From the NCBI RefSeq assembly GCF_014904705.1, contig NZ_JACZCQ010000014.1:1-64000 (forward strand): a stretch of DNA of 64,000 bases. Reading direction: 5' to 3'. The position numbers and the translations under genes are program-made. How positions within the stretch are numbered: position 1 is the stretch's first letter; each line of letters begins with the position of its first letter. Below are positions 1 to 64,000 of the stretch, piece after piece. The notes under the pieces were generated by a model. That model was not told where the DNA came from. It made no database searches and saw only the letters and a list, made by a program, of their open reading frames with translations. This DNA is from Nisaea sediminum. Lineage in GTDB: Bacteria; Pseudomonadota; Alphaproteobacteria; Thalassobaculales; Thalassobaculaceae.

Positions 1-221
1 TCGGCGATATCGAGATCGTCACGACGCCGAGCGACGACAACCGGTCCTACCATATCAATTCGGACAAGATCGCGGAGAAGCTCGGCTTCCGTCCGCAGCA
101 TTCGATCGAGGATGCGGTGCGCGATCTGGTGACGGCCTTCAAGGCCGGCAAGCTGCCGGACCCCATGACGGACGATTTCTATTACAACGTCCGACGCATC
201 AAGCGCCTCGGCATGAAGTAA
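1..221 (+). CDS. Extended SDR sugar-nucleotide epimerase/dehydratase, C-terminal end only
   Basis: The reading frame enters from the left edge in frame 3 and stops at TAA 219-221, leaving about 72 C-terminal residues. The segment around 'INSDKIAEKLGFRP' followed by 'IEDAVRDLV' is the usual last helix and substrate-domain tail of NAD-dependent sugar epimerases/dehydratases, where the newly trimmed protein ends shortly after a region that directs growth of the sugar-nucleotide pocket. The catalytic YxxxK and NAD-binding glycine motif are outside the window, so the exact substrate cannot be read. It lies upstream and on the same strand as the duplicated surface-carbohydrate genes, consistent with membership of the same sugar-nucleotide cluster. 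Family call is by eye from the tail alone, so moderately sure. Confidence 0.7.
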   Translation, partial: GDIEIVTTPSDDNRSYHINSDKIAEKLGFRPQHSIEDAVRDLVTAFKAGKLPDPMTDDFYYNVRRIKRLGMK

Positions 222-313
222 GACCGAGGCGCGGACTTTCCCGAATCCGGGCCATCATGCCGGCGCTTTCCGGTTCAGGTTCGAAAACAGCCGCAGTCTG
301 GCAGGAAATCGAC

Positions 314-1657
314 GTGAGCAGTGATTCTCATCAGAGCTACAAGCATCTCTATCTTCCGATCGAGGAATCCGCGCGGGAGTTGAATGCGCGTCTTCTGCTC
401 GTTATCGCGGCGATCAGCAAAGGCTATCGCGTGGTCATCGGTCAGCAATGGCTTTTGGCGCACAATCTCTACAACCTCGCGCCGGGCGTGGTTTTCTTCA
501 AAGGGACGAACCGAATTCAGTGCAACTGGATGAGGATCGCGAAGAAATACGGGCACAAGGTCGTCGCGATCGACGAAGAGGTGACGGCAATTGCTGACGA
601 ACGGTTCGTCCTGAAAGAGGTTTGGCCGGAGTCCCTGCCTCTGGTCGACCGGTTTTTTCTCCAGGGTCCCAATCAGTACGAGATCTATGAACGGGCCTTT
701 CCGGAGCACAAGAACCGGTTCGAGATCACGGGAAATCCGAGGTTCGATCTGCTGAGGAAAGAGTTCACCGAAGCGTTCTTGTCCGATGCCATGCAGTATC
801 GTGAGCGCTATGGCCGCTACATTCTGATCAATACGAACTTTGGATATGTGAACACCGCATGGGGGCAGCCTGCGGACTTCGAGCGCATCTGCGGGGAGGT
901 CGGCTATGTCGACCACAACGATCCGGAGGACAACAAGTTTCTCCGGGACTTCCTCCAGCTCGAGACGGAAAACCTCGCCGGCTTCAAGCGCATGATCCGG
1001 GGGCTTCGAGACCGGTTCCCGGAACACCAGATTATTCTGCGGCCGCATCCCGCCGAGAATGTAACGACCTGGCGGGATGAACTTCAAGGCGAGGAACGCA
1101 TACACGTCGTGTTCGAAGGCTCTGCGGTTCCCTGGATGCTGGGGGCCGATTTCTTCGTGCACAACACCTGTACGACCGGAACGGAGGCGATGGTGCTCGG
1201 TGTCCCGGTCGCAGCCTATGCGCCGTTCACCAACTGGGTCGAAGCGATCTTCCTGTCCAATCTGGTGACACCTGTGCATCGGGACATGGAGAGTCTCTTC
1301 GGAGCCGTTGCCGCGGGAATAGCGGATCGTGAGGCCTTCGTCGCCGCCATGCATTCCGAGAAGGGCGAAATACTGCGTTCGCACATTTCAGGTCTGGACG
1401 AGCGGTATGCCATGTCCGGGATCTTTCGCGGCATCGATCAGCTTCCGATAGAACCGGTATCAGGAAGTCTTTTCCGGAACGGAACCCGTCTGACAACGCA
1501 GGTGCGGCGAACCGACTACCAGCGCAAGAAGATCGATCTCGATACCGCCGAGTTGAACAAGCGTATCACCAATCTGCTGAAGGCAACGGGACTTGGCTTC
1601 ATGGCAAAAGCCGAAAAGATCGGCGACTCGCTCTTCGTCATTGCCCCGGTCGACTAG
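314..1657 (+). CDS. Surface carbohydrate biosynthesis protein, GT-B-like, copy 1
   Basis: A 447-residue protein that resembles the 'surface carbohydrate biosynthesis protein' family, a GT-B-like group related to CDP-glycerol/capsule transferases; its exact reaction is not established. Visible marks are the N-terminal 'YKHLYLPIEESARELNAR' block, 'ITGNPRFDLL' in the middle and the C-terminal 'HNTCTTGTEAMVLGVP' block, where GT-B enzymes bind the nucleotide sugar. No signal peptide or membrane segment is seen, so it should act in the cytoplasm. The GTG at 314 is chosen, rather than the ATG at 257, because it aligns with the start of the downstream copy and has AGGAAATC 5-12 bases upstream. The next gene is a tandem duplicate of exactly the same length. 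Confidence 0.8.
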   Translation: MSSDSHQSYKHLYLPIEESARELNARLLLVIAAISKGYRVVIGQQWLLAHNLYNLAPGVVFFKGTNRIQCNWMRIAKKYGHKVVAIDEEVTAIADERFVLKEVWPESLPLVDRFFLQGPNQYEIYERAFPEHKNRFEITGNPRFDLLRKEFTEAFLSDAMQYRERYGRYILINTNFGYVNTAWGQPADFERICGEVGYVDHNDPEDNKFLRDFLQLETENLAGFKRMIRGLRDRFPEHQIILRPHPAENVTTWRDELQGEERIHVVFEGSAVPWMLGADFFVHNTCTTGTEAMVLGVPVAAYAPFTNWVEAIFLSNLVTPVHRDMESLFGAVAAGIADREAFVAAMHSEKGEILRSHISGLDERYAMSGIFRGIDQLPIEPVSGSLFRNGTRLTTQVRRTDYQRKKIDLDTAELNKRITNLLKATGLGFMAKAEKIGDSLFVIAPVD

Positions 1658-1802
1658 GCAGGGGCGGTGCGGAAACCCCTTGGTAAATTGCCACCGCCTT
1701 CGGTTGCTTCCCGATTACCGAGTGCGTTTGCTGTCGTGACTTAAATCCGTGAGTATTTCCGAGACTTTTCGGATTGAATTTTGATAAACCTCCGGCCTTG
1801 GT

Positions 1803-1821
1803 CCGGCGGTCGGCCCGCCGG
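1803..1821. repeat. 7-bp inverted repeat upstream of surface-carbohydrate copy 2
   Basis: CCGGCGG, five bases, CCGCCGG forms a perfect hairpin 40 bases before the GTG of the second duplicate, within a 203-bp gap. There is no T-run after it, so it is not an obvious intrinsic terminator. It could be a leader structure or simply a chance GC-rich palindrome. Nothing else is recognised in this gap. Confidence 0.35.
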
Positions 1822-1860
1822 CGTATTCGATACTGGGATCGGGTCTGACAGGTAATTGAC

Positions 1861-3204
1861 GTGAGCAGTGAATCTCCGCGGAGCTACAAACATCTTTATC
1901 TGCCGATTGAAGAATCCGCACGCGAGCTGAATGCGCGGCTGCTTCTTCTCGTGGCTGCAGTCAATCGGGGGTATCGCGTGGTGATCGGCCAGCAGTGGCT
2001 GATGGTCCATAACCTCTACAATCTCACACCAGGCGTCGTGTTCTTCAAAGGCCTGAACAGAATCCAGGCAAACTGGATGGGACTGGCGAGGAAATATGGC
2101 CACCGCGTTGCCGCGATCGACGAGGAAGTCACCGCAATCGCTGCCAAGCGCTTTGTCCTGAAGGAAGTATCCGAGGAGTCCCTGCCGCTGATCGACAGGT
2201 TCTTTCAGCAGGGCCAGAATCAGCACGACATCTACGAAGAGGCTTTCCCTGACCATCATGAGCGGTTCGTGATTACCGGCAATCCCCGGTTCGATCTGCT
2301 GCGAAAGCAGTTCACCCGGGCGTTCGAGGGGGATGCCGTACAATACCGGGAACGGTACGGCCGTTACATCCTGATCAACACGAACTTCGGCTTCGTGAAC
2401 ACGGTTTACGGCGCGCCCGAAGACTTCATCGATACCTGCGAGAGGGTTGGCTACGCCTATCGGAATGACCCGGAGGACGCCAAGTTCTTCAAGGATTTCC
2501 TGGAGCTGGAAGCGAGGAATATGGCGGCCTTCCAGGTCATGATCCGGGCACTGCGGGACCGCTTTCCCGGGCACCGGATCGTGCTGCGCCCGCATCCGGC
2601 GGAGAACATGGCAACTTGGAAGGAGGCCTTGGCCGGCGAGGAGCGCATTCACGTCGTGTTCGAGGGCTCTGCCGTTCCCTGGATGCTCGGGGCCGATTTC
2701 TTCATTCACAATACCTGTACGACCGGAACGGAGGCGATGGTGCTGGGCGTTCCGGTCGCGGCCTACGCCTCTTTCACCAACTGGGTTGAGTCGATCTTTC
2801 TCTCCAATCTGGTAACGCCGGTATACCGTGACCTTGAGAATCTGTTCGGAGCCGTCGCCGCCGGGATCGCGGATCGTGAGGCTTTCGTCGCGGCCATCCA
2901 CGCTGAGAAGGGCGCAATCCTGCGCCAGCATATCTCGGGTCTGGACGAACGCCTGGCGACGGGCGGTGTTTTTCACGGCATAGAACAGATTGCTCCCGAG
3001 CCGGTCGCGTGCAGCATCTTCAGGGAAGGCGGGCGGCTGAAACATGGTTTCCGGCGCACAGACTATCAGCGCAAGAAGATCGACCTGGATACAACAGAGT
3101 TTAAGTTGCGCTTGTCGAATATTCTGAAGGCGACTGGCCTAGGGCTTAATGCGGAAGCCGAGAAGATCGGCGACTCGCTGTTTCTCGTGACGCCGACGGA
3201 TTGA
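1861..3204 (+). CDS. Surface carbohydrate biosynthesis protein, GT-B-like, copy 2
   Basis: A 447-residue tandem paralogue of the gene at 314, with roughly three quarters of residues identical by eye and no gaps needed along the whole length. It keeps the N-terminal 'YKHLYLPIEESARELNAR' block and the C-terminal 'HNTCTTGTEAMVLGVP' block unchanged, so both copies are probably active. The most variable parts are the N-terminal few residues, the middle (about residues 130-220) and the stretch before 'RRTDYQRKKIDLDT', which may define different acceptors or donors. GTG start, preceded only by a weak AGGT; a 203-bp gap separates it from copy 1, so it may have its own promoter. It converges with the HisH-like gene on the other strand 31 bp downstream. 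Confidence 0.8.
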   Translation: MSSESPRSYKHLYLPIEESARELNARLLLLVAAVNRGYRVVIGQQWLMVHNLYNLTPGVVFFKGLNRIQANWMGLARKYGHRVAAIDEEVTAIAAKRFVLKEVSEESLPLIDRFFQQGQNQHDIYEEAFPDHHERFVITGNPRFDLLRKQFTRAFEGDAVQYRERYGRYILINTNFGFVNTVYGAPEDFIDTCERVGYAYRNDPEDAKFFKDFLELEARNMAAFQVMIRALRDRFPGHRIVLRPHPAENMATWKEALAGEERIHVVFEGSAVPWMLGADFFIHNTCTTGTEAMVLGVPVAAYASFTNWVESIFLSNLVTPVYRDLENLFGAVAAGIADREAFVAAIHAEKGAILRQHISGLDERLATGGVFHGIEQIAPEPVACSIFREGGRLKHGFRRTDYQRKKIDLDTTEFKLRLSNILKATGLGLNAEAEKIGDSLFLVTPTD

Positions 3205-3235
3205 GGCTGCTGGGCGACGGGTCGCGCCCGGTTTC

Positions 3236-3877
3236 TCATCCGGCGATGAACTGTTTCAGAATCCGGAGGCCCACCGGTCCGCTCCGCTCCGGATGGAACT
3301 GGACGCCGGTGACGTTTTCATGCGCAACCGCAGCGGTCACCCTCGTCGATCCATAATGCGTGGTCGCCAGGATAGCCGAGGGGTGTTCGGGCATGCCGTG
3401 GAAGCTGTGCACGAAATAGGCATATTCACCCGGCAAGACCGACCTTAGCGGGGTTCCGTCCCACCTGTCAGGCGCCGGCCGTTCCAGCGGTGCCCAGCCG
3501 ATATGCGGAAGCTTGAAGGCGTTTTCTCCGGGGGCCGGAGCGAGTTTCTGAACTCTGCCCGGGATTAGCCCGATTCCGGGATGTTCGCCGAATTCCTCAC
3601 CGATCTCGAACAGCGCCTGCATGCCGACGCAGATGCCGAGCATAGGGCGGCCGGTCTCCGCGAATTCCCGTGCCAGATCGACCGCGCCGTAGCGCCGCAT
3701 CGCCGCGAGGCATTTGGCGAAGGCGCCGACGCCGGGCAGGATCAGCCGCTCGACCTGGTCGGCCCGCGGACAGGTGTCGACAAGCTCGACATCTGCGCCG
3801 CATTTCTCGACAGCACGGCAGACGCTGAAGAGATTGCCGATCCCGAAATCGAGCACCGTGACCTTGGGACTGCTCAT
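3236..3877 (-). CDS. hisH: HisH-type glutamine amidotransferase subunit for sugar amidation
   Basis: A 213-residue class I glutamine amidotransferase of the HisH family. It would release ammonia from glutamine and pass it to its HisF-like partner. The catalytic triad is visible: Cys83 in 'GICVGMQ', His195 and Glu197 in 'VQFHPE'. Because it sits with a HisF-like gene and a WbpG-type N-acetyl-sugar amidotransferase and no other his genes, it is most likely the dedicated ammonia source for making an acetamidino sugar, as in the Pseudomonas WbpG/HisH2/HisF2 system, rather than the histidine enzyme. Its ATG overlaps the stop of the HisF-like gene by four bases (ATGA), which implies translational coupling in the order wbpG-hisF-hisH. 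Confidence 0.88.
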   Translation of the reverse strand: MSSPKVTVLDFGIGNLFSVCRAVEKCGADVELVDTCPRADQVERLILPGVGAFAKCLAAMRRYGAVDLAREFAETGRPMLGICVGMQALFEIGEEFGEHPGIGLIPGRVQKLAPAPGENAFKLPHIGWAPLERPAPDRWDGTPLRSVLPGEYAYFVHSFHGMPEHPSAILATTHYGSTRVTAAVAHENVTGVQFHPERSGPVGLRILKQFIAG

Positions 3878-4644
3878 GCCTTTGCGATCTCCCGGATCGG
3901 AATCTCACGTGAGAGGGCCTGTTCCCGGATTTCGGCGATGGTCATCCGGTCGTAGTGCAGGATATCGGCCATCGCGATGGCGTCGGCATGGCCCTGTAGC
4001 ACCGCCTTTGCCAGATCGTCGACAGAACCCATGCCCCCGGAGGCGATGACCGGAATGCTGACACGGTCCGCAACTGTGCGGACCAAGTCGATGTCGAAGC
4101 CCTTCCGGGTGCCTTCCTGGTCGATTGAGGTCAGTAGCAGCTCTCCCGCGCCAAGCTCCTCGGCCTCGCGGATCCACTCGATCGCATCGCGCCCGGTATG
4201 TTCCCGCCCGTTGTCGGTATAGGCTTCCCAGCCACCATTGCCGAGGCGCTTCGCCTCCACGGAAAGAACCACCGCCTGGCTGCCGAACTCCTCGGCGATC
4301 TCGGTTAGCAGCGCCGGGCGGGCGATCGCCGCCGTGTTGATCGCTACCTTGTCCGCCCCCGAGCGGAGCAGCTTGCGGGCATCCTCGACGGAGCGCACCC
4401 CGCCGCCGACCGTGATCGGCACGAAAACGTGGCGCGCCGTATGTTCGAGGATATCGGTCAGGTTGTTGCGCCCGTAGAGGCTTGCGACCGAGTCCATGTA
4501 GATGATCTCGTCGATCCCCTGCTCGTAATAACGCTGGGCATAGAGCTGCGGGTCGCCGATGACCCGGAGACCCTCGAGGTGGATCCCCTTGATCAGGTTC
4601 GGGCCCTTGATGTCCAGGCGCGCAATGAGGCGGATGGGGCGCAC
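3874..4644 (-). CDS. hisF: HisF-type cyclase-like subunit of sugar amidotransferase
   Basis: A 256-residue (beta/alpha)8 protein of the HisF family, GTG start. In true imidazole-glycerol-phosphate synthase the barrel uses two aspartates, residues 11 and 130 in Thermotoga numbering. Here Asp11 is kept ('ARLDIKG') but position 130 is glutamate ('LSVEAKR'), and 'LTSIDQEG' is kept around residue 175. The change fits a barrel that channels ammonia from HisH to the sugar amidotransferase and no longer needs the full cyclase chemistry. It lies between the WbpG-type gene (25 bp upstream) and the HisH-like gene (4-bp overlap). The family call is firm; the reassigned role is inferred from context and the substitution. 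Confidence 0.88.
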   Translation of the reverse strand: MRPIRLIARLDIKGPNLIKGIHLEGLRVIGDPQLYAQRYYEQGIDEIIYMDSVASLYGRNNLTDILEHTARHVFVPITVGGGVRSVEDARKLLRSGADKVAINTAAIARPALLTEIAEEFGSQAVVLSVEAKRLGNGGWEAYTDNGREHTGRDAIEWIREAEELGAGELLLTSIDQEGTRKGFDIDLVRTVADRVSIPVIASGGMGSVDDLAKAVLQGHADAIAMADILHYDRMTIAEIREQALSREIPIREIAKA

Positions 4645-4669
4645 GGCTGCTGCTTCCGTTCTTCCGAGG

Positions 4670-5992
4670 TCAGTTTTGCTGCCAGACGGTGCGGCGCAGG
4701 GACCAGGACCCGTCCTCCGCGCGCTGCCAGAGATGCGGCGAGCGGAAGCGGTCCGCCAGATGCAGGAAATATTCCTTGGTCATTTCCTTCTGTTCGAAAT
4801 TCTTCGAGGCGACAGGGAATTCTTTCTCGGGGATGCTCATATAGGCGAAATTGTCCGCCTCGAAGCGGTCCGGATATTCGCCGTCGAAGCGCTTGACCAG
4901 CGCCACGCCCTCTTCGCGCAGAATGTCGCGGGAGCGGATTTCCTGCGCCGCGTCGTAGGTCGCCCGGCCGATGCCGAATTTCACATGGGTGCAGAAATAG
5001 TGCAGGTCGTCGATCTTGTCGTCGATGCTGTTGTACTTGCTGTAGGTGCCCGGCGTCCGTTCCGGCGAGGCCTGGAAACCGCCATGTTCGACGGCGTAAT
5101 AGTAGGCGCTCTGCGGGTGCCACTTCAGATAGTAACCCAGATAGTGCACCGAGACCCCGACATCCTCGAGCCGGTCCGGATCTGCGGGCATATAGGGGAT
5201 GAAATCCTGCTCCTCGAGCCCGAAATCTTCCTGCAGCTCGGTCAGCGAGACACCGCCGAGATAGATGTTGTCGAAATCCTTCGACGCATAATAGGTGTTC
5301 GAGCGGATCGGCGAGACCACGTCGCTCTTCGGATTGCCGTACTCGGCCTCGTTCTCGCCGTAGAATACGAGCGGAATGTCAAACTGTTCGGCGAGCTTCG
5401 GCGCCAGGTTCTTCTGCCCGAGAATGAACGGTTGGAACGGGTGGTAGAGATTCTCCACCGCGAGCCGCGTCAGCAGCCGGTGTACCCGGCCGTTCGGGGT
5501 GCAGAGATAGTTGTCGAAGCCGGCATGGATCCAGGCCTCGAAATTCTTCCAGCCCCAGTCAGTGTGAATGTGCGGCGCCCAGGTGGCGGTGAGCGGATGC
5601 ATGCCGTACTTGGTTTTCAGGATATGGGCCGCGTAGAAGCTGTCCTTGCCGCCCGAGCCGGGGAGGAGGCAGTCATATTTGCCGTCCTTGCTGCGATATT
5701 CGTCGCAGAGCGCGACCAGTTCCTGTTCGCGGGCATCCCAGTCGATCGCGCCATGTTTCTGTTCGGCGACACGGCAGGCATCGCAGACGCCTTCCTCATC
5801 GAGCGCGATGGTCTGCTTGCGGCTCTCCTTCGTGTGCTTGAACTCGACGCTCGAGTTCGGGCGCTGGTTGGAGATCACGCAGCGGCTGCAGAACTGCACG
5901 TCCTGGGGCAGACCGTAGCGTGTCTGCAGGTCGGAAGTTTCGGGCGCGAATTTCGAGAAATCGATATCGATGTGCGCGGGATACTTGAACAT
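4670..5992 (-). CDS. N-acetyl sugar amidotransferase (WbpG/PseA family)
   Basis: A 440-residue protein that in this family converts an N-acetyl group on a sugar (or its nucleotide form) to an acetamidino group with ATP and ammonia. It has a cysteine pair 'CSRC' at 35-38 and a second pair 'CDAC' at 70-73, probably a zinc site, then the PP-loop ATP-binding motif 'SGGKDS' at 113-118. The length matches WbpG/PseA proteins. The ATG at 5992 is chosen: the frame stays open for another 160 codons upstream, but that part has no family resemblance and overlaps the divergent SDR gene. It heads a wbpG-hisF-hisH operon. The substrate could be a legionaminic/pseudaminic precursor or a ManNAc3NAc-type uronic acid; the sequence does not decide. 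Confidence 0.9.
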   Translation of the reverse strand: MFKYPAHIDIDFSKFAPETSDLQTRYGLPQDVQFCSRCVISNQRPNSSVEFKHTKESRKQTIALDEEGVCDACRVAEQKHGAIDWDAREQELVALCDEYRSKDGKYDCLLPGSGGKDSFYAAHILKTKYGMHPLTATWAPHIHTDWGWKNFEAWIHAGFDNYLCTPNGRVHRLLTRLAVENLYHPFQPFILGQKNLAPKLAEQFDIPLVFYGENEAEYGNPKSDVVSPIRSNTYYASKDFDNIYLGGVSLTELQEDFGLEEQDFIPYMPADPDRLEDVGVSVHYLGYYLKWHPQSAYYYAVEHGGFQASPERTPGTYSKYNSIDDKIDDLHYFCTHVKFGIGRATYDAAQEIRSRDILREEGVALVKRFDGEYPDRFEADNFAYMSIPEKEFPVASKNFEQKEMTKEYFLHLADRFRSPHLWQRAEDGSWSLRRTVWQQN

Positions 5993-6239
5993 GAAGGCCT
6001 TGCATTTTCCGGAGGCGCAGGAAGCCTGTGTCCTACCACGTTTGCCACGCGCCAGATCAAGAAATTTTATCCTGTTTCCCGCCGCGTAAAGCCGACTCCG
6101 CCCAAGCTGTCGCACAATCCGGAAGCGCTGCATGAACTCTGCGCGCTTGTGTCTCCACCGGCTCCCGGCTAGGCAGTAGCCGCATTGCTGAATTTCTCCG
6201 GGACTCCCGGACTTCTCCAGGTACGGCACGGTTGGCGGA
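5993..6239. other. Divergent intergenic region between wbpG-type gene and SDR gene
   Basis: About 250 bp between two genes transcribed away from each other, so promoters for both operons must lie here or just inside. I see AT-richer bases around 6060-6075 but no hexamer pair good enough to name, no operator-like palindrome and no small gene with a credible start. Confidence 0.5.
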
Positions 6240-7151
6240 ATGCAGGGCCAGATGGACGAATTCAACTCTTTGCCGAAAGGCTCGCTGTTCTGCTTCGGGC
6301 TCGGGTTTACCTGCGCACGTCTCGCACGAAGGGTGCAAGAGCTGTCCTGGGCGGCCGCGGGCACAAGGCGGCATGTCGAAAGTCCGGACCGTGAAGGCGA
6401 GGGCATTCCGGTGCATGCTTTCTCCGGTCTTGCTCCGATGGAACGGGCGGCGGAGATTCTCGCGAACGTCACCCACATCGTCGCCTCGATCCCACCGGGA
6501 GAGCATGGCGATCCGATACTCCGTTTCCACGAAGCCGATCTGCGGTCGCTCCCGAACCTGCAGTGGGTCGGCTATCTCTCGACCCCCGCGGTCTATGGGG
6601 ACCGGCAGGGTGCGATCGTTCATGAAGATGACGAACCGAACCCCGGATCGGTCCGGGGCGCGCGGCGGCTGGCCGCGGAGCGGGCCTGGGTATCGGCCTT
6701 CGACGGGACTGGCGTTTCGGTGCAGGTCTTCCGTCTTTCCGGGATCTATGGGCCGGGCCGGAACGCCCTCGAGCAGCTCCGCGCGGGAACCGCGAGGATC
6801 ATCAACAAGCCGGGGCAGGTCTTCAACCGCATCCATGTCGACGATATCGGCACGATCCTGATGGCCTCGATGGCGCGGCCGTCGCATGGGCGGATCTACA
6901 ACGTCGCCGACGACGAGGCCTGTGCGAGCGGGGACGTCATCTGCTACGCGGCCGAACTGCTGGGCATGGAACCGCCGGCGCCGATTCCCTACAACAGCGC
7001 GGAGCTCTCCCCGATGGCCCGGTCGTTCTATGCCGAGTGTAAGCGGCTGGACACGGGCCGGATCAGGACCGAACTCGGCGTCGAGCTCGCCTATCCGACA
7101 TATCGAGAGGGACTGAGGCGCATTCTTGACGATATGGAAGCCGCCGCGTAG
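6240..7151 (+). CDS. Atypical SDR-family NAD(P)-dependent oxidoreductase/epimerase (YeeZ-like)
   Basis: A 303-residue atypical extended SDR protein. The nucleotide-binding loop is 'GLGFTCARLARR' instead of the classic GxxGxxG, as in the YeeZ-like subgroup, and 'YLSTPAVYGD' followed by 'RLSGIYGPGR' are the usual core strands. The expected YxxxK is not clearly present ('RRLAAERAW' occupies that place), so the activity may differ from standard epimerases or be weak. Two in-frame ATGs at 6240 and 6252 are possible starts. It begins an operon with a NeuD-like acyltransferase (35 bp downstream) and NeuB, suggesting a step in nonulosonate sugar synthesis, but no specific reaction can be assigned. 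Confidence 0.75.
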   Translation: MQGQMDEFNSLPKGSLFCFGLGFTCARLARRVQELSWAAAGTRRHVESPDREGEGIPVHAFSGLAPMERAAEILANVTHIVASIPPGEHGDPILRFHEADLRSLPNLQWVGYLSTPAVYGDRQGAIVHEDDEPNPGSVRGARRLAAERAWVSAFDGTGVSVQVFRLSGIYGPGRNALEQLRAGTARIINKPGQVFNRIHVDDIGTILMASMARPSHGRIYNVADDEACASGDVICYAAELLGMEPPAPIPYNSAELSPMARSFYAECKRLDTGRIRTELGVELAYPTYREGLRRILDDMEAAA

Positions 7152-7186
7152 AGCGAGTGTGTAGAGGGATCAGAGGGGGGACGGGC

Positions 7187-7840
7187 ATGTCGCGGACACC
7201 GGTCCATATCGTCGGCTGCGGAGGACATGCGAAAGTCATCACCTCCATGATTGCGGCCGGCGACCGCTTCGAGATCGCCTCCTTCATCGACCGTGCGCCG
7301 GCGGCCGGCACCCGGTTTCTCGACCGGCCCGTCGTGGCCGAGGAAGTGTTCCTCGCCGAGGGGGGCGGCGACGCGGTGGTATTCGGGCTCGGCGAATGGC
7401 AGCACCGCGCCGCAGCGGTGGCGCGCTTTAAGGCCGCGGGCTTTTCCAGCTTTCCGGCCGTCGTGGCGCCGTCCGCCACCGTATCGCCGGATGTGACAGT
7501 CGGCGAAGGCAGCGTCCTGATGCCCGGCGTCTACGTCAATGCGGGCAGCGAGATCGGTGATTTCTGCGTCCTTAATACCGGCGCGATCCTCGACCATGAT
7601 TGCTGGCTCGGCCGTGGCGCGGCTCTGGCTCCCGGAGTGACCGTCGGCGGTGGGTGCCGAATCGGTGGCGGTGCTTATATTGGCATCGGCGCCTCGGTGT
7701 CGCACGGACGGACGCTCGGAGACGGCGCGGTTCTGGGCGGTGGCGGTTTCCTGAAGGATGATGCTGGGGCGGGCGAATTCTGGGCCGGGGTTCCGGCGTC
7801 CTTTATCCGCAAGCGTGCGCCCGGCGAAACGATACTGTGA
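7187..7840 (+). CDS. neuD: NeuD/PglD-family sugar acetyltransferase
   Basis: A 217-residue protein with an N-terminal Rossmann-like part ('VGCGGHAKVI') and a C-terminal left-handed beta-helix of hexapeptide repeats from about residue 90 ('VTVGEGSVLMPGV' onward), the plan of NeuD and PglD. NeuD enzymes O-acetylate sialic acids; PglD N-acetylates UDP-4-amino-4,6-dideoxy-GlcNAc, which is the product LegC would make. As no other N-acetyltransferase for the legionaminic route is visible, this gene is a candidate for that step. The ATG at 7187 follows GAGGGGGG; the frame is open to a GTG at 7157 but that gives no homologous sequence. NeuB follows six bases later. Confidence 0.85.
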   Translation: MSRTPVHIVGCGGHAKVITSMIAAGDRFEIASFIDRAPAAGTRFLDRPVVAEEVFLAEGGGDAVVFGLGEWQHRAAAVARFKAAGFSSFPAVVAPSATVSPDVTVGEGSVLMPGVYVNAGSEIGDFCVLNTGAILDHDCWLGRGAALAPGVTVGGGCRIGGGAYIGIGASVSHGRTLGDGAVLGGGGFLKDDAGAGEFWAGVPASFIRKRAPGETIL

Positions 7841-7846
7841 GTTCGA

Positions 7847-8875
7847 ATGACCCAAGGATCTGACGGCCGGCGCACCTTCGTCATCGCCGAAGCCGGTGTG
7901 AACCATAACGGCGATCTCGCGCTTGCCCGGCAACTGGTCGAGATCGCGGTCGATGCCGGCGCCGACGCGGTCAAGTTCCAGACCTTTTCCGCCGGGGGGC
8001 TGGTCGCGGCTAATGCGCCCATGGCGGAGTACCAGAAAACCAATACCGGCAGCGACCGCTCCCAGCTCGACATGCTGGCAGAGCTCGAGCTGTCCCTCGA
8101 GGCCTTCGCCGAACTCGCCGAGTTTGCGGCTGCCAAGGGCATCGAGTTCATGTCGACGGCCTTCGATCCGGAGAGCCTCGCGCATCTCCTCACGCTCGGC
8201 GTCGGACGCCTCAAGATCCCCTCCGGCGAAATCACCAATCCCGAACTTGTCCGCGCTATCGGTGAGGCCGGGCTTCCGGTGATCATGTCGACAGGCATGG
8301 CCGACCTGGAAGAAGTCGGTCAGGCGCTCTTCTGGCTGAAGGAGAGCGGAGCGGCGGATATCTCGCTGCTGCATTGCGTCAGCGATTATCCGGCGGACCC
8401 GGCTGACGCCAATCTCGCGGCGATGGATACCATGCGGACCGCCTTCGGTCTGCCGGTCGGCTGGTCCGACCATACGCTCGGCGATACCGTGACGATCGCC
8501 GCCGTCGCCCGGGGCGCGTCCATCGTGGAGAAGCATTTCACCATCGATACCTCCCTGCCGGGCCCGGATCACAGGGCCTCGCTCGATCCGGCCGCGCTGA
8601 AGCGGATGGTGGAGAATATCCGCATCACCGAATCCGCCATCGGCACGGGTCTGAAACAGCCGACCGCGGCGGAGCGCAAGGTGGCACTGGTCGCCCGCCG
8701 CAGCGTCGCCTCGCGGCGCGAGATCGCGGCGGGTGCGGAGATCGCCATGGCGGATCTCGCCTTCCTGCGCCCCGGAACCGGGATCCCTCCCGCGAAGGCG
8801 GAAATGATCGTCGGCAGACGCGCGGCGCGCACCATTCCGGCGGGGACAATCATCGAGCTTTCCGACCTGGCCTGA
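7847..8875 (+). CDS. neuB: N-acetylneuraminate/legionaminate synthase (NeuB/LegI family)
   Basis: A 342-residue PEP-condensing aldolase-like enzyme that joins phosphoenolpyruvate to an N-acetylmannosamine-type sugar to give a nine-carbon nonulosonic acid. Domains: TIM barrel at about residues 10-270 with 'IAEAGVNHNGD', 'DAVKFQTF', 'KIPSGEITN' and 'GWSDHTLG', then a C-terminal SAF (antifreeze-like) domain at about 285-342 with 'RSVASRREIAAGAEI' and 'IVGRRAARTIPAG'. All these are the expected NeuB blocks. With legB, legC and a NeuC-like epimerase 24 kb away, legionaminic acid is the likely product, but the sequence alone does not separate neuraminate from legionaminate synthases. Third gene of the SDR-neuD-neuB operon. 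Confidence 0.93.
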   Translation: MTQGSDGRRTFVIAEAGVNHNGDLALARQLVEIAVDAGADAVKFQTFSAGGLVAANAPMAEYQKTNTGSDRSQLDMLAELELSLEAFAELAEFAAAKGIEFMSTAFDPESLAHLLTLGVGRLKIPSGEITNPELVRAIGEAGLPVIMSTGMADLEEVGQALFWLKESGAADISLLHCVSDYPADPADANLAAMDTMRTAFGLPVGWSDHTLGDTVTIAAVARGASIVEKHFTIDTSLPGPDHRASLDPAALKRMVENIRITESAIGTGLKQPTAAERKVALVARRSVASRREIAAGAEIAMADLAFLRPGTGIPPAKAEMIVGRRAARTIPAGTIIELSDLA

Positions 8876-8920
8876 CCGGTAGCACTTGCGCCGGGCGCCG
8901 CGGCACCCTATTTCCCGCGG

Positions 8921-10138
8921 ATGCCGACGAAAACGCAGCCTCTTTCCGCCCCGTCCTCGATCCTCTCGGTTGAGGATTCCCTGACCGCGCGTGAGATCGC
9001 GGACTGGCTTCTGCAGGCATCACGCAATCAACTCGACCTCGGAACGCTCTGGGGCGAGTTCTGCCATCGCCTCGCGCTTGCAGGCGTGCCCGTCGAACGC
9101 GGCACCGCGATCCTGATGGCCCTGCATGCGATCAGGGAGGGCGTGCATTGCGAATGGCGCATGGGGCAGCAGACAGAGGTAAAACCCTGGCATTACGCGC
9201 CGGGCAATGCGCAACTCTATCAGGAGAGCCCGCTCCGTCTCGTGCACGAGACGAAAAGCTGGCTGCACCGTCGGATCGACGCGAAGAGCGCGGCCGAGTT
9301 CCCGATCCTGAAAGACCTGCTGGCGCTCGGCTACACCGACTATGTCTGCGTGCCGATCATCTTCGCCAACGGAATGCAGAACGCGCTCACCTTCGCCAGC
9401 CGGGAAGCGGAGGGCTTCTCGAAACGCGATCTTGCCCTGCTGCGCGAGGTCATGCCGACGGCGAAGATCGTGCTCGAGCTTATGACCATCTACCGCAGCA
9501 TGGACGATGTGCTGGCGATGTATGTCGGCCGCGAGCCGGGCGGACGCATTCTCGCGGGTGAGGTCCGGCGCGGCACCGTCAACCGAATGCAGGCGGCGAT
9601 CCTGGTCGCCGACATGCGCAACTACACGCTGCTTTCCGACCGGCTCGGCGATCTGCAGACGGTCGAGCTGCTCGACGCCTATTACGACTGCATCATTCCC
9701 CCGATCCTTGAGCGCGGCGGGGAGGTGCTGAAATTCACCGGTGACGGCGTGCTGGCGATCTTCCAGGACGCGAGCGGATGCGGTGAATGCCATATGTGCC
9801 GGGGCGGCGCGCTCGAGGCCGCGATCGAGGGCCAAAAGCGGCTCGCGGCGCTCGACACCTCACGCTGGGGCGAGGATGTCGAAGTGCGGGCCGGGATCGC
9901 CCTGCATCACGGCGACGTCGCCTTCGGCAATGTTGGCTCCGGCGAACGGCTCGACTTCACGGTGATCGGCAAGGACGTCAATCTCGCCGCCCGGCTCGGC
10001 GCCAAGTGCCGGACGCTGGACGAGCCGATCCTGATGTCTGAAAGCTTCGTGGAAGGCCTGGAGCAGGGCGCCCGCCATCTCGGCGATTTCGGCCTGCGCG
10101 GCCTGCCCGGAAACCACGCGATCTACGTGCCGGCCTGA
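8921..10138 (+). CDS. Class III adenylate cyclase with N-terminal sensor-like region
   Basis: A 405-residue soluble protein with a GAF-like N-terminal region (about 50-205) and a class III nucleotide cyclase domain (about 220-395). Metal-binding Asp231 ('VADMRNYT') and Asp275 ('KFTGDG'), adenine-selecting Lys271 and Asp345, and transition-state Asn354 and Arg358 ('KDVNLAARL') are all present, so it should make cAMP. Three cysteines at 287, 290 and 293 ('CGECHMC') form a CxxCxxC cluster inside the catalytic domain, unusual and possibly redox- or metal-sensing. No membrane segment. It lies 45 bp after neuB on the same strand and could be read through from it, but a functional link to glycan synthesis is not evident. 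Confidence 0.88.
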   Translation: MPTKTQPLSAPSSILSVEDSLTAREIADWLLQASRNQLDLGTLWGEFCHRLALAGVPVERGTAILMALHAIREGVHCEWRMGQQTEVKPWHYAPGNAQLYQESPLRLVHETKSWLHRRIDAKSAAEFPILKDLLALGYTDYVCVPIIFANGMQNALTFASREAEGFSKRDLALLREVMPTAKIVLELMTIYRSMDDVLAMYVGREPGGRILAGEVRRGTVNRMQAAILVADMRNYTLLSDRLGDLQTVELLDAYYDCIIPPILERGGEVLKFTGDGVLAIFQDASGCGECHMCRGGALEAAIEGQKRLAALDTSRWGEDVEVRAGIALHHGDVAFGNVGSGERLDFTVIGKDVNLAARLGAKCRTLDEPILMSESFVEGLEQGARHLGDFGLRGLPGNHAIYVPA

Positions 10139-10159
10139 GCCGGAACCGCTGTCTCTCGA

Positions 10160-10792
10160 TTAGAACTCGATCCCGGCCTGCGCCTTGAAGCCCGAGCGGA
10201 AGGGATGCTTGATCTGCGTCATCTCGGTGACGAGATGGGCGGCCTCGATCAGCTCTTCCTTGGCGTTGCGGCCGGTGACGATGACATGCAGGTCTGGGCG
10301 CTTGTTCCTGAGCGTCTCCAGCACCTCCTCCAGCGGCAGGTAATCGTAGCGCAGGACGATGTTGAGCTCGTCCAGCAGCACCATGTTGATCTTCGGGTCC
10401 GCCATCAGCTCCTTCGCCTGTTCCCAGGCGGCGCGGGCGGCGGCGATGTCGCGGTTGAGGTCCTGGGTGTCCCAGGTGAAACCCTCGCCCATGGTGCGGA
10501 TGAAGACCTGGTCGGCGAAGGCCTCGAGGATCTTGCGCTCGCCGGTTTCCCACTTGCCTTTGACGAACTGCACGACGCCGACATTCATGCCGTGGCCGAT
10601 GGCGCGGCAGACCATGCCGAAAGCGGCGGTGCTCTTGCCCTTGCCCTTTCCGGTATGGACGATCAGCAGCCCGCCGGTCTCGGTCTTGGTCGCCATGATC
10701 TTGTTCCGGGCGGCCTTCTTCTTCGCCATTTTCTCGGCGTGACGGGCGGCCTTTTCCGGATCGATCTCGCTGCCGGTGATGTCGTCGCTCAT
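10160..10792 (-). CDS. cobO: Cob(I)yrinic acid a,c-diamide adenosyltransferase
   Basis: A 210-residue CobO/BtuR enzyme that transfers the adenosyl group of ATP to the cobalt of corrinoids. The P-loop 'GKGKGKS' lies at 48-54, followed by 'VVQFVKGKWETGE', 'VLLDELN' and 'VIVTGRNA', all characteristic of CobO. The N-terminal 35 residues are lysine/alanine-rich and typically poorly conserved. Last gene of the cobW-cobN-cobO operon, 48 bp behind cobN, and so expected to be under the B12 riboswitch upstream of cobW. Confidence 0.95.
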   Translation of the reverse strand: MSDDITGSEIDPEKAARHAEKMAKKKAARNKIMATKTETGGLLIVHTGKGKGKSTAAFGMVCRAIGHGMNVGVVQFVKGKWETGERKILEAFADQVFIRTMGEGFTWDTQDLNRDIAAARAAWEQAKELMADPKINMVLLDELNIVLRYDYLPLEEVLETLRNKRPDLHVIVTGRNAKEELIEAAHLVTEMTQIKHPFRSGFKAQAGIEF

Positions 10793-10840
10793 GATCTCTC
10801 TCCCATGTCCCTCATCATGGCACCCCGGAACCCATCGGGG

Positions 10841-13800
10841 TCAACCGGCGAGCGCCGTCAATTCCCCGTGCACTGCGTTCCGGCGCGGGCGCCAGAGTCC
10901 GCGGTCGAGCGCTTCCTTCAGTCGCGCCGCCATCTCCTTCAGCGCCGCCGGATTGTGCCGCTCGAGAAATTCGCGCACTTCCGGATCGTCCAGATAGGCA
11001 TCGAACACGGCGTCGAAATGATGATCGCCGACGCAGCGCGCGGTGGCGGCGAAGGCGAACATGTAATCGACCGTCGCCGCCATCTCGAAGGCGCCCTTGT
11101 AACCGTGCCGCATCACGCCCGCGATCCATTTCGGGTTCACGACGCGCGCCCGCACCACCCGCGCGATCTCCTCGTCGAGCGAGCGGATGCGCGGGCTCTC
11201 GGGCCGCGAATGGTCGTTGTGATAGACCTTCGGCTGGCTGCCGGAGAGGTGCCGGATCGCGGCGGTGATGCCGCCCTCGAACTGGTAATAGTCGTCGCTG
11301 TCGAGCAGATCGTGCTCGCGGTTGTCCTGGTTGTGCAGGACCAGCTCCACATCCTTCAGCCGGGATTCGAAGAGCGCGTGCGCGGCCTCGCCCTCGGCGC
11401 CCTTGCCGTAGGCGTATCCACCCCAGGCGACATAGGCCTTCGCGAGATCCTCCTCGCTCTCCCAGAGCTGCTCGTCGATCATCGCCTGCAGGCCAGCCCC
11501 GTAGGCACCGGGCTTGGAGCCGAACACCCGGTAGCCGGCCTGCTTCTCGGCGGCTTCGCGGCTGGCGCCGGCCTCCTCAAAGGCGGCCGCATCGGCGCGG
11601 TAGCGGGCGGCGAGCGGGTTCTCGGCCGGCGTCTCGTCGAGCTTCGCGACGGCGCGGGCGGCACTGTCGAGCAGGTCGATCTGGAACGGGAAGGCGTCGC
11701 GGAAGAAGCCTGAGACGCGGAAGGTGACATCGACGCGCGGGCGGTCGAGTACCGAAGTCGGCAGGATCTCGAAGCCGGTGACGCGGCCGCTGGCGACGTC
11801 CCATTCCGGCCGGACGCCCATCAGCGCTAGGGCCTGGGCGATATCGTCGCCGCCGGTGCGCATGTTCGCTGTGCCCCAGGCGGAAAGGGCGAGCCTTTCG
11901 GGCCAGGTGCCGTTCTCCTGCCGGTAGCGTTCCAGCAGCAGCGCGGCGGATTTCCAGCCGAGCTGCCAGGCCGCCGGGGTCGGAACTGCGCGGGTATCGA
12001 CGGAATAGAAGTTGCGGCCGGTCGGCAGCACGTCCGGCCGCCCCCGCGTCGGCGCGCCGGAGGAGCCGGGGGCGACGAAGCGGCCGGCGAGGCCCTTCAG
12101 GAGGCCGTCCAGTTCGGCATCGCCGCAGCTCGTGACGGTCGGGCGGAGATGCGCGTCGACCGCGTCCAGCACGGCGCGCGTGCGCTCCCAGGCCGGCTCC
12201 GGGTCGGCGTTCCCGGCGACAAGCGCGTGGGCCAGCAGTTCGAGCCGCTCGACCGTATCGCCGTGACTGCGCCAGGGGGACTCGTCGATCGCAGCGAGCG
12301 CTTCCGGCCTGTCGCCGGCCCAGTCCTCGGCCATGTCGGCTGCCAGCGGGTCGAACGGTTCGCCGGCCACCTCGAGTCCGAGATCGCGGGCGAGCGCGCG
12401 CTGCAGCGAGGCGTCGCCGCCTTCGCCCTGTGCCCGCGGCACGCGAACCAGCGCCGTCAGCAGATCGTCCAGCAGCCGCCCTTCCGGTGCGACGCCGAAG
12501 ATGTGCAGCCCGTCGCGGATCTGCAGTTCCTTCAGCTCGCAGAGATAGCCGTCGAGCCGGTTCAGCTTTTCCGCCGCGTCGTCGGTGGCAATGAGGCCGA
12601 GATCCTTGTCGAGGCCGATGGCGGCCATCTTCTCCAGGATCTGCTCCGAGAGCAGCTTCAGGCGGCGCGGATCGACCCCGGCGGCCTGGTAATATTCGTC
12701 GACCAGCCCCTCCAGCTCCTTCAGCGGGCCGTAGCTCTCGGCGCGGGTCAGCGGCGGGGTCAGGTGGTCGACGATGACGGCGGCCGACCGGCGCTTCGCC
12801 TGCGTGCCCTCGCCCGGATCGTTGACGATGAAGGGATAGAGATGCGGCACCGGGCCGAAGACGGCTTCCGGGTAGCACTCTTCCGAAAGCGCCAGCGCCT
12901 TGCCCGGCAGCCATTCCATGTTGCCATGCTTGCCCATATGGATGACGGCATGGGCGCCGAATTCGTGGCGCAGCCAGATGTAGAAGGCGAGGTAGCCGTG
13001 CGGCGGAACTAGGTCCGGGGAGTGGTAGGTCTCGGTCGGATCGATATTGTAACCGCGCGCCGGCTGGATCCCGACGACCACATTGCCGAGTGTGAGCACG
13101 GAGAGCCGGAAGGTGTCGCCGACGACGAAGGGATCGCTCTCAGGCGCTCCCCAGCGATCTTCGATATCGCTCCGGACCTTCTCGGGTAGGCTCGCGTAAG
13201 CCGCCTTGTAGGCATCGAGAGAGAGCGTGGCGCCCCCTTTGCGGCCGGCGCGGTCGGAGAGATCGTTGGTCGGGCCGGAGGACATGCGGCCGATCAGGGC
13301 GTCGCCGTTGATCGGCATGTCGCGGACGCCGTAACCGGCATCGCTCATGGCGCGGAGCACGTTGATGGTTCCCGCCGGCGTGTCGAGCCCGACGCCATTG
13401 CCGAGCCGGCCGTCCCGGTTCGGATAGTTCGCCAGCACCAGCGCGATCCGGCGCTCTTTGGCCGTCGTCGCACGCAGCTTCGCCCAGCCCGCCGCGAGCT
13501 TCGCGGTGAAGGCGATGCGGTCCGGGACCGGGGCGTAGGTGACGATGGAACATTCCGTCGCCGCGTCCCGCCGCGCCTCGGCCTTGAAGGAGACGGCACG
13601 GGCGAGCACCCGTCCGTCCACCTCCGGGAGGGCCACGTTCATGGCGATGTCGCGGGCGGAGAGACCGGCGGTGGACGTTTCCCAGCCCTCGCGGTTGCCG
13701 CCGGAGAAGATCACCTGCAGCACGGTGCAGTCGGCCGGATCGAACGGTGTTGCGCCGCCGGGCGCGCCCGGTTTGGAGACGGCGAAGCCGGTGGCGTTCA

Positions 13801-14599
13801 GGATCACGCCCGGCGGTGCGCCTTCGATCGCATCCCGGATCAGGTCGGCAGAGACCGGGTCCTTCAGGCTGGAGACATAGAGCGGCACCGGCGCGAGGCC
13901 CTCCGCGCGCATCGCCTCGACGAGCGCGTCGACGGGCGCCGTGTTCCCCGCTTGCACCAGCGCCCGGTAGAAGGCGATCGGCGCCGGGATCGCGTCCGGC
14001 GCGGAGGCGGCGAGCACTTCCTCCAGCGACGGATGGTTGCGGCCCGCGAGGTAGTATCCCGCCTTCGGCAGCGGTGCAGGCTCGCGCCAGTCGGTTTCCG
14101 TTCCGATCAGGCTCGCGGCATAGCGGACGGCCTCCGCCGCGTTGCCGATCCCGCCCTCGATCAGGTAGCGCCAGAGCCGCTGGCAGGCGGCGGTATCGAG
14201 CGTGCCGTGCCCGCTCAGGTCCGGGTCCGGCTGGTCGTCTCCGGGCAGGAAGGCGAGCGGGATCTTCTTGCGGCGGCAGAAGGCCGAGAGCTGCTCGACG
14301 CCGTAGGGCCAGTAGCCGGTGCCGCCGATCACCCGCGCGACGACGAGTTTGGCGTGCGCAACCATCTCCTCGACATAGAGATCGACGGAGAGGTTGTGGC
14401 CGAGTTGCATGAGATTGGCGAGACGCAGGCTCGGGAACGGGCCGTCATGGCCGGCCGTCACCTGCGCATAGCCCTGGGCGAGGCAGGAGAGTTCGGTGTC
14501 CGCCGCGCTCAGGATCAGGATGTCGCCCGGCGTCTGGCCGAGATCGACCGCCTCGCTGCCGTCGGTGACCGTGCCGGGTGTTGCCGCCAGAAGATGCAT
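10841..14599 (-). CDS. cobN: Cobaltochelatase subunit CobN
   Basis: A 1252-residue large subunit of the aerobic ATP-dependent cobaltochelatase, which inserts cobalt into hydrogenobyrinic acid a,c-diamide. Full length for the family. Recognisable blocks include 'VVARVIGGTGYWPYG' near the N-terminus, 'YPNRDGRLGNGVGLDTP', 'VIHMGKHGNMEWLPGKA' and 'GRNFYSVDTRAVPT' in the middle, and 'NHDHSRPESPRIRSL'-type and 'NPKWIAGVMRHGYKGA' blocks near the C-terminus. It works in a complex with CobS and CobT, neither of which lies in the window. Placed between cobW (30 bp upstream) and cobO. Several long frames on the opposite strand here are shadows of its GC-rich codons. Confidence 0.96.
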   Translation of the reverse strand: MHLLAATPGTVTDGSEAVDLGQTPGDILILSAADTELSCLAQGYAQVTAGHDGPFPSLRLANLMQLGHNLSVDLYVEEMVAHAKLVVARVIGGTGYWPYGVEQLSAFCRRKKIPLAFLPGDDQPDPDLSGHGTLDTAACQRLWRYLIEGGIGNAAEAVRYAASLIGTETDWREPAPLPKAGYYLAGRNHPSLEEVLAASAPDAIPAPIAFYRALVQAGNTAPVDALVEAMRAEGLAPVPLYVSSLKDPVSADLIRDAIEGAPPGVILNATGFAVSKPGAPGGATPFDPADCTVLQVIFSGGNREGWETSTAGLSARDIAMNVALPEVDGRVLARAVSFKAEARRDAATECSIVTYAPVPDRIAFTAKLAAGWAKLRATTAKERRIALVLANYPNRDGRLGNGVGLDTPAGTINVLRAMSDAGYGVRDMPINGDALIGRMSSGPTNDLSDRAGRKGGATLSLDAYKAAYASLPEKVRSDIEDRWGAPESDPFVVGDTFRLSVLTLGNVVVGIQPARGYNIDPTETYHSPDLVPPHGYLAFYIWLRHEFGAHAVIHMGKHGNMEWLPGKALALSEECYPEAVFGPVPHLYPFIVNDPGEGTQAKRRSAAVIVDHLTPPLTRAESYGPLKELEGLVDEYYQAAGVDPRRLKLLSEQILEKMAAIGLDKDLGLIATDDAAEKLNRLDGYLCELKELQIRDGLHIFGVAPEGRLLDDLLTALVRVPRAQGEGGDASLQRALARDLGLEVAGEPFDPLAADMAEDWAGDRPEALAAIDESPWRSHGDTVERLELLAHALVAGNADPEPAWERTRAVLDAVDAHLRPTVTSCGDAELDGLLKGLAGRFVAPGSSGAPTRGRPDVLPTGRNFYSVDTRAVPTPAAWQLGWKSAALLLERYRQENGTWPERLALSAWGTANMRTGGDDIAQALALMGVRPEWDVASGRVTGFEILPTSVLDRPRVDVTFRVSGFFRDAFPFQIDLLDSAARAVAKLDETPAENPLAARYRADAAAFEEAGASREAAEKQAGYRVFGSKPGAYGAGLQAMIDEQLWESEEDLAKAYVAWGGYAYGKGAEGEAAHALFESRLKDVELVLHNQDNREHDLLDSDDYYQFEGGITAAIRHLSGSQPKVYHNDHSRPESPRIRSLDEEIARVVRARVVNPKWIAGVMRHGYKGAFEMAATVDYMFAFAATARCVGDHHFDAVFDAYLDDPEVREFLERHNPAALKEMAARLKEALDRGLWRPRRNAVHGELTALAG

Positions 14600-14629
14600 G
14601 GGGCCTCCGCTGAGGAGAGGCCGGGTCTG

Positions 14630-15658
14630 TTACCCGGCGATGGCGGCGGCGATGGCGGCGCGGTCGAGCCCGTGATGGCCGATCACGACGAGGCGGGATT
14701 CCCGCGTCTCCCCGCCCTTCCAGTCGCGGTCGAAATAGCGCTGGATGCGCGGGCCGACACCTTGGATCACCTGGCGCATCGGCTTGCCCGGGATGTCAAG
14801 GAAGCCCTTCACGCGGAGGATGTCGTGGTCGCGCACGGCGGCGACGATGCGCTCCTCCAGCGCCTCGACGTCCTCGACGGACGCGAGCGGCAGCACGAAG
14901 CTGTCGAAATCGTCATGGTCGTGCTCGTGGCCGTCGTCATGGTGCGAGGGCCGGCTGTCGAGATCGTCCTCCGCCGCGGCGCCGAGGCCGAGCAGGATTT
15001 CCGCGCCGAGCTGGCCGTGTGCGCTGGCGACGGTCTTCACGCCGCCCCGGAGATAGGGAAGGACGGTCTCCCGCACTTTCGAGAGACTGGTCTCGTCGAG
15101 CAGGTCGGTCTTGTTCAGCACCACCATGTCGGCGCACTGCAGCTGTTCCTCGAACAGCTCCTCCAGCGGACTCTCATGGTCGAGCGACTCGTCGGCCTCG
15201 CGCTGGCCCTGCACCGCGTCGTGATCGTCGGCGAAACGGCCCTCGGAGACGGCGGCGGCGTCGATCACCGCGATGACACCGTCGACGGTGGTGCGGGTGC
15301 GCACTTCCGGCCAGGCGAAGGCCTTGACCAGCGGCTTCGGCAGGGCGAGGCCGGAGGTCTCGATGATGATGTGGTCGGGCTTGTCCGGGCGGGCGAGGAT
15401 CGCCTCGATGGTCGGCAGGAAATCGTCCGCGACCGTGCAGCAGATGCAGCCGTTGGCGAGCTCGATCACGTCCTCGTCGCTGCAGCCCTCGATGCCGCAG
15501 CCGGTCAGCAGCTCGCGGTCGACGCCGAGATCGCCGAATTCGTTGATGATGAAGGCGAAGCGGCGGCCGCCATTGTTCTCCACCAGGTGCCGGATCATGC
15601 TGGTCTTGCCGGCACCGAGAAATCCGGTGATGACGGTGGCGGGGATCTTCTCACTCAT
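14630..15658 (-). CDS. cobW: CobW-family GTPase, cobalt chaperone
   Basis: A 342-residue G3E-family GTPase that is thought to deliver cobalt to the CobN chelatase. Features in order: P-loop 'GFLGAGKTS' at 12-20, 'NEFGDLGVD' at 39-47, metal-binding 'CICC' at 71-74, guanine-binding 'NKTD' at 182-185, a histidine-rich loop at about 239-250 that can hold metal, and the C-terminal CobW domain. The ATG at 15658 follows a strong GAGGAGG; an in-frame start 39 bases further upstream would lack it. First gene of cobW-cobN-cobO and directly downstream of a cobalamin riboswitch. Confidence 0.95.
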   Translation of the reverse strand: MSEKIPATVITGFLGAGKTSMIRHLVENNGGRRFAFIINEFGDLGVDRELLTGCGIEGCSDEDVIELANGCICCTVADDFLPTIEAILARPDKPDHIIIETSGLALPKPLVKAFAWPEVRTRTTVDGVIAVIDAAAVSEGRFADDHDAVQGQREADESLDHESPLEELFEEQLQCADMVVLNKTDLLDETSLSKVRETVLPYLRGGVKTVASAHGQLGAEILLGLGAAAEDDLDSRPSHHDDGHEHDHDDFDSFVLPLASVEDVEALEERIVAAVRDHDILRVKGFLDIPGKPMRQVIQGVGPRIQRYFDRDWKGGETRESRLVVIGHHGLDRAAIAAAIAG

Positions 15659-15764
15659 GTCTGCCTCCTCGGGCCTTCCAAAGGCCGGTGATGTCACGTC
15701 TCGTCACCGAACGGAAGACCGTGCCCCGGACACACCCCGGACCGAAGCGGGCGACGATGCTGAC

Positions 15765-15942
15765 GGCAGGTCTCCTGGCTCGCCGGGTCTTCGCGCTCCA
15801 TCCGCCTTCCCGGCGGCAGTTCCCTGCCTCCAGTGGCCTCCGGTCGAAGCGCTCGCCGGCTACAGTTGCGGGGGCAGCCGCGGCTTGGACCGGCCAGATT
15901 GACCGGACCTCCACGTTCCCTTTTGATCCCCGAGGGGAACCG
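15765..15942 (-). promoter_or_regulatory. Cobalamin riboswitch upstream of cobW
   Basis: On the minus strand the leader of cobW carries the full set of conserved cobalamin-riboswitch elements in order: an 'AAAAGGGAAcgtGG' block (about 15910-15925), the core 'CTGCCCCCGCAACTGTA' (15861-15877), 'GCCACTG' (about 15830-15836) and 'GGGAAGG', and a perfect B12 box 'AGCCAGGAGACCTGCC' at 15765-15780. About 106 nt separate it from the ATG of cobW, enough for an expression platform. Known riboswitches of this type turn off B12 genes when adenosylcobalamin is abundant. The 5' limit near 15942 is approximate. Confidence 0.96.
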
Positions 15943-16086
15943 TCTGCGGGACTCTTGTCTGATGGGGCGGCTTTCGAGTCAAGGACCGTCGGAGCCGGAA
16001 TCGACTCCGGAGGACAATATCGGTTACATTGCCTGCGAAAAAATGAGTCGATTGGACCTGAACGGACGAGAATCGAAAGTCACCAG

Positions 16087-16479
16087 ATGGCGATTGCATC
16101 AACGACTTCGGTATCCCAGCAACTGAGTGCGCTCAACCTTGTCGGAGCGGCGCAACCGGCGGCTTCCGGGGGCTCCCCGACGACCACCACCCCGCAGCCC
16201 GTATCCGCCGCCGAAAGTCCCGCCGTCGCGGCCAGTTCCGTAATCGGCAGTTCCAGTCAGCAGAGTGCGGCTGTCTCGCAGGCGCAGTCCGCGCTTCAGG
16301 CGGCCGAGCGGGTCGTCGCCCAGCGCGAGGCCGACCTGCGCGACGCGAGAAGCGCCGTGGATGCCGCTTCCGATACGGCTGATCAGAGGCGTCAGGCCCT
16401 GTTCGATGCGGAATCGGCGGAACGCGTCGCACTCGCCGAGCAGCTCGAACGCGGCTCGCTGGTCAATATTTCCGTCTGA
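16087..16479 (+). CDS. Small alanine/serine-rich coiled-coil protein of unknown function
   Basis: A 130-residue protein, family not recognised. Residues 1-60 are rich in Ala, Ser, Thr, Gly and Pro with 'SPTTTTPQP', and residues 60-122 form a likely amphipathic coiled coil rich in Ala, Gln, Glu and Arg ('QAQSALQAAERVVAQREA'). No signal peptide or membrane helix. The frame stays open further upstream, but that part is antisense to the riboswitch and cobW leader, so the ATG at 16087 is chosen; the ribosome-binding site is weak. It resembles small proteins often found next to flagellar genes in alphaproteobacteria, but that is only a similarity of composition. It converges with the methyltransferase gene downstream. 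Confidence 0.6.
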   Translation: MAIASTTSVSQQLSALNLVGAAQPAASGGSPTTTTPQPVSAAESPAVAASSVIGSSSQQSAAVSQAQSALQAAERVVAQREADLRDARSAVDAASDTADQRRQALFDAESAERVALAEQLERGSLVNISV

Positions 16480-16532
16480 ACATCGTCAGAGGACAGGGGC
16501 GGGCCCTGAAGTGCCGGGCCGCCCGGAAATCT

Positions 16533-17162
16533 TCAGATAATCACCAGTGTTTCAGCGGGGGGCTTCAGCAGGGAGCGTTCTCTCGGTCTCGCGGGCTTGA
16601 TCGCGGTGAGCTCCACATAAAGCTCCTTCACGATGCTGTTGCACGTTCTGACCATCATCATGACTTCGTTCTTCGTTTTCCCTTGCACAACGTGCCGCTC
16701 GATGCGGAGCTCGCACCGTGTCAAGTCCCAGTCGCCGGTATAGCCGTAGTCCATGCCGTAGTATTTCGGCTGCCCGAAATACTGAAACGTTTTCGGGAAG
16801 TACGGCCGTGTGTGCGTCGGATCGACCCATGCGTCCTCATGAAACCCGTGCGGGATGGCGATCTGAAACACGGCCCCCGGTTTGGCGACCCGATAGAGCT
16901 CCTGCATGACGTCGAGCGGTTTCTGCAAGTGCTCGAGGGTGTGATGCATCAGAAATTTCGAGAAACGGTTATCCGCGAATGGCAGCGGGTTGGAGGCCAC
17001 CGCATCCAAGTCAAACGCGAGATCAACCCCGTCGCCGGCAACGATGTCCAAGTTGATCATATCATCGAGAATTTGGCTTCCGCAGCCAAGATGCAGTCCG
17101 TCTTTCTGGTCGAGGTGATTCAAGGATCCGGATCCTTCATGAAATCGGCATTGTTGACGCAC
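16533..17162 (-). CDS. Class I SAM-dependent methyltransferase
   Basis: A 209-residue protein of the methyltransferase type 11 group. Motif I is 'LHLGCGSQILDDMINLDI' and the post-motif segment 'KFLMHHTLEHLQKP' is typical of this family. Acceptor unknown; in this setting probably a sugar or lipid-linked glycan. GTG at 17162 is given as the start; a TTG at 17123 with GGATCCGGA upstream would remove 13 residues and fits the motif I position better. It is followed by no gene on its strand for a short distance and sits 59 bp downstream of a 2OG oxygenase gene on the same strand, so the two may form an operon. Confidence 0.8.
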   Translation of the reverse strand: MRQQCRFHEGSGSLNHLDQKDGLHLGCGSQILDDMINLDIVAGDGVDLAFDLDAVASNPLPFADNRFSKFLMHHTLEHLQKPLDVMQELYRVAKPGAVFQIAIPHGFHEDAWVDPTHTRPYFPKTFQYFGQPKYYGMDYGYTGDWDLTRCELRIERHVVQGKTKNEVMMMVRTCNSIVKELYVELTAIKPARPRERSLLKPPAETLVII

Positions 17163-17221
17163 GAATACGCACCTGTTTGGCCGGATGTTAGCGTCTTGAT
17201 GGCGGTAAGCCGATGCCAGGC

Positions 17222-17869
17222 TTAACGAGTGGTGCCGATTCTTTCCAAATTGGTTACCGTTGCCGTAAGCGTCAGCGTGACGCGCTCCCCGTCCCCGAAA
17301 TAAGGATTGGTGCGTATATGCAGCCAGCTAGGCAATACGATCAGCTGACCGCTCTTGGGGGTGATCATCACGGAACGCCCCACCGTATCGATCGGCAGGC
17401 CGGCAAGTTCCGCCTGGGCGCGCGGATCGTCGATCTCGATGGTGCCGCTCTCCGGCGCGTCCTCGTTCGGCGCGTCGCCGGCATCGATGCTGTAGATCAT
17501 TGTCAGATGGTGGCCTGGCGAAAGATGACGCTTCTCGTAGCCGCCATAGCGTAGAACGCTGACGTATCCGGACAACTCGGTCTCGAAGCTGCTTGCACCG
17601 CCTGCGATCTGCGGAATGACCGCTTGCAGGGCGCCGGTCGCGGTCTGCCGGATCGTGTCAATGCCGTGATCCGCCCAGTTGAAAAGGTTACCGCTCGATC
17701 TCCAGCCGCCGATGACGCCTGCCGCGCCGGGTTCGCCGGAGGACTCGCGGGTCAGGGCGGCGGCTTTCAGCGCTTCGTTGAGCGGCTCCGCGCCATGGAT
17801 CGAGAACATGAAAAGGCGGGTTGGAAAGACCTCGATAATGTCCGTGCGTGAATCAAACTTGAGCTCCAT
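17222..17869 (-). CDS. Putative 2OG-Fe(II) oxygenase (2OG-FeII_Oxy_5-like)
   Basis: A 215-residue protein that resembles the small 2OG-Fe(II) oxygenase group beginning 'VFPTRLFMF', with the middle block 'HLSPGHHLTMIYSIDAGD', then 'SGTIEIDDPRA' and 'LIVLPSWLHIRTNPY', where His184 would be the distal iron ligand and Arg196 the 2OG-binding arginine. The proximal ligands are less clear, likely His121 with an acidic partner. The ATG at 17869 follows GAGGGGG; a longer reading to 17989 is possible but not supported by family length. Likely co-transcribed with the methyltransferase 59 bp downstream. Confidence 0.7.
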   Translation of the reverse strand: MELKFDSRTDIIEVFPTRLFMFSIHGAEPLNEALKAAALTRESSGEPGAAGVIGGWRSSGNLFNWADHGIDTIRQTATGALQAVIPQIAGGASSFETELSGYVSVLRYGGYEKRHLSPGHHLTMIYSIDAGDAPNEDAPESGTIEIDDPRAQAELAGLPIDTVGRSVMITPKSGQLIVLPSWLHIRTNPYFGDGERVTLTLTATVTNLERIGTTR

Positions 17870-18165
17870 AGGCCGGTCCCCCTCGGCATGCCATGCGGTG
17901 CCAGTATGATTAGCATGGGCCAGCGCGACGGGGACAAACTCTGCAATGTCGCAGATTTGTGGAGTCGGCAATTTCGGCGCGGGCTTCACAATGCTGCGGC
18001 GATTGCGATCTTCGGCGCTGCGGCGAAGAAATTCGATCGCTATAGTCTGGGCTGGTTCGCTCCGATCGGGTTGATGGACGGTTGTCTTAACGTTGGTGTC
18101 GGGTATTTCGGTGTCTTCAATAATAAGAATGGTAAATATCGCACCTAGTCTGGGAGTTTGAAGAT
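17870..18165. other. Divergent intergenic region, no gene
   Basis: Nearly 300 bp between the 2OG oxygenase gene and the CgeB-like gene, transcribed away from each other. The half nearest 18160 is AT-richer than its neighbours, which suits promoters, but I could not fix hexamers. No conserved coding frame is seen. Confidence 0.45.
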
Positions 18166-19323
18166 TTGAGAAGAAGAGCGTTCGTCAACATTATCAATCG
18201 CACGAATGAATTTACCTATTTTGCATCGCAGGACATCGTAAACGAGCTGAGCGCGCGCCGGTGGAGCGTTGTCAACGGGCCATTCGACAGTTTTGTGGAG
18301 TATGTTTACGAGGACATTTCCGCTGAGGATATCTGTTTTCTGATGAACAACTCGGCGGAGTCCCTCGGTCTGCCAAAGCACTTCAACGCGCTGAGCTGGC
18401 ATCAGGACAATCCGTTTCAGATCCATCACTCTCGCGTGCTGGGCAATTCGGAGAGGCAATTCTGGCTGTGCGCCGATGGCGATGCGATCGATGATATTCC
18501 CTACTGGTTCGGATCGACGAATACGGCGCGTCATTTTCCGCATTGGGCCACGGACCTCGGACCGATGGTTGCCGACGAGGATTTTGTTTCCCGGACATTC
18601 CGGAAGCGCCCGGTCGAGTTGCTCTTTGTCGGCAGCATCGACCTGGAGAAAATGAAGCCCTCCAGTGAGAGATTGAACGCGCTGCAGCCGCCCTATCGCA
18701 AGTTTGCCGCCGCCGTGTCGGAGCGCTTGCGAAGCGGGGAGCGGAAGTCCCTTACGCAATTGGCGTTCGATACGGAACGGGACCTCGGAATCGACATATC
18801 CGGTTCCGACAAGCCAGCATTGCGGCGGATCCTTTGCTGGATCGACAATCTTTATCGCGCCGAAAACCGGCTCCGTATGTTCAAGGCTCTGAAGGGGTTC
18901 GACAAACTGACCGTTGTCTCGCCGCAAAAGGAGCTGATCGAGAGGATCATCGAGCGGCCGGTTACATATTCCAACCTCAACCCGGGTTTCGGCACCGGGC
19001 TCTTTACGATGTGCCTTGCGAAAATGACGTTCAACCACCTTCCGAACTATACCAACGGAGTGACGGAGCGCTTTTTCAATGCCCAGAACCGGGGGAGTGC
19101 GGCTCTCACGGAGCGCAACCGGTTTATCGAGAACAATTTCGAGACTGGCAAAGAGGTTCTGACCTTCAATCCGTTCGATCTGACGCATCTCAAGGAATAC
19201 ATCGAGGATTCCCTGGCGGATGTGGACGCGCTGCGCGATCTGGCAGTGGCCGGAATGATGAAAACGCGTACCGAGCACAAGCTGAAGAACCGCTTCGACA
19301 GTCTCCAGGGTGAGCTTATCTGA
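18166..19323 (+). CDS. CgeB-like glycosyltransferase
   Basis: A 385-residue protein with the C-terminal pattern of the 'glycosyl transferases group 1' domain seen in CgeB-like proteins: after a GT-B-type linker, 'VTERFFNAQNRGSAALTERN' is the acceptor-side helix, then 'FETGKEVLTFNPFDLTHLKEY'-like spacing and 'LAVAGMMKTRTEHKLKNRF' close the fold. The N-terminal half is not close to any family I can name. Start TTG at 18166 is preceded by GGGAG at 18152-18156; no ATG lies nearby in frame. Gene is alone on its strand and converges with the TPR-methyltransferase gene. Confidence 0.65.
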   Translation: MRRRAFVNIINRTNEFTYFASQDIVNELSARRWSVVNGPFDSFVEYVYEDISAEDICFLMNNSAESLGLPKHFNALSWHQDNPFQIHHSRVLGNSERQFWLCADGDAIDDIPYWFGSTNTARHFPHWATDLGPMVADEDFVSRTFRKRPVELLFVGSIDLEKMKPSSERLNALQPPYRKFAAAVSERLRSGERKSLTQLAFDTERDLGIDISGSDKPALRRILCWIDNLYRAENRLRMFKALKGFDKLTVVSPQKELIERIIERPVTYSNLNPGFGTGLFTMCLAKMTFNHLPNYTNGVTERFFNAQNRGSAALTERNRFIENNFETGKEVLTFNPFDLTHLKEYIEDSLADVDALRDLAVAGMMKTRTEHKLKNRFDSLQGELI

Positions 19324-19392
19324 GAAAGTCCCGTTCTCGATTTTGCGCTTTCGGGAGCGGCTCCACCTTGCGAAAGCCGAACCGGTGCGGTT

Positions 19393-20583
19393 TCAGACGG
19401 GTTTCGCGAATGCAAGGAAGAGGGTGGCAAGGGGCACTCCGCCCTCCTCGCGCATTGAGCCGCGACGGGCTTCAAGAAGAGTTAGTCCCGCTGCCCGGGC
19501 GGCCTGTTGGAGATAGTCAAGGCTGTGGCTGTGGGCGCCGTCGAGGCCGATGCCGATCCCGTCTTCATCCGCTCCGGTTGGTTCATGCGCCGTCATCAGA
19601 AGTCCCCCGCCGGGCTGCAGCCTGGCGCTCACGGCACGGAAAAACGGCTCCAGGTCGCCGATGTAAGAGCTGACGTCGGCTGCGATCGCGACATCGTAGA
19701 GCGCGTCTTCCCGCTCCAGCACTGAGACGGCGTCGCCCGCCAAGAGCCGATGATAGATCCTCTTCTCCTCGGCGACGCGCAGCATCTCGGAAGAAATGTC
19801 GATCCCGGTCATTTCCGCGCAATAGGGGCGGATTGCGGCGCCGGTAAGGCCGGTTCCGCAGCCCAGATCGAGGGCACACGCGGCCTTGCGCTTTTCCGAG
19901 AGGATCCCGGAGGCAAGGCCGAGAAGCCGAAGCGTCTCGGGGCCCGAGTATTTGAGCCGCCCGGTCAGGTGAGCGTCGAAACTCTTCGCATAGCCGTCGA
20001 ACACCCTTTTGACATAGGTGCTGCTGTAGGCCTGGCGCACCGGCGCGACGCCGTGGCGCGCCAGATCTCGGCGCACCCCCATCGGGTCTTCCGGGGCGAT
20101 GCACAGGGTTGCCCGGTAAAGCCGGACGGCTTCCCCGGCGCGTCCGGCCAGATCGAGGAACTGGCCGAGAATAAAGGTCGCATCGAGATTCCCCGGGTCC
20201 GAAATCCGGAGCCGCCGCAGGATCCGGAACCCGCGTTTCCGCCTGTCGTTGCCCAAGGCCCTGAGGGCGCTCATCAGCGCGGCCGGGATGTGCAGCGGGT
20301 CGAGTACAAGCAGGCGCTCCGGGGCCGGCGTTGGGTCGCTTTCGCCCGCACCCAGATCGTTGAGATAGCCCGGGACATCTGGATCGAGCGTGATGGCCCG
20401 CCTGAGGGCGGTGGAGGGGTCCTGACCGGCCGCGCGCTGCACGGTGGCGAGGTTCGACCAGTGCAGGGAGTCGCCGGCCGCATCGAGTGCCTTGCGCTGC
20501 AGGATCGGGAGCGCGGCTTCCCAGTCGCCGGAGCCGACGGCGTCGTGCAGGATATCCACCTCGGTCCCGGGATCCTCAGCCAT
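19393..20583 (-). CDS. TPR-like repeat protein fused to SAM-dependent methyltransferase
   Basis: A 396-residue protein. Residues 1 to about 190 are helical repeats of the TPR kind ('DWEAALPILQRKALDAAG', 'NLDATFILGQFLDLAGRAG'), then 'YVKRVFDGYAKSFDAHL' leads into a class I methyltransferase with motif I 'ALDLGCGTGLTGAAI' and 'MTGIDISSEMLRVAEE'. This arrangement occurs in methyltransferases that act on proteins or surface polymers. The ATG at 20583 is chosen because further upstream the frame runs over the cytidylyltransferase gene. It is the last gene of a minus-strand operon starting at 24112, 56 bp after the CMP-sugar synthetase. The substrate is unknown. Confidence 0.8.
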   Translation of the reverse strand: MAEDPGTEVDILHDAVGSGDWEAALPILQRKALDAAGDSLHWSNLATVQRAAGQDPSTALRRAITLDPDVPGYLNDLGAGESDPTPAPERLLVLDPLHIPAALMSALRALGNDRRKRGFRILRRLRISDPGNLDATFILGQFLDLAGRAGEAVRLYRATLCIAPEDPMGVRRDLARHGVAPVRQAYSSTYVKRVFDGYAKSFDAHLTGRLKYSGPETLRLLGLASGILSEKRKAACALDLGCGTGLTGAAIRPYCAEMTGIDISSEMLRVAEEKRIYHRLLAGDAVSVLEREDALYDVAIAADVSSYIGDLEPFFRAVSARLQPGGGLLMTAHEPTGADEDGIGIGLDGAHSHSLDYLQQAARAAGLTLLEARRGSMREEGGVPLATLFLAFAKPV

Positions 20584-20639
20584 GACCGCATCGTAGAGGA
20601 GGCCGGTCCTCTCAGGAAGGACAGGTCGTAAAGGGCGGT

Positions 20640-21353
20640 TCAGCGCCCGCCCTGCTTCGCGAAATATTCCAGCGCCTTCTCCGCCATGTAGAGGTCGAAA
20701 GCGTCGTGGATGTCGATGCCGGAGGCGAAATCGTCGATCTCCAGGATGTCGACCTTCATGCCGGTGCGCTTGCCGGCGCGGATCAGGTCTGCGCGGATCG
20801 CGGAGGCGAGACCTGTATCCTCGCGGAACAGGGGCTTGCGGGTCTGGCGCGGTCCGTAGATCGCCATCCAGTCGAACACCCGCTCCCATTCGCCGGCCTC
20901 GTTGCGGGACCAGAAATTCTTGTGCGTCTTGTTGGCGACGAAGACGGTCTCGAGGCTGTCGTCCGCCTTAAGCCGCGTCACGCATTCGGCGATCCATTCC
21001 GGCTTGCGGAAGATGTCGGTCGGCTGCAGGAAGACGACGATGCCGAACGGGCCGTCGAGCGCCTCGGCGCGCTCCAGCGCGTCCTTCAGCACCGGCTCGG
21101 TCGGGGTCAGGTCCTCGGCGAGCGTTCCCTCGCGCAGGAACGGGCACCAGGCGCCCGCGGCGACGGCCGCGTCCCGGATCTCCTCGCTGTCGGTGGTTAC
21201 CAGCACCCGGTCGCAGGCCCCGGAGGCGAGCGCGTGCTCGACGGAATGGGCGATCAGCGGCTTGCCGCCGATCGGCTTCACGTTCTTGCCCGGCAGGCCC
21301 TTGGAGCCGCCGCGGGCGGGCAGGATGGCGAGGACGCGGTCAGACTTGCTCAT
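20640..21353 (-). CDS. neuA: CMP-nonulosonate (acylneuraminate) cytidylyltransferase
   Basis: A 237-residue NeuA/LegF/PseF-type enzyme that would activate a nonulosonic acid with CTP. The CTP-binding signature 'PARGGSKGLPGKN' is at about 12-24, followed by 'VLVTTDSEEIRD' and 'VVFLQPTDIFR'. Complete and unbroken. Its ATG overlaps the stop of the upstream paralogue at 21350 by four bases, which implies coupled translation with that degenerate cytidylyltransferase. The substrate (neuraminic, legionaminic or pseudaminic acid) is not readable, but with legB/legC/neuC in the window a legionaminic acid is most likely. Confidence 0.92.
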   Translation of the reverse strand: MSKSDRVLAILPARGGSKGLPGKNVKPIGGKPLIAHSVEHALASGACDRVLVTTDSEEIRDAAVAAGAWCPFLREGTLAEDLTPTEPVLKDALERAEALDGPFGIVVFLQPTDIFRKPEWIAECVTRLKADDSLETVFVANKTHKNFWSRNEAGEWERVFDWMAIYGPRQTRKPLFREDTGLASAIRADLIRAGKRTGMKVDILEIDDFASGIDIHDAFDLYMAEKALEYFAKQGGR

Positions 21354-22012
21354 GCGATGGAATTCCTGAACTCGGTGAAACGGTCCGCGACCATCTCGGC
21401 CATGGCGAGGCTCATGTCGTCGCGGATATCGACAAGGGCCCAGAACTGGTCGACCACCTCGAAGCCGACCGCGTCGCCGAGCCGGCGGCCTTCGCGGATC
21501 AGCTCCGGACGGGTGGCGAGCGCGAGGCCGACGACCTCCTGGAAATAGGTCGAGCTGCGGCGGTCGCCGCCGGGGCCGAGGGCCTGGATCGTCTTGTCCG
21601 GATCGAGGCGCCAGAGGCTGGCGTCGAACTGGCGGACGCAGACCACGCTGTCGAGATGCTCGCGCGCGGCGAGGTTCTCCGCCGTGCGCCGGATCAGGCC
21701 GCGCGGGCGGAAGGGATGGGTCGGCTCGATAACCACGATCTCGTCCGCCGGGAAGGCGTCGAGCACGTCGACCAGGGCGTCGGTGTAGGATTCGGCCGTG
21801 CGGTCGTGGATGGTGATGCGGTCCGCATAGGGTGCCGCCTCGGCCTTCACCGCGTTGTCGTCCGCGGTCAGCACGATGCGCGCGTCCGGCAGATCCTCGA
21901 GCGCGGCCTCGATGGTGCGCGCCAGGCTCGAGGTGCCGTCGAGCGGTTTCACGATCCGCGGCGTGGAACTCGCGCCGGAATAGACCGGGATGATGATCAG
22001 CGTGTCACTCAT
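21350..22012 (-). CDS. Degenerate cytidylyltransferase-like protein
   Basis: A 220-residue protein with the fold pattern of acylneuraminate cytidylyltransferases ('ARIVLTADDNAVKAEA', 'IVVIEPTHPFRPR', 'FWALVDIRDDMSLA'), but the CTP-binding loop is replaced: where NeuA has PARGGSKxxPxKN this protein reads 'PVYSGASSTPRIVKPLDG', lacking the key Arg, Gly-Ser and Lys residues. It is therefore unlikely to be a conventional CTP transferase. It could be a regulatory or structural partner of the intact enzyme, whose gene overlaps its 3' end, or act on another nucleotide. It also overlaps the upstream GT2 gene by four bases (ATGA). Confidence 0.75.
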   Translation of the reverse strand: MSDTLIIIPVYSGASSTPRIVKPLDGTSSLARTIEAALEDLPDARIVLTADDNAVKAEAAPYADRITIHDRTAESYTDALVDVLDAFPADEIVVIEPTHPFRPRGLIRRTAENLAAREHLDSVVCVRQFDASLWRLDPDKTIQALGPGGDRRSSTYFQEVVGLALATRPELIREGRRLGDAVGFEVVDQFWALVDIRDDMSLAMAEMVADRFTEFRNSIA

Positions 22013-22689
22013 GGCGCACTCGTCCGGATATAGTCGATGACCTCGGCGACGCGCTTGGCGCGGCCCTCGTCGCGGCCCTGGTGGATGCCGTGATGGTGAT
22101 AGACTCGGAGCCCCGGCTCGTAGAGGATCTCGTGGCCGAGCGCGATCATGCGCTTGCCCCATTCCCGGTCCTCGACGCCGCGGATCTCCTCGTCGAACGG
22201 ATGCTCGTCCCAGATCGACTTGCGGATGCCCGAATTGGCGTTGTGGAAAAAGTAGTCCCGGCGCTGGCGCACCCGCTCGTCGCGGAAGGTGGTCCAGAGG
22301 TCGCGGCGGTCGACCGCGCTGGTATCCGGCAGCGGCTCCTGGCGGCCGTAGATGCCGCAGAGCTTCGGATCGCCGTTCGGCCCGAGATGGGCGAGCAAAT
22401 AGTCGGCCCAGAGCTCGTCCACTGGCACGCAGTGCGAGGAGATCAGCGCGACCGTGTCGTATTTCGCCGCCGCGATGCCGATATTCAGCGCCCGCCCGTA
22501 GGAGAACTCCTCGCGGCTGATATATTTGATGTTCACGCCGTAGGCCTCGGCGATCGGCAGCGTGTCGTCGGTCGAGTCGTTGTCGACCAGGATGACGTCG
22601 ATATCCTTCACCCGCTGGTGCTTCAGCGCGGTCAGGCAGCGGCCGATCCAGGCGGCCTCGTTCTTGGCCCGGAGCACGACGCTGATCAT
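22009..22689 (-). CDS. Family 2 glycosyltransferase
   Basis: A 226-residue GT-A enzyme. 'ISVVLRAKNEAAWIGRCL' is the nucleotide-sugar-binding start, 'VILVDNDSTDDTLPIAE' the conserved second block, and 'GVEDREWGKRMI' near the C-terminus is the usual ED-containing acceptor/base segment. The ATG at 22689 follows GGAGG and overlaps the SAF gene's stop (ATGA); a longer start four codons upstream has no advantage. Transfers an unknown sugar, in an operon with CMP-nonulosonate synthetase, so a nonulosonate or its carrier is plausible. Confidence 0.88.
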   Translation of the reverse strand: MISVVLRAKNEAAWIGRCLTALKHQRVKDIDVILVDNDSTDDTLPIAEAYGVNIKYISREEFSYGRALNIGIAAAKYDTVALISSHCVPVDELWADYLLAHLGPNGDPKLCGIYGRQEPLPDTSAVDRRDLWTTFRDERVRQRRDYFFHNANSGIRKSIWDEHPFDEEIRGVEDREWGKRMIALGHEILYEPGLRVYHHHGIHQGRDEGRAKRVAEVIDYIRTSAP

Positions 22690-23228
22690 GACTTCCTCCA
22701 ATCGTCCTCGTCCACGACCCCGAAATCGAGGGCCGCGCCCTCGCCGAGATCGTAGAGCGCCTTCTTGCCGAGGATCGTTTCCCTGAGGCTGGCGCAGATA
22801 CCCGGCCCGCCCTTCTCCTCGGCGATATCGGCCGCCTCGAGCACCTTGCCGAGCGGGATCGGCCGCGCCGCCTTCAGGGTCGGCCGGGCGAGGCGGTGCA
22901 GCTCAAGCCGCGCGACCGGCGTCGGCGCGAAGAGGATCGGGCCCTTGAGGTCGCCCGCCTCCTCCAGCACCCGGAGCCGCTCCAGCGCGTCGAGATCGTG
23001 CACCAGATAGGCCGCCCGCGTGCCCGCCTTCAGCAGCGGGGCCTTGGTCAGGTGGTCGGCTGGAATGACGATGTCGAAATCGCCCGCGACCTGTTCCAGC
23101 TCCTCGTGCCGGATGGCGTCGAGATGGATCGGCCAGGCTTCTGCTTCCACCGTGTCCGCATGGTCGCCGAGCAGGATCACGCCGTGCTCGAAGGGATGTT
23201 CGTGTTCGCCGAGAGGCCGGATCTTCAT
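22686..23228 (-). CDS. Stand-alone SAF-domain protein resembling the NeuB C-terminal domain
   Basis: A 180-residue protein. Residues about 118-172 match a SAF (antifreeze-like) domain, the part that closes NeuB over its neighbour's active site: 'KAARPIPLGKVLEAADI' and 'ILGKKALYDLGEGAAL' correspond to the NeuB tail in the gene at 7847. The N-terminal 110 residues ('IVIPADHLTKAPLLKAG' and 'YLVHDLDALERLRVL') are not recognised and contain no TIM-barrel. There is no catalytic NeuB domain in the neighbouring frames, so this is not a broken neuB. It may serve as a binding or regulatory partner. ATG start, 8 bp behind the AroE-like gene, and four-base overlap with the GT2 gene downstream. Confidence 0.65.
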   Translation of the reverse strand: MKIRPLGEHEHPFEHGVILLGDHADTVEAEAWPIHLDAIRHEELEQVAGDFDIVIPADHLTKAPLLKAGTRAAYLVHDLDALERLRVLEEAGDLKGPILFAPTPVARLELHRLARPTLKAARPIPLGKVLEAADIAEEKGGPGICASLRETILGKKALYDLGEGAALDFGVVDEDDWRKS

Positions 23229-23236
23229 CGCGCCAC

Positions 23237-24112
23237 TTACCCCGCGTTCCGCATGGCGTCGCGGACCCGGTCGATGGTCAGCGCGCCCGGGTTGGCTAGT
23301 CGGAAGGCGATCACCGCCTGGTCGAGATTCATGCCGAGCCCGTTCCGCGTCTTCAGCCCGCGCGCCGCAGCACGGGAGAGCAGCTCGGTTTCCAGCGGCT
23401 GGTAGATGATGTCATAGACCAGCGCGTCCGACGGCAGCGCCGCCAGCAGCGCGTCGGCCTCGTCGCCGAGCGGTGTGCCGGTCGGGCCGTCCTGGTAACC
23501 CGCCGTGGTGCAGTTCACCAGCAGGCTGCACTCCGAGAGCAACTCCGCCGTCAGCGGCAGGGGTACGGAGGAGACTTTCTCGCCGAGCCGGATCGCCGCT
23601 TCCTTCGCCTTGGCTTCGGTGCGGTTGGCGACGACCAGTTCCTTCACCGCGCCGGCGAGATAGGCCGCGACCGCGATCCCGGCGCCGCCGAGCCCGATCA
23701 GCACCGCCTTGCGGGAGGCGAGATCCGGCAGCGCGTCCGCGATCTGCGAGAGCGCGCCCGCGCCGTCCGTGTTGGCGCCGACGAGATCGTCGCCGTCACG
23801 GTAGATCGTGTTCACCGCGCCGATCCTTTCGGCCTCCGGCTCCAGCCGGTCGAGCAGGGCCGCGATCGCCTGCTTGTGCGGTACCGCGACCGCACCGCCG
23901 ATATAGCGCCTGTCGGCCTTCAGCGCGGCGACGAGCCCCGCGAGGTGGTCCGGCGTCACGTCCATCGGCACCATCGCCGCGTCGATCCCGCCGGCCTTGA
24001 AGGCGGCGTTCCAGAGCAGCGGCGAGCGCGCGCCCCTGGACGGCGTCAGCCCGAGGATCGCGGCGTATTTCGAGGTCGTGATGTTCGGGTCGTTGTCGAG
24101 AAAGTCCTGCAC
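23237..24112 (-). CDS. Shikimate dehydrogenase-like protein (AroE family, altered substrate loop)
   Basis: A 291-residue NADP-binding dehydrogenase of the AroE family. The family's catalytic Lys and Asp are kept (Lys80 in 'VAVPHK', Asp116 in 'GANTDG') with Asn101, and the nucleotide loop is 'LIGLGGAGIAVAAYLAG' at about 138-154. However the shikimate-binding SxSP motif is altered to 'ARSPLLWN' (28-35): one of the two carboxylate-binding serines is Ala, and the usual SPxxHN His is Trp. It may use a different substrate, or be a YdiB/AroE-type paralogue. GTG start, no good ribosome-binding site seen. First gene of the operon down to 19393, eight bp before the SAF gene; a role in sugar metabolism is inferred from position only. 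Confidence 0.78.
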   Translation of the reverse strand: MQDFLDNDPNITTSKYAAILGLTPSRGARSPLLWNAAFKAGGIDAAMVPMDVTPDHLAGLVAALKADRRYIGGAVAVPHKQAIAALLDRLEPEAERIGAVNTIYRDGDDLVGANTDGAGALSQIADALPDLASRKAVLIGLGGAGIAVAAYLAGAVKELVVANRTEAKAKEAAIRLGEKVSSVPLPLTAELLSECSLLVNCTTAGYQDGPTGTPLGDEADALLAALPSDALVYDIIYQPLETELLSRAAARGLKTRNGLGMNLDQAVIAFRLANPGALTIDRVRDAMRNAG

Positions 24113-24228
24113 GTGGAATGGGTCCCGGTTGGCAGTGCGACACGCGGCGGAATCCCGCCGAAAAAACTGGGTGATGGTTTAGCGCAGGTGGGGCAGGGGA
24201 GGGAAGGGAGATTGCGGCTTCATATTCC

Positions 24229-24891
24229 TCATTGCGATCCAACAGGAGGCTGGTCTGAGGCCACTTGGGACATTTGAGGTGGCGAGCGCTGGTCTTCGCT
24301 TGCGCCTCGACTCTGGTAGTAGCCAAATGGAGGAAACCAAATTTCTATTGCTGGAGGTTGCAAGGCGCCGAGAAATTGGAAAAAAACACCAGTTCTTCCG
24401 AGGGGGTAGAAATTGTATCCAGTGATTTGGTGTCCGTAAGTTTCGATAATTGGTCTCTCGTATTCTATCGGTATTGTAAAGGTAATTGCTAAGTTATCAT
24501 TGTGGAATACTACTCCATTGGGTTCATTTTGGTTTTGTGACTCCATGCGTGTAATTGCTTGTTGCCAACTTTCTATGTTTGATCCGGATACTTCGACATA
24601 CTGTCCATTTCCACTGGGGTCTAATCGTAAACGAAGCCGAGTGTCAGGACGCACTGGTTTTTTCTTAGGCCACCCAAACCAGTGAGGTTTCCAATGTGCG
24701 ACAGTTGCGCCAGTCAAAACGCCAAGCGCAAGCACCGTCCAATATCCGGCTTGATACCAAGGAAGGTCAGGGATGAAAGACGAAGGATCTCCAAGATTGG
24801 GGAACCATTTCTCAAAAGAGCGGCTTCCCAAAGGAGCTACAAAGAACTCAACGATGAATGTCGCTAGGACAAACCAAAGTATGCGCTGCAT
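24229..24891 (-). CDS. AT-rich orphan gene, small membrane protein of unknown function
   Basis: A 220-residue protein with two likely membrane helices, 'FVLATFIVEFFVAPLG' at about 6-22 and 'WTVLALGVLTGATVAHW' at about 52-70, then a soluble C-terminal part. No family recognised. The gene is conspicuously AT-richer than its neighbours, including runs of A and T rarely seen elsewhere in this window, and uses codons such as ATA and AAT freely. This suggests recent transfer. The ATG at 24891 gives the N-terminal helix; a longer reading is unsupported. It stands alone, 116 bp upstream of the AroE-like gene on the same strand. Confidence 0.6.
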   Translation of the reverse strand: MQRILWFVLATFIVEFFVAPLGSRSFEKWFPNLGDPSSFIPDLPWYQAGYWTVLALGVLTGATVAHWKPHWFGWPKKKPVRPDTRLRLRLDPSGNGQYVEVSGSNIESWQQAITRMESQNQNEPNGVVFHNDNLAITFTIPIEYERPIIETYGHQITGYNFYPLGRTGVFFQFLGALQPPAIEIWFPPFGYYQSRGASEDQRSPPQMSQVASDQPPVGSQ

Positions 24892-25081
24892 GGGTAAATG
24901 ATAGCCAGAAATAGCCAAAGATGCACTGGCGGGTTTTTGTTGGCAGAATGGGGCTTTAAGGTGGGCCCGCAAACAGATTGTCCGCATCCACGAACAATCT
25001 CCCTCTCCAAATGCGCTATGATCGCCCCATCTCTCATCCCGTGCGGTCATCCCGCCGCACCTTGAGACCTGGAGACAAGCC

Positions 25082-26002
25082 ATGTCGATCCGTGCCGTGA
25101 AATCCGAGTCCGTTGCCCGTCCGACGATGGAAGGGGCGGGGGTGCATCTGCACCGGGTGTTCGGCTTCGGCGATCCGACCGAGTCGGACCCGTTCCTGAT
25201 GATGGACGATTTCCGCAACGACGATCCGGCGAAGTACAAGGCCGGCTTCCCCTGGCATCCGCATCGCGGCATCGAGACCATCACCTATGTGCTGGCGGGC
25301 GAGGTCGAGCACGGGGATTCGCTCGGCAACCACGGCGTGCTCGGCGCGGGCTCGGTGCAGTGGATGACGGCGGGCTCCGGGATCATGCACCAGGAGATGC
25401 CGCGCGGGAACGCGGCCGGGCAGATGCACGGCTTCCAGCTCTGGGCCAACCTGCCCTCCTCGGAAAAGATGACGACGCCGCGCTACCAGGACATTTCCGG
25501 CGCCGATATTCCAGAGATCACCGACGACGACGGCACGAAGGTGAAGATCGTCACCGGCGAATTCTGGGGCAAGCGCGGCCCGGTCGACGGCATCGCGGCG
25601 AACCCGCTCTATCTCGACATCTCGGTGCCGCCGAACACGACGAAAAGGCTGCCGGTCGATACCCACATGAACGCCTTCGCCTATGTTTTCGCCGGCGCGG
25701 GCCGCTTCCGCGACGCCTCCGATCCGGTTGGTGTGCTGGTGGAGAAGGAGTTCCAGGGCGAGGAGCTGAACCTCCGCGACATGACCGGCAACCGGACGCT
25801 GGTGCGCTTCGATACGGGCGACGAGATCACCGTGACGGCCGGGCCGGAGGGCGTGCGCTTCCTGCTGGTCGCCGGCAAGCCGATCAAGGAGCCGGTCGCC
25901 TGGCACGGGCCGATCGTGATGAACACCCGCGAGGAGCTGATGCAGGCGATGCGGGACCTCAACGAGGGGACGTTCATCCGGGAAGGCGCGACGGGGATCT
26001 GA
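25082..26002 (+). CDS. Pirin family protein
   Basis: A 306-residue bicupin of the pirin family, which have one iron site in the N-terminal cupin; some members oxidise quercetin, others act as cofactors of transcription or metabolism. Iron ligands are visible as His59 and His61 in 'WHPHRG', His103 and Glu105 in 'MHQEMP'. Length and blocks ('GFPWHPHRGIETITYVLAG', 'QLWANLP') are typical. ATG with GGAG upstream. Gene is alone, converging with a dioxygenase gene; no clear link to the glycan genes. Confidence 0.93.
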   Translation: MSIRAVKSESVARPTMEGAGVHLHRVFGFGDPTESDPFLMMDDFRNDDPAKYKAGFPWHPHRGIETITYVLAGEVEHGDSLGNHGVLGAGSVQWMTAGSGIMHQEMPRGNAAGQMHGFQLWANLPSSEKMTTPRYQDISGADIPEITDDDGTKVKIVTGEFWGKRGPVDGIAANPLYLDISVPPNTTKRLPVDTHMNAFAYVFAGAGRFRDASDPVGVLVEKEFQGEELNLRDMTGNRTLVRFDTGDEITVTAGPEGVRFLLVAGKPIKEPVAWHGPIVMNTREELMQAMRDLNEGTFIREGATGI

Positions 26003-26040
26003 GGGCGGTTTCCCGTCCCGGCTCCCGTTTTGCCGGCAAA

Positions 26041-27072
26041 CTAGACGGCGACCAGCCGGTTCAGATACGCGATCTGGTCGTTGCTGTAGGCGCCGGGATA
26101 GGCCGCGTTGATCTCGTCCCGGAGGTGGGCCAGGGGCGTGATCGACACCTCGTCCTTGATGGTCGGCAGCATCGTGTAGAGCGCTGAGAAAATCAGCCTC
26201 TTCTTCGATTTCGGCAGCTGGCCCTTGTGCAGGCTCCCGGTGTTTCCCAACAGGACCGTGCCGGCCTTGCCGGTCTTGGTGACGATCCGGTCCTTGCCGA
26301 AGAGTTCCTCGACCTCCGCATCCGTCTTGCGCTGTTTTCTGAGCAACTCCTGGTATTTGGCGAGCAGCGCCGGATCGCCGCCGGACTTCTCCTTGAGGAG
26401 CCTGCCGTGCGCGGCGTAGTCGCCGCTGCCGCTGACATAGACATGCGGGCCGGATTCCTCGTCCACATCCGTCAGATAGAGGAACAGCTTGCAGAAGCGG
26501 TAGCAGTGCTGGTCGACATGAAAGAGCTGGGCATGCTCGGCCTGGTCCCGCGGAAACGACCAGAAGGCCTCGAGCGACATGAGAGACGGATACATTCCGA
26601 GATAGCGGTGAAGCACCGAAATGATCCTCGGATGGTTGGCGAGCCGGACCAGATGCGGCGCCATCGCGATCGTGGTCTGGTCATAGCTCGCGACGCTGAC
26701 CTGCTCGGGCGCCTCGTCTGGCAGGAACGGCGGGAGGGACTTGTCCCAGAGATAGGTGGTTTTCCGCCCCTTGAGGTATGCGAGAATTTCGTCGATCGAC
26801 TTCTGGTCGATCATCTGTCCGAGTTCGACATAGCCTTCCTGACGTATGCCGCGCGCCCAGTCGTCGAGTGTCGCCATGTCGTCGCCGTCGTACGACGGCG
26901 CGCCGAAGCCATGAATCTGGTTCATCGACTTCGCGATGATGTCGGCGAAATTGTTGTAGTCCCGCGGATTGATATTGTAGCGCAAAGAGAGAAGAAACCT
27001 GCGGTACCAGTCCAGATTGTCGTACTGGAAAAATCTGGCTATCGGCGTCGTTTTATCGATCAGGTCATTCAC
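26041..27072 (-). CDS. Phytanoyl-CoA dioxygenase (PhyH)-like protein
   Basis: A 343-residue Fe(II)/2OG-dependent oxygenase. The iron-binding HxD is His185-Val-Asp187 ('LFHVDQHCYRF'), the distal His and 2OG-binding Arg lie near 'GNTGSLHKGQLP' and the following 'RLIFSALY'. The N-terminal 180 residues contain extra helices not found in short PhyH proteins. Substrate unknown; related proteins in glycan clusters hydroxylate sugars or lipids. GTG start with AGG nine bases upstream. It is 36 bp downstream of a methyltransferase gene on the same strand, and the next PhyH gene lies further upstream, so the three may be one operon of decorating enzymes. Confidence 0.82.
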   Translation of the reverse strand: MNDLIDKTTPIARFFQYDNLDWYRRFLLSLRYNINPRDYNNFADIIAKSMNQIHGFGAPSYDGDDMATLDDWARGIRQEGYVELGQMIDQKSIDEILAYLKGRKTTYLWDKSLPPFLPDEAPEQVSVASYDQTTIAMAPHLVRLANHPRIISVLHRYLGMYPSLMSLEAFWSFPRDQAEHAQLFHVDQHCYRFCKLFLYLTDVDEESGPHVYVSGSGDYAAHGRLLKEKSGGDPALLAKYQELLRKQRKTDAEVEELFGKDRIVTKTGKAGTVLLGNTGSLHKGQLPKSKKRLIFSALYTMLPTIKDEVSITPLAHLRDEINAAYPGAYSNDQIAYLNRLVAV

Positions 27073-27108
27073 TAGAGGCCTCGATTTTTCCGGGCATTCA
27101 GGCGCGAT

Positions 27109-27894
27109 CTACTTCAGGCGTACGATCAGCAGAATGACGCCCTTGCGCGACTTATCAAGAGGATCATGTCGGAACGCGACCTCGTCAATCCGCTCCTCGC
27201 CGATAAGCCCCAGAATGTCATCCGAGTGCGTATTGTTGATGCCGCCATCGGCTTCCGCGCGCCTGAACTCGTCCGTTCCCGGAGGAATGCGGGTGAAGCC
27301 GATGCAGAAGAGGCCGCCGGGTTTCAGCACTCTGCACATCTCGTCGACCGCGGTCTGATGATCGGTGCTGTAGGGCAGGGCCCAGCCGTTGATCATCACG
27401 TCGAAACTGTCGTCCGGGTGCGGGATCGCATGCATGTCCCCGATATCGATCAGGGGGGAGTTCGAGACCTGGTCGATGGCGGAAATATTCTCCGGATGAA
27501 AGCCGTGGGCGATCAGATTGAAGATTTCCATCTCGTTGCGCGGGCCGATTGAAAGAACGCGCATCTCGGAAGCTTTTTCATAGACCGGATCGATCACGGA
27601 AAGCGGGCGAATGAGGCGTTCGACATGGGACTCGACGAAATTGTCCATCATCCGTTTGTTGTGCGGGATTGTTATGTCGATCGCCTTGTCGCTCGGATTG
27701 CCCGCCGTTCGCTGGAAATTTGCGAACATTTCGGCCCGCTTTTTCGCGATATAGACCCTCAGGTCGCGCGAGAAAAACAGGGTCTGGGGACGCCGCCGCA
27801 AGTATTTGAAAATCTCGTCCCAGTCGGACTGTTTCAGGCCCAGGGCGTGTTTGTTCTTCTGAACATCTCTATCGGAGGTGTCGGTATCGCTCAT
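27109..27894 (-). CDS. Class I SAM-dependent methyltransferase
   Basis: A 261-residue protein. The SAM-binding strand 'MRVLSIGPRNEMEIFNLI' is a variant of motif I with Gly-Pro-Arg, and 'DVMINGWALPYSTDHQTA' then 'EMCRVLKPGGLFCIGF' are the type 11 motifs. The ATG at 27894 is chosen; an in-frame ATG 60 bases further upstream adds residues without resemblance. The first 60 residues are charged. It sits between two 2OG oxygenases on the same strand, suggesting paired hydroxylation and O-methylation of a glycan. Specific acceptor unknown. Confidence 0.82.
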   Translation of the reverse strand: MSDTDTSDRDVQKNKHALGLKQSDWDEIFKYLRRRPQTLFFSRDLRVYIAKKRAEMFANFQRTAGNPSDKAIDITIPHNKRMMDNFVESHVERLIRPLSVIDPVYEKASEMRVLSIGPRNEMEIFNLIAHGFHPENISAIDQVSNSPLIDIGDMHAIPHPDDSFDVMINGWALPYSTDHQTAVDEMCRVLKPGGLFCIGFTRIPPGTDEFRRAEADGGINNTHSDDILGLIGEERIDEVAFRHDPLDKSRKGVILLIVRLK

Positions 27895-28023
27895 GTTTTT
27901 GCTATCCGTTGGAGATCCTGGCCGGCAGGCCACCGAGGATGCTCGCCTGAACATTCCGGCATGGTGGCGCGGTTAACAGCGAAGGTGTTCCGGTTTCGCG
28001 CTCTCGGTTCGCGGTGGCCCCGG

Positions 28024-28890
28024 TCACGCCTTGTGCTTCGCCTGCTGGTCGAAGAAGGACGCCGTCGAGGGCAGCTGCGGCAGGGTGATCTCGTAGGGGA
28101 TCGACCGCACCCGGCCGGTCCTCACGCCGCGCACGATGGTGCCTTCGAATTTGTTCGGCATCGGGCTCGGCGAGACCGGGACCGCGTCCTCCGCCGAATA
28201 GACCGAGATGAAGAGTGTCCGCGGCTTCGATGAGAGGTTCGGGGCGGAGCCGTGCAGCAGGCGGGTATGCATCAGGCAGACCGAGCCCGCCGGGCCGGTG
28301 CAGAGCGCCGCCTTTTTCTGGCACTCCGCCGCCACATCGTCGTCGATCGCGCCGGTGAACACCCCCTCGTGCCAGAGCCCGTGGATCTCGCCCCGGTGCG
28401 AGCCGGCCAGCACCTCGAGCGGGCCGTTCTCCTCCGTCACCTCGTCGACCATGAGCAGCGCGGTGATCACGTCGTCGTTGGTGTGCGGGGTGAAGGGGAA
28501 ATCCTGGTGCCATTTCACCTGGGTGGCGCCGCCGGGCAGCTTGGAGTTGATCTTGGAATGGTGGAATTTCACGTTCGGTCCGATCAGGTCGGCGACGCAG
28601 TCGGTCATGCGGCTGGAGGCCATCGCCTCATAATAAGCCTCCGAGACCTCTACCGGTGCATTGACCCGCCGGAGGCCCGGCTTTTCCGCCGTATGGCCCG
28701 GCTCCAGATCGAAGCGCGGCTTGTTGTTGATGGTCTCGCCATAGGGCGTTTCGTGCTCCCGGCTCTCCTCGACCCAGCCGTCGAAGGTGTCTCGCAGCCG
28801 CCCGAGCAGGTCGGGAGAGACCGCGTTCTCGATGGTAAGGAAGCCGTCGCGCCAGAAGGCGTCCTTTTGCGCGTCGCTGAGGCCGGCCAT
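28024..28890 (-). CDS. Phytanoyl-CoA dioxygenase family protein
   Basis: A 288-residue PhyH-type Fe(II)/2OG oxygenase of typical length. 'VKWHQDFPFTPH' gives iron ligands His128 and Asp130, 'HTRLLHGSAPN' gives the distal His213, and 'KPRTLFISVYS' carries the 2OG-binding Arg. ATG at 28890 with GGAGAAAG upstream. It lies first in a loose minus-strand series (28024, 27109, 26041). The divergent neighbour is a UDP-HexNAc dehydrogenase only 53 bp away. Substrate unknown. Confidence 0.9.
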   Translation of the reverse strand: MAGLSDAQKDAFWRDGFLTIENAVSPDLLGRLRDTFDGWVEESREHETPYGETINNKPRFDLEPGHTAEKPGLRRVNAPVEVSEAYYEAMASSRMTDCVADLIGPNVKFHHSKINSKLPGGATQVKWHQDFPFTPHTNDDVITALLMVDEVTEENGPLEVLAGSHRGEIHGLWHEGVFTGAIDDDVAAECQKKAALCTGPAGSVCLMHTRLLHGSAPNLSSKPRTLFISVYSAEDAVPVSPSPMPNKFEGTIVRGVRTGRVRSIPYEITLPQLPSTASFFDQQAKHKA

Positions 28891-28943
28891 TCTCTTTCTC
28901 CCGTGCTTGCGTGCAATCCGGCTTCAGGCTACGGACAGTGCCC

Positions 28944-30272
28944 ATGAGCGTGCAAGCATTCCTCGACAAGGTGGCGGCGAAAGAGGCGCGGGTCGGCGTG
29001 ATCGGCCTCGGCTATGTCGGCCTGCCCTTGGCCCTGGCCTGTCTCCGGTCGGGCTTCCCGGTCACCGGCTACGATATCGACGGCGCCAAGGTGGAGATGC
29101 TGAAGGCCGAGCGCTCCTACCTGCCGCATATCCCGGTCGACGGCATCGGCGCAGAGATCGCTTCCGGCCGCTTCCGGCCGACCAGCGCGATCGCCGATCT
29201 CGGCGACGCGGACGCGGTGCTGATCTGCGTGCCGACGCCGCTGACGCCGGAGCGCGACCCGGATCTCCGCTATGTCCGCGACACCGCCGCCGCACTGGCG
29301 CCGGTGCTGAAGCCGGGCGCCCTCGTGGTTCTGGAATCGACGACCTATCCCGGTACCACCGAGGAGGTTCTGCTGCCGATCCTCGAAGGCGCGGGACGCA
29401 AGCTCGGCGAGGATCTTTTCCTCGCCTTCGCGCCGGAACGCGAGGATCCTGGCAACGCGCATTATTCCATCGGCCGGATCCCTAAGGTGGTCGGCGGCAT
29501 GGACGACGCCTCCGGAAAGGCAGCCGAAGCGCTCTACGGCGCGGTGCTGGAGAAGGTGGTACCGGTCTCCTCCGCGTCGACGGCGGAGGCGGTGAAGATC
29601 ACCGAGAACGTGTTCCGCGCGGTCAATATCGCCCTGGTGAACGAGCTGAAGCTGATCTACGGCGCCATGGGCATCGATGTCTGGGAGGTGATCGAGGCGG
29701 CCTCGACCAAGCCGTTCGGCTACATGCCGTTCTATCCCGGCCCCGGGCTCGGCGGGCACTGCATCCCGATCGATCCCTTCTATCTCGCCTGGAAGGCGCG
29801 CAGCGTCGGCCAGACGACCCGTTTCATCGAACTCGCCGGCGAGATCAACCGGGCGATGCCGGACTACGTCATCGACCGGCTGCGCGAGGCGGTCGATCTG
29901 CAATCGGGCAAGGGGCTGCGCGGCGCCGGTATCCTGCTGATCGGCATGGCCTACAAGAAGAACGTCGCCGACCAGCGCGAGAGCCCGGCTCTGACCATCC
30001 TCGAGAAACTGGATGCGGCGGGGGCGGCGGTCTCCTTCCACGATCCCTGGATTCCGGAGATCCTGCCGAGCCGCGAGTTCGGCCATCTCGCAGGGCGCGC
30101 CAGCATCGCGCTGACGGCCGAGCGTGTCGCGGCGGCGGACGCGGTGCTGATCGTCACCGATCACGACGATGTGGATTACGGTCTTCTCGCGGAACGGGCC
30201 CGCCTCGTTGTCGACACCCGGAACGCGCTGCGCGCGCGCGGCCATGCCGGCCCGCACATCGTTTCGGCCTGA
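28944..30272 (+). CDS. UDP-N-acetylglucosamine/UDP-HexNAc 6-dehydrogenase (WbpA-like)
   Basis: A 442-residue nucleotide-sugar dehydrogenase that oxidises C6 of a UDP-HexNAc to the uronate with two NAD+. 'VGVIGLGYVGLPLA' at 17-30 is the NAD-binding motif, 'APEREDPGN' is the mark of the WbpA/WbpO subgroup acting on UDP-N-acetylhexosamines rather than UDP-glucose, and 'GGHCIPIDP' contains the catalytic Cys273. C-terminal 'GMAYKKNVADQRESPA' is also typical. The start at 28944 is chosen over a GTG-like extension to 28911 because the family alignment begins there. It starts a plus-strand series leading to methyltransferase, legB and legC. Confidence 0.93.
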   Translation: MSVQAFLDKVAAKEARVGVIGLGYVGLPLALACLRSGFPVTGYDIDGAKVEMLKAERSYLPHIPVDGIGAEIASGRFRPTSAIADLGDADAVLICVPTPLTPERDPDLRYVRDTAAALAPVLKPGALVVLESTTYPGTTEEVLLPILEGAGRKLGEDLFLAFAPEREDPGNAHYSIGRIPKVVGGMDDASGKAAEALYGAVLEKVVPVSSASTAEAVKITENVFRAVNIALVNELKLIYGAMGIDVWEVIEAASTKPFGYMPFYPGPGLGGHCIPIDPFYLAWKARSVGQTTRFIELAGEINRAMPDYVIDRLREAVDLQSGKGLRGAGILLIGMAYKKNVADQRESPALTILEKLDAAGAAVSFHDPWIPEILPSREFGHLAGRASIALTAERVAAADAVLIVTDHDDVDYGLLAERARLVVDTRNALRARGHAGPHIVSA

Positions 30273-30374
30273 CCGCTTCCGAGCAGGTGAATTTGCCGGA
30301 TTTCCCGCATTGACGGGCGGTTCGAAGATGGCAGACTCTCGCGCACGAAACTTCCCCGGGCAAGAGGAGCAGAG

Positions 30375-31391
30375 GTGGACGTGAACGCATCGCCCGCGGT
30401 TCAGAGCCGCAAAGAGAAAGTCCTGCGCTGCCTGGATGTCAGAAACCAGACCGGTGTCGAAATCGGTCCCCTGGATCGCCCGATCGTGTCGCGGTCCGAG
30501 GGGAACGTGCTCTACATGGACCATCTCGATACCGAGAATCTGAAGCGGAAATATGCCGAGCATGCCGTTCAGGGCCTGGTCTCCGTCGAGAAGCTCGTCG
30601 ATGTCGATCTCGTTGCGGACGGGCGCAAGTTCGCCGAGATCCTCGGGGATCGCGGACCCGTCGATTATGTGATCGCCAGCCACGTCATCGAGCATATTCC
30701 CGACCCGGTCGGCTGGTTGTGCGACCTGGCCGAGGGTTTGACCGACGGGGGGCTGGTTTCGCTCGTGGTGCCGGACCGGCTGTTCACCTTCGATCATTAC
30801 CGGCGGCCTTCGAATGCCGGCGATCTGATCGATGCGTTTCTGCAGCACCGTGAGATGGCGACACCCGGGCAGATCTTCGATTACGTCGCGAATGTCGCGG
30901 TCGTGGATCCGATGACGGTGTGGAAAGGCGAGCTCCTGCAGCGTGTTCCCTCACCCGGCCATACGCCGGAGCAGGCGCTGAACCTCGCGCGGTTGCGGCT
31001 GAGCGACAATGTGGCGCCGGACGTCCATTGCTCGGTTTTCTCCGCGAACGACTTCGCCGATGTGTTTCGCCAGATCATTGCCTTGGACCTGCTTCCCTAC
31101 GAGATCGCGGCGCTTGAACCCACGGCATTCGGCGAGATCGAGTTTTTCGTCACGCTGCGCAAATCCTCCGCGTCCGCGAAAGAGCGGGCGGCGACGGTTC
31201 CTCTGGACGTACCGGCACCCGCATTGGCCGAGGGAACAGCCTCCGACCCGGACCGTTTCTCCCTGGTGATTCCGATGCGCGTGCCGGGATGGCTGCGCGC
31301 GATGATCCCTGCGCCGGTCAAGAAGGCGCTGAAGGGAAGTCTGGTGCATCGGTCCTCATCCAGGCGATTTCCGGGAGCCCGGAGCTCTTAA
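30375..31391 (+). CDS. Class I SAM-dependent methyltransferase with C-terminal extension
   Basis: A 338-residue protein. 'VEIGPLDRPIV' replaces the usual glycine-rich motif I, while 'VIASHVIEHIPDPVGWLCDL' and 'GGLVSLVVPDR' are typical of methyltransferase type 11 / glycan-linked methyltransferases. The last 90 residues are Pro/Ala-rich and end in a basic stretch. GTG at 30375 with GAGGAG six bases upstream; another GTG at 30381 is also possible. About 100 bp after the UDP-HexNAc dehydrogenase and 106 bp before legB. Acceptor unknown, probably a surface glycan. Confidence 0.75.
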   Translation: MDVNASPAVQSRKEKVLRCLDVRNQTGVEIGPLDRPIVSRSEGNVLYMDHLDTENLKRKYAEHAVQGLVSVEKLVDVDLVADGRKFAEILGDRGPVDYVIASHVIEHIPDPVGWLCDLAEGLTDGGLVSLVVPDRLFTFDHYRRPSNAGDLIDAFLQHREMATPGQIFDYVANVAVVDPMTVWKGELLQRVPSPGHTPEQALNLARLRLSDNVAPDVHCSVFSANDFADVFRQIIALDLLPYEIAALEPTAFGEIEFFVTLRKSSASAKERAATVPLDVPAPALAEGTASDPDRFSLVIPMRVPGWLRAMIPAPVKKALKGSLVHRSSSRRFPGARSS

Positions 31392-31497
31392 GCGAAACCT
31401 TTGCGTTCCGCTTTCACTCGCTACCCCGCTTGGGGTATCGTGCGCCCGCACATCATGACGGACGATTGCGCTCGCGCATTCTATTTCGGGGACAGGT

Positions 31498-32496
31498 ATG
31501 ACGGGTCCGGTTCTGGTGACCGGCGCCGATGGTTTCATCGGCTCGCATCTGGTTGAAACTCTGCTGGAAGAGGGCCGCGAGGTCCGGGCGCTCGCGCTCT
31601 ACAATTCCTTCGGTTCCACCGGCTGGCTGGAGACGATCCCCAGGGAGTTGCGCGGCGGGCTGGAGATCGTTCTCGGCGACATCCGCGACCGCAGCTGCGT
31701 CGTCGGCGCCGCCAAAGGGACCTCGGCGATCCTGCATCTTGCCGCCCTGATCGCGATTCCCTACTCCTACAGGGCGCCCGAAAGCTACATAGACACGAAC
31801 GTGACCGGTACGCTGAACGTGCTGGAAGCCGCCCGGCTCTGGGAAACGGGGCGGGTGGTGTGCACCTCGACCAGCGAGATCTACGGCACCGCGCAGTTCG
31901 TGCCGATCACCGAGGAGCATCCGGTCAATCCGCAGAGCCCCTATGCGGCCTCGAAGGCGGCGGCGGACCATCTGGCGCTGTCCTACGAGAAAAGCTTCGG
32001 TCTGCCGGTGGCGGTGCTCCGGCCCTTCAACACCTACGGTCCGCGCCAGTCGGCCCGCGCGGTGATCCCGACCATCATCACCCAGCTCGCCCGGGGAGCG
32101 GAGGAGATCCGACTCGGGGCGGTCTCGCCGACCCGCGATTTCACCTTCGTCCGCGACACGGCCGCCGGTTTCGTCGCGGCGATGCGGGCGGACAGGGCGA
32201 TCGGCCGGGTCACGAATATCGGCAGCGGCTTCGAGATCTCCGTCGGCGAGACGGCGGCGGCAATCGGCCGGGTCATGGGGCGGAATGTCGAGATCGTCTC
32301 GGACGAGGAACGTCTCCGGCCCGAGGCCAGCGAGGTCGAGCGTCTGTTCGCGGGTGTGGAGGTCGCGGAGGACATTCTCGGCTGGGCGCCGGCGCATGGT
32401 GGCCGCGAGGGCTTCGACAAGGGGCTGGAGAGGACTATCGAGTGGTTCACCGAACCCGCCAATCTCGCGCGCTATCCCGAAGGGTACCAGGTGTGA
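31498..32496 (+). CDS. legB: UDP-N-acetylglucosamine 4,6-dehydratase, LegB-type
   Basis: A 332-residue extended SDR enzyme that in the legionaminic acid route removes water between C4 and C6 of the sugar nucleotide to give the 4-keto-6-deoxy intermediate. NAD loop 'GADGFIGS' at 9-16, active-site Thr/Ser in 'TSTSEIYG' around 125, Tyr149 and Lys153 in 'YAASK'. The blocks 'RPFNTYGPRQSARAVIPT' and 'RDFTFVRDTA' set it with the LegB group, apart from PseB. GG(G)ACAGGT upstream of the ATG. Its stop overlaps the ATG of the aminotransferase, forming a legB-legC-neuC block. Confidence 0.92.
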   Translation: MTGPVLVTGADGFIGSHLVETLLEEGREVRALALYNSFGSTGWLETIPRELRGGLEIVLGDIRDRSCVVGAAKGTSAILHLAALIAIPYSYRAPESYIDTNVTGTLNVLEAARLWETGRVVCTSTSEIYGTAQFVPITEEHPVNPQSPYAASKAAADHLALSYEKSFGLPVAVLRPFNTYGPRQSARAVIPTIITQLARGAEEIRLGAVSPTRDFTFVRDTAAGFVAAMRADRAIGRVTNIGSGFEISVGETAAAIGRVMGRNVEIVSDEERLRPEASEVERLFAGVEVAEDILGWAPAHGGREGFDKGLERTIEWFTEPANLARYPEGYQV

Positions 32497-33680
32497 TGAC
32501 GGCCGCATTGAAGAATACCAGCTACGATGAGGACGCGCTTGTCGCCGCCGTGACGTCGGTTCTGCCCGGGAGCCGCCCGCTGCCGCTGCACGAGCCGGAA
32601 TTCATCGGCCGCGAGAAGGAATATCTGGCCGATTGCATCGATACCGGCTGGGTCTCCTCGGTCGGCTCCTATGTCGACAGGTTCGAGACGCTCGTGGCGG
32701 AGAAGTCCGGGACGAGGTTCGGCGTTGCCTGCGTCAGCGGGACGGCGGCCCTGCATATCGCTTTGGTCGCCGCCGGGGTGTCGCGGGACGACGAGGTGCT
32801 GGTGCAGGCCCTGACCTTCGTGGCGTCGGCCAATGCGGTCTATCATGCTGGCGCTCTGCCGCATTTCGTCGACAGCGAGTACGCGACGCTCGGTCTCGAT
32901 CCGGACGCGCTCGACGCCTATCTCGGCGAGATCGCGGAACTGCGGGACGGCGCGGCCTGGAACCGTCTGACCGGACGCCGGATAAGTGCCGTCGTGCCGA
33001 TGCATGTCTTCGGTCACCCGGTCCGGATGGAGCGGCTCGCAGAGGTAGCCGAGCGCTGGCATATCATTGTTGTCGAGGATGCGGCCGAGAGCCTCGGTTC
33101 CAGCCGAAACGGTCGTCCCATGGGGAGTTTCGGCAAACTCGCCGCGGTCAGCTTCAACGGCAACAAGACGATCACGACCGGCGGCGGCGGCGCCGTCGTC
33201 ACCGATGACGAAGCTCTCGCGAAGCACCTCAAGCATCTGACGACGACGGCAAAACTGCCGCATCGCTGGGCCTTCGACCACGACGAGGTGGCCTACAATT
33301 ACCGGCTGCCCAACCTGAATGCCGCGCTCGGCTGTGCGCAGTTCGAGATGCTGGACCGGTTCCTCGCGGAGAAAAGGGCGCTGGCCGAGGCGTACGAACG
33401 GGCGCTGACCGGCATTCCGGGAGTGGAGTTTTTCCGCGAGCCGGACGGGTGCCGCGGGAATTATTGGCTGAATGCGGTTCTTGTTCCCGACCGCGCCGCG
33501 CGGGACAGCCTGCTCGAGCGGCTGAACGGCGAGGGTATCCATGCCCGCCCGTGCTGGACACCGATGCATGAGCTGCCCTTCAACCGGGATTGCCCGCGGG
33601 GCCCACTCGGCGTGACCGAAGCTCTGGTGGACCGGATCGTCAATCTTCCGAGCAGCGCCAAACTCGGCCGCAGAGTGTAG
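32496..33680 (+). CDS. legC: PLP-dependent sugar aminotransferase, LegC-type
   Basis: A 394-residue DegT/DnrJ/EryC1-family aminotransferase that would put the amino group on C4 of the LegB product, with glutamate as donor. The PLP lysine is Lys224 in 'SFNGNKTITTGGGG' and the cofactor aspartate is Asp195 in 'VVEDAAESLGS'. The N-terminal helix and 'HEPEFIGREKEYL' are marks of the LegC subgroup. ATG at 32496 overlaps the legB stop by one base, and this start gives the right family length; the frame runs on upstream through legB but without homology. Followed six bp later by the NeuC-like epimerase. Confidence 0.93.
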   Translation: MTAALKNTSYDEDALVAAVTSVLPGSRPLPLHEPEFIGREKEYLADCIDTGWVSSVGSYVDRFETLVAEKSGTRFGVACVSGTAALHIALVAAGVSRDDEVLVQALTFVASANAVYHAGALPHFVDSEYATLGLDPDALDAYLGEIAELRDGAAWNRLTGRRISAVVPMHVFGHPVRMERLAEVAERWHIIVVEDAAESLGSSRNGRPMGSFGKLAAVSFNGNKTITTGGGGAVVTDDEALAKHLKHLTTTAKLPHRWAFDHDEVAYNYRLPNLNAALGCAQFEMLDRFLAEKRALAEAYERALTGIPGVEFFREPDGCRGNYWLNAVLVPDRAARDSLLERLNGEGIHARPCWTPMHELPFNRDCPRGPLGVTEALVDRIVNLPSSAKLGRRV

Positions 33681-33686
33681 CGCGTC

Positions 33687-34835
33687 ATGGCGGAACGTAT
33701 CGCCGGCGTGACCGGAAGCCGCGCTGATTTCGGAATCCAGAGACCGGTGCTCGACGCGCTCCGCGCGGCGCCGGACTTCGAGCTGGATCTCTATGTGACC
33801 GGCATGCATCTCTCGCCCCGCTTCGGGCATACGGTGGACGAAGTCGAGGCGGCGGGTTTCGAGATTGCGGGAAAGATCGATTGCGACGCTTCCGGTGGCA
33901 GCGATCTCGAGGTCGCGCATTCGACCAGCGCGGCGCTTGCCGGATTTGCCGACGCGTGGGCCGGACGGCGTCCCGATCTGGTGCTGCTGCTCGGTGACCG
34001 CTTCGAGACCTTCGCCGCCGCGTCGGCGGCCTATCTGCTCAATATTCCGATCGCGCATATGATCGGCGGGGACGTCACCTCCGGATCGCTCGACGATGGA
34101 TTGCGCCACGCGATCTCGAAATTCTCGCATCTCCATTTCACGACCAACGAGCCCGCACGGGAGCGCCTGATCCGGATGGGTGAGCATCCGGACACGATCT
34201 TCACCACCGGAACACCGGCGCTCGACGCGATCCTGTCGCGCGACCTGCTCCCGCGGGAGCAGGTGGAACGCCGGGTCGGCGCCCCCCTCGGGGCGCGTTT
34301 TCTCGTCGCGACATTCCACCCCGCGACAGCGGACAAGGGGGCGCCCTCCGAACAGTTCGCGGAGCTGCTTGCCGCGTTCGAGGATTTGCCCGCGGACATG
34401 ACCGCGCTCGTCACCTACGCCAACGCGGACTCGGGAGGAGCGGAACTCAACCGGCTCCTGGAGGTAGCGGAAGAACGTTCGGACCGGATCATTGCCCGCG
34501 ACTCGCTCGGGCAGGAGCTCTATTTCTCCGCCCTGAAGCACGCCGTCATGGTTGTCGGCAATTCTTCGAGCGGCCTTTACGAGGCTCCGTCGTTTGGGAT
34601 CCCGACGGTGAATATCGGGTGCCGGCAGGATGGCCGCCTCAAGGCGCCGTCGGTCATCGATTGTTCGCCCGAGCGCAGCGCGATCACAGCCGCTATGGTC
34701 AAGGCAGTCGAAATGGATTGTTCGGGGACGGTTAACCCATATGGCGACGGTCGCGCGACGGAACGTGTGCTATCGGCTCTCAGAAAGTTCATGCCGTTCG
34801 AAAAGCTCGGCATGAAACGGTTCTTCGACGCTTGA
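33687..34835 (+). CDS. neuC: UDP-N-acetyl-sugar 2-epimerase, hydrolysing (NeuC/LegG family)
   Basis: A 382-residue GT-B-fold enzyme that releases UDP and inverts C2 of a UDP-HexNAc, here most likely the diacetamido-trideoxy sugar made by LegB, LegC and an acetyltransferase, giving the substrate of NeuB. 'GVTGSRADFGIQRPVL', 'LLGDRFETFAAASAA', 'HMIGGDVTSGSLDDGLRH' and 'GNSSSGLYEAPSFGIPTVNIG' are conserved in NeuC and LegG. Complete. Third gene of legB-legC-neuC, six bp after legC. Assignment as LegG rather than a GlcNAc epimerase rests on the neighbours. Confidence 0.92.
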   Translation: MAERIAGVTGSRADFGIQRPVLDALRAAPDFELDLYVTGMHLSPRFGHTVDEVEAAGFEIAGKIDCDASGGSDLEVAHSTSAALAGFADAWAGRRPDLVLLLGDRFETFAAASAAYLLNIPIAHMIGGDVTSGSLDDGLRHAISKFSHLHFTTNEPARERLIRMGEHPDTIFTTGTPALDAILSRDLLPREQVERRVGAPLGARFLVATFHPATADKGAPSEQFAELLAAFEDLPADMTALVTYANADSGGAELNRLLEVAEERSDRIIARDSLGQELYFSALKHAVMVVGNSSSGLYEAPSFGIPTVNIGCRQDGRLKAPSVIDCSPERSAITAAMVKAVEMDCSGTVNPYGDGRATERVLSALRKFMPFEKLGMKRFFDA

Positions 34836-34860
34836 AGCCGCGGATCCGGGCGAACCAGAT

Positions 34861-35796
34861 ATGGCTCAGATTATCTATCTCTCAGTCAAGAACCTCGAAG
34901 TTCCGATCGGTGGCGTAATCGTGCAAGCCGAGCATGTCGCCACACTCTGTCGCGCGGGTTTTGACGCGAAGGTTTCGAGCACTTTCGAAGGCGGGCGCCC
35001 TGACTGGATCAATCCGGATGCATCGTTCGCAAATGGAAAGCTGCTTCCGATCCGGTCCGGCGATACGCTCGTGCTGCACGATTCGCTGCCTCGGCATATC
35101 TTCGATCGTTTCATATCTCTGTCCGTCCGGCGCGTGTTCTTCTGCCAGAACCATTATTATCTCGACAGCACGCTCCAGCCTCATGAACGGCTCTCGGATT
35201 TTCCAATCGACGCGTTCCTTTGCGTCTCCGAGCCGATTGCGGAATATCTGCGAAAGGTACACGGAGTCGAGAATCCGGTGATCGTCCGGCCGGCAATTCG
35301 TCCCGCTCCGATGGTCGACGGGCCGAAGAAGCTGCAGGTCTGCTACATGCCGCGAAAGCGTGTCGTGGAATTCGGTACGGTGATGTACGGAATGTACTTT
35401 CAGTATCCGGAACTGCGTCAGACTGCCTTCTCCAGTATCCACAAGATGCATCCGGACAAAGTCGCCGAGCGCATGGCGGAAAGCGCGATCTTTCTATCGT
35501 TGAGCACGCATGAAGGCCTCGGATTGCCGCCGTTGGAAGCGATGGCAGCGGGGTGCGTGGTCGTCGGCTATCACGGCGGTGGAGGTCTCGATTATGCGAC
35601 GGAGCAGAATGGCCGCTGGTATGACGAAGCGACGCCGGACAATCTCGTGCACCTGCTGGGCGACACTTTGACGCGTCTTCGAGCCGACCCGGACTGTTTC
35701 GCCTCCATGATCGAGGCCGGCCGGCGGACGGCAGCCGGGTACTCCCAGTCGAACATGGAAAAGCAGCTGCTCGATTTCTGGAGCGCGTTCTGTTGA
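34861..35796 (+). CDS. GT4-like glycosyltransferase
   Basis: A 311-residue protein with a GT-B C-terminal half: 'LSLSTHEGLGLPPLEAMAAG' is the EX7E-type donor site with Glu in 'HEGLG' and in 'PPLEA', followed by 'VVGYHGGGGLDY'. The N-terminal half is short and lacks the usual acceptor loop, so it may be an unusual or truncated-looking GT4. ATG 25 bp after neuC. Its stop overlaps the next gene's start by three bases. Probably adds a sugar to a nonulosonate-containing glycan; specificity unknown. Confidence 0.82.
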   Translation: MAQIIYLSVKNLEVPIGGVIVQAEHVATLCRAGFDAKVSSTFEGGRPDWINPDASFANGKLLPIRSGDTLVLHDSLPRHIFDRFISLSVRRVFFCQNHYYLDSTLQPHERLSDFPIDAFLCVSEPIAEYLRKVHGVENPVIVRPAIRPAPMVDGPKKLQVCYMPRKRVVEFGTVMYGMYFQYPELRQTAFSSIHKMHPDKVAERMAESAIFLSLSTHEGLGLPPLEAMAAGCVVVGYHGGGGLDYATEQNGRWYDEATPDNLVHLLGDTLTRLRADPDCFASMIEAGRRTAAGYSQSNMEKQLLDFWSAFC

Positions 35797-36710
35797 TCGG
35801 TTTCGTTCTGACCGAGGGGGAAGTGGCCCGTGAAGAGAAGCTGGCCTTTTACCGCAGCCAGACAGCGCGGCTCGGAGTCGCGGGGGTCGAGGCGCAGATT
35901 TTCAAGTTCACCGGTGCCGTCGAGTCGCTCCCGGAACCCGGTTGGCTCGTCGTTTTCGATGTGAACCGTCCTCCGGCATTGCAGGCCGCATTGGACGAAT
36001 CGGGGCATCTCCTGGCGCCGCTTGTTTGGAACCCCTACGCGTTTTTCGGGGGACCTCAAGCAAGGATACGCAAATCTGCGGCGACCCTCGCCGTCATTGT
36101 GCCGGGTGAGCCATGGCGGCAGAAACTCAGCCGCTATCGTCTTGGAAAACATGTCCTAGGCGTCAAGGTCACGACCGATTTTCCGGGCCGGGAGTCGGGC
36201 GCCAGACAGTCTGCTCCGAGGCCGGTTTCACGGATCGGGTATTTTTCGGCCGGCAAGTCCTATCTCGCTCATATACGCGGTTCGGTAACACGGATAAGGC
36301 AGGATTTCGCGGATCTCGAATGGGTCGAGATGGATTACGAGAACCCCGTTGCGTGGCGGCGCGCTGTCCCGGAATGCGACCTGTTCCTCTCCATGCGCGG
36401 CCTATGCGGGTCGGCATTGCCTCTTCTCGATCTGATGGCCGCGGGTGTTATCGTCTGCGGTACCCATAGCGGGGGGCTGAGCGAGGTCGCGACGGCGGAA
36501 AACGGTCTGTGGGTCGACAGTGCGACAGCCGACAGGTTCGTCGAGGTTCTGATGGACGGACTGGCACGGGCGCGCACAGATCCGGAGTGGCGTCGAAGTT
36601 TGGCCGAGAATGCGAGGGCGACGGCGCTCGCGCTCGATGCAGATGCGACTTTCGAAACGAATCTGCCGATCTGGAAACAGCTTCTGACACTCGCTGCGTC
36701 ACGTTCCTAG
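35793..36710 (+). CDS. GT4-like glycosyltransferase, TTG start
   Basis: A 305-residue protein related in its C-terminal half to the preceding gene: 'DLFLSMRGLCGSALPLLDLMAAGVIVCG' in place of the EGLG donor block, with the second acidic residue replaced by Asp in 'LLDLMA'. The first Glu of EX7E is missing ('SMRGLCG'), so activity may be altered. TTG at 35793 overlaps the preceding TGA and has GGAG eight bases upstream; a GTG at 35823 is the alternative. It converges with, and overlaps by 12 bp, the GT4 gene on the other strand. Confidence 0.72.
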   Translation: MIGFVLTEGEVAREEKLAFYRSQTARLGVAGVEAQIFKFTGAVESLPEPGWLVVFDVNRPPALQAALDESGHLLAPLVWNPYAFFGGPQARIRKSAATLAVIVPGEPWRQKLSRYRLGKHVLGVKVTTDFPGRESGARQSAPRPVSRIGYFSAGKSYLAHIRGSVTRIRQDFADLEWVEMDYENPVAWRRAVPECDLFLSMRGLCGSALPLLDLMAAGVIVCGTHSGGLSEVATAENGLWVDSATADRFVEVLMDGLARARTDPEWRRSLAENARATALALDADATFETNLPIWKQLLTLAASRS

Positions 36711-37805
36711 GCGGGCGAGAGCCACGTTTGCCGCGTCGTCCCAGGTGAAATGTCCGAGAATATGGCGCGAACCCGCCATACCGCGCCGGGCTGCATCTTC
36801 ACGGTTCCTGTAGACGTCTCGCAGAAGTTCGCAGAGATGATCGGGGTCCGGCTCGGCCCAGCGCCCTCCTGCGGTTGCGGACGACAGGTAAAGCGGGTCA
36901 GTGATCTCCTCGATCTCGCAGCCGATCCGGTAGACCGACTCGTCCATGAATTCCGTCGGGCCGCTATAATCCGTTGCGATCACTGGCAAGCCGCAGGCCA
37001 TCGCTTCGCAGACTGGCAGACCCCAGCCTTCGGCCCGGAAAGGTGCGACGAAAGCATCGCAGGCCCGGTAGAGTTCGGCAAAGCGCGCGTGGCTGCGCAC
37101 GGGAGGTATGAACGCGATCCGTCCAGGATAACGAAGATTCAGCGAACGAAGAATCCTGGCAATGTCGAAATCAGGATCATGATGGTTGTCGCAGGCCAGG
37201 ATGAGACAGACCTCGTCGTTCGGCCCGAAGGCCCGGTCGAAGGTCTCGATCAAGAGGCGAGTTCCCTTGCGCGTCTCGAACCGCCCGACATTGAGGAATT
37301 TAAACCCTGAAAAGGCCTGGAGCGCGGTGGTGGGCACAATCGCGGGGTTGAAGAGCGCCGGATCTACCCCCTCCGGCACGACATGGACGGAGTCCGGTGC
37401 AAGACCATTTTCAATCAGGATCCGCCGGCCCCATGCAGACGGAATCCAGACCTCGTCGGCAGACCGCAGTTTCTCGATCCAGTTGGGCGGATAGACGGTA
37501 GATTCCCAGACCGTATAGGCGATTCTCCGGCCCGGCGCCCCGTCGAGGATATCCATCATCTCCGCGTACAGCAGTGCCACGGTCGCCCGTGGTGTCAGGG
37601 CGGGGACTCGGCACAGAATATCGCGGTCTGCTTGCCATGGCCCGTCCTGCAGCATCAGGGGAGAGGCTGCGACAGGAACCAGACGCGCGAGGCTGTCGAA
37701 AAAATTGCGCGTGTGGACGTTGTAGCCGAAACGCCCTTCAAACCAGCCGATCGCGTGGACCGGCGGATTCGTGCTTTTCGCGCGGCTTTTCTCAGTCAAG
37801 GCCAT
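36699..37805 (-). CDS. GT4-family glycosyltransferase
   Basis: A 368-residue GT-B enzyme. 'FLNVGRFETRKGTRLLIE' is the typical linker before the donor domain, and 'FVAPFRAEGWGLPVCEAMACGLPVIATD' is the EX7E catalytic block with both glutamates in place. The N-terminal 'GWFEGRFGYNVHTRNF' resembles O-antigen mannosyltransferases of the GT4 type. ATG at 37805 lies within the end of the upstream glycosyltransferase gene (14-bp overlap), so the two are coupled. Donor unknown. Confidence 0.9.
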   Translation of the reverse strand: MALTEKSRAKSTNPPVHAIGWFEGRFGYNVHTRNFFDSLARLVPVAASPLMLQDGPWQADRDILCRVPALTPRATVALLYAEMMDILDGAPGRRIAYTVWESTVYPPNWIEKLRSADEVWIPSAWGRRILIENGLAPDSVHVVPEGVDPALFNPAIVPTTALQAFSGFKFLNVGRFETRKGTRLLIETFDRAFGPNDEVCLILACDNHHDPDFDIARILRSLNLRYPGRIAFIPPVRSHARFAELYRACDAFVAPFRAEGWGLPVCEAMACGLPVIATDYSGPTEFMDESVYRIGCEIEEITDPLYLSSATAGGRWAEPDPDHLCELLRDVYRNREDAARRGMAGSRHILGHFTWDDAANVALARLGT

Positions 37806-38994
37806 GGGCTTCGATGAAGGCGAGCAGTTTCGCGATTTGCCGATCCCAGGAAAGCTCATGCATCCGCTGCGCGCCCTTGCGGCCGATTTCCGCGGCTTCA
37901 TCCCGGTTCTGATAGGCGAACTCCAGTGCCTCGACGATTTCATCGACGGAGGATTCGCCCCATCCGGCGGTATCGATGCTCCTGTGGAATGCGGGGACCT
38001 CGTCCTGAGACTCCAATGGCAGACATGCACCGTCATGAATGATGTCGAGGTGGCCCGTATTGCGGGAAATGATTGTCGGCAGCCCGCAGGCCATTGCTTC
38101 CATGGCGACGAGGTTGGTTCCGCCCTCGCAGCGGTTCGGGAAGAGTCCAACATCCGCTTCGCGCATCAGGGCCGCGGTATGAATGTGCGGAAAGGAGCTG
38201 AAGGCATGGAGATTCTGCCGACCCAAGCCGAACGCCTCGAACCATTTCGGAAGCTGCAGGCGACCTTCCGCGTCCGGCGGCGGCACAGAGTCGATATATG
38301 GAGAACTTATGAACTGCTTGTATGACCAGGCTTCCGGCCAGTGATTTCCCCAGACGCAGAGCAGCAGGGTGTCCGGGTGCCGGTCGACGAAGATCTTCAC
38401 CGCCTTCAGCGCGATATCCTGGCCCTTGCGATATTCCATCTTGCCGCCGGCGAATATCACAAATCTGCCCTCGAAACATCCTCGCTTCGGCGCAGGGTGG
38501 AAGAGGGACGGATCGACGCCCTGCAGGATGGCCGCGACATTTTTCACTCCGGCGGCCTTGAGGAGGCTCGCATTCCATGTCGATCCCGCGCCGACACTGG
38601 CGAAGCGATTGTATATGTCGACATCGCGGGCAGTGATCCTGGCGTTCTCGAAAAACGTCAGAGCATGGTTCCTCCGGCCGATGACCCCATTGGAAAGCTT
38701 GGAGAATTGGGGGGCCGCGTTGCCACCGCGGGCGTGGAGAACCGGGAATGGAAGACGTCTTCCGGTCCCGGCATACGGCGCCAGGCATTCCGGGTTTTCG
38801 TTCAGCGGGACGGAGGTTCTGTCTTTGATCAGGCCCGCCTCGAGCGGGTCCACGAAGCCAAGGTCGGATACCTCCAGAGCAACCGGAGTGTACTGGGTGC
38901 GAAGGCAGAGGTGCCGGATGATGTTGTATCCGTAGATGCCCCAACCGGATTTGGGATCCACCGCCCAGGCTATGCCGATCTTGTCCGCCGCCAT
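37792..38994 (-). CDS. GT4-family glycosyltransferase
   Basis: A 400-residue GT-B enzyme: 'FVIFAGGKMEYRKGQDIAL' before the donor domain, then 'DVGLFPNRCEGGTNLVAMEAMACGLPTIIS' with both glutamates of EX7E. N-terminal 'IGIAWAVDPKSGWGIYGYNI' contains the glycine-rich acceptor loop. The ATG at 38994 is chosen; the frame also offers a TTG at 39030 that would overlap the lipoprotein stop. It is immediately behind the lipoprotein gene and coupled to the GT4 gene downstream, so lipoprotein-GT4-GT4 may be one transcript. Donor and acceptor unknown. Confidence 0.88.
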   Translation of the reverse strand: MAADKIGIAWAVDPKSGWGIYGYNIIRHLCLRTQYTPVALEVSDLGFVDPLEAGLIKDRTSVPLNENPECLAPYAGTGRRLPFPVLHARGGNAAPQFSKLSNGVIGRRNHALTFFENARITARDVDIYNRFASVGAGSTWNASLLKAAGVKNVAAILQGVDPSLFHPAPKRGCFEGRFVIFAGGKMEYRKGQDIALKAVKIFVDRHPDTLLLCVWGNHWPEAWSYKQFISSPYIDSVPPPDAEGRLQLPKWFEAFGLGRQNLHAFSSFPHIHTAALMREADVGLFPNRCEGGTNLVAMEAMACGLPTIISRNTGHLDIIHDGACLPLESQDEVPAFHRSIDTAGWGESSVDEIVEALEFAYQNRDEAAEIGRKGAQRMHELSWDRQIAKLLAFIEAHGLD

Positions 38995-39026
38995 TCTGAT
39001 CTGGTCCTGCCGCGCGTGAGCCGATT

Positions 39027-39398
39027 TCAATCGCCGTCGCGTTCCAGATCGAACGAGTAGATTTTGCCGCGAAAATATCCGACGGCCGTCATCCTGACTT
39101 TGTCCGGGTTTACCTTGTCGTGGTAAATGGTAAGGACCCTGTTTTCGTTCTCGAACTTGACCAGGGTGCGGCCTTTGTTGGTGGAATATTCCGCTGGCCG
39201 AACGGTGTCGTTCAAATGGACCGCTTCTGGTTCGAATTGCACGACGAAGACGTCGCCGTCGATTTCACCCTCGATCTGGAGTTCCTTGCGCGCTTCCTCG
39301 GAGATCGTGCCGATCCACCTGCCGTCGATCCTTTCCTCGTCCGAGGTGCACGCGGCGAGGCTGGTCAGAATGGCGAGGGTCGCGAGAATCTTTTTCAT
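39027..39398 (-). CDS. Small lipoprotein of unknown function
   Basis: A 123-residue protein with a lipoprotein signal peptide: basic 'MKK', hydrophobic 'ILATLAILTSL' and lipobox 'LAAC' at 14-17, so Cys17 would be lipidated after cleavage. The mature part is a small charged domain with 'RWIGTISEEARKEL' and 'VVQFEPEAVHLND', not recognised. Probably anchored in the inner or outer membrane facing the periplasm. Ends where the downstream glycosyltransferase gene begins. Confidence 0.78.
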   Translation of the reverse strand: MKKILATLAILTSLAACTSDEERIDGRWIGTISEEARKELQIEGEIDGDVFVVQFEPEAVHLNDTVRPAEYSTNKGRTLVKFENENRVLTIYHDKVNPDKVRMTAVGYFRGKIYSFDLERDGD

Positions 39399-39519
39399 GA
39401 GGGAACCTGTTGCGATTTCAGCGTCGCAGATGTGCGACTCTTGTATCCGGATACGCCGCGTTACTCTCGAGTCCAAGCCAAAATGCGAGTCTGGCGGCGA
39501 AATGGCGCGGTACGAGCAC

Positions 39520-39960
39520 TCACTGCGGATCTTTGCTGTAGAGCTGCATGATTTCGTCTTTCAGCGCATCCGATGCACGGTGTTTCAATTGCTCAAGGAC
39601 GTTCTCGACCCTTTGGCTCTGGATCTTAAGATCGCGCGCATCGGCCCGGTTGATCTGCGTAAGCAACTGAATGACCTGATCGTCTAGCACGGGATAGATT
39701 CGGGTGCGACTGGTCTCTTTCAAGTCATTCTCGGATGTCACTTCGATCAGGAAAAGCTCGAAGTCCCGGTTGCGGACGACAAGGTGCGAGAGGGCGCGCA
39801 TCCACAGGACCGAACTCCGGCAAAACGGTGTCGGATAGCTCAGCGCCGAGACCCGCGTCGGGCCTGGATATTCCCTGATTGCGTTCGGATTCAGGCCCGC
39901 GAACCTGACCGCCGGCTCAAGAAAGAGCAGGTCTGTTTCAAGCACCCATTTCGTCGGCAT
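39520..39960 (-). CDS. Hypothetical protein
   Basis: A 146-residue protein without recognised family, signal peptide or membrane helix. It has a hydrophobic/charged central section ('FELFLIEVTSENDLKETS') and an acidic-basic helical C-terminal third ('RVENVLEQLKHRASDALKDEI'). ATG at 39960. It stands alone between the lipoprotein and a divergent SDR gene. Coding is supported mainly by codon use and by a well-placed ATG; moderate confidence. Confidence 0.55.
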   Translation of the reverse strand: MPTKWVLETDLLFLEPAVRFAGLNPNAIREYPGPTRVSALSYPTPFCRSSVLWMRALSHLVVRNRDFELFLIEVTSENDLKETSRTRIYPVLDDQVIQLLTQINRADARDLKIQSQRVENVLEQLKHRASDALKDEIMQLYSKDPQ

Positions 39961-40082
39961 TTCATGCCCATCGGCTCTGATTGCGATCCGTCATAGTAAG
40001 CTGTCCGTGCTCCTGCATCTTGTGATATGGAGCGAGTTATCCGAATTATGCGCCTGATTTTCAACAGAGGGGGTCGCGCTTC

Positions 40083-41099
40083 ATGGGCGGAACCAGTGTG
40101 CAGGGCATCGCAGTCGTCACTGGCGGGGCGGGCTTCATCGGCAGCCACATGGTCGATCTCTTGCTGTCGGAAGGTTTGCATGTCCGTGTCGTCGACAATT
40201 TCGTCGGTGGACACCGGAGCAATCTCGAACATCATAAAGGCGATGCGAATCTGGAAGTTTTCGAGGCGGATATTCGGGACATGGACTCGATCCGCCCGGC
40301 GTTCGGCGACGCGCGCTACGTCTTTCACTTTGCCGGTATCGGCGACATCGTGCCCTCGATCGAGAGGCCGATCGATTATATGGCGACGAATGTCCAGGGT
40401 ACGGTTCACGTTCTCGAATGCGCCCGCGCTGTGGGGATCGAGAAGCTCGTCTACGCCGCTTCGTCGTCCTGTTACGGACTTGCCGAGACGCCGACGCTGG
40501 AGACCCATCCGATCCGGCCGCAATATCCCTATGCCCTGAGCAAGTTCCAGGGAGAGGAAGCGGTGATGCATTGGCATCAGGTCTACGGTCTGCCGGCCAA
40601 TTCGGTCCGAATTTTCAATGCCTACGGCACGCGGGTCCGTACGACCGGGGCCTACGGCGCGGTGTTCGGAGTGTTTCTGCGTCAGAAACTTGCAGGCAAG
40701 CCGTACACGGTCGTCGGCGACGGCACCCAGGAGCGTGACTTCATCTATGCATCCGATCTGGCGAAAGCCTTCCTGGCAGCGGCGCGGACCGAGAAGAGCG
40801 GCGAGATCTACAATGCGGGTGGCGGCAATCCGCAATCGATCAACCGGCTCGTCGAGCTGCTTGAGGGTGAGGTCGTCTATGTGCCGAAACGGCCCGGCGA
40901 GCCCGACGTGACCTGGGCGGACATCACCAAGATCCAGAGCGAACTCGGCTGGGCGCCGGAGATTCCGTTCGAGGAGGGCGTGCGCCGCATGTTGGCCGAT
41001 ATCGGGCGCTGGAAGGATGCGCCGCTCTGGGACCCGGACTCGATCGCAAACGCGACCAAGACCTGGTTCACTTATCTCGGCGACGGGCCGAAGGGTTGA
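40083..41099 (+). CDS. NAD-dependent epimerase/dehydratase, UDP-sugar 4-epimerase type
   Basis: A 338-residue extended SDR. NAD loop 'GGAGFIGS' at about 14-21; the catalytic Tyr and Lys are in 'YPYALSKFQGEEA', with Ser-Ser in 'AASSSCYGLAETP'. Blocks 'VRIFNAYGTRVRTTGAYGAV' and 'GDGTQERDFIYASDLA' are typical of UDP-GlcNAc/UDP-glucuronate-type 4-epimerases such as WbpP. GAGGGGG lies about ten bases before the ATG. A terminator-like hairpin and an 8-bp palindrome follow before the next gene. Confidence 0.86.
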   Translation: MGGTSVQGIAVVTGGAGFIGSHMVDLLLSEGLHVRVVDNFVGGHRSNLEHHKGDANLEVFEADIRDMDSIRPAFGDARYVFHFAGIGDIVPSIERPIDYMATNVQGTVHVLECARAVGIEKLVYAASSSCYGLAETPTLETHPIRPQYPYALSKFQGEEAVMHWHQVYGLPANSVRIFNAYGTRVRTTGAYGAVFGVFLRQKLAGKPYTVVGDGTQERDFIYASDLAKAFLAAARTEKSGEIYNAGGGNPQSINRLVELLEGEVVYVPKRPGEPDVTWADITKIQSELGWAPEIPFEEGVRRMLADIGRWKDAPLWDPDSIANATKTWFTYLGDGPKG

Positions 41100-41122
41100 A
41101 CTTCTGCCTGGCCGATGCCCGG

Positions 41123-41138
41123 TTCGGTCAATACCGAA
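41123..41138 (+). terminator. Possible weak terminator after the SDR gene
   Basis: TTCGGT, four bases, ACCGAA forms a six-base stem, followed within 20 bases by the T-rich stretch CCCTTTTCTT. The stem is short and the T-run is broken, so this is a weak candidate only. Confidence 0.3.
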
Positions 41139-41169
41139 AGCCTTTAAACCCTTTTCTTAGCACCGGCTT

Positions 41170-41192
41170 CCATGCCATTTAGCGTGGCATGG
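41170..41192. repeat. 8-bp palindrome upstream of Gfo/Idh/MocA gene
   Basis: CCATGCCA, seven bases, TGGCATGG is a perfect inverted repeat in the gap between the SDR gene and the oxidoreductase, about 50 bases before that gene's ATG. Spacing and size suit a dimeric DNA-binding protein or an RNA hairpin. No regulator gene lies next to it. Confidence 0.4.
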
Positions 41193-41242
41193 CCGCGGCC
41201 ACTCAGGCGGTGCCGGCATCCAACGGGTGGAGTGAGACGACG

Positions 41243-42319
41243 ATGAATGCGGCGGGGGCGAATCGGGCTCGGATCGGGGTTCTTGGGTGTGGCCGGGTAT
41301 CGGCGCGGTACCGAGAGGTGTTCCGCGACGAGCTCACCGATATCGCGGATGTCGTCGCCGTCACGGATTTCGATGCCGGCAAGTCAGCCTCCTTCGCCAA
41401 GGATGTCGGCGGCAGCCCCGTGGTACAGGATATCGACGCGCTGATCGCGACGAAGCCGGATCTGATCTGCATCCTGACCGAGTCGGGAAACCATTATAAG
41501 CACGCGAAGAGGGTGCTCGAGGCCGGGATCAACGTGATCGTCGAGAAGCCGGTCGCCCTGCGTCTGGAGCACGCCGCCGAGCTTTCGGAGATCGCCGGGA
41601 CACGGGGGCTGATCTGCGCCGAAATCAAGCAGAACCGTTACAATCCGGCGATGCGGTTCCTGCGCCGTGCCGTCGATGAGGGCCGTTTCGGGAAACTCGT
41701 GACGGTCGGCATCAGGGTGCATTGGAGCCGCGACCAGTCTTATTATGACGACCCCTGGCACGGCCGCTGGCTGATGGATGGGGGCGTGCTGTCCCAGCAG
41801 GCGATCCACCATATCGACGCGATGCGCTGGCTCGGCGGTCCGATCGAGGCCGTCTGCGCCCAGGGACGCGCTGTCATCAACAAGCTCGAGGCCGAGGATA
41901 CCGCGACCGCGATCGTGCGCTTCGAGAACGGGGCCATGGGCACCATCGAGGCGACGACCGCCGCGCGGCCGAGGGATTTCGAGGCCTCGCTCCATATCGT
42001 CGGGGACAAGGCGCTGGCCAAGGTCGGCGGCCGCGCGATCAACTTGGTGGAAACTTGGGAATCGGTCGAGCCGCAGCCTGGCGACGAAGACGTGATCGAG
42101 ACCTGCTCGCAGGAGGTTCCGACCAGCTACGGGCTCGGGCACGGACCCTATATCCGCGAGGTGATCGACTGCTGGCGTGCCGGCAAGACGGATGTGCCGG
42201 TTTCGGTCGATGAGGGCAGCAAGGCGCTCGCCTTTCTACACGCGCTCTATCGCAGCATGGAGATCGGTGGCTGGGTCGAACTGAAGGACGGCCCGAAATC
42301 GGAGCGTCTGGGGCTCTAG
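41243..42319 (+). CDS. Gfo/Idh/MocA-family oxidoreductase (WbpB-like)
   Basis: A 358-residue NAD(P)-dependent sugar oxidoreductase. 'ARIGVLGCGRVSARY' is the Rossmann loop, 'VIVEKPVALRLEHA' contains the catalytic Lys of the EKP motif, and 'QQAIHHIDAMRWLGGP' contains the conserved His region. WbpB relatives oxidise C3 of UDP-GlcNAcA, which would fit with the WbpA-like dehydrogenase at 28944. The ATG at 41243 follows GGTGGAG; an in-frame ATG at 41189 overlaps the palindrome and adds non-homologous residues. 24 bp before the TPR-glycosyltransferase gene. Confidence 0.85.
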   Translation: MNAAGANRARIGVLGCGRVSARYREVFRDELTDIADVVAVTDFDAGKSASFAKDVGGSPVVQDIDALIATKPDLICILTESGNHYKHAKRVLEAGINVIVEKPVALRLEHAAELSEIAGTRGLICAEIKQNRYNPAMRFLRRAVDEGRFGKLVTVGIRVHWSRDQSYYDDPWHGRWLMDGGVLSQQAIHHIDAMRWLGGPIEAVCAQGRAVINKLEAEDTATAIVRFENGAMGTIEATTAARPRDFEASLHIVGDKALAKVGGRAINLVETWESVEPQPGDEDVIETCSQEVPTSYGLGHGPYIREVIDCWRAGKTDVPVSVDEGSKALAFLHALYRSMEIGGWVELKDGPKSERLGL

Positions 42320-42342
42320 ATCATGGCCGGAGGCCTGCCGGT

Positions 42343-44247
42343 ATGACGCGCGCAAGCAGCGGTGACGGTGGAGATCCGATCGGTCGTCTGAAACAGGTTC
42401 TGCAGGGACGGGCCGGCGGGGAGCATCAGCGCGCTGCCCGGCGTAGTCTGGCGATGATCGATCCGTCCGAAGCCGGCCGCTGGGCGGCTCTCGCCGGGAG
42501 CTGGCCCGAGCGTGGGCACGAGTTCCTGTCACGAGCGCTCGTTGCCGGTCCGGAGGATTTCCGGCTCCATGTGAACCTTTCGAACAAAATGCTTCAGCGC
42601 GGAGCTGTTCCTGCGGCGGTCGCGGCGCTCAAACGGGCGGCCTTGCTGGAGCCTGGGCATGGGCGTGTTTTCGGAAATCTCGGGGCCCTGGCGGAAAGTG
42701 CGGCGAAGGCCCGGGAGCTTCAGGCCAGAGCTTGGGTCTGGAGTAGCGCCTCGGGTCCAGGCGCCGGATGCGCCATTGCCGAACGTCAGCTTGAACGGGG
42801 CCGGGTGGTTGAAGCGCTTGAAAACGTGTTGGCGGCACTACGGCAGGATCCCAGATCGAGTGAGGCATGGCGGCTACGCGGCATCATTCATCAACGATTT
42901 CATGAGATTCCGGAGAGCCGTCTCTGCCTTTGCCGATCGATCCTTTGCGATCCGTCCGCCGTGAACGGATATATCGCGGCGGCCGGGAATCTTATCGATT
43001 CCAGAAAATTTCCCGGCGCGCGGCGGTTGCTCGGATTCGCGGAAATTGTCGCGCCCGGCTCGCAAGCGGTCGCGATGAACCGCGCCGCGATCCTCGAAAG
43101 ATCCGGAGACCTTGATGGGGCTCTCGCCCTGTCCCGCGGCCAGGTGATTGTCGATCCGGCGAACGCCGAACGGTATTTTACCTTCGGGACAATCCATATG
43201 GAGCTGGGCTCGGTTGATGCGGCATTGAAATATCTGATGCGGGCGACACAGCTGACGCCGGATGACCTGCGCTTCCAGAACAACCTTGCTCTCGCGCTGC
43301 TCAAGTCAGGACGCTACGCTGAAGGTCTGAAAGCGTACGAAAACCGATGGTTCACTCCCCTGGAAGCGCCTTTGGGAGAGCGGACGCTCTGGCCCAGGGC
43401 CTCGTTCGACCTGCCGCTCTGGGAGAGCGGCCGAATCGCCGACAGAGAGATTCTGATCTGGGGAGAGCAAGGTCTGGGGGACGAGGTTTGGGGATTGTCC
43501 TACCTGACCGCGCTTCGCGGTCGCCCGGAGCGTTTCACGGTCGAGGTCGATGCGCGCCTGGTGCCGCTGGTCGAGAGATCTTTTCCGTTCGCGAAAGTTG
43601 TGGCCAGGCGTCCCGATGCGGACCTCGACATTTCCGGGTTCCAGTCGCAACTGCCGCTGCTCAGCCTTCCGCACAGGCTGGGACTGGAAACGAAAAGGAC
43701 TCCCTCGGCCTGGCTGCGGACCGATTCTGGCCGGGTCGCGCGCCTTCGCCGGACAATGTCCGCGGACGGCAGATACGACCTGGTTGGTCTCGCATGGCGC
43801 AGCATCAAGCCGCTACAGCATCGGTCGTTCGAAATGGAGATCGAACGGTTTGCCTCACTGAGCGCGATCGAACGCATTCGATTCGTCCCGCTGCAATACG
43901 GAATGGACGACGCTGACCGGAACCGACTTGAAGCGGTATTGGGCGACGACCGCATCGCTTGGCCCGAATTCGATGTCAGGGACGATCTCGAAGCGCTGGC
44001 CGAAGCGCTTGCGGCGATTGATCTGGTCGCAACCATCGCGACGGCCCTGGTTCCGATGGCCAACGCCGTTGGAACGCCGTCGGTCGTCCTGCTGCGCGAG
44101 CAACAGAAAGACTGGAGATACCGGGTGGGAGCAGCGGTTTCCCCGGTGCTTCCCCTCAGCGTGCTGCAATGGCCGTCCGATGCGACGCCGGAGGAAGCGT
44201 TGCTCGACGCAGTGAGGCTTCGCCTTCCGAAGGTTCAGGGTGGCTGA
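42343..44247 (+). CDS. TPR-repeat protein fused to GT9/GT41-like glycosyltransferase domain, copy 1
   Basis: A 634-residue protein. Residues about 40-320 are TPR-like helical hairpins ('GHEFLSRALVAGPEDFRLH', 'ALKYLMRATQLTPDDLRF'). The C-terminal half is GT-B-like, with 'GEQGLGDEVWGLSY' and, near the end, 'ANAVGTPSVVLLREQQKDWRYR', where the GT9/GT41 donor site lies. This plan is shared by four other genes in the window (47943, 50344, 56339, 60584). TPR-GT fusions are known to glycosylate proteins in the cytoplasm. Follows the oxidoreductase gene by 24 bp; next comes the 440-bp leader of the RTX gene. Confidence 0.8.
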   Translation: MTRASSGDGGDPIGRLKQVLQGRAGGEHQRAARRSLAMIDPSEAGRWAALAGSWPERGHEFLSRALVAGPEDFRLHVNLSNKMLQRGAVPAAVAALKRAALLEPGHGRVFGNLGALAESAAKARELQARAWVWSSASGPGAGCAIAERQLERGRVVEALENVLAALRQDPRSSEAWRLRGIIHQRFHEIPESRLCLCRSILCDPSAVNGYIAAAGNLIDSRKFPGARRLLGFAEIVAPGSQAVAMNRAAILERSGDLDGALALSRGQVIVDPANAERYFTFGTIHMELGSVDAALKYLMRATQLTPDDLRFQNNLALALLKSGRYAEGLKAYENRWFTPLEAPLGERTLWPRASFDLPLWESGRIADREILIWGEQGLGDEVWGLSYLTALRGRPERFTVEVDARLVPLVERSFPFAKVVARRPDADLDISGFQSQLPLLSLPHRLGLETKRTPSAWLRTDSGRVARLRRTMSADGRYDLVGLAWRSIKPLQHRSFEMEIERFASLSAIERIRFVPLQYGMDDADRNRLEAVLGDDRIAWPEFDVRDDLEALAEALAAIDLVATIATALVPMANAVGTPSVVLLREQQKDWRYRVGAAVSPVLPLSVLQWPSDATPEEALLDAVRLRLPKVQGG

Positions 44248-44511
44248 CGTTCCGCTCGTTCGGGCGCGTCTGTTGCCGAGAAGTCACGGTCTAGGACCGG
44301 AATTCCAGCTGAATTGCCCGATATCGGATAATTTCCCTCTGCGCGGAGATGCCCGATCCATCGCATGACAGATGTATGACGGTTGTGATCGGCGCTTAGT
44401 CGTCTGAAAAAAAACAAAAATATCTGCGATCATGGAATTAACGCAAAGTGAGAAGGTGGACTCGAACGGTCTTTCGGGATCGGTGTGGCAGCGGGCTAAA
44501 ACCGCCGTCTA

Positions 44512-44538
44512 ACCGCTTGCGTTCATTAGGCAAGCGGT
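44512..44538. repeat. 9-bp inverted repeat overlapping candidate RTX promoter
   Basis: Perfect arms ACCGCTTGC (44512-44520) and GCAAGCGGT (44530-44538) around a nine-base AT-rich spacer. It spans the region between candidate -35 and -10 boxes and could be an operator; it might instead be a terminator for the preceding gene, but no T-run follows. Confidence 0.5.
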
Positions 44539-44633
44539 GTAATAAACCACCCGAGCCGTTTCGTCGCGGCTAGTAATAGGACTGGCGTTCGCTTGGTGTG
44601 CAGGATTTTTTGGTTGACGAAATCCGACTGCAG

Positions 44634-44661
44634 CACCAAAGCTAACCCAGACAGTTTGGTG
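44634..44661 (+). repeat. 7-bp inverted repeat in the RTX mRNA leader
   Basis: CACCAAA (44634-44640) and TTTGGTG (44655-44661) with a 14-base loop, ending 19 bases before the AGGGGG ribosome-binding site; GCTAAC is also repeated directly at 44641-44646 and 44672-44677. Possible leader hairpin that stabilises the mRNA or tunes translation. Confidence 0.4.
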
Positions 44662-44689
44662 TAGCTTTGATGCTAACTAGGGGGTTGTA

Positions 44690-46300
44690 ATGGCAACGAT
44701 AACGGGCACCAGTTCACCGGATACCATCACGGGTACGGGTAACGCTGATCAGATCACCGCACTGGGTGGGTCTGACATCGTCTCCGCGCTCGGTGGTGCG
44801 GATCTTATCTATGGTAACCAGGGCGGCGACACTGTTCTCGCTGGTTCTGGCGCCGATACCGTCTTCGGCGGTCAGGATGCGGACGTTCTGTCCGGTTCCG
44901 ACGGCAACGACGTTCTGTACGGTAACCTCGGCAACGACAGCATTCTTGGCGAAGGCGATTCTGACCTCGTGTATGGCGGTCAGGGCAATGACACGATCGA
45001 TGGCGGCTCTGGTGCCGACACCATCTTCGGTAACCTCGGCGGCGATTCCATCTCCGGCAACGACGGTTCCGACGTGATCTATGGCGGTGCCGGTAACGAC
45101 ACCATCTCCGGTGGCGCCAGCTCCGACCTGATCTACGGTAACTCCGAGCGTGATACGATTGTCGGCGGTGCCGGTTCCGACACCATCTTCGGTGGCGCCG
45201 ACAACGACGCGATCTCCGGCGGCGCGGATGCGGACCTGATCTATGGTAACCTCGGTGGCGACGTCATCCTCGGTTCGGGTGGTGCTGACACGCTTTACGG
45301 TGGTGCCGGTGCGGATACCCTCACCGCTGGTACCGGTGGCGCGATGTTCGGCGGTGCCGATAACGACGTCATCAGCGGCGCGGGTGGCAACGACCTGATC
45401 TATGGTAACACCGGTGCGGACGCGATCTCGGGTTTTGCCGGTGCGGACACCGTCTTCGGCGGCCAGGACAACGACACCATCTCCGGTGGTGACGGCAACG
45501 ACCTGATCTACGGTAACGCCGGTCTGGATACCATCTTCGGTTCGAGTGGTGCCGACACGCTGTACGGTGGTGCTGGTAACGACGTCGTCAACGGCGGTAG
45601 CGATGCCGACCGTCTGTTCGGCAACGCCGGTAACGACAACCTGCAGGGCACGATCGGTGCGGATACGCTTTATGCCGGCGACGGCGAAGACACCCTCTCC
45701 GCTCTCGGCAACCTGACCACCGTCCTGATGTATGGTGGTGCCGGTAACGACCTGTTCTACGCGGGTACCGGTGGCGACACTCTGTTCGGTGAAGACGGCA
45801 ACGATATCATGTATGCCGCAGGCACTAACGGAGATCTGATCTCCGGCGGCGCTGGCAACGATATCATCTATGCCTCGAGCGCTGGCGACGACACGATCTA
45901 CGGCGGCGACGGCAACGACGTCCTCTATGCCGATGGTGGTGCGACCGGTGGTACCGATCTGCTGTATGGTGACGGTGGTAGCGATACCTTCGTGATCAAC
46001 GACATCTCTCTGGCGGCCCCGGCGACAGACATCCAGGCTGGTGCAACCGTTGCCAATATCTTCTCGTTCGAAGATGGCAGCGATATCATCAACCTCTCTG
46101 GCTTCGGCTTCTCGAGCGGTGGTCTCCCGGCCTTTGCGACGTCTGCTGCCGGTATCACCGGTGCGGCGAACTCGATCACGCAGGTCTCCGGCTCCAACTC
46201 CGTGCTCGTCGGTATCAACGGTACTGCTGGTACCGACTACGCGGTGATCCGGGTCTTCGGTGTCACGACCCTGGACCTGAACGACTTCACCTTCAGCTAA
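44690..46300 (+). CDS. RTX-type calcium-binding surface/secreted protein (T1SS substrate)
   Basis: A 536-residue protein composed almost entirely of Gly-Asp-Asn repeats of the RTX kind (GGxGxDxux, here many 'YGNxGxD' and 'DLIYGN' units) from about residue 20 to 440, with no Cys. Such repeats fold as calcium-bound beta-rolls outside the cell. There is no N-terminal signal peptide; the C-terminal 90 residues are more hydrophobic and end 'LDLNDFTFS', like an uncleaved type I secretion signal. Codons are strongly biased toward GGT, AAC and GAC, unlike neighbours, which suggests high expression. A matching ABC transporter and HlyD lie at 51684-54848. S-layer or adhesive surface protein are both possible. 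Confidence 0.9.
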   Translation: MATITGTSSPDTITGTGNADQITALGGSDIVSALGGADLIYGNQGGDTVLAGSGADTVFGGQDADVLSGSDGNDVLYGNLGNDSILGEGDSDLVYGGQGNDTIDGGSGADTIFGNLGGDSISGNDGSDVIYGGAGNDTISGGASSDLIYGNSERDTIVGGAGSDTIFGGADNDAISGGADADLIYGNLGGDVILGSGGADTLYGGAGADTLTAGTGGAMFGGADNDVISGAGGNDLIYGNTGADAISGFAGADTVFGGQDNDTISGGDGNDLIYGNAGLDTIFGSSGADTLYGGAGNDVVNGGSDADRLFGNAGNDNLQGTIGADTLYAGDGEDTLSALGNLTTVLMYGGAGNDLFYAGTGGDTLFGEDGNDIMYAAGTNGDLISGGAGNDIIYASSAGDDTIYGGDGNDVLYADGGATGGTDLLYGDGGSDTFVINDISLAAPATDIQAGATVANIFSFEDGSDIINLSGFGFSSGGLPAFATSAAGITGAANSITQVSGSNSVLVGINGTAGTDYAVIRVFGVTTLDLNDFTFS

Positions 46301-46325
46301 GTTCAGGTTCTAGACATAAAGCGTG

Positions 46326-46352
46326 CGGGCGGACCATTCGGTCCGCCCGTTT
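46326..46352 (+). terminator. Intrinsic terminator after the RTX gene
   Basis: A perfect 10-base stem CGGGCGGACC/GGTCCGCCCG (46326-46335 and 46340-46349) with loop ATTC, followed by TTT. It lies 25 bases after the stop codon and 21 bases before the next start, and would let the RTX gene be expressed at a high level independently of the cytidylyltransferase gene downstream. Confidence 0.8.
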
Positions 46353-46372
46353 GCGTTAAAGAGATCATTTCA

Positions 46373-47068
46373 GTGAAAAACGCAAAGGACGTGGTCGCCA
46401 TCATTCCCGCGCGCTGCGGATCGAAACGTGTTCCACAAAAGAACCGCCTCGTCATAGGCGACAGATCCCTCCTGGACAGAACCGCCGGCTGCATCGAGCG
46501 CTCGGGCTGTATTGACCGGATCATCCTTTCCACCGACGATCCGGATCTTGCCCGGGACGCAGCTTCTTACCCAAGCATTCGGGTCGCCGCCCGCCCGGAC
46601 CGCCTCGCTGGCGATGACGCAACAACCGAAGACGTGATCCGGCACCTGATCCGGACCGAAAACCTTGCAAAGAGCACAATCGTCCTCCTGCAACTGACGT
46701 CGCCCTTTCGTACAGGTAGAGATATCGCGGAGCTTCTTGAGGAAATGCGCAAAACAGCAGCCAAAAGTGGTGTCGCTGTCTGCCGCTGGCGCCTGCCGCC
46801 CTCGCCGCCCTTTGGGGAGGTTTCAGACATGCATGTTTTGGGACGTTCACCCCGAATTGACTACTCGCCGATGAGGTCCATCCACAATGAACATTGGGCC
46901 ATCAACGGTGCGATGTACATTTTTCAAGCAGACGAGTTCGGCAGATCGGGAAAATTCTACGACGAAAATTCAGCCATTCATGTTATGCCGAACTGGCGCT
47001 CAATTGACATTGACTATCAAGACGATGTCGAAATCGCAACAGCCATAGCGAAAGCCCGCAATCTCTAG
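46373..47068 (+). CDS. CMP-nonulosonate (acylneuraminate) cytidylyltransferase, second copy
   Basis: A 231-residue NeuA/PseF-type enzyme with the CTP-binding signature 'PARCGSKRVPQKN' at 12-24, 'RIILSTDDPDLARD' and 'VLLQLTSPFRTGRDI', and 'NGAMYIF' and 'DIDYQDDVEIA' later. It is clearly distinct from the copy at 20640 and may act on a different acid. GTG start. Placed directly behind the RTX gene terminator and convergent with the FkbM gene. AT-richer than most of the island. Confidence 0.9.
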   Translation: MKNAKDVVAIIPARCGSKRVPQKNRLVIGDRSLLDRTAGCIERSGCIDRIILSTDDPDLARDAASYPSIRVAARPDRLAGDDATTEDVIRHLIRTENLAKSTIVLLQLTSPFRTGRDIAELLEEMRKTAAKSGVAVCRWRLPPSPPFGEVSDMHVLGRSPRIDYSPMRSIHNEHWAINGAMYIFQADEFGRSGKFYDENSAIHVMPNWRSIDIDYQDDVEIATAIAKARNL

Positions 47069-47100
47069 GACTGGGCGAAAACAAGCGGAACTGTCCGTGG

Positions 47101-47946
47101 CTAGATATCCTCGATCTCTCTAAAATGATCCGCACATCGCAGAGATAGTATATTGCCGTCGGTAATTTCCCTTGAGGAGAAACCGCATTCCTCCAGGAGA
47201 CTAAGGATTTCCGCCTTGCGGGGATTTTGCTCCACACCAATTCGATACTCCCAGAGAACGCCAGCAACCCGGCCGGAAACAAGCAACTCACGTCCGCCGG
47301 ACAGAACATCCAGCTCCCGACCCTCCGTATCGATCTTCAGCCAGACGGGGCGGTGAGCAAACGCGTCTGCCTGAAGGCCGGAAAGTAAAGAATCGAGTTT
47401 CCGCACTTCCACTTCAATCTCGGGGCTCCCGGCCCCGGAAACCTGGGTAACAAGATGGTGACCCATGCTCGAATTGAGCCGAAGCCGTCCCGATCCTGTG
47501 CCGCGCCCAAGGGCGCATTCGAGACACTGAACCCGGCTTCTGATCCCCGCGAGAGCGACATTTTCAACCAGGATCGAAAAATTATCGGGAGAGGGTTCTA
47601 TCGCGACACAGAGGATACCGGGAAAGCGCTCGCACAGGACGAGCGGATAGAGCCCAAAATGCGCGCCGATATCGATGAAAATGGCGTCGTCCGAAAGGAA
47701 ATGGGCCAGAACCGCACGTTCGCGAGCTTCGAAACCCGACTGGTGAAACTCCTCGAAAACAAAGCGTTGGAGACCCGGGTCCGAGAGCTGGCCCTCAGGA
47801 AACCGCAAAACGGGACCGGCTTCCGAATCCCCCAACAGTTTCAGCGGCAGATGAAAATACCCACCGTGAAAAAGCCGCTTGGGAAGCCTAAGAACATCAG
47901 GTTCATTCACTACAACCTGTCCATCCGATTTCATTCCGGCAGTCAT
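47101..47946 (-). CDS. FkbM-family methyltransferase
   Basis: A 281-residue SAM-dependent O-methyltransferase. 'FIDIGAHFGLYPLVL' is motif I, 'VAIEPSPDNFSILVEN' the second block, and 'LKIDTEGRELDVLSGG' the family's IDTEG mark. FkbM proteins methylate hydroxyls on sugars and polyketides. Its ATG overlaps the stop of the large TPR-GT gene (ATGA), so it is the last gene of an operon that also carries the type I secretion genes. An internal ATG at 47934 is a less likely start. Confidence 0.9.
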   Translation of the reverse strand: MTAGMKSDGQVVVNEPDVLRLPKRLFHGGYFHLPLKLLGDSEAGPVLRFPEGQLSDPGLQRFVFEEFHQSGFEARERAVLAHFLSDDAIFIDIGAHFGLYPLVLCERFPGILCVAIEPSPDNFSILVENVALAGIRSRVQCLECALGRGTGSGRLRLNSSMGHHLVTQVSGAGSPEIEVEVRKLDSLLSGLQADAFAHRPVWLKIDTEGRELDVLSGGRELLVSGRVAGVLWEYRIGVEQNPRKAEILSLLEECGFSSREITDGNILSLRCADHFREIEDI

Positions 47947-50315
47947 GCCCGTCGCGAAAGAAGCCAGCCCCGCGCCTCCAACAGATCGTCATGAATACGG
48001 CTAATAACGTCTTCCCAACCCACGCGCGGATCCCTGAAGCAGAGCTTGATCTCGGGGATCCACGGTATGTGCGGCGTCCCGAGCTGATGCCAGGTGGCCT
48101 TGAATTCCGACGTACGGAAGACCCATGTCGGTATCCCTAGAACGCCTCCCATAAATGCCGTGGAAGTCATCGGTGTCACCACGGCGTCTAACGCTGCTAT
48201 AAGGTCGATCACATCGCTTAAGTCGTCCTTCAGATCGAGCCCCTCGAACGTCGTCAATGTAATCCCGCGCGGAGACGCGGCGCTTTCAAACTGCTCAATC
48301 TCTTCTTCTTCAAACACGTACTGTAGATTGATCGCCACTGTATTATCCGGGAGGCTCGCCGCAAGTTCGTCAGGCGCCAGATATTGCAACTTCCGTGTCC
48401 GCGTTATTTGCCCGCTTCGCCACGCCACTCCGATTGCTGGCCGATCCCCAGAGGCAATTTCACGTACCTTGCTTTTCCAGTGTGCTACTCCGTCTGCGTC
48501 CGGGACGATCCAGCCGTGGCCTGCCACCCGGGGTTCGACTGCCAGAGCCCATCTCTCCCTGATCAAAGTCCTCAGCTCAGCCGTAAAGAGACTTGGCAAA
48601 TGCCCGATCGGGAGTTTGTAGAGAACATCGTCGGCGAGGAGACGGGGATCCACCGGAGCGTCCCGGCCTCTGAACTCGATCGAAGGGAAAGAGCGCTCGA
48701 ACACCGGAATAAGGCGCGGATCGCATTCGACAACAAGCTGACCGGGAACAATCATGTCAGCATAGCGCAGGAACCAAGAGAACATCAACTCGTCCCCCAT
48801 CCCCTGTTCCATATAAATAAGGGTCTTTTTTCCGGGAGGAAGCTTTTGAAGTGCCCATTCTCTCTGTGGGAACGGGCGTTTCTGCGAGGGAAAGTTTTTT
48901 TGCGCCCAACGGCTACGGTAATTGTGAAACCCTTGCTCGATAGCACCGATGGTCAGCTGATTGAACGCTACTCCCATCCGGGCGACGGCATCTCTCGGGT
49001 GATATTCCAGCTGTCTGAGACCGGCTTCGATGGCCTTTCCCAAATTACCCAGCCCACGGTAGGCCATCGCAAGATTTGTGTGTCCGGACTGTAGAGACGG
49101 ATCGCAGACTAAGGCGCGCTTGGCAGCTACTACTCCTGGTTCGGGGTCCAGCATTATCGAATTTGACACTGAATAGGCACTCAGTGCCTTAGCATAAGCA
49201 GGCTCCATGAGAATCGCCCGTCGGACCATCGGATAGGCCGTCTCCGCGAAAGATTTCTCATTGAAATGGCTCGCGATGTTGTAGAGGAGCCGCGGACTTG
49301 CTTTGAACTTGTCCGCCAGCCGTTCGAGATAGACTAGGCATATCTCCTGATCCACGAACTTGAGGGCAATGGCGGCATCGTTGGCGGTATGATCCTCAAC
49401 ATTCGGGAGAATGGCCGCGACCTTTGCCCATCGGAGGAGCCACTCCGCGTTCTGTTGCGCAAATTCGTGCTCGTTCGGCAATATCGCCCGCATCCCCATC
49501 CGATCGTCTGGATGCCAGATCAGTGCCCGGCGGGCCGCGTTTCTGATCGCGCTCTGGTCATGCTTGAGTTCCAGATGATAAGCGGCGGCATAGCCAAGGC
49601 TTTTGCCTCCGCTCCGTACGATCAGTTCATGCGACGCCAGGACACTTTCAAGCGCTGTTTGATGTCCGTAACGCAGAATCCAGCGAAATACCTTCCGTGC
49701 GAGCCAATCCTCTGCAAACAGGACATGTGCCGTTTCCAGGATTAAGTTCTCGACGTCCTCGGAAGACCCGGGATTCGCGCCTCTTTCGAGCAAGTTGCTG
49801 ACGACCTTAGCCGGATCGCTGTCCCGGTCAGAAATCTGAGGAGCGATGCATAACCAACTGATGGCCCGGCATATCCGCCCGCAATTTCCGAAGGCGATGC
49901 CGACGAGCATCGCGACGTCTCTGTGGAAGTTCACCCACTCCGCGGCGGATTCACTGGACATCAGATCCACGATCCTGTCCCATTGTGAAAGCTGGCCGAA
50001 GCAGCCAACCGCTCGACGCCGTGCGTCGCGCGAAAGTGCGGACCCGCTATTGGCCACTCTTACATAATGGCCGGCTGCTGACTCGATGTCTCCGTTGAGC
50101 TCAAAAGCCATCGCGAGGCGATAGAGGCCGTTCTCGGAGTAGGGCGGCCCGGAAATCGCGGATCGTTTGAAAAAGCGAAGAGCGGAGCGGATGTCCTGGC
50201 CCCGTATCAGTTGCTGACCAGTCAGATCCCAGGATATCGAATCGCTCGGAGTCTCAAGGAGCACGAATGCGTCTTTTCGGTCGATCGCGTCCAGGATTGC
50301 AGAAACGGCCACCAT
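47943..50315 (-). CDS. TPR-repeat protein fused to GT-B-like glycosyltransferase domain, copy 2
   Basis: A 790-residue protein, the longest of five related genes. The first 450 residues are TPR-like hairpins ('QDIRSALRFFKRSAISGP', 'NLAMAYRGLGNLGKAIEA'). From about residue 500 comes the glycosyltransferase part with 'YMEQGMGDELMFSWFLRY' and the C-terminal 'GVLGIPTWVFRTSEFKATW'. AAGG six bases before the ATG. It lies between the 50344 TPR-GT gene (28 bp) and FkbM (4-bp overlap), both on the same strand, downstream of the T1SS genes. Acceptor may be the RTX protein, by inference. Confidence 0.8.
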   Translation of the reverse strand: MVAVSAILDAIDRKDAFVLLETPSDSISWDLTGQQLIRGQDIRSALRFFKRSAISGPPYSENGLYRLAMAFELNGDIESAAGHYVRVANSGSALSRDARRRAVGCFGQLSQWDRIVDLMSSESAAEWVNFHRDVAMLVGIAFGNCGRICRAISWLCIAPQISDRDSDPAKVVSNLLERGANPGSSEDVENLILETAHVLFAEDWLARKVFRWILRYGHQTALESVLASHELIVRSGGKSLGYAAAYHLELKHDQSAIRNAARRALIWHPDDRMGMRAILPNEHEFAQQNAEWLLRWAKVAAILPNVEDHTANDAAIALKFVDQEICLVYLERLADKFKASPRLLYNIASHFNEKSFAETAYPMVRRAILMEPAYAKALSAYSVSNSIMLDPEPGVVAAKRALVCDPSLQSGHTNLAMAYRGLGNLGKAIEAGLRQLEYHPRDAVARMGVAFNQLTIGAIEQGFHNYRSRWAQKNFPSQKRPFPQREWALQKLPPGKKTLIYMEQGMGDELMFSWFLRYADMIVPGQLVVECDPRLIPVFERSFPSIEFRGRDAPVDPRLLADDVLYKLPIGHLPSLFTAELRTLIRERWALAVEPRVAGHGWIVPDADGVAHWKSKVREIASGDRPAIGVAWRSGQITRTRKLQYLAPDELAASLPDNTVAINLQYVFEEEEIEQFESAASPRGITLTTFEGLDLKDDLSDVIDLIAALDAVVTPMTSTAFMGGVLGIPTWVFRTSEFKATWHQLGTPHIPWIPEIKLCFRDPRVGWEDVISRIHDDLLEARGWLLSRRA

Positions 50316-50343
50316 TTAGTCCTTTGTCACTCAAATCAGAATT

Positions 50344-51660
50344 TTATTGGCTGCGTTCCGAGGGTTTTGCAAGGAAATGATCCAGCTCCTCTCCAACCCG
50401 GTCTATGAGATCCGGCCAGCCGTCGGTGATGCGGAAAAGCCGGACGGAATCGTACCAGAGACTCTCGTTTCCCTCGGCAAGCCAGCGCCAGTCCGGCTGG
50501 TGTCCGATCATGAGCCAGGTCGGAACACCGAGGGCGCCGGCAAGATGTGCCAGACTGGTATCCACGGAAATGATGAGGTCGAACGAGAGAAGCTGCTCCG
50601 CTACGTCCGCAAACGTGGCATCCGGCTCACAGATGGGACGGAGCCGTGAAAGCTGCTCGTGGGTTTCAGAAGAAAGATCGAAAGGTAGTGCGTAGAACTC
50701 GACGTCGGGCAAGGTCTTGATCAGGCGGGCGAACAGATCCGGCGGACAGGATCTGACCGCATCCCGGGAGTTTTGCGGATTGCCTTTCCAGGCGAGTGCA
50801 ATTTTCTTTTTGCTGGAAAGCTCGGAAGCGATGCGTGCCACAGCATCTGGCGGTGCCGTGAGATACGCGGAACGCAAAGGAATGTTGTCCGGCCGTGTGT
50901 TGAATAGTCTGGGCAGGCTCATGGCCATGACGGTGTAATCGAACGAGACCTTGTCATTGTCGAGCGCGACCTCGTCGATTGCGGGCATCCATGCGCAAAG
51001 CTTTTCCAGGAGCTCTCGGGTGAAAAATGTGACGCGCGCACCCTTGTCCTTGAGGAGCGCGCAATAGCGCAAGAATTGGATATGGTCGCCATGTCCCTGT
51101 TCGCCGACCACGAGGACGTTTTTTCCGCGCAGATCGGCGGTACCGTCCCAGATCTTTTCTTTTCCGATCGATTTTTCGAGGGAAACCGCACCTTCGCGCA
51201 GATCGTACAAGGCAAATCCCTCTTCCCATTTGCCGAGCCGCAACAGGGTAATGCCAAGCGCGATGGCAGTAGCCCGGTCATCCGGGGCGATTGAGAGTGC
51301 CCGACGATACCATCGTGCCGCACCGGAAAAATCGCCAAGCATCGAGCATGCATGGGCGAATTGGGCGGGTGCAAAGGGGATATCCGGTCTGTAAGTCATC
51401 AGCCGGGTCAGGCAACACGATGCCTTTGCCGGTTCGTTTGTCTCGTTATAGAGACGGCCTAATCCGCTCAGGCCTCTGATAGAGAAGCTCTTTTTCCGGA
51501 GCGCCTCATCGAAAAGGCGCTCCGCAATGGGAAAGTTCTTCTTTCTCAAGGCCTCTTCGGCGGTCGAGAGGATAATTCGCAGTGGCAAAGACCGAACGGT
51601 TACTTCGGTACCCGTACTCACATCAGCTCTCTCATCTCCGTCAGCCGCACGCTTAGACAT
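50344..51660 (-). CDS. TPR-repeat protein fused to GT9/GT41-like glycosyltransferase domain, copy 3
   Basis: A 438-residue member of the same family. TPR-like hairpins at about 28-160 ('AARWYRRALSIAPDDRAT'), then 'LVVGEQGHGDHIQFLRYC' and, at the C-terminus, 'HLAGALGVPTWLMIGHQPDW' and 'SVRLFR'. The last motif recurs in copies at 56339 and 60584. 23 bp after hlyD, so expected on the secretion transcript. Function as a protein glycosyltransferase is inferred from family. Confidence 0.82.
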   Translation of the reverse strand: MSKRAADGDERADVSTGTEVTVRSLPLRIILSTAEEALRKKNFPIAERLFDEALRKKSFSIRGLSGLGRLYNETNEPAKASCCLTRLMTYRPDIPFAPAQFAHACSMLGDFSGAARWYRRALSIAPDDRATAIALGITLLRLGKWEEGFALYDLREGAVSLEKSIGKEKIWDGTADLRGKNVLVVGEQGHGDHIQFLRYCALLKDKGARVTFFTRELLEKLCAWMPAIDEVALDNDKVSFDYTVMAMSLPRLFNTRPDNIPLRSAYLTAPPDAVARIASELSSKKKIALAWKGNPQNSRDAVRSCPPDLFARLIKTLPDVEFYALPFDLSSETHEQLSRLRPICEPDATFADVAEQLLSFDLIISVDTSLAHLAGALGVPTWLMIGHQPDWRWLAEGNESLWYDSVRLFRITDGWPDLIDRVGEELDHFLAKPSERSQ

Positions 51661-51683
51661 ACTGATCCATCAGCATGTTTGGA

Positions 51684-53072
51684 TCATGGCTCACGCATTG
51701 CCTGATCCAGGCTCTGGCTCAACGGCGTGACGATATACTCGAACAAAGTCCGCTCGCCAACGGAGATCAATGCCGAAACTGTCATGCCGGCCGTGAGCTT
51801 CACGCCCGGTAGATTGTGCGCCAGCGACACCGGATCGATCGAAATACGTGCTTCGAAGGACTCCTGCCCTCTCTCATCTCGAATGACGTCGGCCGAAACC
51901 GACGTCAAAGTGCCTTCGATCGGCGGCGTTGTCCTGGGATTGAATGCGGAGAGCTGAAGTTGCACAGGCGCGCCGACCAGAATGACGTCGACATCCTTTT
52001 GTTTGATTTTAGCTGTGACGATCAGCTGATCATCGAGAGGAACGATGGTCATAAGCGGTTCGGCAGGGCGAACGACGCCATTCAGGGTATGGACATTCAG
52101 GTTGACCACCTGTCCGCTGCGCGGCGCCCTTATCTGAATGCGTTCGCGGCGATCGCGCCAGACGTTTTCCTGTTCTTGAAAGTCGACGAGCCGGACAGCA
52201 TTGGACCTGAGGCGATCCGAGATTTCTCTCTCCCGCTCATTCGCAAAGGCTTCGAGCCTCAGCTTCTGCTCGTTGATCTCCTGCTTTAATTGCGCGATGA
52301 GCGCTTCTAACTGGCCGGCGGTACCCCTCAGGGATTCCTTTCCGCGCTCCAGGGCCAGCAGCCTCGGTTTGCGCTCGAGACCCTTCTCGTAAAGAGCCCG
52401 GACTCCGTCAAGTTCCTCCTCGACGATCTCGATCTGCCGGCGCGTCGATTCCAGACGTTCGACCGATCCTCTGATCTGGGTCTGGAGTTGCCCGATCCTT
52501 TCGGTGACCAGCACTTTCTGGTCATTTGTGGATCGGCGCGTTTTTTCGAACAGGCTCGTTTCCCGCGCTACCAAAGCTGCGATCTGGGGATCGTCCAACT
52601 GACTCATGATCCGCTCGGGAAACTCGATTTCCGGTCGGTCGTCACGTTCCGCTTCCAGGCGCGCGCGCTCGGCGAGCAACGTCAGAATCTGATTTTGGAG
52701 CTGGGCGTACTGGGACTCTGTCTGGAGCGGATCGAGGCGGACCAGCACGTCACCCTGATCGACCGTCTGCCCCTCATGAACGAGGATCTCTTTGACGATC
52801 CCGCCTTCTAAATGCTGGATCACCTGCTCTTCGCTGATGACATGGAGCTTGCCCTGGGCGCGGACCGCGCTCGCGAGGGGCGCGACGTATGACCAGCCGC
52901 CAAAGACCACAAGGAAGAGAAAGAGGACACTCCAGCCGAACAGGGATGCTCCGGTCCAGCTCCTTGATGAGATCTGAAATTCGCCGGAGACCGCTCTCAC
53001 CTGATCCCGTGCGGGGATCGGCAGGCGCTTCTGAAGTAAATCTCCGTCAATCGCGGGCACGGAATTAGCCAT
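51684..53072 (-). CDS. HlyD-family type I secretion periplasmic adaptor
   Basis: A 462-residue membrane fusion protein. One membrane helix at about 44-66 ('LFGWSVLFLFLVVFGGW') anchors it; 'VISEEQVIQHLEGGIVKEIL' is the lipoyl-domain mark of this family, followed by a long coiled coil (about 160-300) and the C-terminal beta-barrel block 'PRSGQVVNLNVHTLNGVV'. It links the ABC transporter to an outer-membrane channel. 12 bp after the ABC gene. No TolC-like gene is in the window, so that partner must be elsewhere. Confidence 0.94.
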   Translation of the reverse strand: MANSVPAIDGDLLQKRLPIPARDQVRAVSGEFQISSRSWTGASLFGWSVLFLFLVVFGGWSYVAPLASAVRAQGKLHVISEEQVIQHLEGGIVKEILVHEGQTVDQGDVLVRLDPLQTESQYAQLQNQILTLLAERARLEAERDDRPEIEFPERIMSQLDDPQIAALVARETSLFEKTRRSTNDQKVLVTERIGQLQTQIRGSVERLESTRRQIEIVEEELDGVRALYEKGLERKPRLLALERGKESLRGTAGQLEALIAQLKQEINEQKLRLEAFANEREREISDRLRSNAVRLVDFQEQENVWRDRRERIQIRAPRSGQVVNLNVHTLNGVVRPAEPLMTIVPLDDQLIVTAKIKQKDVDVILVGAPVQLQLSAFNPRTTPPIEGTLTSVSADVIRDERGQESFEARISIDPVSLAHNLPGVKLTAGMTVSALISVGERTLFEYIVTPLSQSLDQAMREP

Positions 53073-53084
53073 TGAAAGCTCCTA

Positions 53085-54848
53085 TCAACTTTCCGCAATC
53101 GCCTTGGCGGACGGCTGTTCGATTCTCGACTGGTTCACGACACCGCCAATCAACGGCATGACATCGTCGCGATTAGAGAATTTCTGCACCATCCCATTCC
53201 TCAGAACGAGAATCTTGTCCACGATCTGCAGGATATTGGGGCGGTGCAAGATGACGACAACTGTCGCACCGCGGGATTTCAGGATCTCGATCGCGTTCTT
53301 GAGCGCCGTATCGCCTTCGGTATCCAGATTGGCGTTTGGCTCATCCAGAATGACCAGTTTCGGGTCGCCGAGCAGGGCACGGGCGAGACCGACGCGCTGT
53401 CTCTGACCGCCGGAAAGAAGGGTGCCGTTATGGCCGACCTCCGTATCGTATCCCTGTTCCATTTCCAGGATCATGCGGTGCAGACCGGCCATTTCTGCGG
53501 CCTGGATAACCTGTTCGTTCGTGATCGAATCGTCGAACCTCGAAATGTTGTCGCGGATCGTTCCCTCGAAGAGGAGCACCTGCTGCGGCAGGTAGCCGAC
53601 ATGGCGTCCGCGATCCTCGCTCGGCCATCTGTAGACGTCCGCACCATCGAGGCGGACGACGCCAGAGGTCGGATGATCGATACCTGCCAGCAATCGCGCG
53701 AGTGTGGTCTTTCCGGCCGCCGAGGGGCCGATGATTGCCACGGATTCACCGGGCTCGAGTTCGAACGACACCCTGGACAGAATATTCCGCTTCATGCCCC
53801 GAATGCCGTAGTGAACGTTCTCGACCGAGAGTGCGCCCTTAGGCTCCAGCGGATATACACTGTCTTCAGGCTTGCCTTTTTCGCCTTTGAGGATTTGTGA
53901 CAGGGATCTGTATTTCTGGATTGCATCCGAGACCTGTGCCCAGGACCCGACCACGACTTCCAGCGGCATGAGCGCGCGTGAAACCAGAATAACGGACGCC
54001 ATCATTGCACCGCGGGAAAGGCCGCTCGTCGGGTCGACGATCTGGATTGCGGCAACGGTCATCACTGCCATCATGATGCCCATGCGCATCATTTTGATGA
54101 AGGCTTGGACGGTTCCGGACGCCCTGCTGGCATCGCTCTGCAGTGTAAGAGCGAGCCGGTTGTAGGCCGTCCAGGTGGACATTAACGACTTCCGCATCCC
54201 CATCGCTTCGACGATGTCGGCGTTTTCGCTTGCCGAGCGGCTGATCTTGCGCGCCCGGTTTGCAGCCGTCGTCGCCCGCGCCAGGTGCGAGTCCGAAATC
54301 GACCGGTTTATGAGCGCCAGAATCAATAGGATCCCGCCGCCGATTGCGGCCGTCATTCCTATCCCGAAGTTCAGCATGAACAGGACCAGCATGAAGATCG
54401 GAATAAACGGAATGTCCATGAGCATGAAAATGCTCTGGCCAGCGAGAAATCCGCGCAGGCTTTGGAGTTGATCGAGGGCGTCGCTGCCGGCGCCGCCACG
54501 GGTCAGAGCGCCTGTCACAGATTTCTCGAAGAGCTGCGGCGAGATCTGTTCGTCGATCCAGGTACTGACTTTCGTAAAGACGTAAGTACGGGCAATATCG
54601 ACCAGGGCTTGGACGAGCAGTGCTCCCATGGCCATCAGAGCCAGCAGTGTGAGCGTCGCCATGTTGCCTGTGCCGAGAACCCGGTCGAACAGCGAGAACA
54701 TATAGAGCGGCATCGTCAGAACGAGCATGTTCACGACGAAACTGAACACGCCCGCTGTCACGAAGGCATCGCGGCAGGTGCTGAAAATGCGCTGCAGCGG
54801 GTCGTCGATCGTCTGACTCGCGTCTATCGGCGTTTTTGATTTCGCCAT
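53085..54848 (-). CDS. Type I secretion ABC transporter/ATPase (PrtD-type)
   Basis: A 587-residue inner-membrane exporter with a fused ATPase. The first 330 residues hold about six membrane helices ('GVFSFVVNMLVLTMPLYMF', 'LLALMAMGALLVQALV'); the ATPase has Walker A 'GPSAAGKT' at 374-381, signature 'LSGGQRQRVGLARAL' from 478, and Walker B 'LVILDEP' at 498-504. No N-terminal C39-like domain is present, which fits the PrtD/RsaD class of exporters for RTX proteins with a C-terminal signal. ATG at 54848 with AAGAG upstream. First gene of the operon hlyD, two TPR-GTs, fkbM. The RTX gene at 44690 is the obvious cargo. Confidence 0.95.
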   Translation of the reverse strand: MAKSKTPIDASQTIDDPLQRIFSTCRDAFVTAGVFSFVVNMLVLTMPLYMFSLFDRVLGTGNMATLTLLALMAMGALLVQALVDIARTYVFTKVSTWIDEQISPQLFEKSVTGALTRGGAGSDALDQLQSLRGFLAGQSIFMLMDIPFIPIFMLVLFMLNFGIGMTAAIGGGILLILALINRSISDSHLARATTAANRARKISRSASENADIVEAMGMRKSLMSTWTAYNRLALTLQSDASRASGTVQAFIKMMRMGIMMAVMTVAAIQIVDPTSGLSRGAMMASVILVSRALMPLEVVVGSWAQVSDAIQKYRSLSQILKGEKGKPEDSVYPLEPKGALSVENVHYGIRGMKRNILSRVSFELEPGESVAIIGPSAAGKTTLARLLAGIDHPTSGVVRLDGADVYRWPSEDRGRHVGYLPQQVLLFEGTIRDNISRFDDSITNEQVIQAAEMAGLHRMILEMEQGYDTEVGHNGTLLSGGQRQRVGLARALLGDPKLVILDEPNANLDTEGDTALKNAIEILKSRGATVVVILHRPNILQIVDKILVLRNGMVQKFSNRDDVMPLIGGVVNQSRIEQPSAKAIAES

Positions 54849-54883
54849 AAAGCTCTTGCCCGTACAAATTGATCTATCGCTGG

Positions 54884-54889
54884 AGTATA
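54884..54889 (-). promoter_or_regulatory. Candidate extended -10 promoter for the T1SS operon
   Basis: On the minus strand TGCTATACT contains a TATACT -10 box with the extended TGn, 36 bases before the ATG of the ABC transporter. No good -35 box is seen at the right distance. The gap 54849-55046 is divergent, so promoters for both operons must lie here. Confidence 0.35.
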
Positions 54890-55046
54890 GCAGAACAAAG
54901 CGACGCCATTCGAAATGAGAGATGCTCCAAAATTCACTGTATGCCACAGGAACCGAGCTTGCATCGCAACGTCGGGGAATTCATAAGCGCGTACGGTAAG
55001 AGTATCAATGATAATTCGTAGCCTGTGACAACATGGTTCAGTGCCA

Positions 55047-56360
55047 ATGAGAGTCCTTTTCGCCCACCAAAATATGCCCGGCCAGTTCAAGCACCTCGCG
55101 CCTGCATTGGCGGCCGACGGGCATGAGGTGGTCTTCCTCACCAAGCCCAGACGTCCGAACCTCCCCGGCGTGCGCAAGGTCGAGTACGAGCTTCATCGTC
55201 AGGCGGGAACCCCTCCACACCGGTATTTCGACCGTTTCGAGGACCAGATCCTGCACGGCCAGGCGATCACCCGGGTAGCCCTCAAGCTGCAGTCCGAAGG
55301 TTTCTCACCGGACGTAATCTGCGCCCACACCGGCTGGGGCGAGGCGATGTTCCTCAAGGACGTATATCCCGAGGCCCGCCTGCTTGCCTTTAACGAGTTT
55401 TTTTACCGCTCCCACGGTACCGATACCGATTTCGTCAATAAGAAGCCGGACATCGACCGGGATTGCCGGACCCGCGTGCGCAACGCCCACATGCTGCTCA
55501 GTATGGCGGCGGCGGATTGGGGATATGCACCGACCTATTGGCAATGGTCGACCCATCCGAAGGCTTTCCGCGAGGGCATGACGGTGGTTCATGACGGGAT
55601 CGACACCGACGCATGCGTGCGCGAGCCAGACGCCTTTATCGATCTCGCCGACGGACGGCGGCTGACTGCGAAGGACGAGGTCGTCACATATGTCGCCCGG
55701 AACCTTGAGCCTTACCGAGGCTTCGACGTGGTCGCCGGAGCGCTGGAACGGATCCTTCAGGCACGACCGAAAGCTCATATTCTGATCACCGGCGGCGAAG
55801 AGATCAGTTACGGCACTGGCCCCGGCTATGCCGACAGCTGGAAGGACGCATTGATTCCGCACCGGAAACTGGACGCGAGCCGGCTCCATTTTCTCGGCCG
55901 TCTGCCCTACGGGGAGTTCGGACGGATGCTGTCGATCTCCAGCGCGCACATTTATCTGACCTATCCTTTCGTGCTTTCCTGGTCGATGCTCGAAGCGATG
56001 GCGAAGGAATGTCTCGTGGTCGCGAGCGATACGGCCCCGGTTCGCGAAGTGATCAGGCATGGCAAGAACGGGCTGCTCGTCGAATATGGCAATCCCGATC
56101 TTCTGGCGGACGCAGTGATCGACGCCCTGGCGAAAGGCAAGAAAATGAACCCGGTCCGCAAGGCGGCGCGCAAGACGGTCGTCGAGCGGTACGATCTGAA
56201 GAGGGTCTGCCTGCCGATACAGAAAGACATCGTCGAACGGCTGGGGCGTGGCGAGAAACCGGAACCGACCAGCACCATCCCGTCCGACATCGCCGAAGCG
56301 ATGGGATGGAACGCGACGAAGACAAGCGACCTTGCGCTATGGTCCGAACTGGGGGCTTGA
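55047..56360 (+). CDS. GT4-family glycosyltransferase
   Basis: A 437-residue GT-B enzyme. N-terminal 'VLFAHQNMPGQFKHLAPAL' is the acceptor loop, 'VTYVARNLEPYRGFDVVAGA' starts the donor domain and 'LSWSMLEAMAKECLVVASD' replaces the usual EX7E: the first Glu is Ser/Trp ('VLSWSMLEA') but the second Glu is kept. This variant is known in some GT4 enzymes. The ATG at 55047 is chosen over a GTG six bases earlier. The C-terminal 60 residues are poorly conserved. Overlaps the following TPR-GT gene by 22 bp. Confidence 0.88.
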   Translation: MRVLFAHQNMPGQFKHLAPALAADGHEVVFLTKPRRPNLPGVRKVEYELHRQAGTPPHRYFDRFEDQILHGQAITRVALKLQSEGFSPDVICAHTGWGEAMFLKDVYPEARLLAFNEFFYRSHGTDTDFVNKKPDIDRDCRTRVRNAHMLLSMAAADWGYAPTYWQWSTHPKAFREGMTVVHDGIDTDACVREPDAFIDLADGRRLTAKDEVVTYVARNLEPYRGFDVVAGALERILQARPKAHILITGGEEISYGTGPGYADSWKDALIPHRKLDASRLHFLGRLPYGEFGRMLSISSAHIYLTYPFVLSWSMLEAMAKECLVVASDTAPVREVIRHGKNGLLVEYGNPDLLADAVIDALAKGKKMNPVRKAARKTVVERYDLKRVCLPIQKDIVERLGRGEKPEPTSTIPSDIAEAMGWNATKTSDLALWSELGA

Positions 56361-58048
56361 CGCCTTCGCCGGGTGACGAGGCCCGACGCGCGGAACTAAG
56401 GGCGGAAGCGGGAGCGGCCTTTCGCGCCGGCAATATGGCTGCCGCCATCGACATGCTGCGACGCTACGTATGCCTCTTTCCGGAGGACGCGGGCGGATAC
56501 GGCAATTTGCTTGCTGTTGCACGCCGGACCCGGATGAACAGCGACGTGCTTGTCCGTCTCGCCCGTCATGCGCTCTTCCTGGAGCCGGCAGTGCCCGGCC
56601 CGATGGCGGCTCTCCTCACGGCCCTTGCCCAGCGCCGGGAAGCGTTGCCGGCGGAGCTTGAGGAAATCATGTCCCGCTATGGCGGCGCTCAGGAGGTTGC
56701 ACTCGCAAGAGCGATCCAATTGCACCGGCTGGGCCGGCCGGTTTGCGCGGAAACGATCATCCGACGCACTTTGATCGAGATGCCGGACCGTCCGCGGCTT
56801 TATCAGCAACTCGGGTTGCAGCGGCAAGAAGACGGCGGCCGCGATCCCGGCCGGGCGTTCAGGGAGGCGCTTTTCGCCGCGGATGCAAAGAGCCCGGAGA
56901 TGGCGGCGGCGTCCGAGCATCTTGCCGCCAATCTGCACGCGGCCGGCGATCTGCTGCGAGCAGTCGATCTGTATCGCACGGCTTTGGCGCGCGCGCCGGG
57001 GGCCGCAGGCCTTCGTGCCAATCTCGCCGCCGCTCTGGTCGATTGCGGCGAAGCGGAGGCTGCCGAGACCGAGCTTAGGCAGACCCTGATCCTCGACCCG
57101 AAACATCGCGACGGTCTGTGGCTCTCCTCCTGCCTCCGGATCGGCGCCGGCGATCTGTCGGGCGGATACCGGGCGCATCATGTGCGTTGGACGGAGCCTC
57201 ACGAAGGTGCGCGCAGCCTTGAGTTCGGTTCTCTCCCGCTCTGGCTCGGGCAGCCGGTGAAGGGCCGGCGCATCCTGGTCTGGGGCGATTTCGGGATCGG
57301 CGACGAGATCATTTTCGCACCGCTTGCGCAATGGCTGGCGGAGCTGGGAGCCGAGGTGACTCTGGAGACCGATCCGCGTCTGGTCGCGCTCTGCCGGCGC
57401 AGTTTCCCAGGGGTGGCAGTAGAAGCGCGGGACGACGCCCCGCGGCATCTCGAGCGGTTCGACTATCATGTTCCGTCAGCCCTGCTTGCATGCTTCCACG
57501 AGCGGACGGGCCGCTCTCCGGATCTTCATCCGTTCAAGGCGGATCCGGATCGTGTGACCGAACTCGGCGAGGCGCTCGGATCTGCCCGCGGCGGCGCGCG
57601 GTTGGTCGGATTTTCATGGGGTGGCGGCGGCGCGCGGACGTCCTGGTCGAAATCCACTGAACTCACCGAATGGGAGCCTTTGCTGTCCTCTCCGGAGATC
57701 AGGCTCGTAAGCCTTCAGTACGCGGGCGGCGGCGCGTCCGGCGAGCTGCCGGAGCGCATTCTCCCATCGCCTGTCAGCGATCTCCGGAACGATCTCGACG
57801 GTCTGGCCGCCCTCATAGCCTGCCTCGACGCCACGGTCTCGATCTCGGGCATCAATGCGCACATGGCCGGGGCGCTCCGGCGCCCGGGTTTCATTTTGCT
57901 GCCGCGCCTGCCGCTCTGGTTCTGGGGACGCGAAGGAAGCGGCTCGCGCTGGTATCCGAGCCTCCGTCTGTTCCGACGCTCCGATAGTGGCTGGGGGGCT
58001 CCGATCGCGAATCTTTCGGAAAGCGTCAGACGTTTTCTTTCGCTTTGA
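56339..58048 (+). CDS. TPR-repeat protein fused to GT9/GT41-like glycosyltransferase domain, copy 4
   Basis: A 569-residue member of the window's TPR-GT family. The N-terminal 290 residues are Ala/Leu/Arg-rich helical hairpins ('LARAIQLHRLGRPVCAE', 'AVDLYRTALARAPGAAG'); the GT part begins with 'ILVWGDFGIGDEIIFAPL' and ends with 'GSRWYPSLRLFR'. ATG at 56339 lies inside the end of the GT4 gene (22-bp overlap), so translation is coupled; the frame runs on upstream without family resemblance. Its 3' end overlaps the GT8-like gene on the other strand by 23 bp. Confidence 0.8.
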   Translation: MVRTGGLTPSPGDEARRAELRAEAGAAFRAGNMAAAIDMLRRYVCLFPEDAGGYGNLLAVARRTRMNSDVLVRLARHALFLEPAVPGPMAALLTALAQRREALPAELEEIMSRYGGAQEVALARAIQLHRLGRPVCAETIIRRTLIEMPDRPRLYQQLGLQRQEDGGRDPGRAFREALFAADAKSPEMAAASEHLAANLHAAGDLLRAVDLYRTALARAPGAAGLRANLAAALVDCGEAEAAETELRQTLILDPKHRDGLWLSSCLRIGAGDLSGGYRAHHVRWTEPHEGARSLEFGSLPLWLGQPVKGRRILVWGDFGIGDEIIFAPLAQWLAELGAEVTLETDPRLVALCRRSFPGVAVEARDDAPRHLERFDYHVPSALLACFHERTGRSPDLHPFKADPDRVTELGEALGSARGGARLVGFSWGGGGARTSWSKSTELTEWEPLLSSPEIRLVSLQYAGGGASGELPERILPSPVSDLRNDLDGLAALIACLDATVSISGINAHMAGALRRPGFILLPRLPLWFWGREGSGSRWYPSLRLFRRSDSGWGAPIANLSESVRRFLSL

Positions 58049-58742
58049 CCATCGCCTCCTCGGCGAGCCAAAGATCGCCGTAATCGACGTCCTGCCAGTT
58101 CTCGAACCAGGGGCCGCCGCGGGTATAGTGGATCGCGGCCGGGTGGGAGCCGTCGGCCGGTTTGTCGTACCAGCCCTCAAGCCAGTTCCAGGTACGGTCC
58201 ACGGAACCGATCAGCTCGTCGGGAATCCACTGGAAGCGGTGCAGGAACGCGCCCCCCTCCCGATTGACCACCTCCGGAGTGAGTGCGGCGTTGGCCGGGT
58301 GGCCGCAATTGATCAGCATCATGCTGGACCAGTTCTTGCGCGGATAGACGGTCTGCGCCTTGCCGTCCATCTTGGTCCGTTCGGTCGGACGGTAATCGTG
58401 CTGGACGCAGATCAGAGCCTTCTCGTCGTCGGCCAGCGCGAACAGCTTCGCGACGTCGGTGGTCCAGAGAAAATCGCAATCGCAAAACAGCGCCCAGCCT
58501 TCGTAGCCCGCGAGGTGCGGAACAAGGAAGCGGGTATAGGTGAACTCGGTGGACGCCAGCGGATCGGCATCCTTGGAATAGAGTCCCGCCGCGCGCAGGT
58601 CCTCCTGTTTCAGGGGGACGATCTCCAGATCCGCGTCGCTGTGGCGGCGCAGGGAATGCTCGCAGACGTCGTAGGCGATCGGTTCGCGGCTGTCCCAGCC
58701 GATATAGATCCGCAGGGGGCGGGAGCCGGCAACTGCAGTCAT
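58026..58742 (-). CDS. GT8-like glycosyltransferase
   Basis: A 238-residue GT-A-type enzyme. 'RIYIGWDSREPIAYDV' is the N-terminal donor-binding strand, 'ALFCDCDFLW' contains the DxD metal motif as Asp88 and Asp90, and 'HYTRGGPWFENW' near the C-terminus is the block with the conserved His and Gly of GT8-related enzymes. ATG at 58742. Alone on its strand, converging with the TPR-GT gene. The sugar transferred is unknown. Confidence 0.85.
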   Translation of the reverse strand: MTAVAGSRPLRIYIGWDSREPIAYDVCEHSLRRHSDADLEIVPLKQEDLRAAGLYSKDADPLASTEFTYTRFLVPHLAGYEGWALFCDCDFLWTTDVAKLFALADDEKALICVQHDYRPTERTKMDGKAQTVYPRKNWSSMMLINCGHPANAALTPEVVNREGGAFLHRFQWIPDELIGSVDRTWNWLEGWYDKPADGSHPAAIHYTRGGPWFENWQDVDYGDLWLAEEAMVKAKENV

Positions 58743-58916
58743 GATTTACTCCAAACGGACGAATTGCATGTGCGTCTCATTAGCATGCGAGCGGACGGCT
58801 CCAAAGGATTCGCTTTGTCGCAGGGGCGAGAGCGCTTTGCACCGGTCCAGCCATCCTCTATAAACGCAACGCTTTAGATTTCGTCTTCATATTATTCCGT
58901 TGCCGGACGGTTCTTC

Positions 58917-60581
58917 GTGTCAGCCACTCCTGTTTGCGCCATTCATTATCATCCCGATGCCTACAAGGCGGATCGCGTCGGAGTGAAGGGCCGCCATTCC
59001 GCGGGCAGCGGGTTCCTGACCGGACTGTTCCGGCACGGGCGTGCGCCTATGCATGTCAGCGTGACGCCGAACGAGAATCATGCGGCCGAGTTCGCCGCGG
59101 CTGCCCGGCAACGCGATCCCCAAGCACGCGAAATCCGGAACTTCCAGACCATGCCGGCGGCCGGTTCCGCCGCCGAGTGCCTCATGGTTCCGGGCCCTGT
59201 TCTCGACGAGTTCGCCTGGGAGCGCAGGGTCAGGGACCAGCGCGCCTACAGTATCTGCGGCGTGACCCATACCCTGGCGTCGGACCGGATCATTGCCGGC
59301 CTCGCCAATTTTCACATCCTGCCGCTGCAGCCCTGGGATGCCCTGGTCTGCACCTCCCGTGTCGCCCGAGACGTGGTCGAGAACGCGATGGAGACCTACG
59401 CCGACTATCTGGCGCGCAGGACCGGGGCCAAGTGCGAGACTTCCCTGAAGCTTCCGATCATTCCGCTCGGCGTCGACGGTGCGCGCTACGCCGAAGACCA
59501 AGCGGCTCGGCAGTCGTTCCGTGCCGGGATCGGTGCGCGCGACGGCGACTTCGTGATCCTGTTTCTCGGCCGCTTCACCTTCCATGCCAAGGCCCACCCG
59601 GTGCCGATGTATCTCGCGGCCGAACGCGCGGCGAAGCGGCTCACGGACCGGAAGGTCCATCTCGTCATGGTAGGCCAGGCGCCGAACGACAACATCCTGA
59701 AGCTTTTCAGGAGCGGGGCTGAAACCTACACCGATGCGGCCGAAGTTCATTTTGTCGACGGACGGGACGACGATCTCGTCAACGGATCCTGGCAAGGCGC
59801 GGATGTCTTCCTCTCCCTCTCCGACAATATCCAAGAAACCTTCGGGCTGACGCCGATCGAGGCCATGGCGGCGGGCTTGCCGTCGGTGGTAAGCGACTGG
59901 GACGGCTACAAGGACACCATTGTGCACGGCGAGACCGGATTCCGCGTCCCGACGGCCGCTCCCGGCAGCGGAAGCGGGCTCGAATTCGCGGTCAAGTATC
60001 AGACCCGGCGGGACGACTACGATCGTTTCGTAGGCCGGGCCTGCATGTCGACGTCCTGCGATCTGCAGGCGACGGCGGATGCCTTGGTGCAGCTGGCAAA
60101 GGATCCGGAACTGCGCGCCCGGATGGGCGAGGCGGGTCGGGCGAGGGCCCGGACCCACTACGATTGGTCGGTCGTGATCCGGGCCTATGAGGATCTCTGG
60201 CTGGAATTGCGGGAGCTGCGCGCTTCGGCTCCCGAAGTCGCTCCGCGTGGTACGCAGGAAAGCCCACACCCGCTCTACCCGGATCCGTTCGCTATCTTCG
60301 CGCCGCATCCGAGCGCGGTACTTTCCGCCGATACCGTGGTCAGCGCCGATCCGGACTCCGACCTTGACGGGATCGAGGACCTCGCCCGTCATCCGTTCTG
60401 CACCTTCTCGAGCGATCTCATGCTTCCGAGCCGGCTCCTGCCGGACGTGCTCGCCCGCCTGTCCGCCGAGGGGCCGCTTTCGGTCGGTGACATGGAGAGC
60501 ACTGTTGCTCCGGAACTCCGTCGGCATCTCCGCCGTACCCTGCCGTGGCTGGCCAAGTTCGGCCTGATCAAATTGAGCTGA
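58917..60581 (+). CDS. GT4-family glycosyltransferase with C-terminal extension
   Basis: A 554-residue GT-B enzyme. 'FVILFLGRFTFHAKAHPV' begins the donor domain and 'DVFLSLSDNIQETFGLTPIEAMAAGLPSVV' carries the EX7E block with both Glu residues ('QETFGLTPIEA'). After the normal end of the GT fold near residue 440, a further 110 residues follow that look like a small helical domain ('LPSRLLPDVLARLSAEG', 'LRRHLRRTLPWLAKFG'), not recognised. GTG start; 174-bp gap upstream with nothing visible in it. Followed after two bases by a TPR-GT gene. Confidence 0.86.
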   Translation: MSATPVCAIHYHPDAYKADRVGVKGRHSAGSGFLTGLFRHGRAPMHVSVTPNENHAAEFAAAARQRDPQAREIRNFQTMPAAGSAAECLMVPGPVLDEFAWERRVRDQRAYSICGVTHTLASDRIIAGLANFHILPLQPWDALVCTSRVARDVVENAMETYADYLARRTGAKCETSLKLPIIPLGVDGARYAEDQAARQSFRAGIGARDGDFVILFLGRFTFHAKAHPVPMYLAAERAAKRLTDRKVHLVMVGQAPNDNILKLFRSGAETYTDAAEVHFVDGRDDDLVNGSWQGADVFLSLSDNIQETFGLTPIEAMAAGLPSVVSDWDGYKDTIVHGETGFRVPTAAPGSGSGLEFAVKYQTRRDDYDRFVGRACMSTSCDLQATADALVQLAKDPELRARMGEAGRARARTHYDWSVVIRAYEDLWLELRELRASAPEVAPRGTQESPHPLYPDPFAIFAPHPSAVLSADTVVSADPDSDLDGIEDLARHPFCTFSSDLMLPSRLLPDVLARLSAEGPLSVGDMESTVAPELRRHLRRTLPWLAKFGLIKLS

Positions 60582-60583
60582 AG

Positions 60584-62395
60584 ATGAAAGCAATCGACCT
60601 GCCGGCACGAGTGAAGCTGCACAACGATACCAAGGCAGCCATGACGCAAATCGCCGAAGGCAAACTCGACGAGGCGCAGAAAACCTCCGCCCAGATGCTC
60701 AAGGATGTCGGCCGGACCGCGGTCCAGGCCGGTATCGAGGCCAGACTGGCTTTCGAGCGCAAGAACCCCACCCGTGCCCGCGAGCTCCTCGCAGAGGCCC
60801 TGAAGATGGCCTCGCCGGGGGACTTGATGCTTATCCGGCTGGCAATCGACCTGGCGCGGAAGATCGGCGACAACAAATTCACCGAGGACGTGTTCCGCAT
60901 CGCGCTCGAGATGGTGCCCAGCGATGCCGCCGTGCGCTATGCCGCCGGAGGCTATTGTTATCGCAAGGGCGTCCTGCCGGCGGCTCGCGCCCATCTGGAG
61001 GCGGCGGTCAATCTGCGGCCGCGCTTCATCGATGCGATGCGGGACCTTGCGATACTCTATTTCGAGATGGGCGAGAGGGACCGGGCGGTCAGGGTTCTGA
61101 GGCGAGCCTGCGAATTCGATCCCAAGGTACGGGACAAGATCCTCGAAATCGGCAATCAGCGCTACAAGATCCCGAATTTCGCGGGCGCGATCCAGGCCTA
61201 CGAACTGTCCGTGGCCTACGAGCCGCTATTCTCGTCGGCCTATTCGAACCTCGGCTCCGTCTACCGGCAATGCTGCCACTTCGAGAAGGCGGAGCGGGCC
61301 CTCAAGAAATCGATCATGATCGAGCCGGACAATTCAGGGGCGTTCTACAACCTCGGCAATCTGATGAAGGAGACGGGCGACCTGGCGCAATCGATCCGGT
61401 CGTTCCGGCGGGCCCTCGTGCTCAGGCCGGACGAGCCGACCTTCCACTGGAATCTGTCGCTGGCGCTTCTCGCAGACGGCGAGTTGCGGGAAGGGTTCGA
61501 GGAATACGAGTGGCGCTGGCAGACCTCATCCTTCCCGACCAAGAAACGGGCGCTGAAACAGCCCGAATGGGACGGCTCTCCGCTGGAAGGACGCACCCTG
61601 CTGATCCTCGCGGAGCAGGGAATCGGGGATGCGCTGCAATTCCTTCGGTTCGTACCCGCGGCCGTCGAACGCGCCCAGGCCGGCAAGAAGAAAGGCCGGA
61701 TCCTCCTGGAGGCCCACGAAGAGATTCTCGAGGTCTATTCCGACTACAAATCGATGGTCGAACTGGTGCCGCGCAAACCCGGCGAGGAACCGAAATTCGA
61801 TTGTCACTACCCGCAGCTTTCCCTGCCGCTGATGCTGGGCATCGATACCGTCGAGGATCTTCCGAAGGCCCCCTACATCAATGCGATCGGGCCGGAGCGG
61901 TTCCCGGTCCCGGGCCTCGATGCCGGAAAGCTCAATGTCGGCATCGTCTGGGGTGGCAATCCGGCTTTCCCGGGCGACGATATCCGGTCGTCGAAGGTCG
62001 AACATTACCTTCCGCTCTTCGGCCTCGATGGCGTCCAGTGCTACAGCCTGCAGAAAGGTCCGCGGGAAGCGGACATCGCCCAGGCTCCGGCCTCGCTTGT
62101 TCCGTTGAGCAAGGACATCAAGTCCTTTGCCGATACCGTCTCGATTGTCCGTCAGCTCGATGTCACCGTCACCACCTGCACGTCTGTGGCGCATCTCGTC
62201 GGCGGGATGGGGTGTCCGGTCTTCGTGCTGCTGTCGCATAATCCGGACTGGCGCTGGCTGCAGCATCGCGACGACAGTCCCTGGTATCCTTCGGCCCGCC
62301 TGTTCCGCCAATCCGAACCGGGTGACTGGGCCGGGGTGATAGAGAGAGTCGGCGCCGCCCTCTCGGACCTCAGGGATGCGAAAGGGATCTCGTGA
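60584..62395 (+). CDS. TPR-repeat protein fused to GT9/GT41-like glycosyltransferase domain, copy 5
   Basis: A 603-residue protein with clear TPR hairpins at about 120-330 ('YSNLGSVYRQCCHFEKAE', 'FYNLGNLMKETGDLAQSI', 'FHWNLSLALLADGELREG'), then the GT part 'LLILAEQGIGDALQFLRFV', 'GIVWGGNPAFPGDD' and 'GCPVFVLLSHNPDWRW', ending 'PSARLFRQ'. It is the best-preserved of the five. ATG at 60584, two bases after the preceding stop. Its end overlaps the GT1-type gene start by four bases. Likely cytoplasmic. Confidence 0.85.
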   Translation: MKAIDLPARVKLHNDTKAAMTQIAEGKLDEAQKTSAQMLKDVGRTAVQAGIEARLAFERKNPTRARELLAEALKMASPGDLMLIRLAIDLARKIGDNKFTEDVFRIALEMVPSDAAVRYAAGGYCYRKGVLPAARAHLEAAVNLRPRFIDAMRDLAILYFEMGERDRAVRVLRRACEFDPKVRDKILEIGNQRYKIPNFAGAIQAYELSVAYEPLFSSAYSNLGSVYRQCCHFEKAERALKKSIMIEPDNSGAFYNLGNLMKETGDLAQSIRSFRRALVLRPDEPTFHWNLSLALLADGELREGFEEYEWRWQTSSFPTKKRALKQPEWDGSPLEGRTLLILAEQGIGDALQFLRFVPAAVERAQAGKKKGRILLEAHEEILEVYSDYKSMVELVPRKPGEEPKFDCHYPQLSLPLMLGIDTVEDLPKAPYINAIGPERFPVPGLDAGKLNVGIVWGGNPAFPGDDIRSSKVEHYLPLFGLDGVQCYSLQKGPREADIAQAPASLVPLSKDIKSFADTVSIVRQLDVTVTTCTSVAHLVGGMGCPVFVLLSHNPDWRWLQHRDDSPWYPSARLFRQSEPGDWAGVIERVGAALSDLRDAKGIS

Positions 62396-63573
62396 CGCGC
62401 GTTTTATTTGCCTGGGAACTCGGCGACGGCTTCGGACATGTGAACCGCCTGCTTCCGATCGCGCGCGTCCTGAAGGAAAAAGGCGTCACTTGCGCCTTCG
62501 CCGTTCGCAATCTGACGGTGACTCATCCGGTCATCGCACGGGACGGTTTCCGTGTGTTCCAGTGTCCGTTGGTGAAGCCCTACGTGTCGAAGGAGGTCGA
62601 AGGCAAACCGATAGCCTCGATCGGCGACGTCCTGGCGACGGTGGGATATGTCGACCCGGATCTCCTCGCAGCGCTAACAGACGGCTGGTCGGCAATTATC
62701 GAGTCTTTCGATCCGGACCTCATCGTCTCGGACTATTCTCCGACGGCGGGGCTCGCGGCTTTCGGCGAACGTCCGGTCGTCCCGGTCGGCGACTGGTTCA
62801 CGTTACCGCCCGGCAACTGGTCGGAATTTCGCACCTTCAAGGACCATCCAAACCGGGTCGATCCGGCGAAGCTGCTGCAGACGGTCCAGGAAGTGCAGCG
62901 CCGCCGTGGCAAGCCGATCCCGGACCGCGTTCCGGCGCTGATGCATGGCGAGCGGAATTTCGTCGTCACCATTCCGGAACTCGATCCCTATCACGCGTTT
63001 CGGGAAAACACCTCGAGCTCGCCGCTCAGCCCGCTTCCGGCGCCCGCAACGGTGGCGCCGTCGCAGGACTATTTCGGTTATCTGTCCTACAGTTATCCGG
63101 GAACTCCTAAGGTTCTGACAGCGCTTGCCGGCAAGGATTGGACTGGCGAGATCTTCCTGCGCGACGCCAATGACGAAATCAGGGCCGCCTGGCGCGAGCG
63201 TGGACTCAAGATCCATGAGGCGCCGCAGCCGATCGAGGAAGTCGTCGCACGCTCGCGCGCGGTTATTCATCACGGCGGGATCGGAACGCTTGAGCAGGTC
63301 CTGGCGATGGGGCGGCCGCAATGCATTGTGCCCAGGCACTTCGAGCAACAGAAGAATGGCGAATTCGCAGGAAAGCTGGGCACTGCCACCGTTCTCAGGA
63401 GTTCGAACCGTTTTACCGAGGATCACGCCAGCCAGGCCATCACGGCCGTGCTGACCGGCCCGCAATTCGCCCAGCGCGCGCGCCGGGCGGCAGACGATCT
63501 CGCACGCCGCGGGCCGTTCAATCTGCTTGCGGAGATCACCGACTATATCCTATCGACGTTGGCAAGGCGCTGA
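62392..63573 (+). CDS. GT1/MGT-type glycosyltransferase
   Basis: A 393-residue GT-B enzyme of the UDP-glucuronosyltransferase/macroside-transferase type. 'LGDGFGHVNRLLPIARVL' is the acceptor loop and 'VIHHGGIGTLEQVLAMGRP' with 'QCIVPRHFEQQKNGEF' is the PSPG-like donor block, where His-Gly-Gly binds the diphosphate. GTG start overlaps the preceding TGA. This family usually acts on lipids or small molecules rather than polysaccharides, so it may glycosylate a lipid carrier. 30 bp before the DAHP-synthase-like gene. Confidence 0.88.
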   Translation: MTRVLFAWELGDGFGHVNRLLPIARVLKEKGVTCAFAVRNLTVTHPVIARDGFRVFQCPLVKPYVSKEVEGKPIASIGDVLATVGYVDPDLLAALTDGWSAIIESFDPDLIVSDYSPTAGLAAFGERPVVPVGDWFTLPPGNWSEFRTFKDHPNRVDPAKLLQTVQEVQRRRGKPIPDRVPALMHGERNFVVTIPELDPYHAFRENTSSSPLSPLPAPATVAPSQDYFGYLSYSYPGTPKVLTALAGKDWTGEIFLRDANDEIRAAWRERGLKIHEAPQPIEEVVARSRAVIHHGGIGTLEQVLAMGRPQCIVPRHFEQQKNGEFAGKLGTATVLRSSNRFTEDHASQAITAVLTGPQFAQRARRAADDLARRGPFNLLAEITDYILSTLARR

Positions 63574-63603
63574 CACCCAAGGAGCCACCAGGAGGGAACG
63601 AAC

Positions 63604-64000
63604 CATGGCTGTTGAAAACAAATTTCCGGGCAAGGATCTGAGCGAGGACGATATCGCCGGAAAGATCCCGCTGGTGGCCAAGAAGTCGCCCGATCACAAG
63701 ACGGTCTTCACCTGCGGCGGCATCGAGATCGGCGGTCCGCTCGTGCCGGTCATGGCCGGCCCTAATACGGTCGAGACCGAGGACCTGATCGTCGAAAGCG
63801 CGAAGGCGATCAAGGCATCCGGCGGTCACTTCCTGCGCGGCGGCGCGTTCAAGCCGCTGAGCTTCCCCTATCGCAGCCCGAAATTCTTCGAGCCGCGGGA
63901 AGACGGCCTGAAATGGCTCTCTGTCGCGAAACAGGAAACCGGTCTGCCGATCGTCACCGAGGTGATGGAGATCTCCAAGATCGACATCGTCGCCAAGCAT
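63604..64000 (+). CDS. DAHP synthase-like PEP-condensing enzyme, partial at right edge
   Basis: The first 132 residues of a protein of the class I-beta DAHP synthase/KDO8P synthase superfamily. 'PVMAGPNTVETEDLIVESA' and 'LPIVTEVMEISK' are the family blocks. The usual phosphate-binding motif KPRTSPYSFQG is changed to 'KPLSFPYRSPKF': the Arg is Leu and the Thr-Ser are Ser-Phe, which may alter the acceptor. An AGGAGG lies 11-16 bases before the ATG. It may be a shikimate-pathway enzyme or a paralogue working on another sugar; the glycan-island position favours the second, but that is inference. Confidence 0.8.

Follow-up and report, generated by a model that had tools for sequence, protein, structure and literature searches.

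Organisation of the locus

Five tightly packed genes, encoding an AroE-like (shikimate-dehydrogenase-like) enzyme, a SAF protein, a GT2 glycosyltransferase and two cytidylyltransferase-type proteins (CTa and CTb), occupy positions 24112-20640 on the minus strand of the window, the whole 64,000-nucleotide stretch of Nisaea sediminum DNA that was analysed. The six genes described in an earlier note on this DNA, including that of a TPR-methyltransferase, were all confirmed on this strand. The block, its neighbours and two more distant genes of the same window are as follows.

23237..24112, minus: AroE-like dehydrogenase with a re-tooled substrate pocket (PSRGARSP, GGAVAVPHK); 291 aa, GTG start; PF08501/PF01488
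22686..23228, minus: SAF protein (PF08666), with an N-terminal alpha/beta part and a C-terminal NeuB/antifreeze-like SAF domain (residues ~113-176)
22009..22689, minus: GT2 glycosyltransferase (PF00535, 77 bits)
21350..22012, minus: CTa, degenerate cytidylyltransferase-fold protein; fold matches CMP-Kdo/NeuA synthetases
20640..21353, minus: CTb, intact CMP-sugar-acid synthetase of the NeuA/KdsB type (PF02348, CTP_transf_3, 86 bits)
19393..20583, minus: TPR-methyltransferase (Pfam), a lineage-specific accessory gene missing from most relatives
17222..17989, minus: 2OG-Fe(II) oxygenase, accessory (PF13759, 26.7 bits, just under the cut-off of 27)
41189..42319, plus: Gfo/Idh/MocA oxidoreductase (Pfam), orthologue of a compact-operon gene that holds an operon position in L126, L205, L206, L125 and L192
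63605..64000, plus, running past the window to about 64522: DAHP-synthase-like (DAHPS-like) gene with the GPN/KPL signature, matched at G000:C14:63602-64510

The AroE-like and SAF genes are separated by an 8-base gap, the SAF/GT2, GT2/CTa and CTa/CTb junctions are ATGA overlaps, and 56 bases lie between CTb and the TPR-methyltransferase gene. The ATG start of GT2 overlaps the SAF stop codon, and the alternative TTG at 22701 is less likely. ATGA-type overlaps, with ATG or GTG starts, recur at these three junctions in nearly every related locus, so they are not a matter of chance. The tight packing noted earlier, with three four-base overlaps and short gaps, is thus borne out and is kept in relatives.

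Conservation of the gene set

Related loci were located by scanning genome contigs with the AroE alignment. The comparison of gene order across genomes that the earlier note had proposed revealed that AroE-SAF-GT2-CTa-CTb is unchanged in 16 related genomes of the family. GT2 orthologues in other genera share 77-82% identity, and apart from GT2 no enzyme is more conserved than CTb. Orthologues of the TPR-methyltransferase were confined to genus g6 and two other Nisaea genomes, with none detected in a congener (G002). Of the proposed six-gene unit, therefore, all members are present and five keep their order, but the methyltransferase falls outside the conserved part. Homologues of the 2OG-Fe(II) oxygenase lie downstream of CTb in many relatives. 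The earlier note had also reasoned that AroE-like and SAF genes lying apart from nonulosonate genes in relatives would speak against a joint function; family-wide, both are tied to the CMP-sugar synthetase and GT2, an outcome that favours a dedicated pathway.

Apart from the Nisaea genomes with the full cassette, most relatives carry a DAHPS-like gene directly upstream of the AroE-like gene, and the two are also neighbours in L110, L124-L127, L192 and L205-L207. In Nisaea sediminum the DAHPS-like gene is 39 kb from the block on the same contig, at the right edge of the window; this partner had been overlooked previously. Compact forms of the gene set occur in lineages further removed: Pelagibacteraceae, SAR324 and other alphaproteobacteria. 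In Pelagibacteraceae, G140 and G347 the operon runs CTb, a fused GT2-CTa gene, Gfo/Idh/MocA, DAHPS-like and AroE-like, and the fusion was found in L125, L205, L206 and L126 and confirmed by Pfam above cut-off. The SAF gene is missing in distant lineages and in N. nitritireducens. Only the DAHPS-AroE pair is present in G423, with no obvious glycan genes nearby, and in Magnetovibrio (L124) the pair stands without an adjoining CTb or GT2.

Properties of the encoded proteins

The AroE-like protein matches Shikimate_dh_N (68 bits) and Shikimate_DH (37 bits) in Pfam, yet it scores under every NCBIfam shikimate dehydrogenase cut-off (best 191.6 vs 295). It carries an NAD(P) domain (PF01488), and the catalytic Lys65 and Asp102, as well as Asn86 and a Gln, are invariant in both the AroE-like and the canonical sets. 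The substrate pocket differs: the Ser14 site holds Ala in 29/29 AroE-like sequences (Ser in 56/59 canonical ones), and the Asn59 site holds Ala or Ser (Asn in 54/59). Ser14-to-Ala is the clean marker of the pathway enzyme. The Asn59 change was rejected as a unique trait, since Ala or Ser also occurs in 5/59 other family members. Every pathway genome tested has another gene of the shikimate-dehydrogenase family.

The DAHPS-like proteins group in a single clade (support 100/100) with the motifs GPN and KPL[ST] in place of GPC, which holds the metal-binding Cys, and KPR[TS]; GPC/KPR is the form in 43 canonical sequences. Full-length members score at least 525 for the clade, against at most 286 for canonical DAHPS or KdsA, with no overlap in scores or in motifs. 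They fall below the curated NCBIfam cut-offs (266.3 vs 267.75 for TIGR01361; 302.7 vs 335 for PRK08673), and compared with KDO8P synthase they have no KANR motif and reach 77 bits vs 314. A class II DAHPS is also present in the Nisaea sediminum genome. By their residue changes and scores, the AroE-like and DAHPS-like proteins are both re-tooled enzymes of the shikimate type.

The SAF protein matches PF08666 with 23.2 bits (cut-off 21), and its AlphaFold model has a pLDDT of 87. Structure comparison of this model matched residues 113-176 to PseI, NeuB and AFP-III (Z 9.4-11.4), while the N-terminal part lay outside all structural matches. A truncated NeuB was considered and rejected, because a TIM barrel is lacking and the resemblance to NeuB/PseI is confined to residues 113-176. 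The position of the NeuB catalytic Arg314, mapped approximately, is not conserved. By analogy with the SAF domain in NeuB, this protein may be a lineage-specific addition that caps or regulates the synthase.

Of the two cytidylyltransferase-type proteins reported previously, CTb has the motifs ARGGSKGL, KN, TDIFR, RQ and ID-H-D invariant in 14 sequences, and all NeuA motifs are kept. CTa has the fold of the family but is a weak, degenerate relative. The CTP-binding ARGGSKG motif is missing from every member of A2/A7, which makes a role of CTa as a second active CMP-transferase improbable.

A proposed pathway and its relation to known systems

Many bacterial surface glycans carry ulosonic acids as caps, and to our knowledge the described routes to them are all built on NeuB-type or KdsA-type synthases. 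On balance, the cassette appears to be the main part of a dedicated, undescribed pathway, in which a 3-deoxy-2-ulosonic acid would be synthesised, activated with CMP and attached to a surface glycan. In the proposed order of steps, a sugar would be oxidised by the Gfo/Idh/MocA enzyme, and the DAHPS-like enzyme would form a 3-deoxy-2-keto acid by condensing phosphoenolpyruvate (PEP) with an aldose that probably carries no phosphate. Reading the compact operons by eye revealed no phosphatase gene, in keeping with such an acceptor. The AroE-like enzyme would then reduce or oxidise one ring hydroxyl with NAD(P), setting the final stereochemistry, after which CTb would couple the acid to CMP and GT2 would transfer it together with its degenerate partner CTa, probably a donor-binding module. 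One point against this reading is that characterised GT2 enzymes, as far as we know, use nucleoside-diphosphate sugar donors and not CMP-sugars, so that GT2 may act on another sugar here. The incomplete sets of G423 and Magnetovibrio (L124), the lack of SAF in distant lineages and in N. nitritireducens, and the unconserved Arg314 position of SAF also count against it.

LegB, NeuC and NeuB genes are present in the same 64-kb window, and NeuB occurs in 21/22 genomes with pathway genes, outside the unit in every one; none of the genomes compared has a NeuB gene inside it. The cassette also occurs in one genome (G035) where the sole NeuB match is the DAHPS-like gene itself. This points to a route independent of the usual sialic-acid synthase. 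The earlier suggestion of a variant nonulosonate pathway was half right: a dedicated CMP-sugar pathway with AroE-like, SAF and GT2 proteins is retained, but a true NeuB-type branch is not, since the linked PEP-condensing enzyme is a DAHPS relative and G035 has no NeuB. A flagellin-specific island is unsupported in Nisaea sediminum, where flagellin genes lie on other contigs. N. nitritireducens (L110) and G011 (L192) do have flagellin or flagellin-like genes close to the pathway.

Other explanations account for part of these observations. The AroE-like and SAF proteins could modify the product of NeuB in a legionaminic-type branch of the same island, as first envisaged, given the LegB, NeuC and NeuB genes nearby, the frequency of NeuB among pathway genomes and the resemblance of the SAF domain to that of NeuB/PseI. 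The position of all three genes outside the conserved unit, the NeuB-less cassette of G035 and the linkage to a DAHPS-like synthase instead make this quite unlikely. Alternatively, the genes could be duplicates from aromatic biosynthesis that keep an ordinary housekeeping function and lie beside glycan genes by chance, which would explain why their best-scoring NCBIfam names are those of shikimate dehydrogenase and DAHP synthase. Such a coincidence is highly improbable in view of scores under all family cut-offs, invariant active-site changes, the additional shikimate dehydrogenase and class II DAHPS, and a CTb/GT2 linkage that recurs in distant lineages.

A modified aminoshikimate-like route is also rather unlikely, although the enzyme trio resembles RifL, RifH and RifI of the rifamycin precursor pathway (PMC8788734) and G423 and L124 have the DAHPS-AroE pair by itself. 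Here the Gfo-, DAHPS- and AroE-like enzymes would make a shikimate- or cyclitol-like carboxylate for the glycan, with the CMP step serving another sugar. However, reading the ORFs of the compact operons L126, L205 and L206 by eye turned up no homologue of dehydroquinate synthase or dehydratase, Ser14 and Asn59 are lost from the AroE pocket, and CTb is highly conserved and inside the compact operons.

If the dedicated ulosonic acid pathway is accepted, it could tentatively add a third route, in evolutionary terms, to the NeuB- and KdsA-based ones that lead to CMP-activated 3-deoxy-ulosonic acids. This route would combine a DAHPS-derived, probably metal-independent synthase with an AroE-derived sugar dehydrogenase and yield an unseen glycan sugar of marine bacteria, some Pelagibacteraceae among them. 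It seems that two aromatic amino-acid enzymes were co-opted jointly for a conserved glycan operon, with parallel active-site changes. No description of this gene combination was found in the open-licence literature, and in a paper on Pelagibacterales O-chains (PMC11898729) the words shikimate, heptulosonate and cytidylyltransferase do not appear. The gene set is recognisable by the signature GPN...KPL[ST]FPYR and PSxGARSP, and only five proteins would need to be reconstituted, which makes the predicted sugar and the unusual pairing of GT2 with a pseudo-cytidylyltransferase directly testable.

Among known systems, 5-ketofructose reductase (PDB 7cok) is, by its molecule name, an AroE-family enzyme acting on a keto-sugar, but the name also implies a degradative reductase, and it is related by family only (E 1e-23). 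The aminoshikimate pathway (rifGHIKLMN) shares the trio of oxidoreductase (RifL), DAHPS-like (the aminoDAHP synthase RifH) and AroE-like (the aminoshikimate dehydrogenase RifI) enzymes (PMC8788734), whereas here no cyclising enzyme was noticed, a CMP synthetase and GT2 are present instead, and the active-site residues differ. The Kdo pathway (KdsA-KdsC-KdsB) likewise joins a 3-deoxy-ulosonate to CMP activation, and the DAHPS-like enzyme has Asn at the position of the metal-binding Cys, a trait it shares with metal-independent KdsA (PMC3052366). It differs in having a KANR motif where KPL[ST]FPYR is found here, and the present set has no phosphatase that was noticed and has extra AroE-like and Gfo enzymes. 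In contrast to the NeuB-type pathway of sialic, legionaminic and pseudaminic acid, the synthase here belongs to the DAHPS I-beta lineage, the SAF domain sits in a protein of its own, and the AroE-like and Gfo/Idh/MocA enzymes would replace the NeuC/LegB/LegC steps; the two nevertheless share a PEP-condensing synthase, a CMP-sugar-acid synthetase, a SAF domain and a surface-glycan setting.

Layout and conservation of the cassette

All six genes that an earlier note had joined into one operon lie on the minus strand at the positions proposed there, as read from the sequence. The family names are backed by Pfam and NCBIfam, although the AroE-like protein scores below all cut-offs for shikimate dehydrogenase and the match of CTa to cytidylyltransferases is marginal.

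24112-20640, minus strand: cassette of AroE-like, SAF, GT2, CTa (degenerate cytidylyltransferase-type protein) and CTb (intact CMP-sugar-acid synthetase) genes
20583-19393, minus strand: TPR-methyltransferase gene, with its ATG at 20583
41189-42319: orthologue of the Gfo/Idh/MocA oxidoreductase (Gfo)

In the window, AroE-like and SAF are separated by 8 bases, ATGA overlaps link SAF/GT2, GT2/CTa and CTa/CTb, and a 56-base gap follows CTb; the most likely GT2 start is the ATG at 22689. The SAF protein, used as a query, was detected in 17 of 61 relatives, every one within the same family, and the order AroE-SAF-GT2-CTa-CTb is kept in 16 of these 17, a count that leaves out the window's own genome. 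Conservation of the proposed gene order extends over the five genes from AroE to CTb but not to the methyltransferase, which is limited to some Nisaea and genus g6. The last three junctions overlap by four bases in almost all related loci as well. An insertion separates SAF from GT2 in one of the 16 order-keeping loci (L033, genome G009), where an opposite-strand transposase-like ORF, judged by eye, lies at 10414-11433. Cassette genes of the same-genus genome G004 are mostly >90% identical to those of the window, and between genera the members that change most slowly are GT2 (77-82% identity) and CTb (71-80%). Full-length SAF occurs in only 3 of 385 genomes of a class-wide sample. Genome G024 (contig C4, loci L043 / L133) carries a second, decayed cassette copy, in which the DAHP-synthase-like (DAHPS-like) gene has in-frame stops and the frames of AroE, GT2 and CTa are broken.

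The DAHPS-like partner and the pathway core

In most relatives outside Nisaea, a DAHPS-like gene lies directly upstream of AroE. The orthologue of the own genome is located at C14:63602-64510 of the same contig, 39 kb from the cassette, and thus begins at the window's right edge; the three other cassette-bearing Nisaea genomes show a similar spacing of ~40 kb. This gene is rare, being found in 6 of 385 genomes of the class sample and in one more of the phylum sample (398). A lone DAHPS-like/AroE-like pair in another class (G423, L207 8434-10240) stands a few genes from a 6-phosphogluconolactonase-family gene, with no obvious glycan genes close by, and its role may differ from that in the cassette.

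Distant loci were found by a contig scan with the AroE alignment and by profile searches; those of SAR324 and Pelagibacteraceae come from metagenome or single-cell assemblies. Two Pelagibacteraceae contigs and the genomes G140 and G347 share the unidirectional order CTb - [GT2+CTa] - Gfo - DAHPS - AroE, with one extra gene between CTb and GT2 in G140. SAR324 has Gfo - [GT2+CTa] - DAHPS - AroE, G011 has Gfo - DAHPS - AroE - GT2, and N. nitritireducens has DAHPS-AroE-CTb plus Gfo, without SAF. In SAR11, SAR324 and G140, Pfam hits above cut-off confirm that GT2 is fused to a cytidylyltransferase-type domain; in G011, the C-terminal half of GT2 is too divergent to score as such a domain. Given the gene content of these compact forms, the core consists of Gfo, DAHPS-like, AroE-like, CTb and GT2/CTa, and SAF is a lineage-specific part.

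LegB-like, NeuC-like and NeuB genes are also present in the island. Of the 22 genomes with pathway genes, 21 have NeuB, outside the unit every time, and in the remaining cassette genome (G035, 97% complete) a search for NeuB gave only a weak match to the DAHPS-like gene. The cassette pathway, which the earlier note had tentatively read as a variant nonulosonate pathway or a sugar-modifying branch, and the NeuB pathway are therefore separable. The NeuB-based set of the window (NeuB, LegB-like, NeuC-like and a PseF-like cytidylyltransferase) is scattered over 7847-8875, 31498-34835 and 46373-47068.

Re-tooled enzymes, SAF and CTa

The AroE-like proteins carry Ala at the sites of E. coli Ser14 (29/29) and Asn59 (27/29), while all 29 keep Lys65, Asn86, Asp102 and the C-terminal Gln; residue numbers are those of the E. 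coli enzyme. All DAHPS-like members form a single clade (support 100/100), and their scores do not overlap with others (525 or more for full-length members, 286 or less for the rest). These proteins have GPN in place of the metal-ligand GPC and KPL[ST]FPYR in place of KPR[TS]. The Arg of the KPR motif contributes, in DAHP synthase, to binding the phosphate group of erythrose 4-phosphate; its absence here points to another acceptor, perhaps an unphosphorylated one. Metal independence is predicted by analogy, since KDO8P synthase with Asn at the position of the GPC Cys is of the metal-independent type (PMC3052366).

A housekeeping shikimate function would fit the family membership of these two enzymes, but it is unlikely given their active-site changes and the other genes present. 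Each of the seven pathway genomes tested (7/7) has one or two additional shikimate-dehydrogenase-family genes; in the own genome, one of them scores 335 against an NCBIfam shikimate-dehydrogenase cut-off of 235, and this genome also encodes a class II DAHPS.

Residues 113-176 of the SAF model (pLDDT 87) match the PseI/NeuB C-terminal domain and type III antifreeze proteins. The counterpart of NeuB Arg314 is not conserved (about residue 139, placed from the alignment ranges), so a simple lid acting in trans is no more than a possible role. CTa shares the fold of CMP-Kdo/NeuA synthetases (model pLDDT 73), but none of its members has the CTP-binding motif; it is probably a donor-binding, non-catalytic partner of GT2.

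Proposed chemistry, acceptors and analogies

From the observed gene set, linkage and active-site changes, we infer a chemistry whose most economical reading combines redox steps, condensation, activation and transfer. Gfo and AroE-like would adjust the redox state of a sugar before and after the DAHPS-like enzyme condenses it with PEP; CTb would make the CMP donor, and GT2/CTa would transfer the sugar from it. A 2OG oxygenase and the methyltransferase, as accessory genes, may decorate the sugar.

No single acceptor is indicated. LPS could serve in Pelagibacteraceae, for which one paper reports a single O-chain cluster and the lack of flagella (PMC11898729); flagellin-type genes lie near the pathway in N. 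nitritireducens and G011, and the window's island contains an RTX protein gene, whose product is possibly a glycosylated secreted protein. This RTX repeat protein (44690-46300, 14 nonapeptide stretches) is followed by long TPR genes and apparent type I secretion genes (51684-54947). Elsewhere in the window, two similar genes stand side by side (257-1657, without a Pfam match, and 1861-3204).

A HisH/HisF-type pair (GATase, His_biosynth; 3236-4644) amid glycan genes resembles the amidotransferase steps of rare-sugar synthesis. By enzyme content, the rifamycin aminoshikimate route (RifL, RifH, RifI; PMC8788734) comes closest to the cassette pathway, but no cyclising enzyme was noticed when the compact operons were read by eye, and CTb is embedded there instead.
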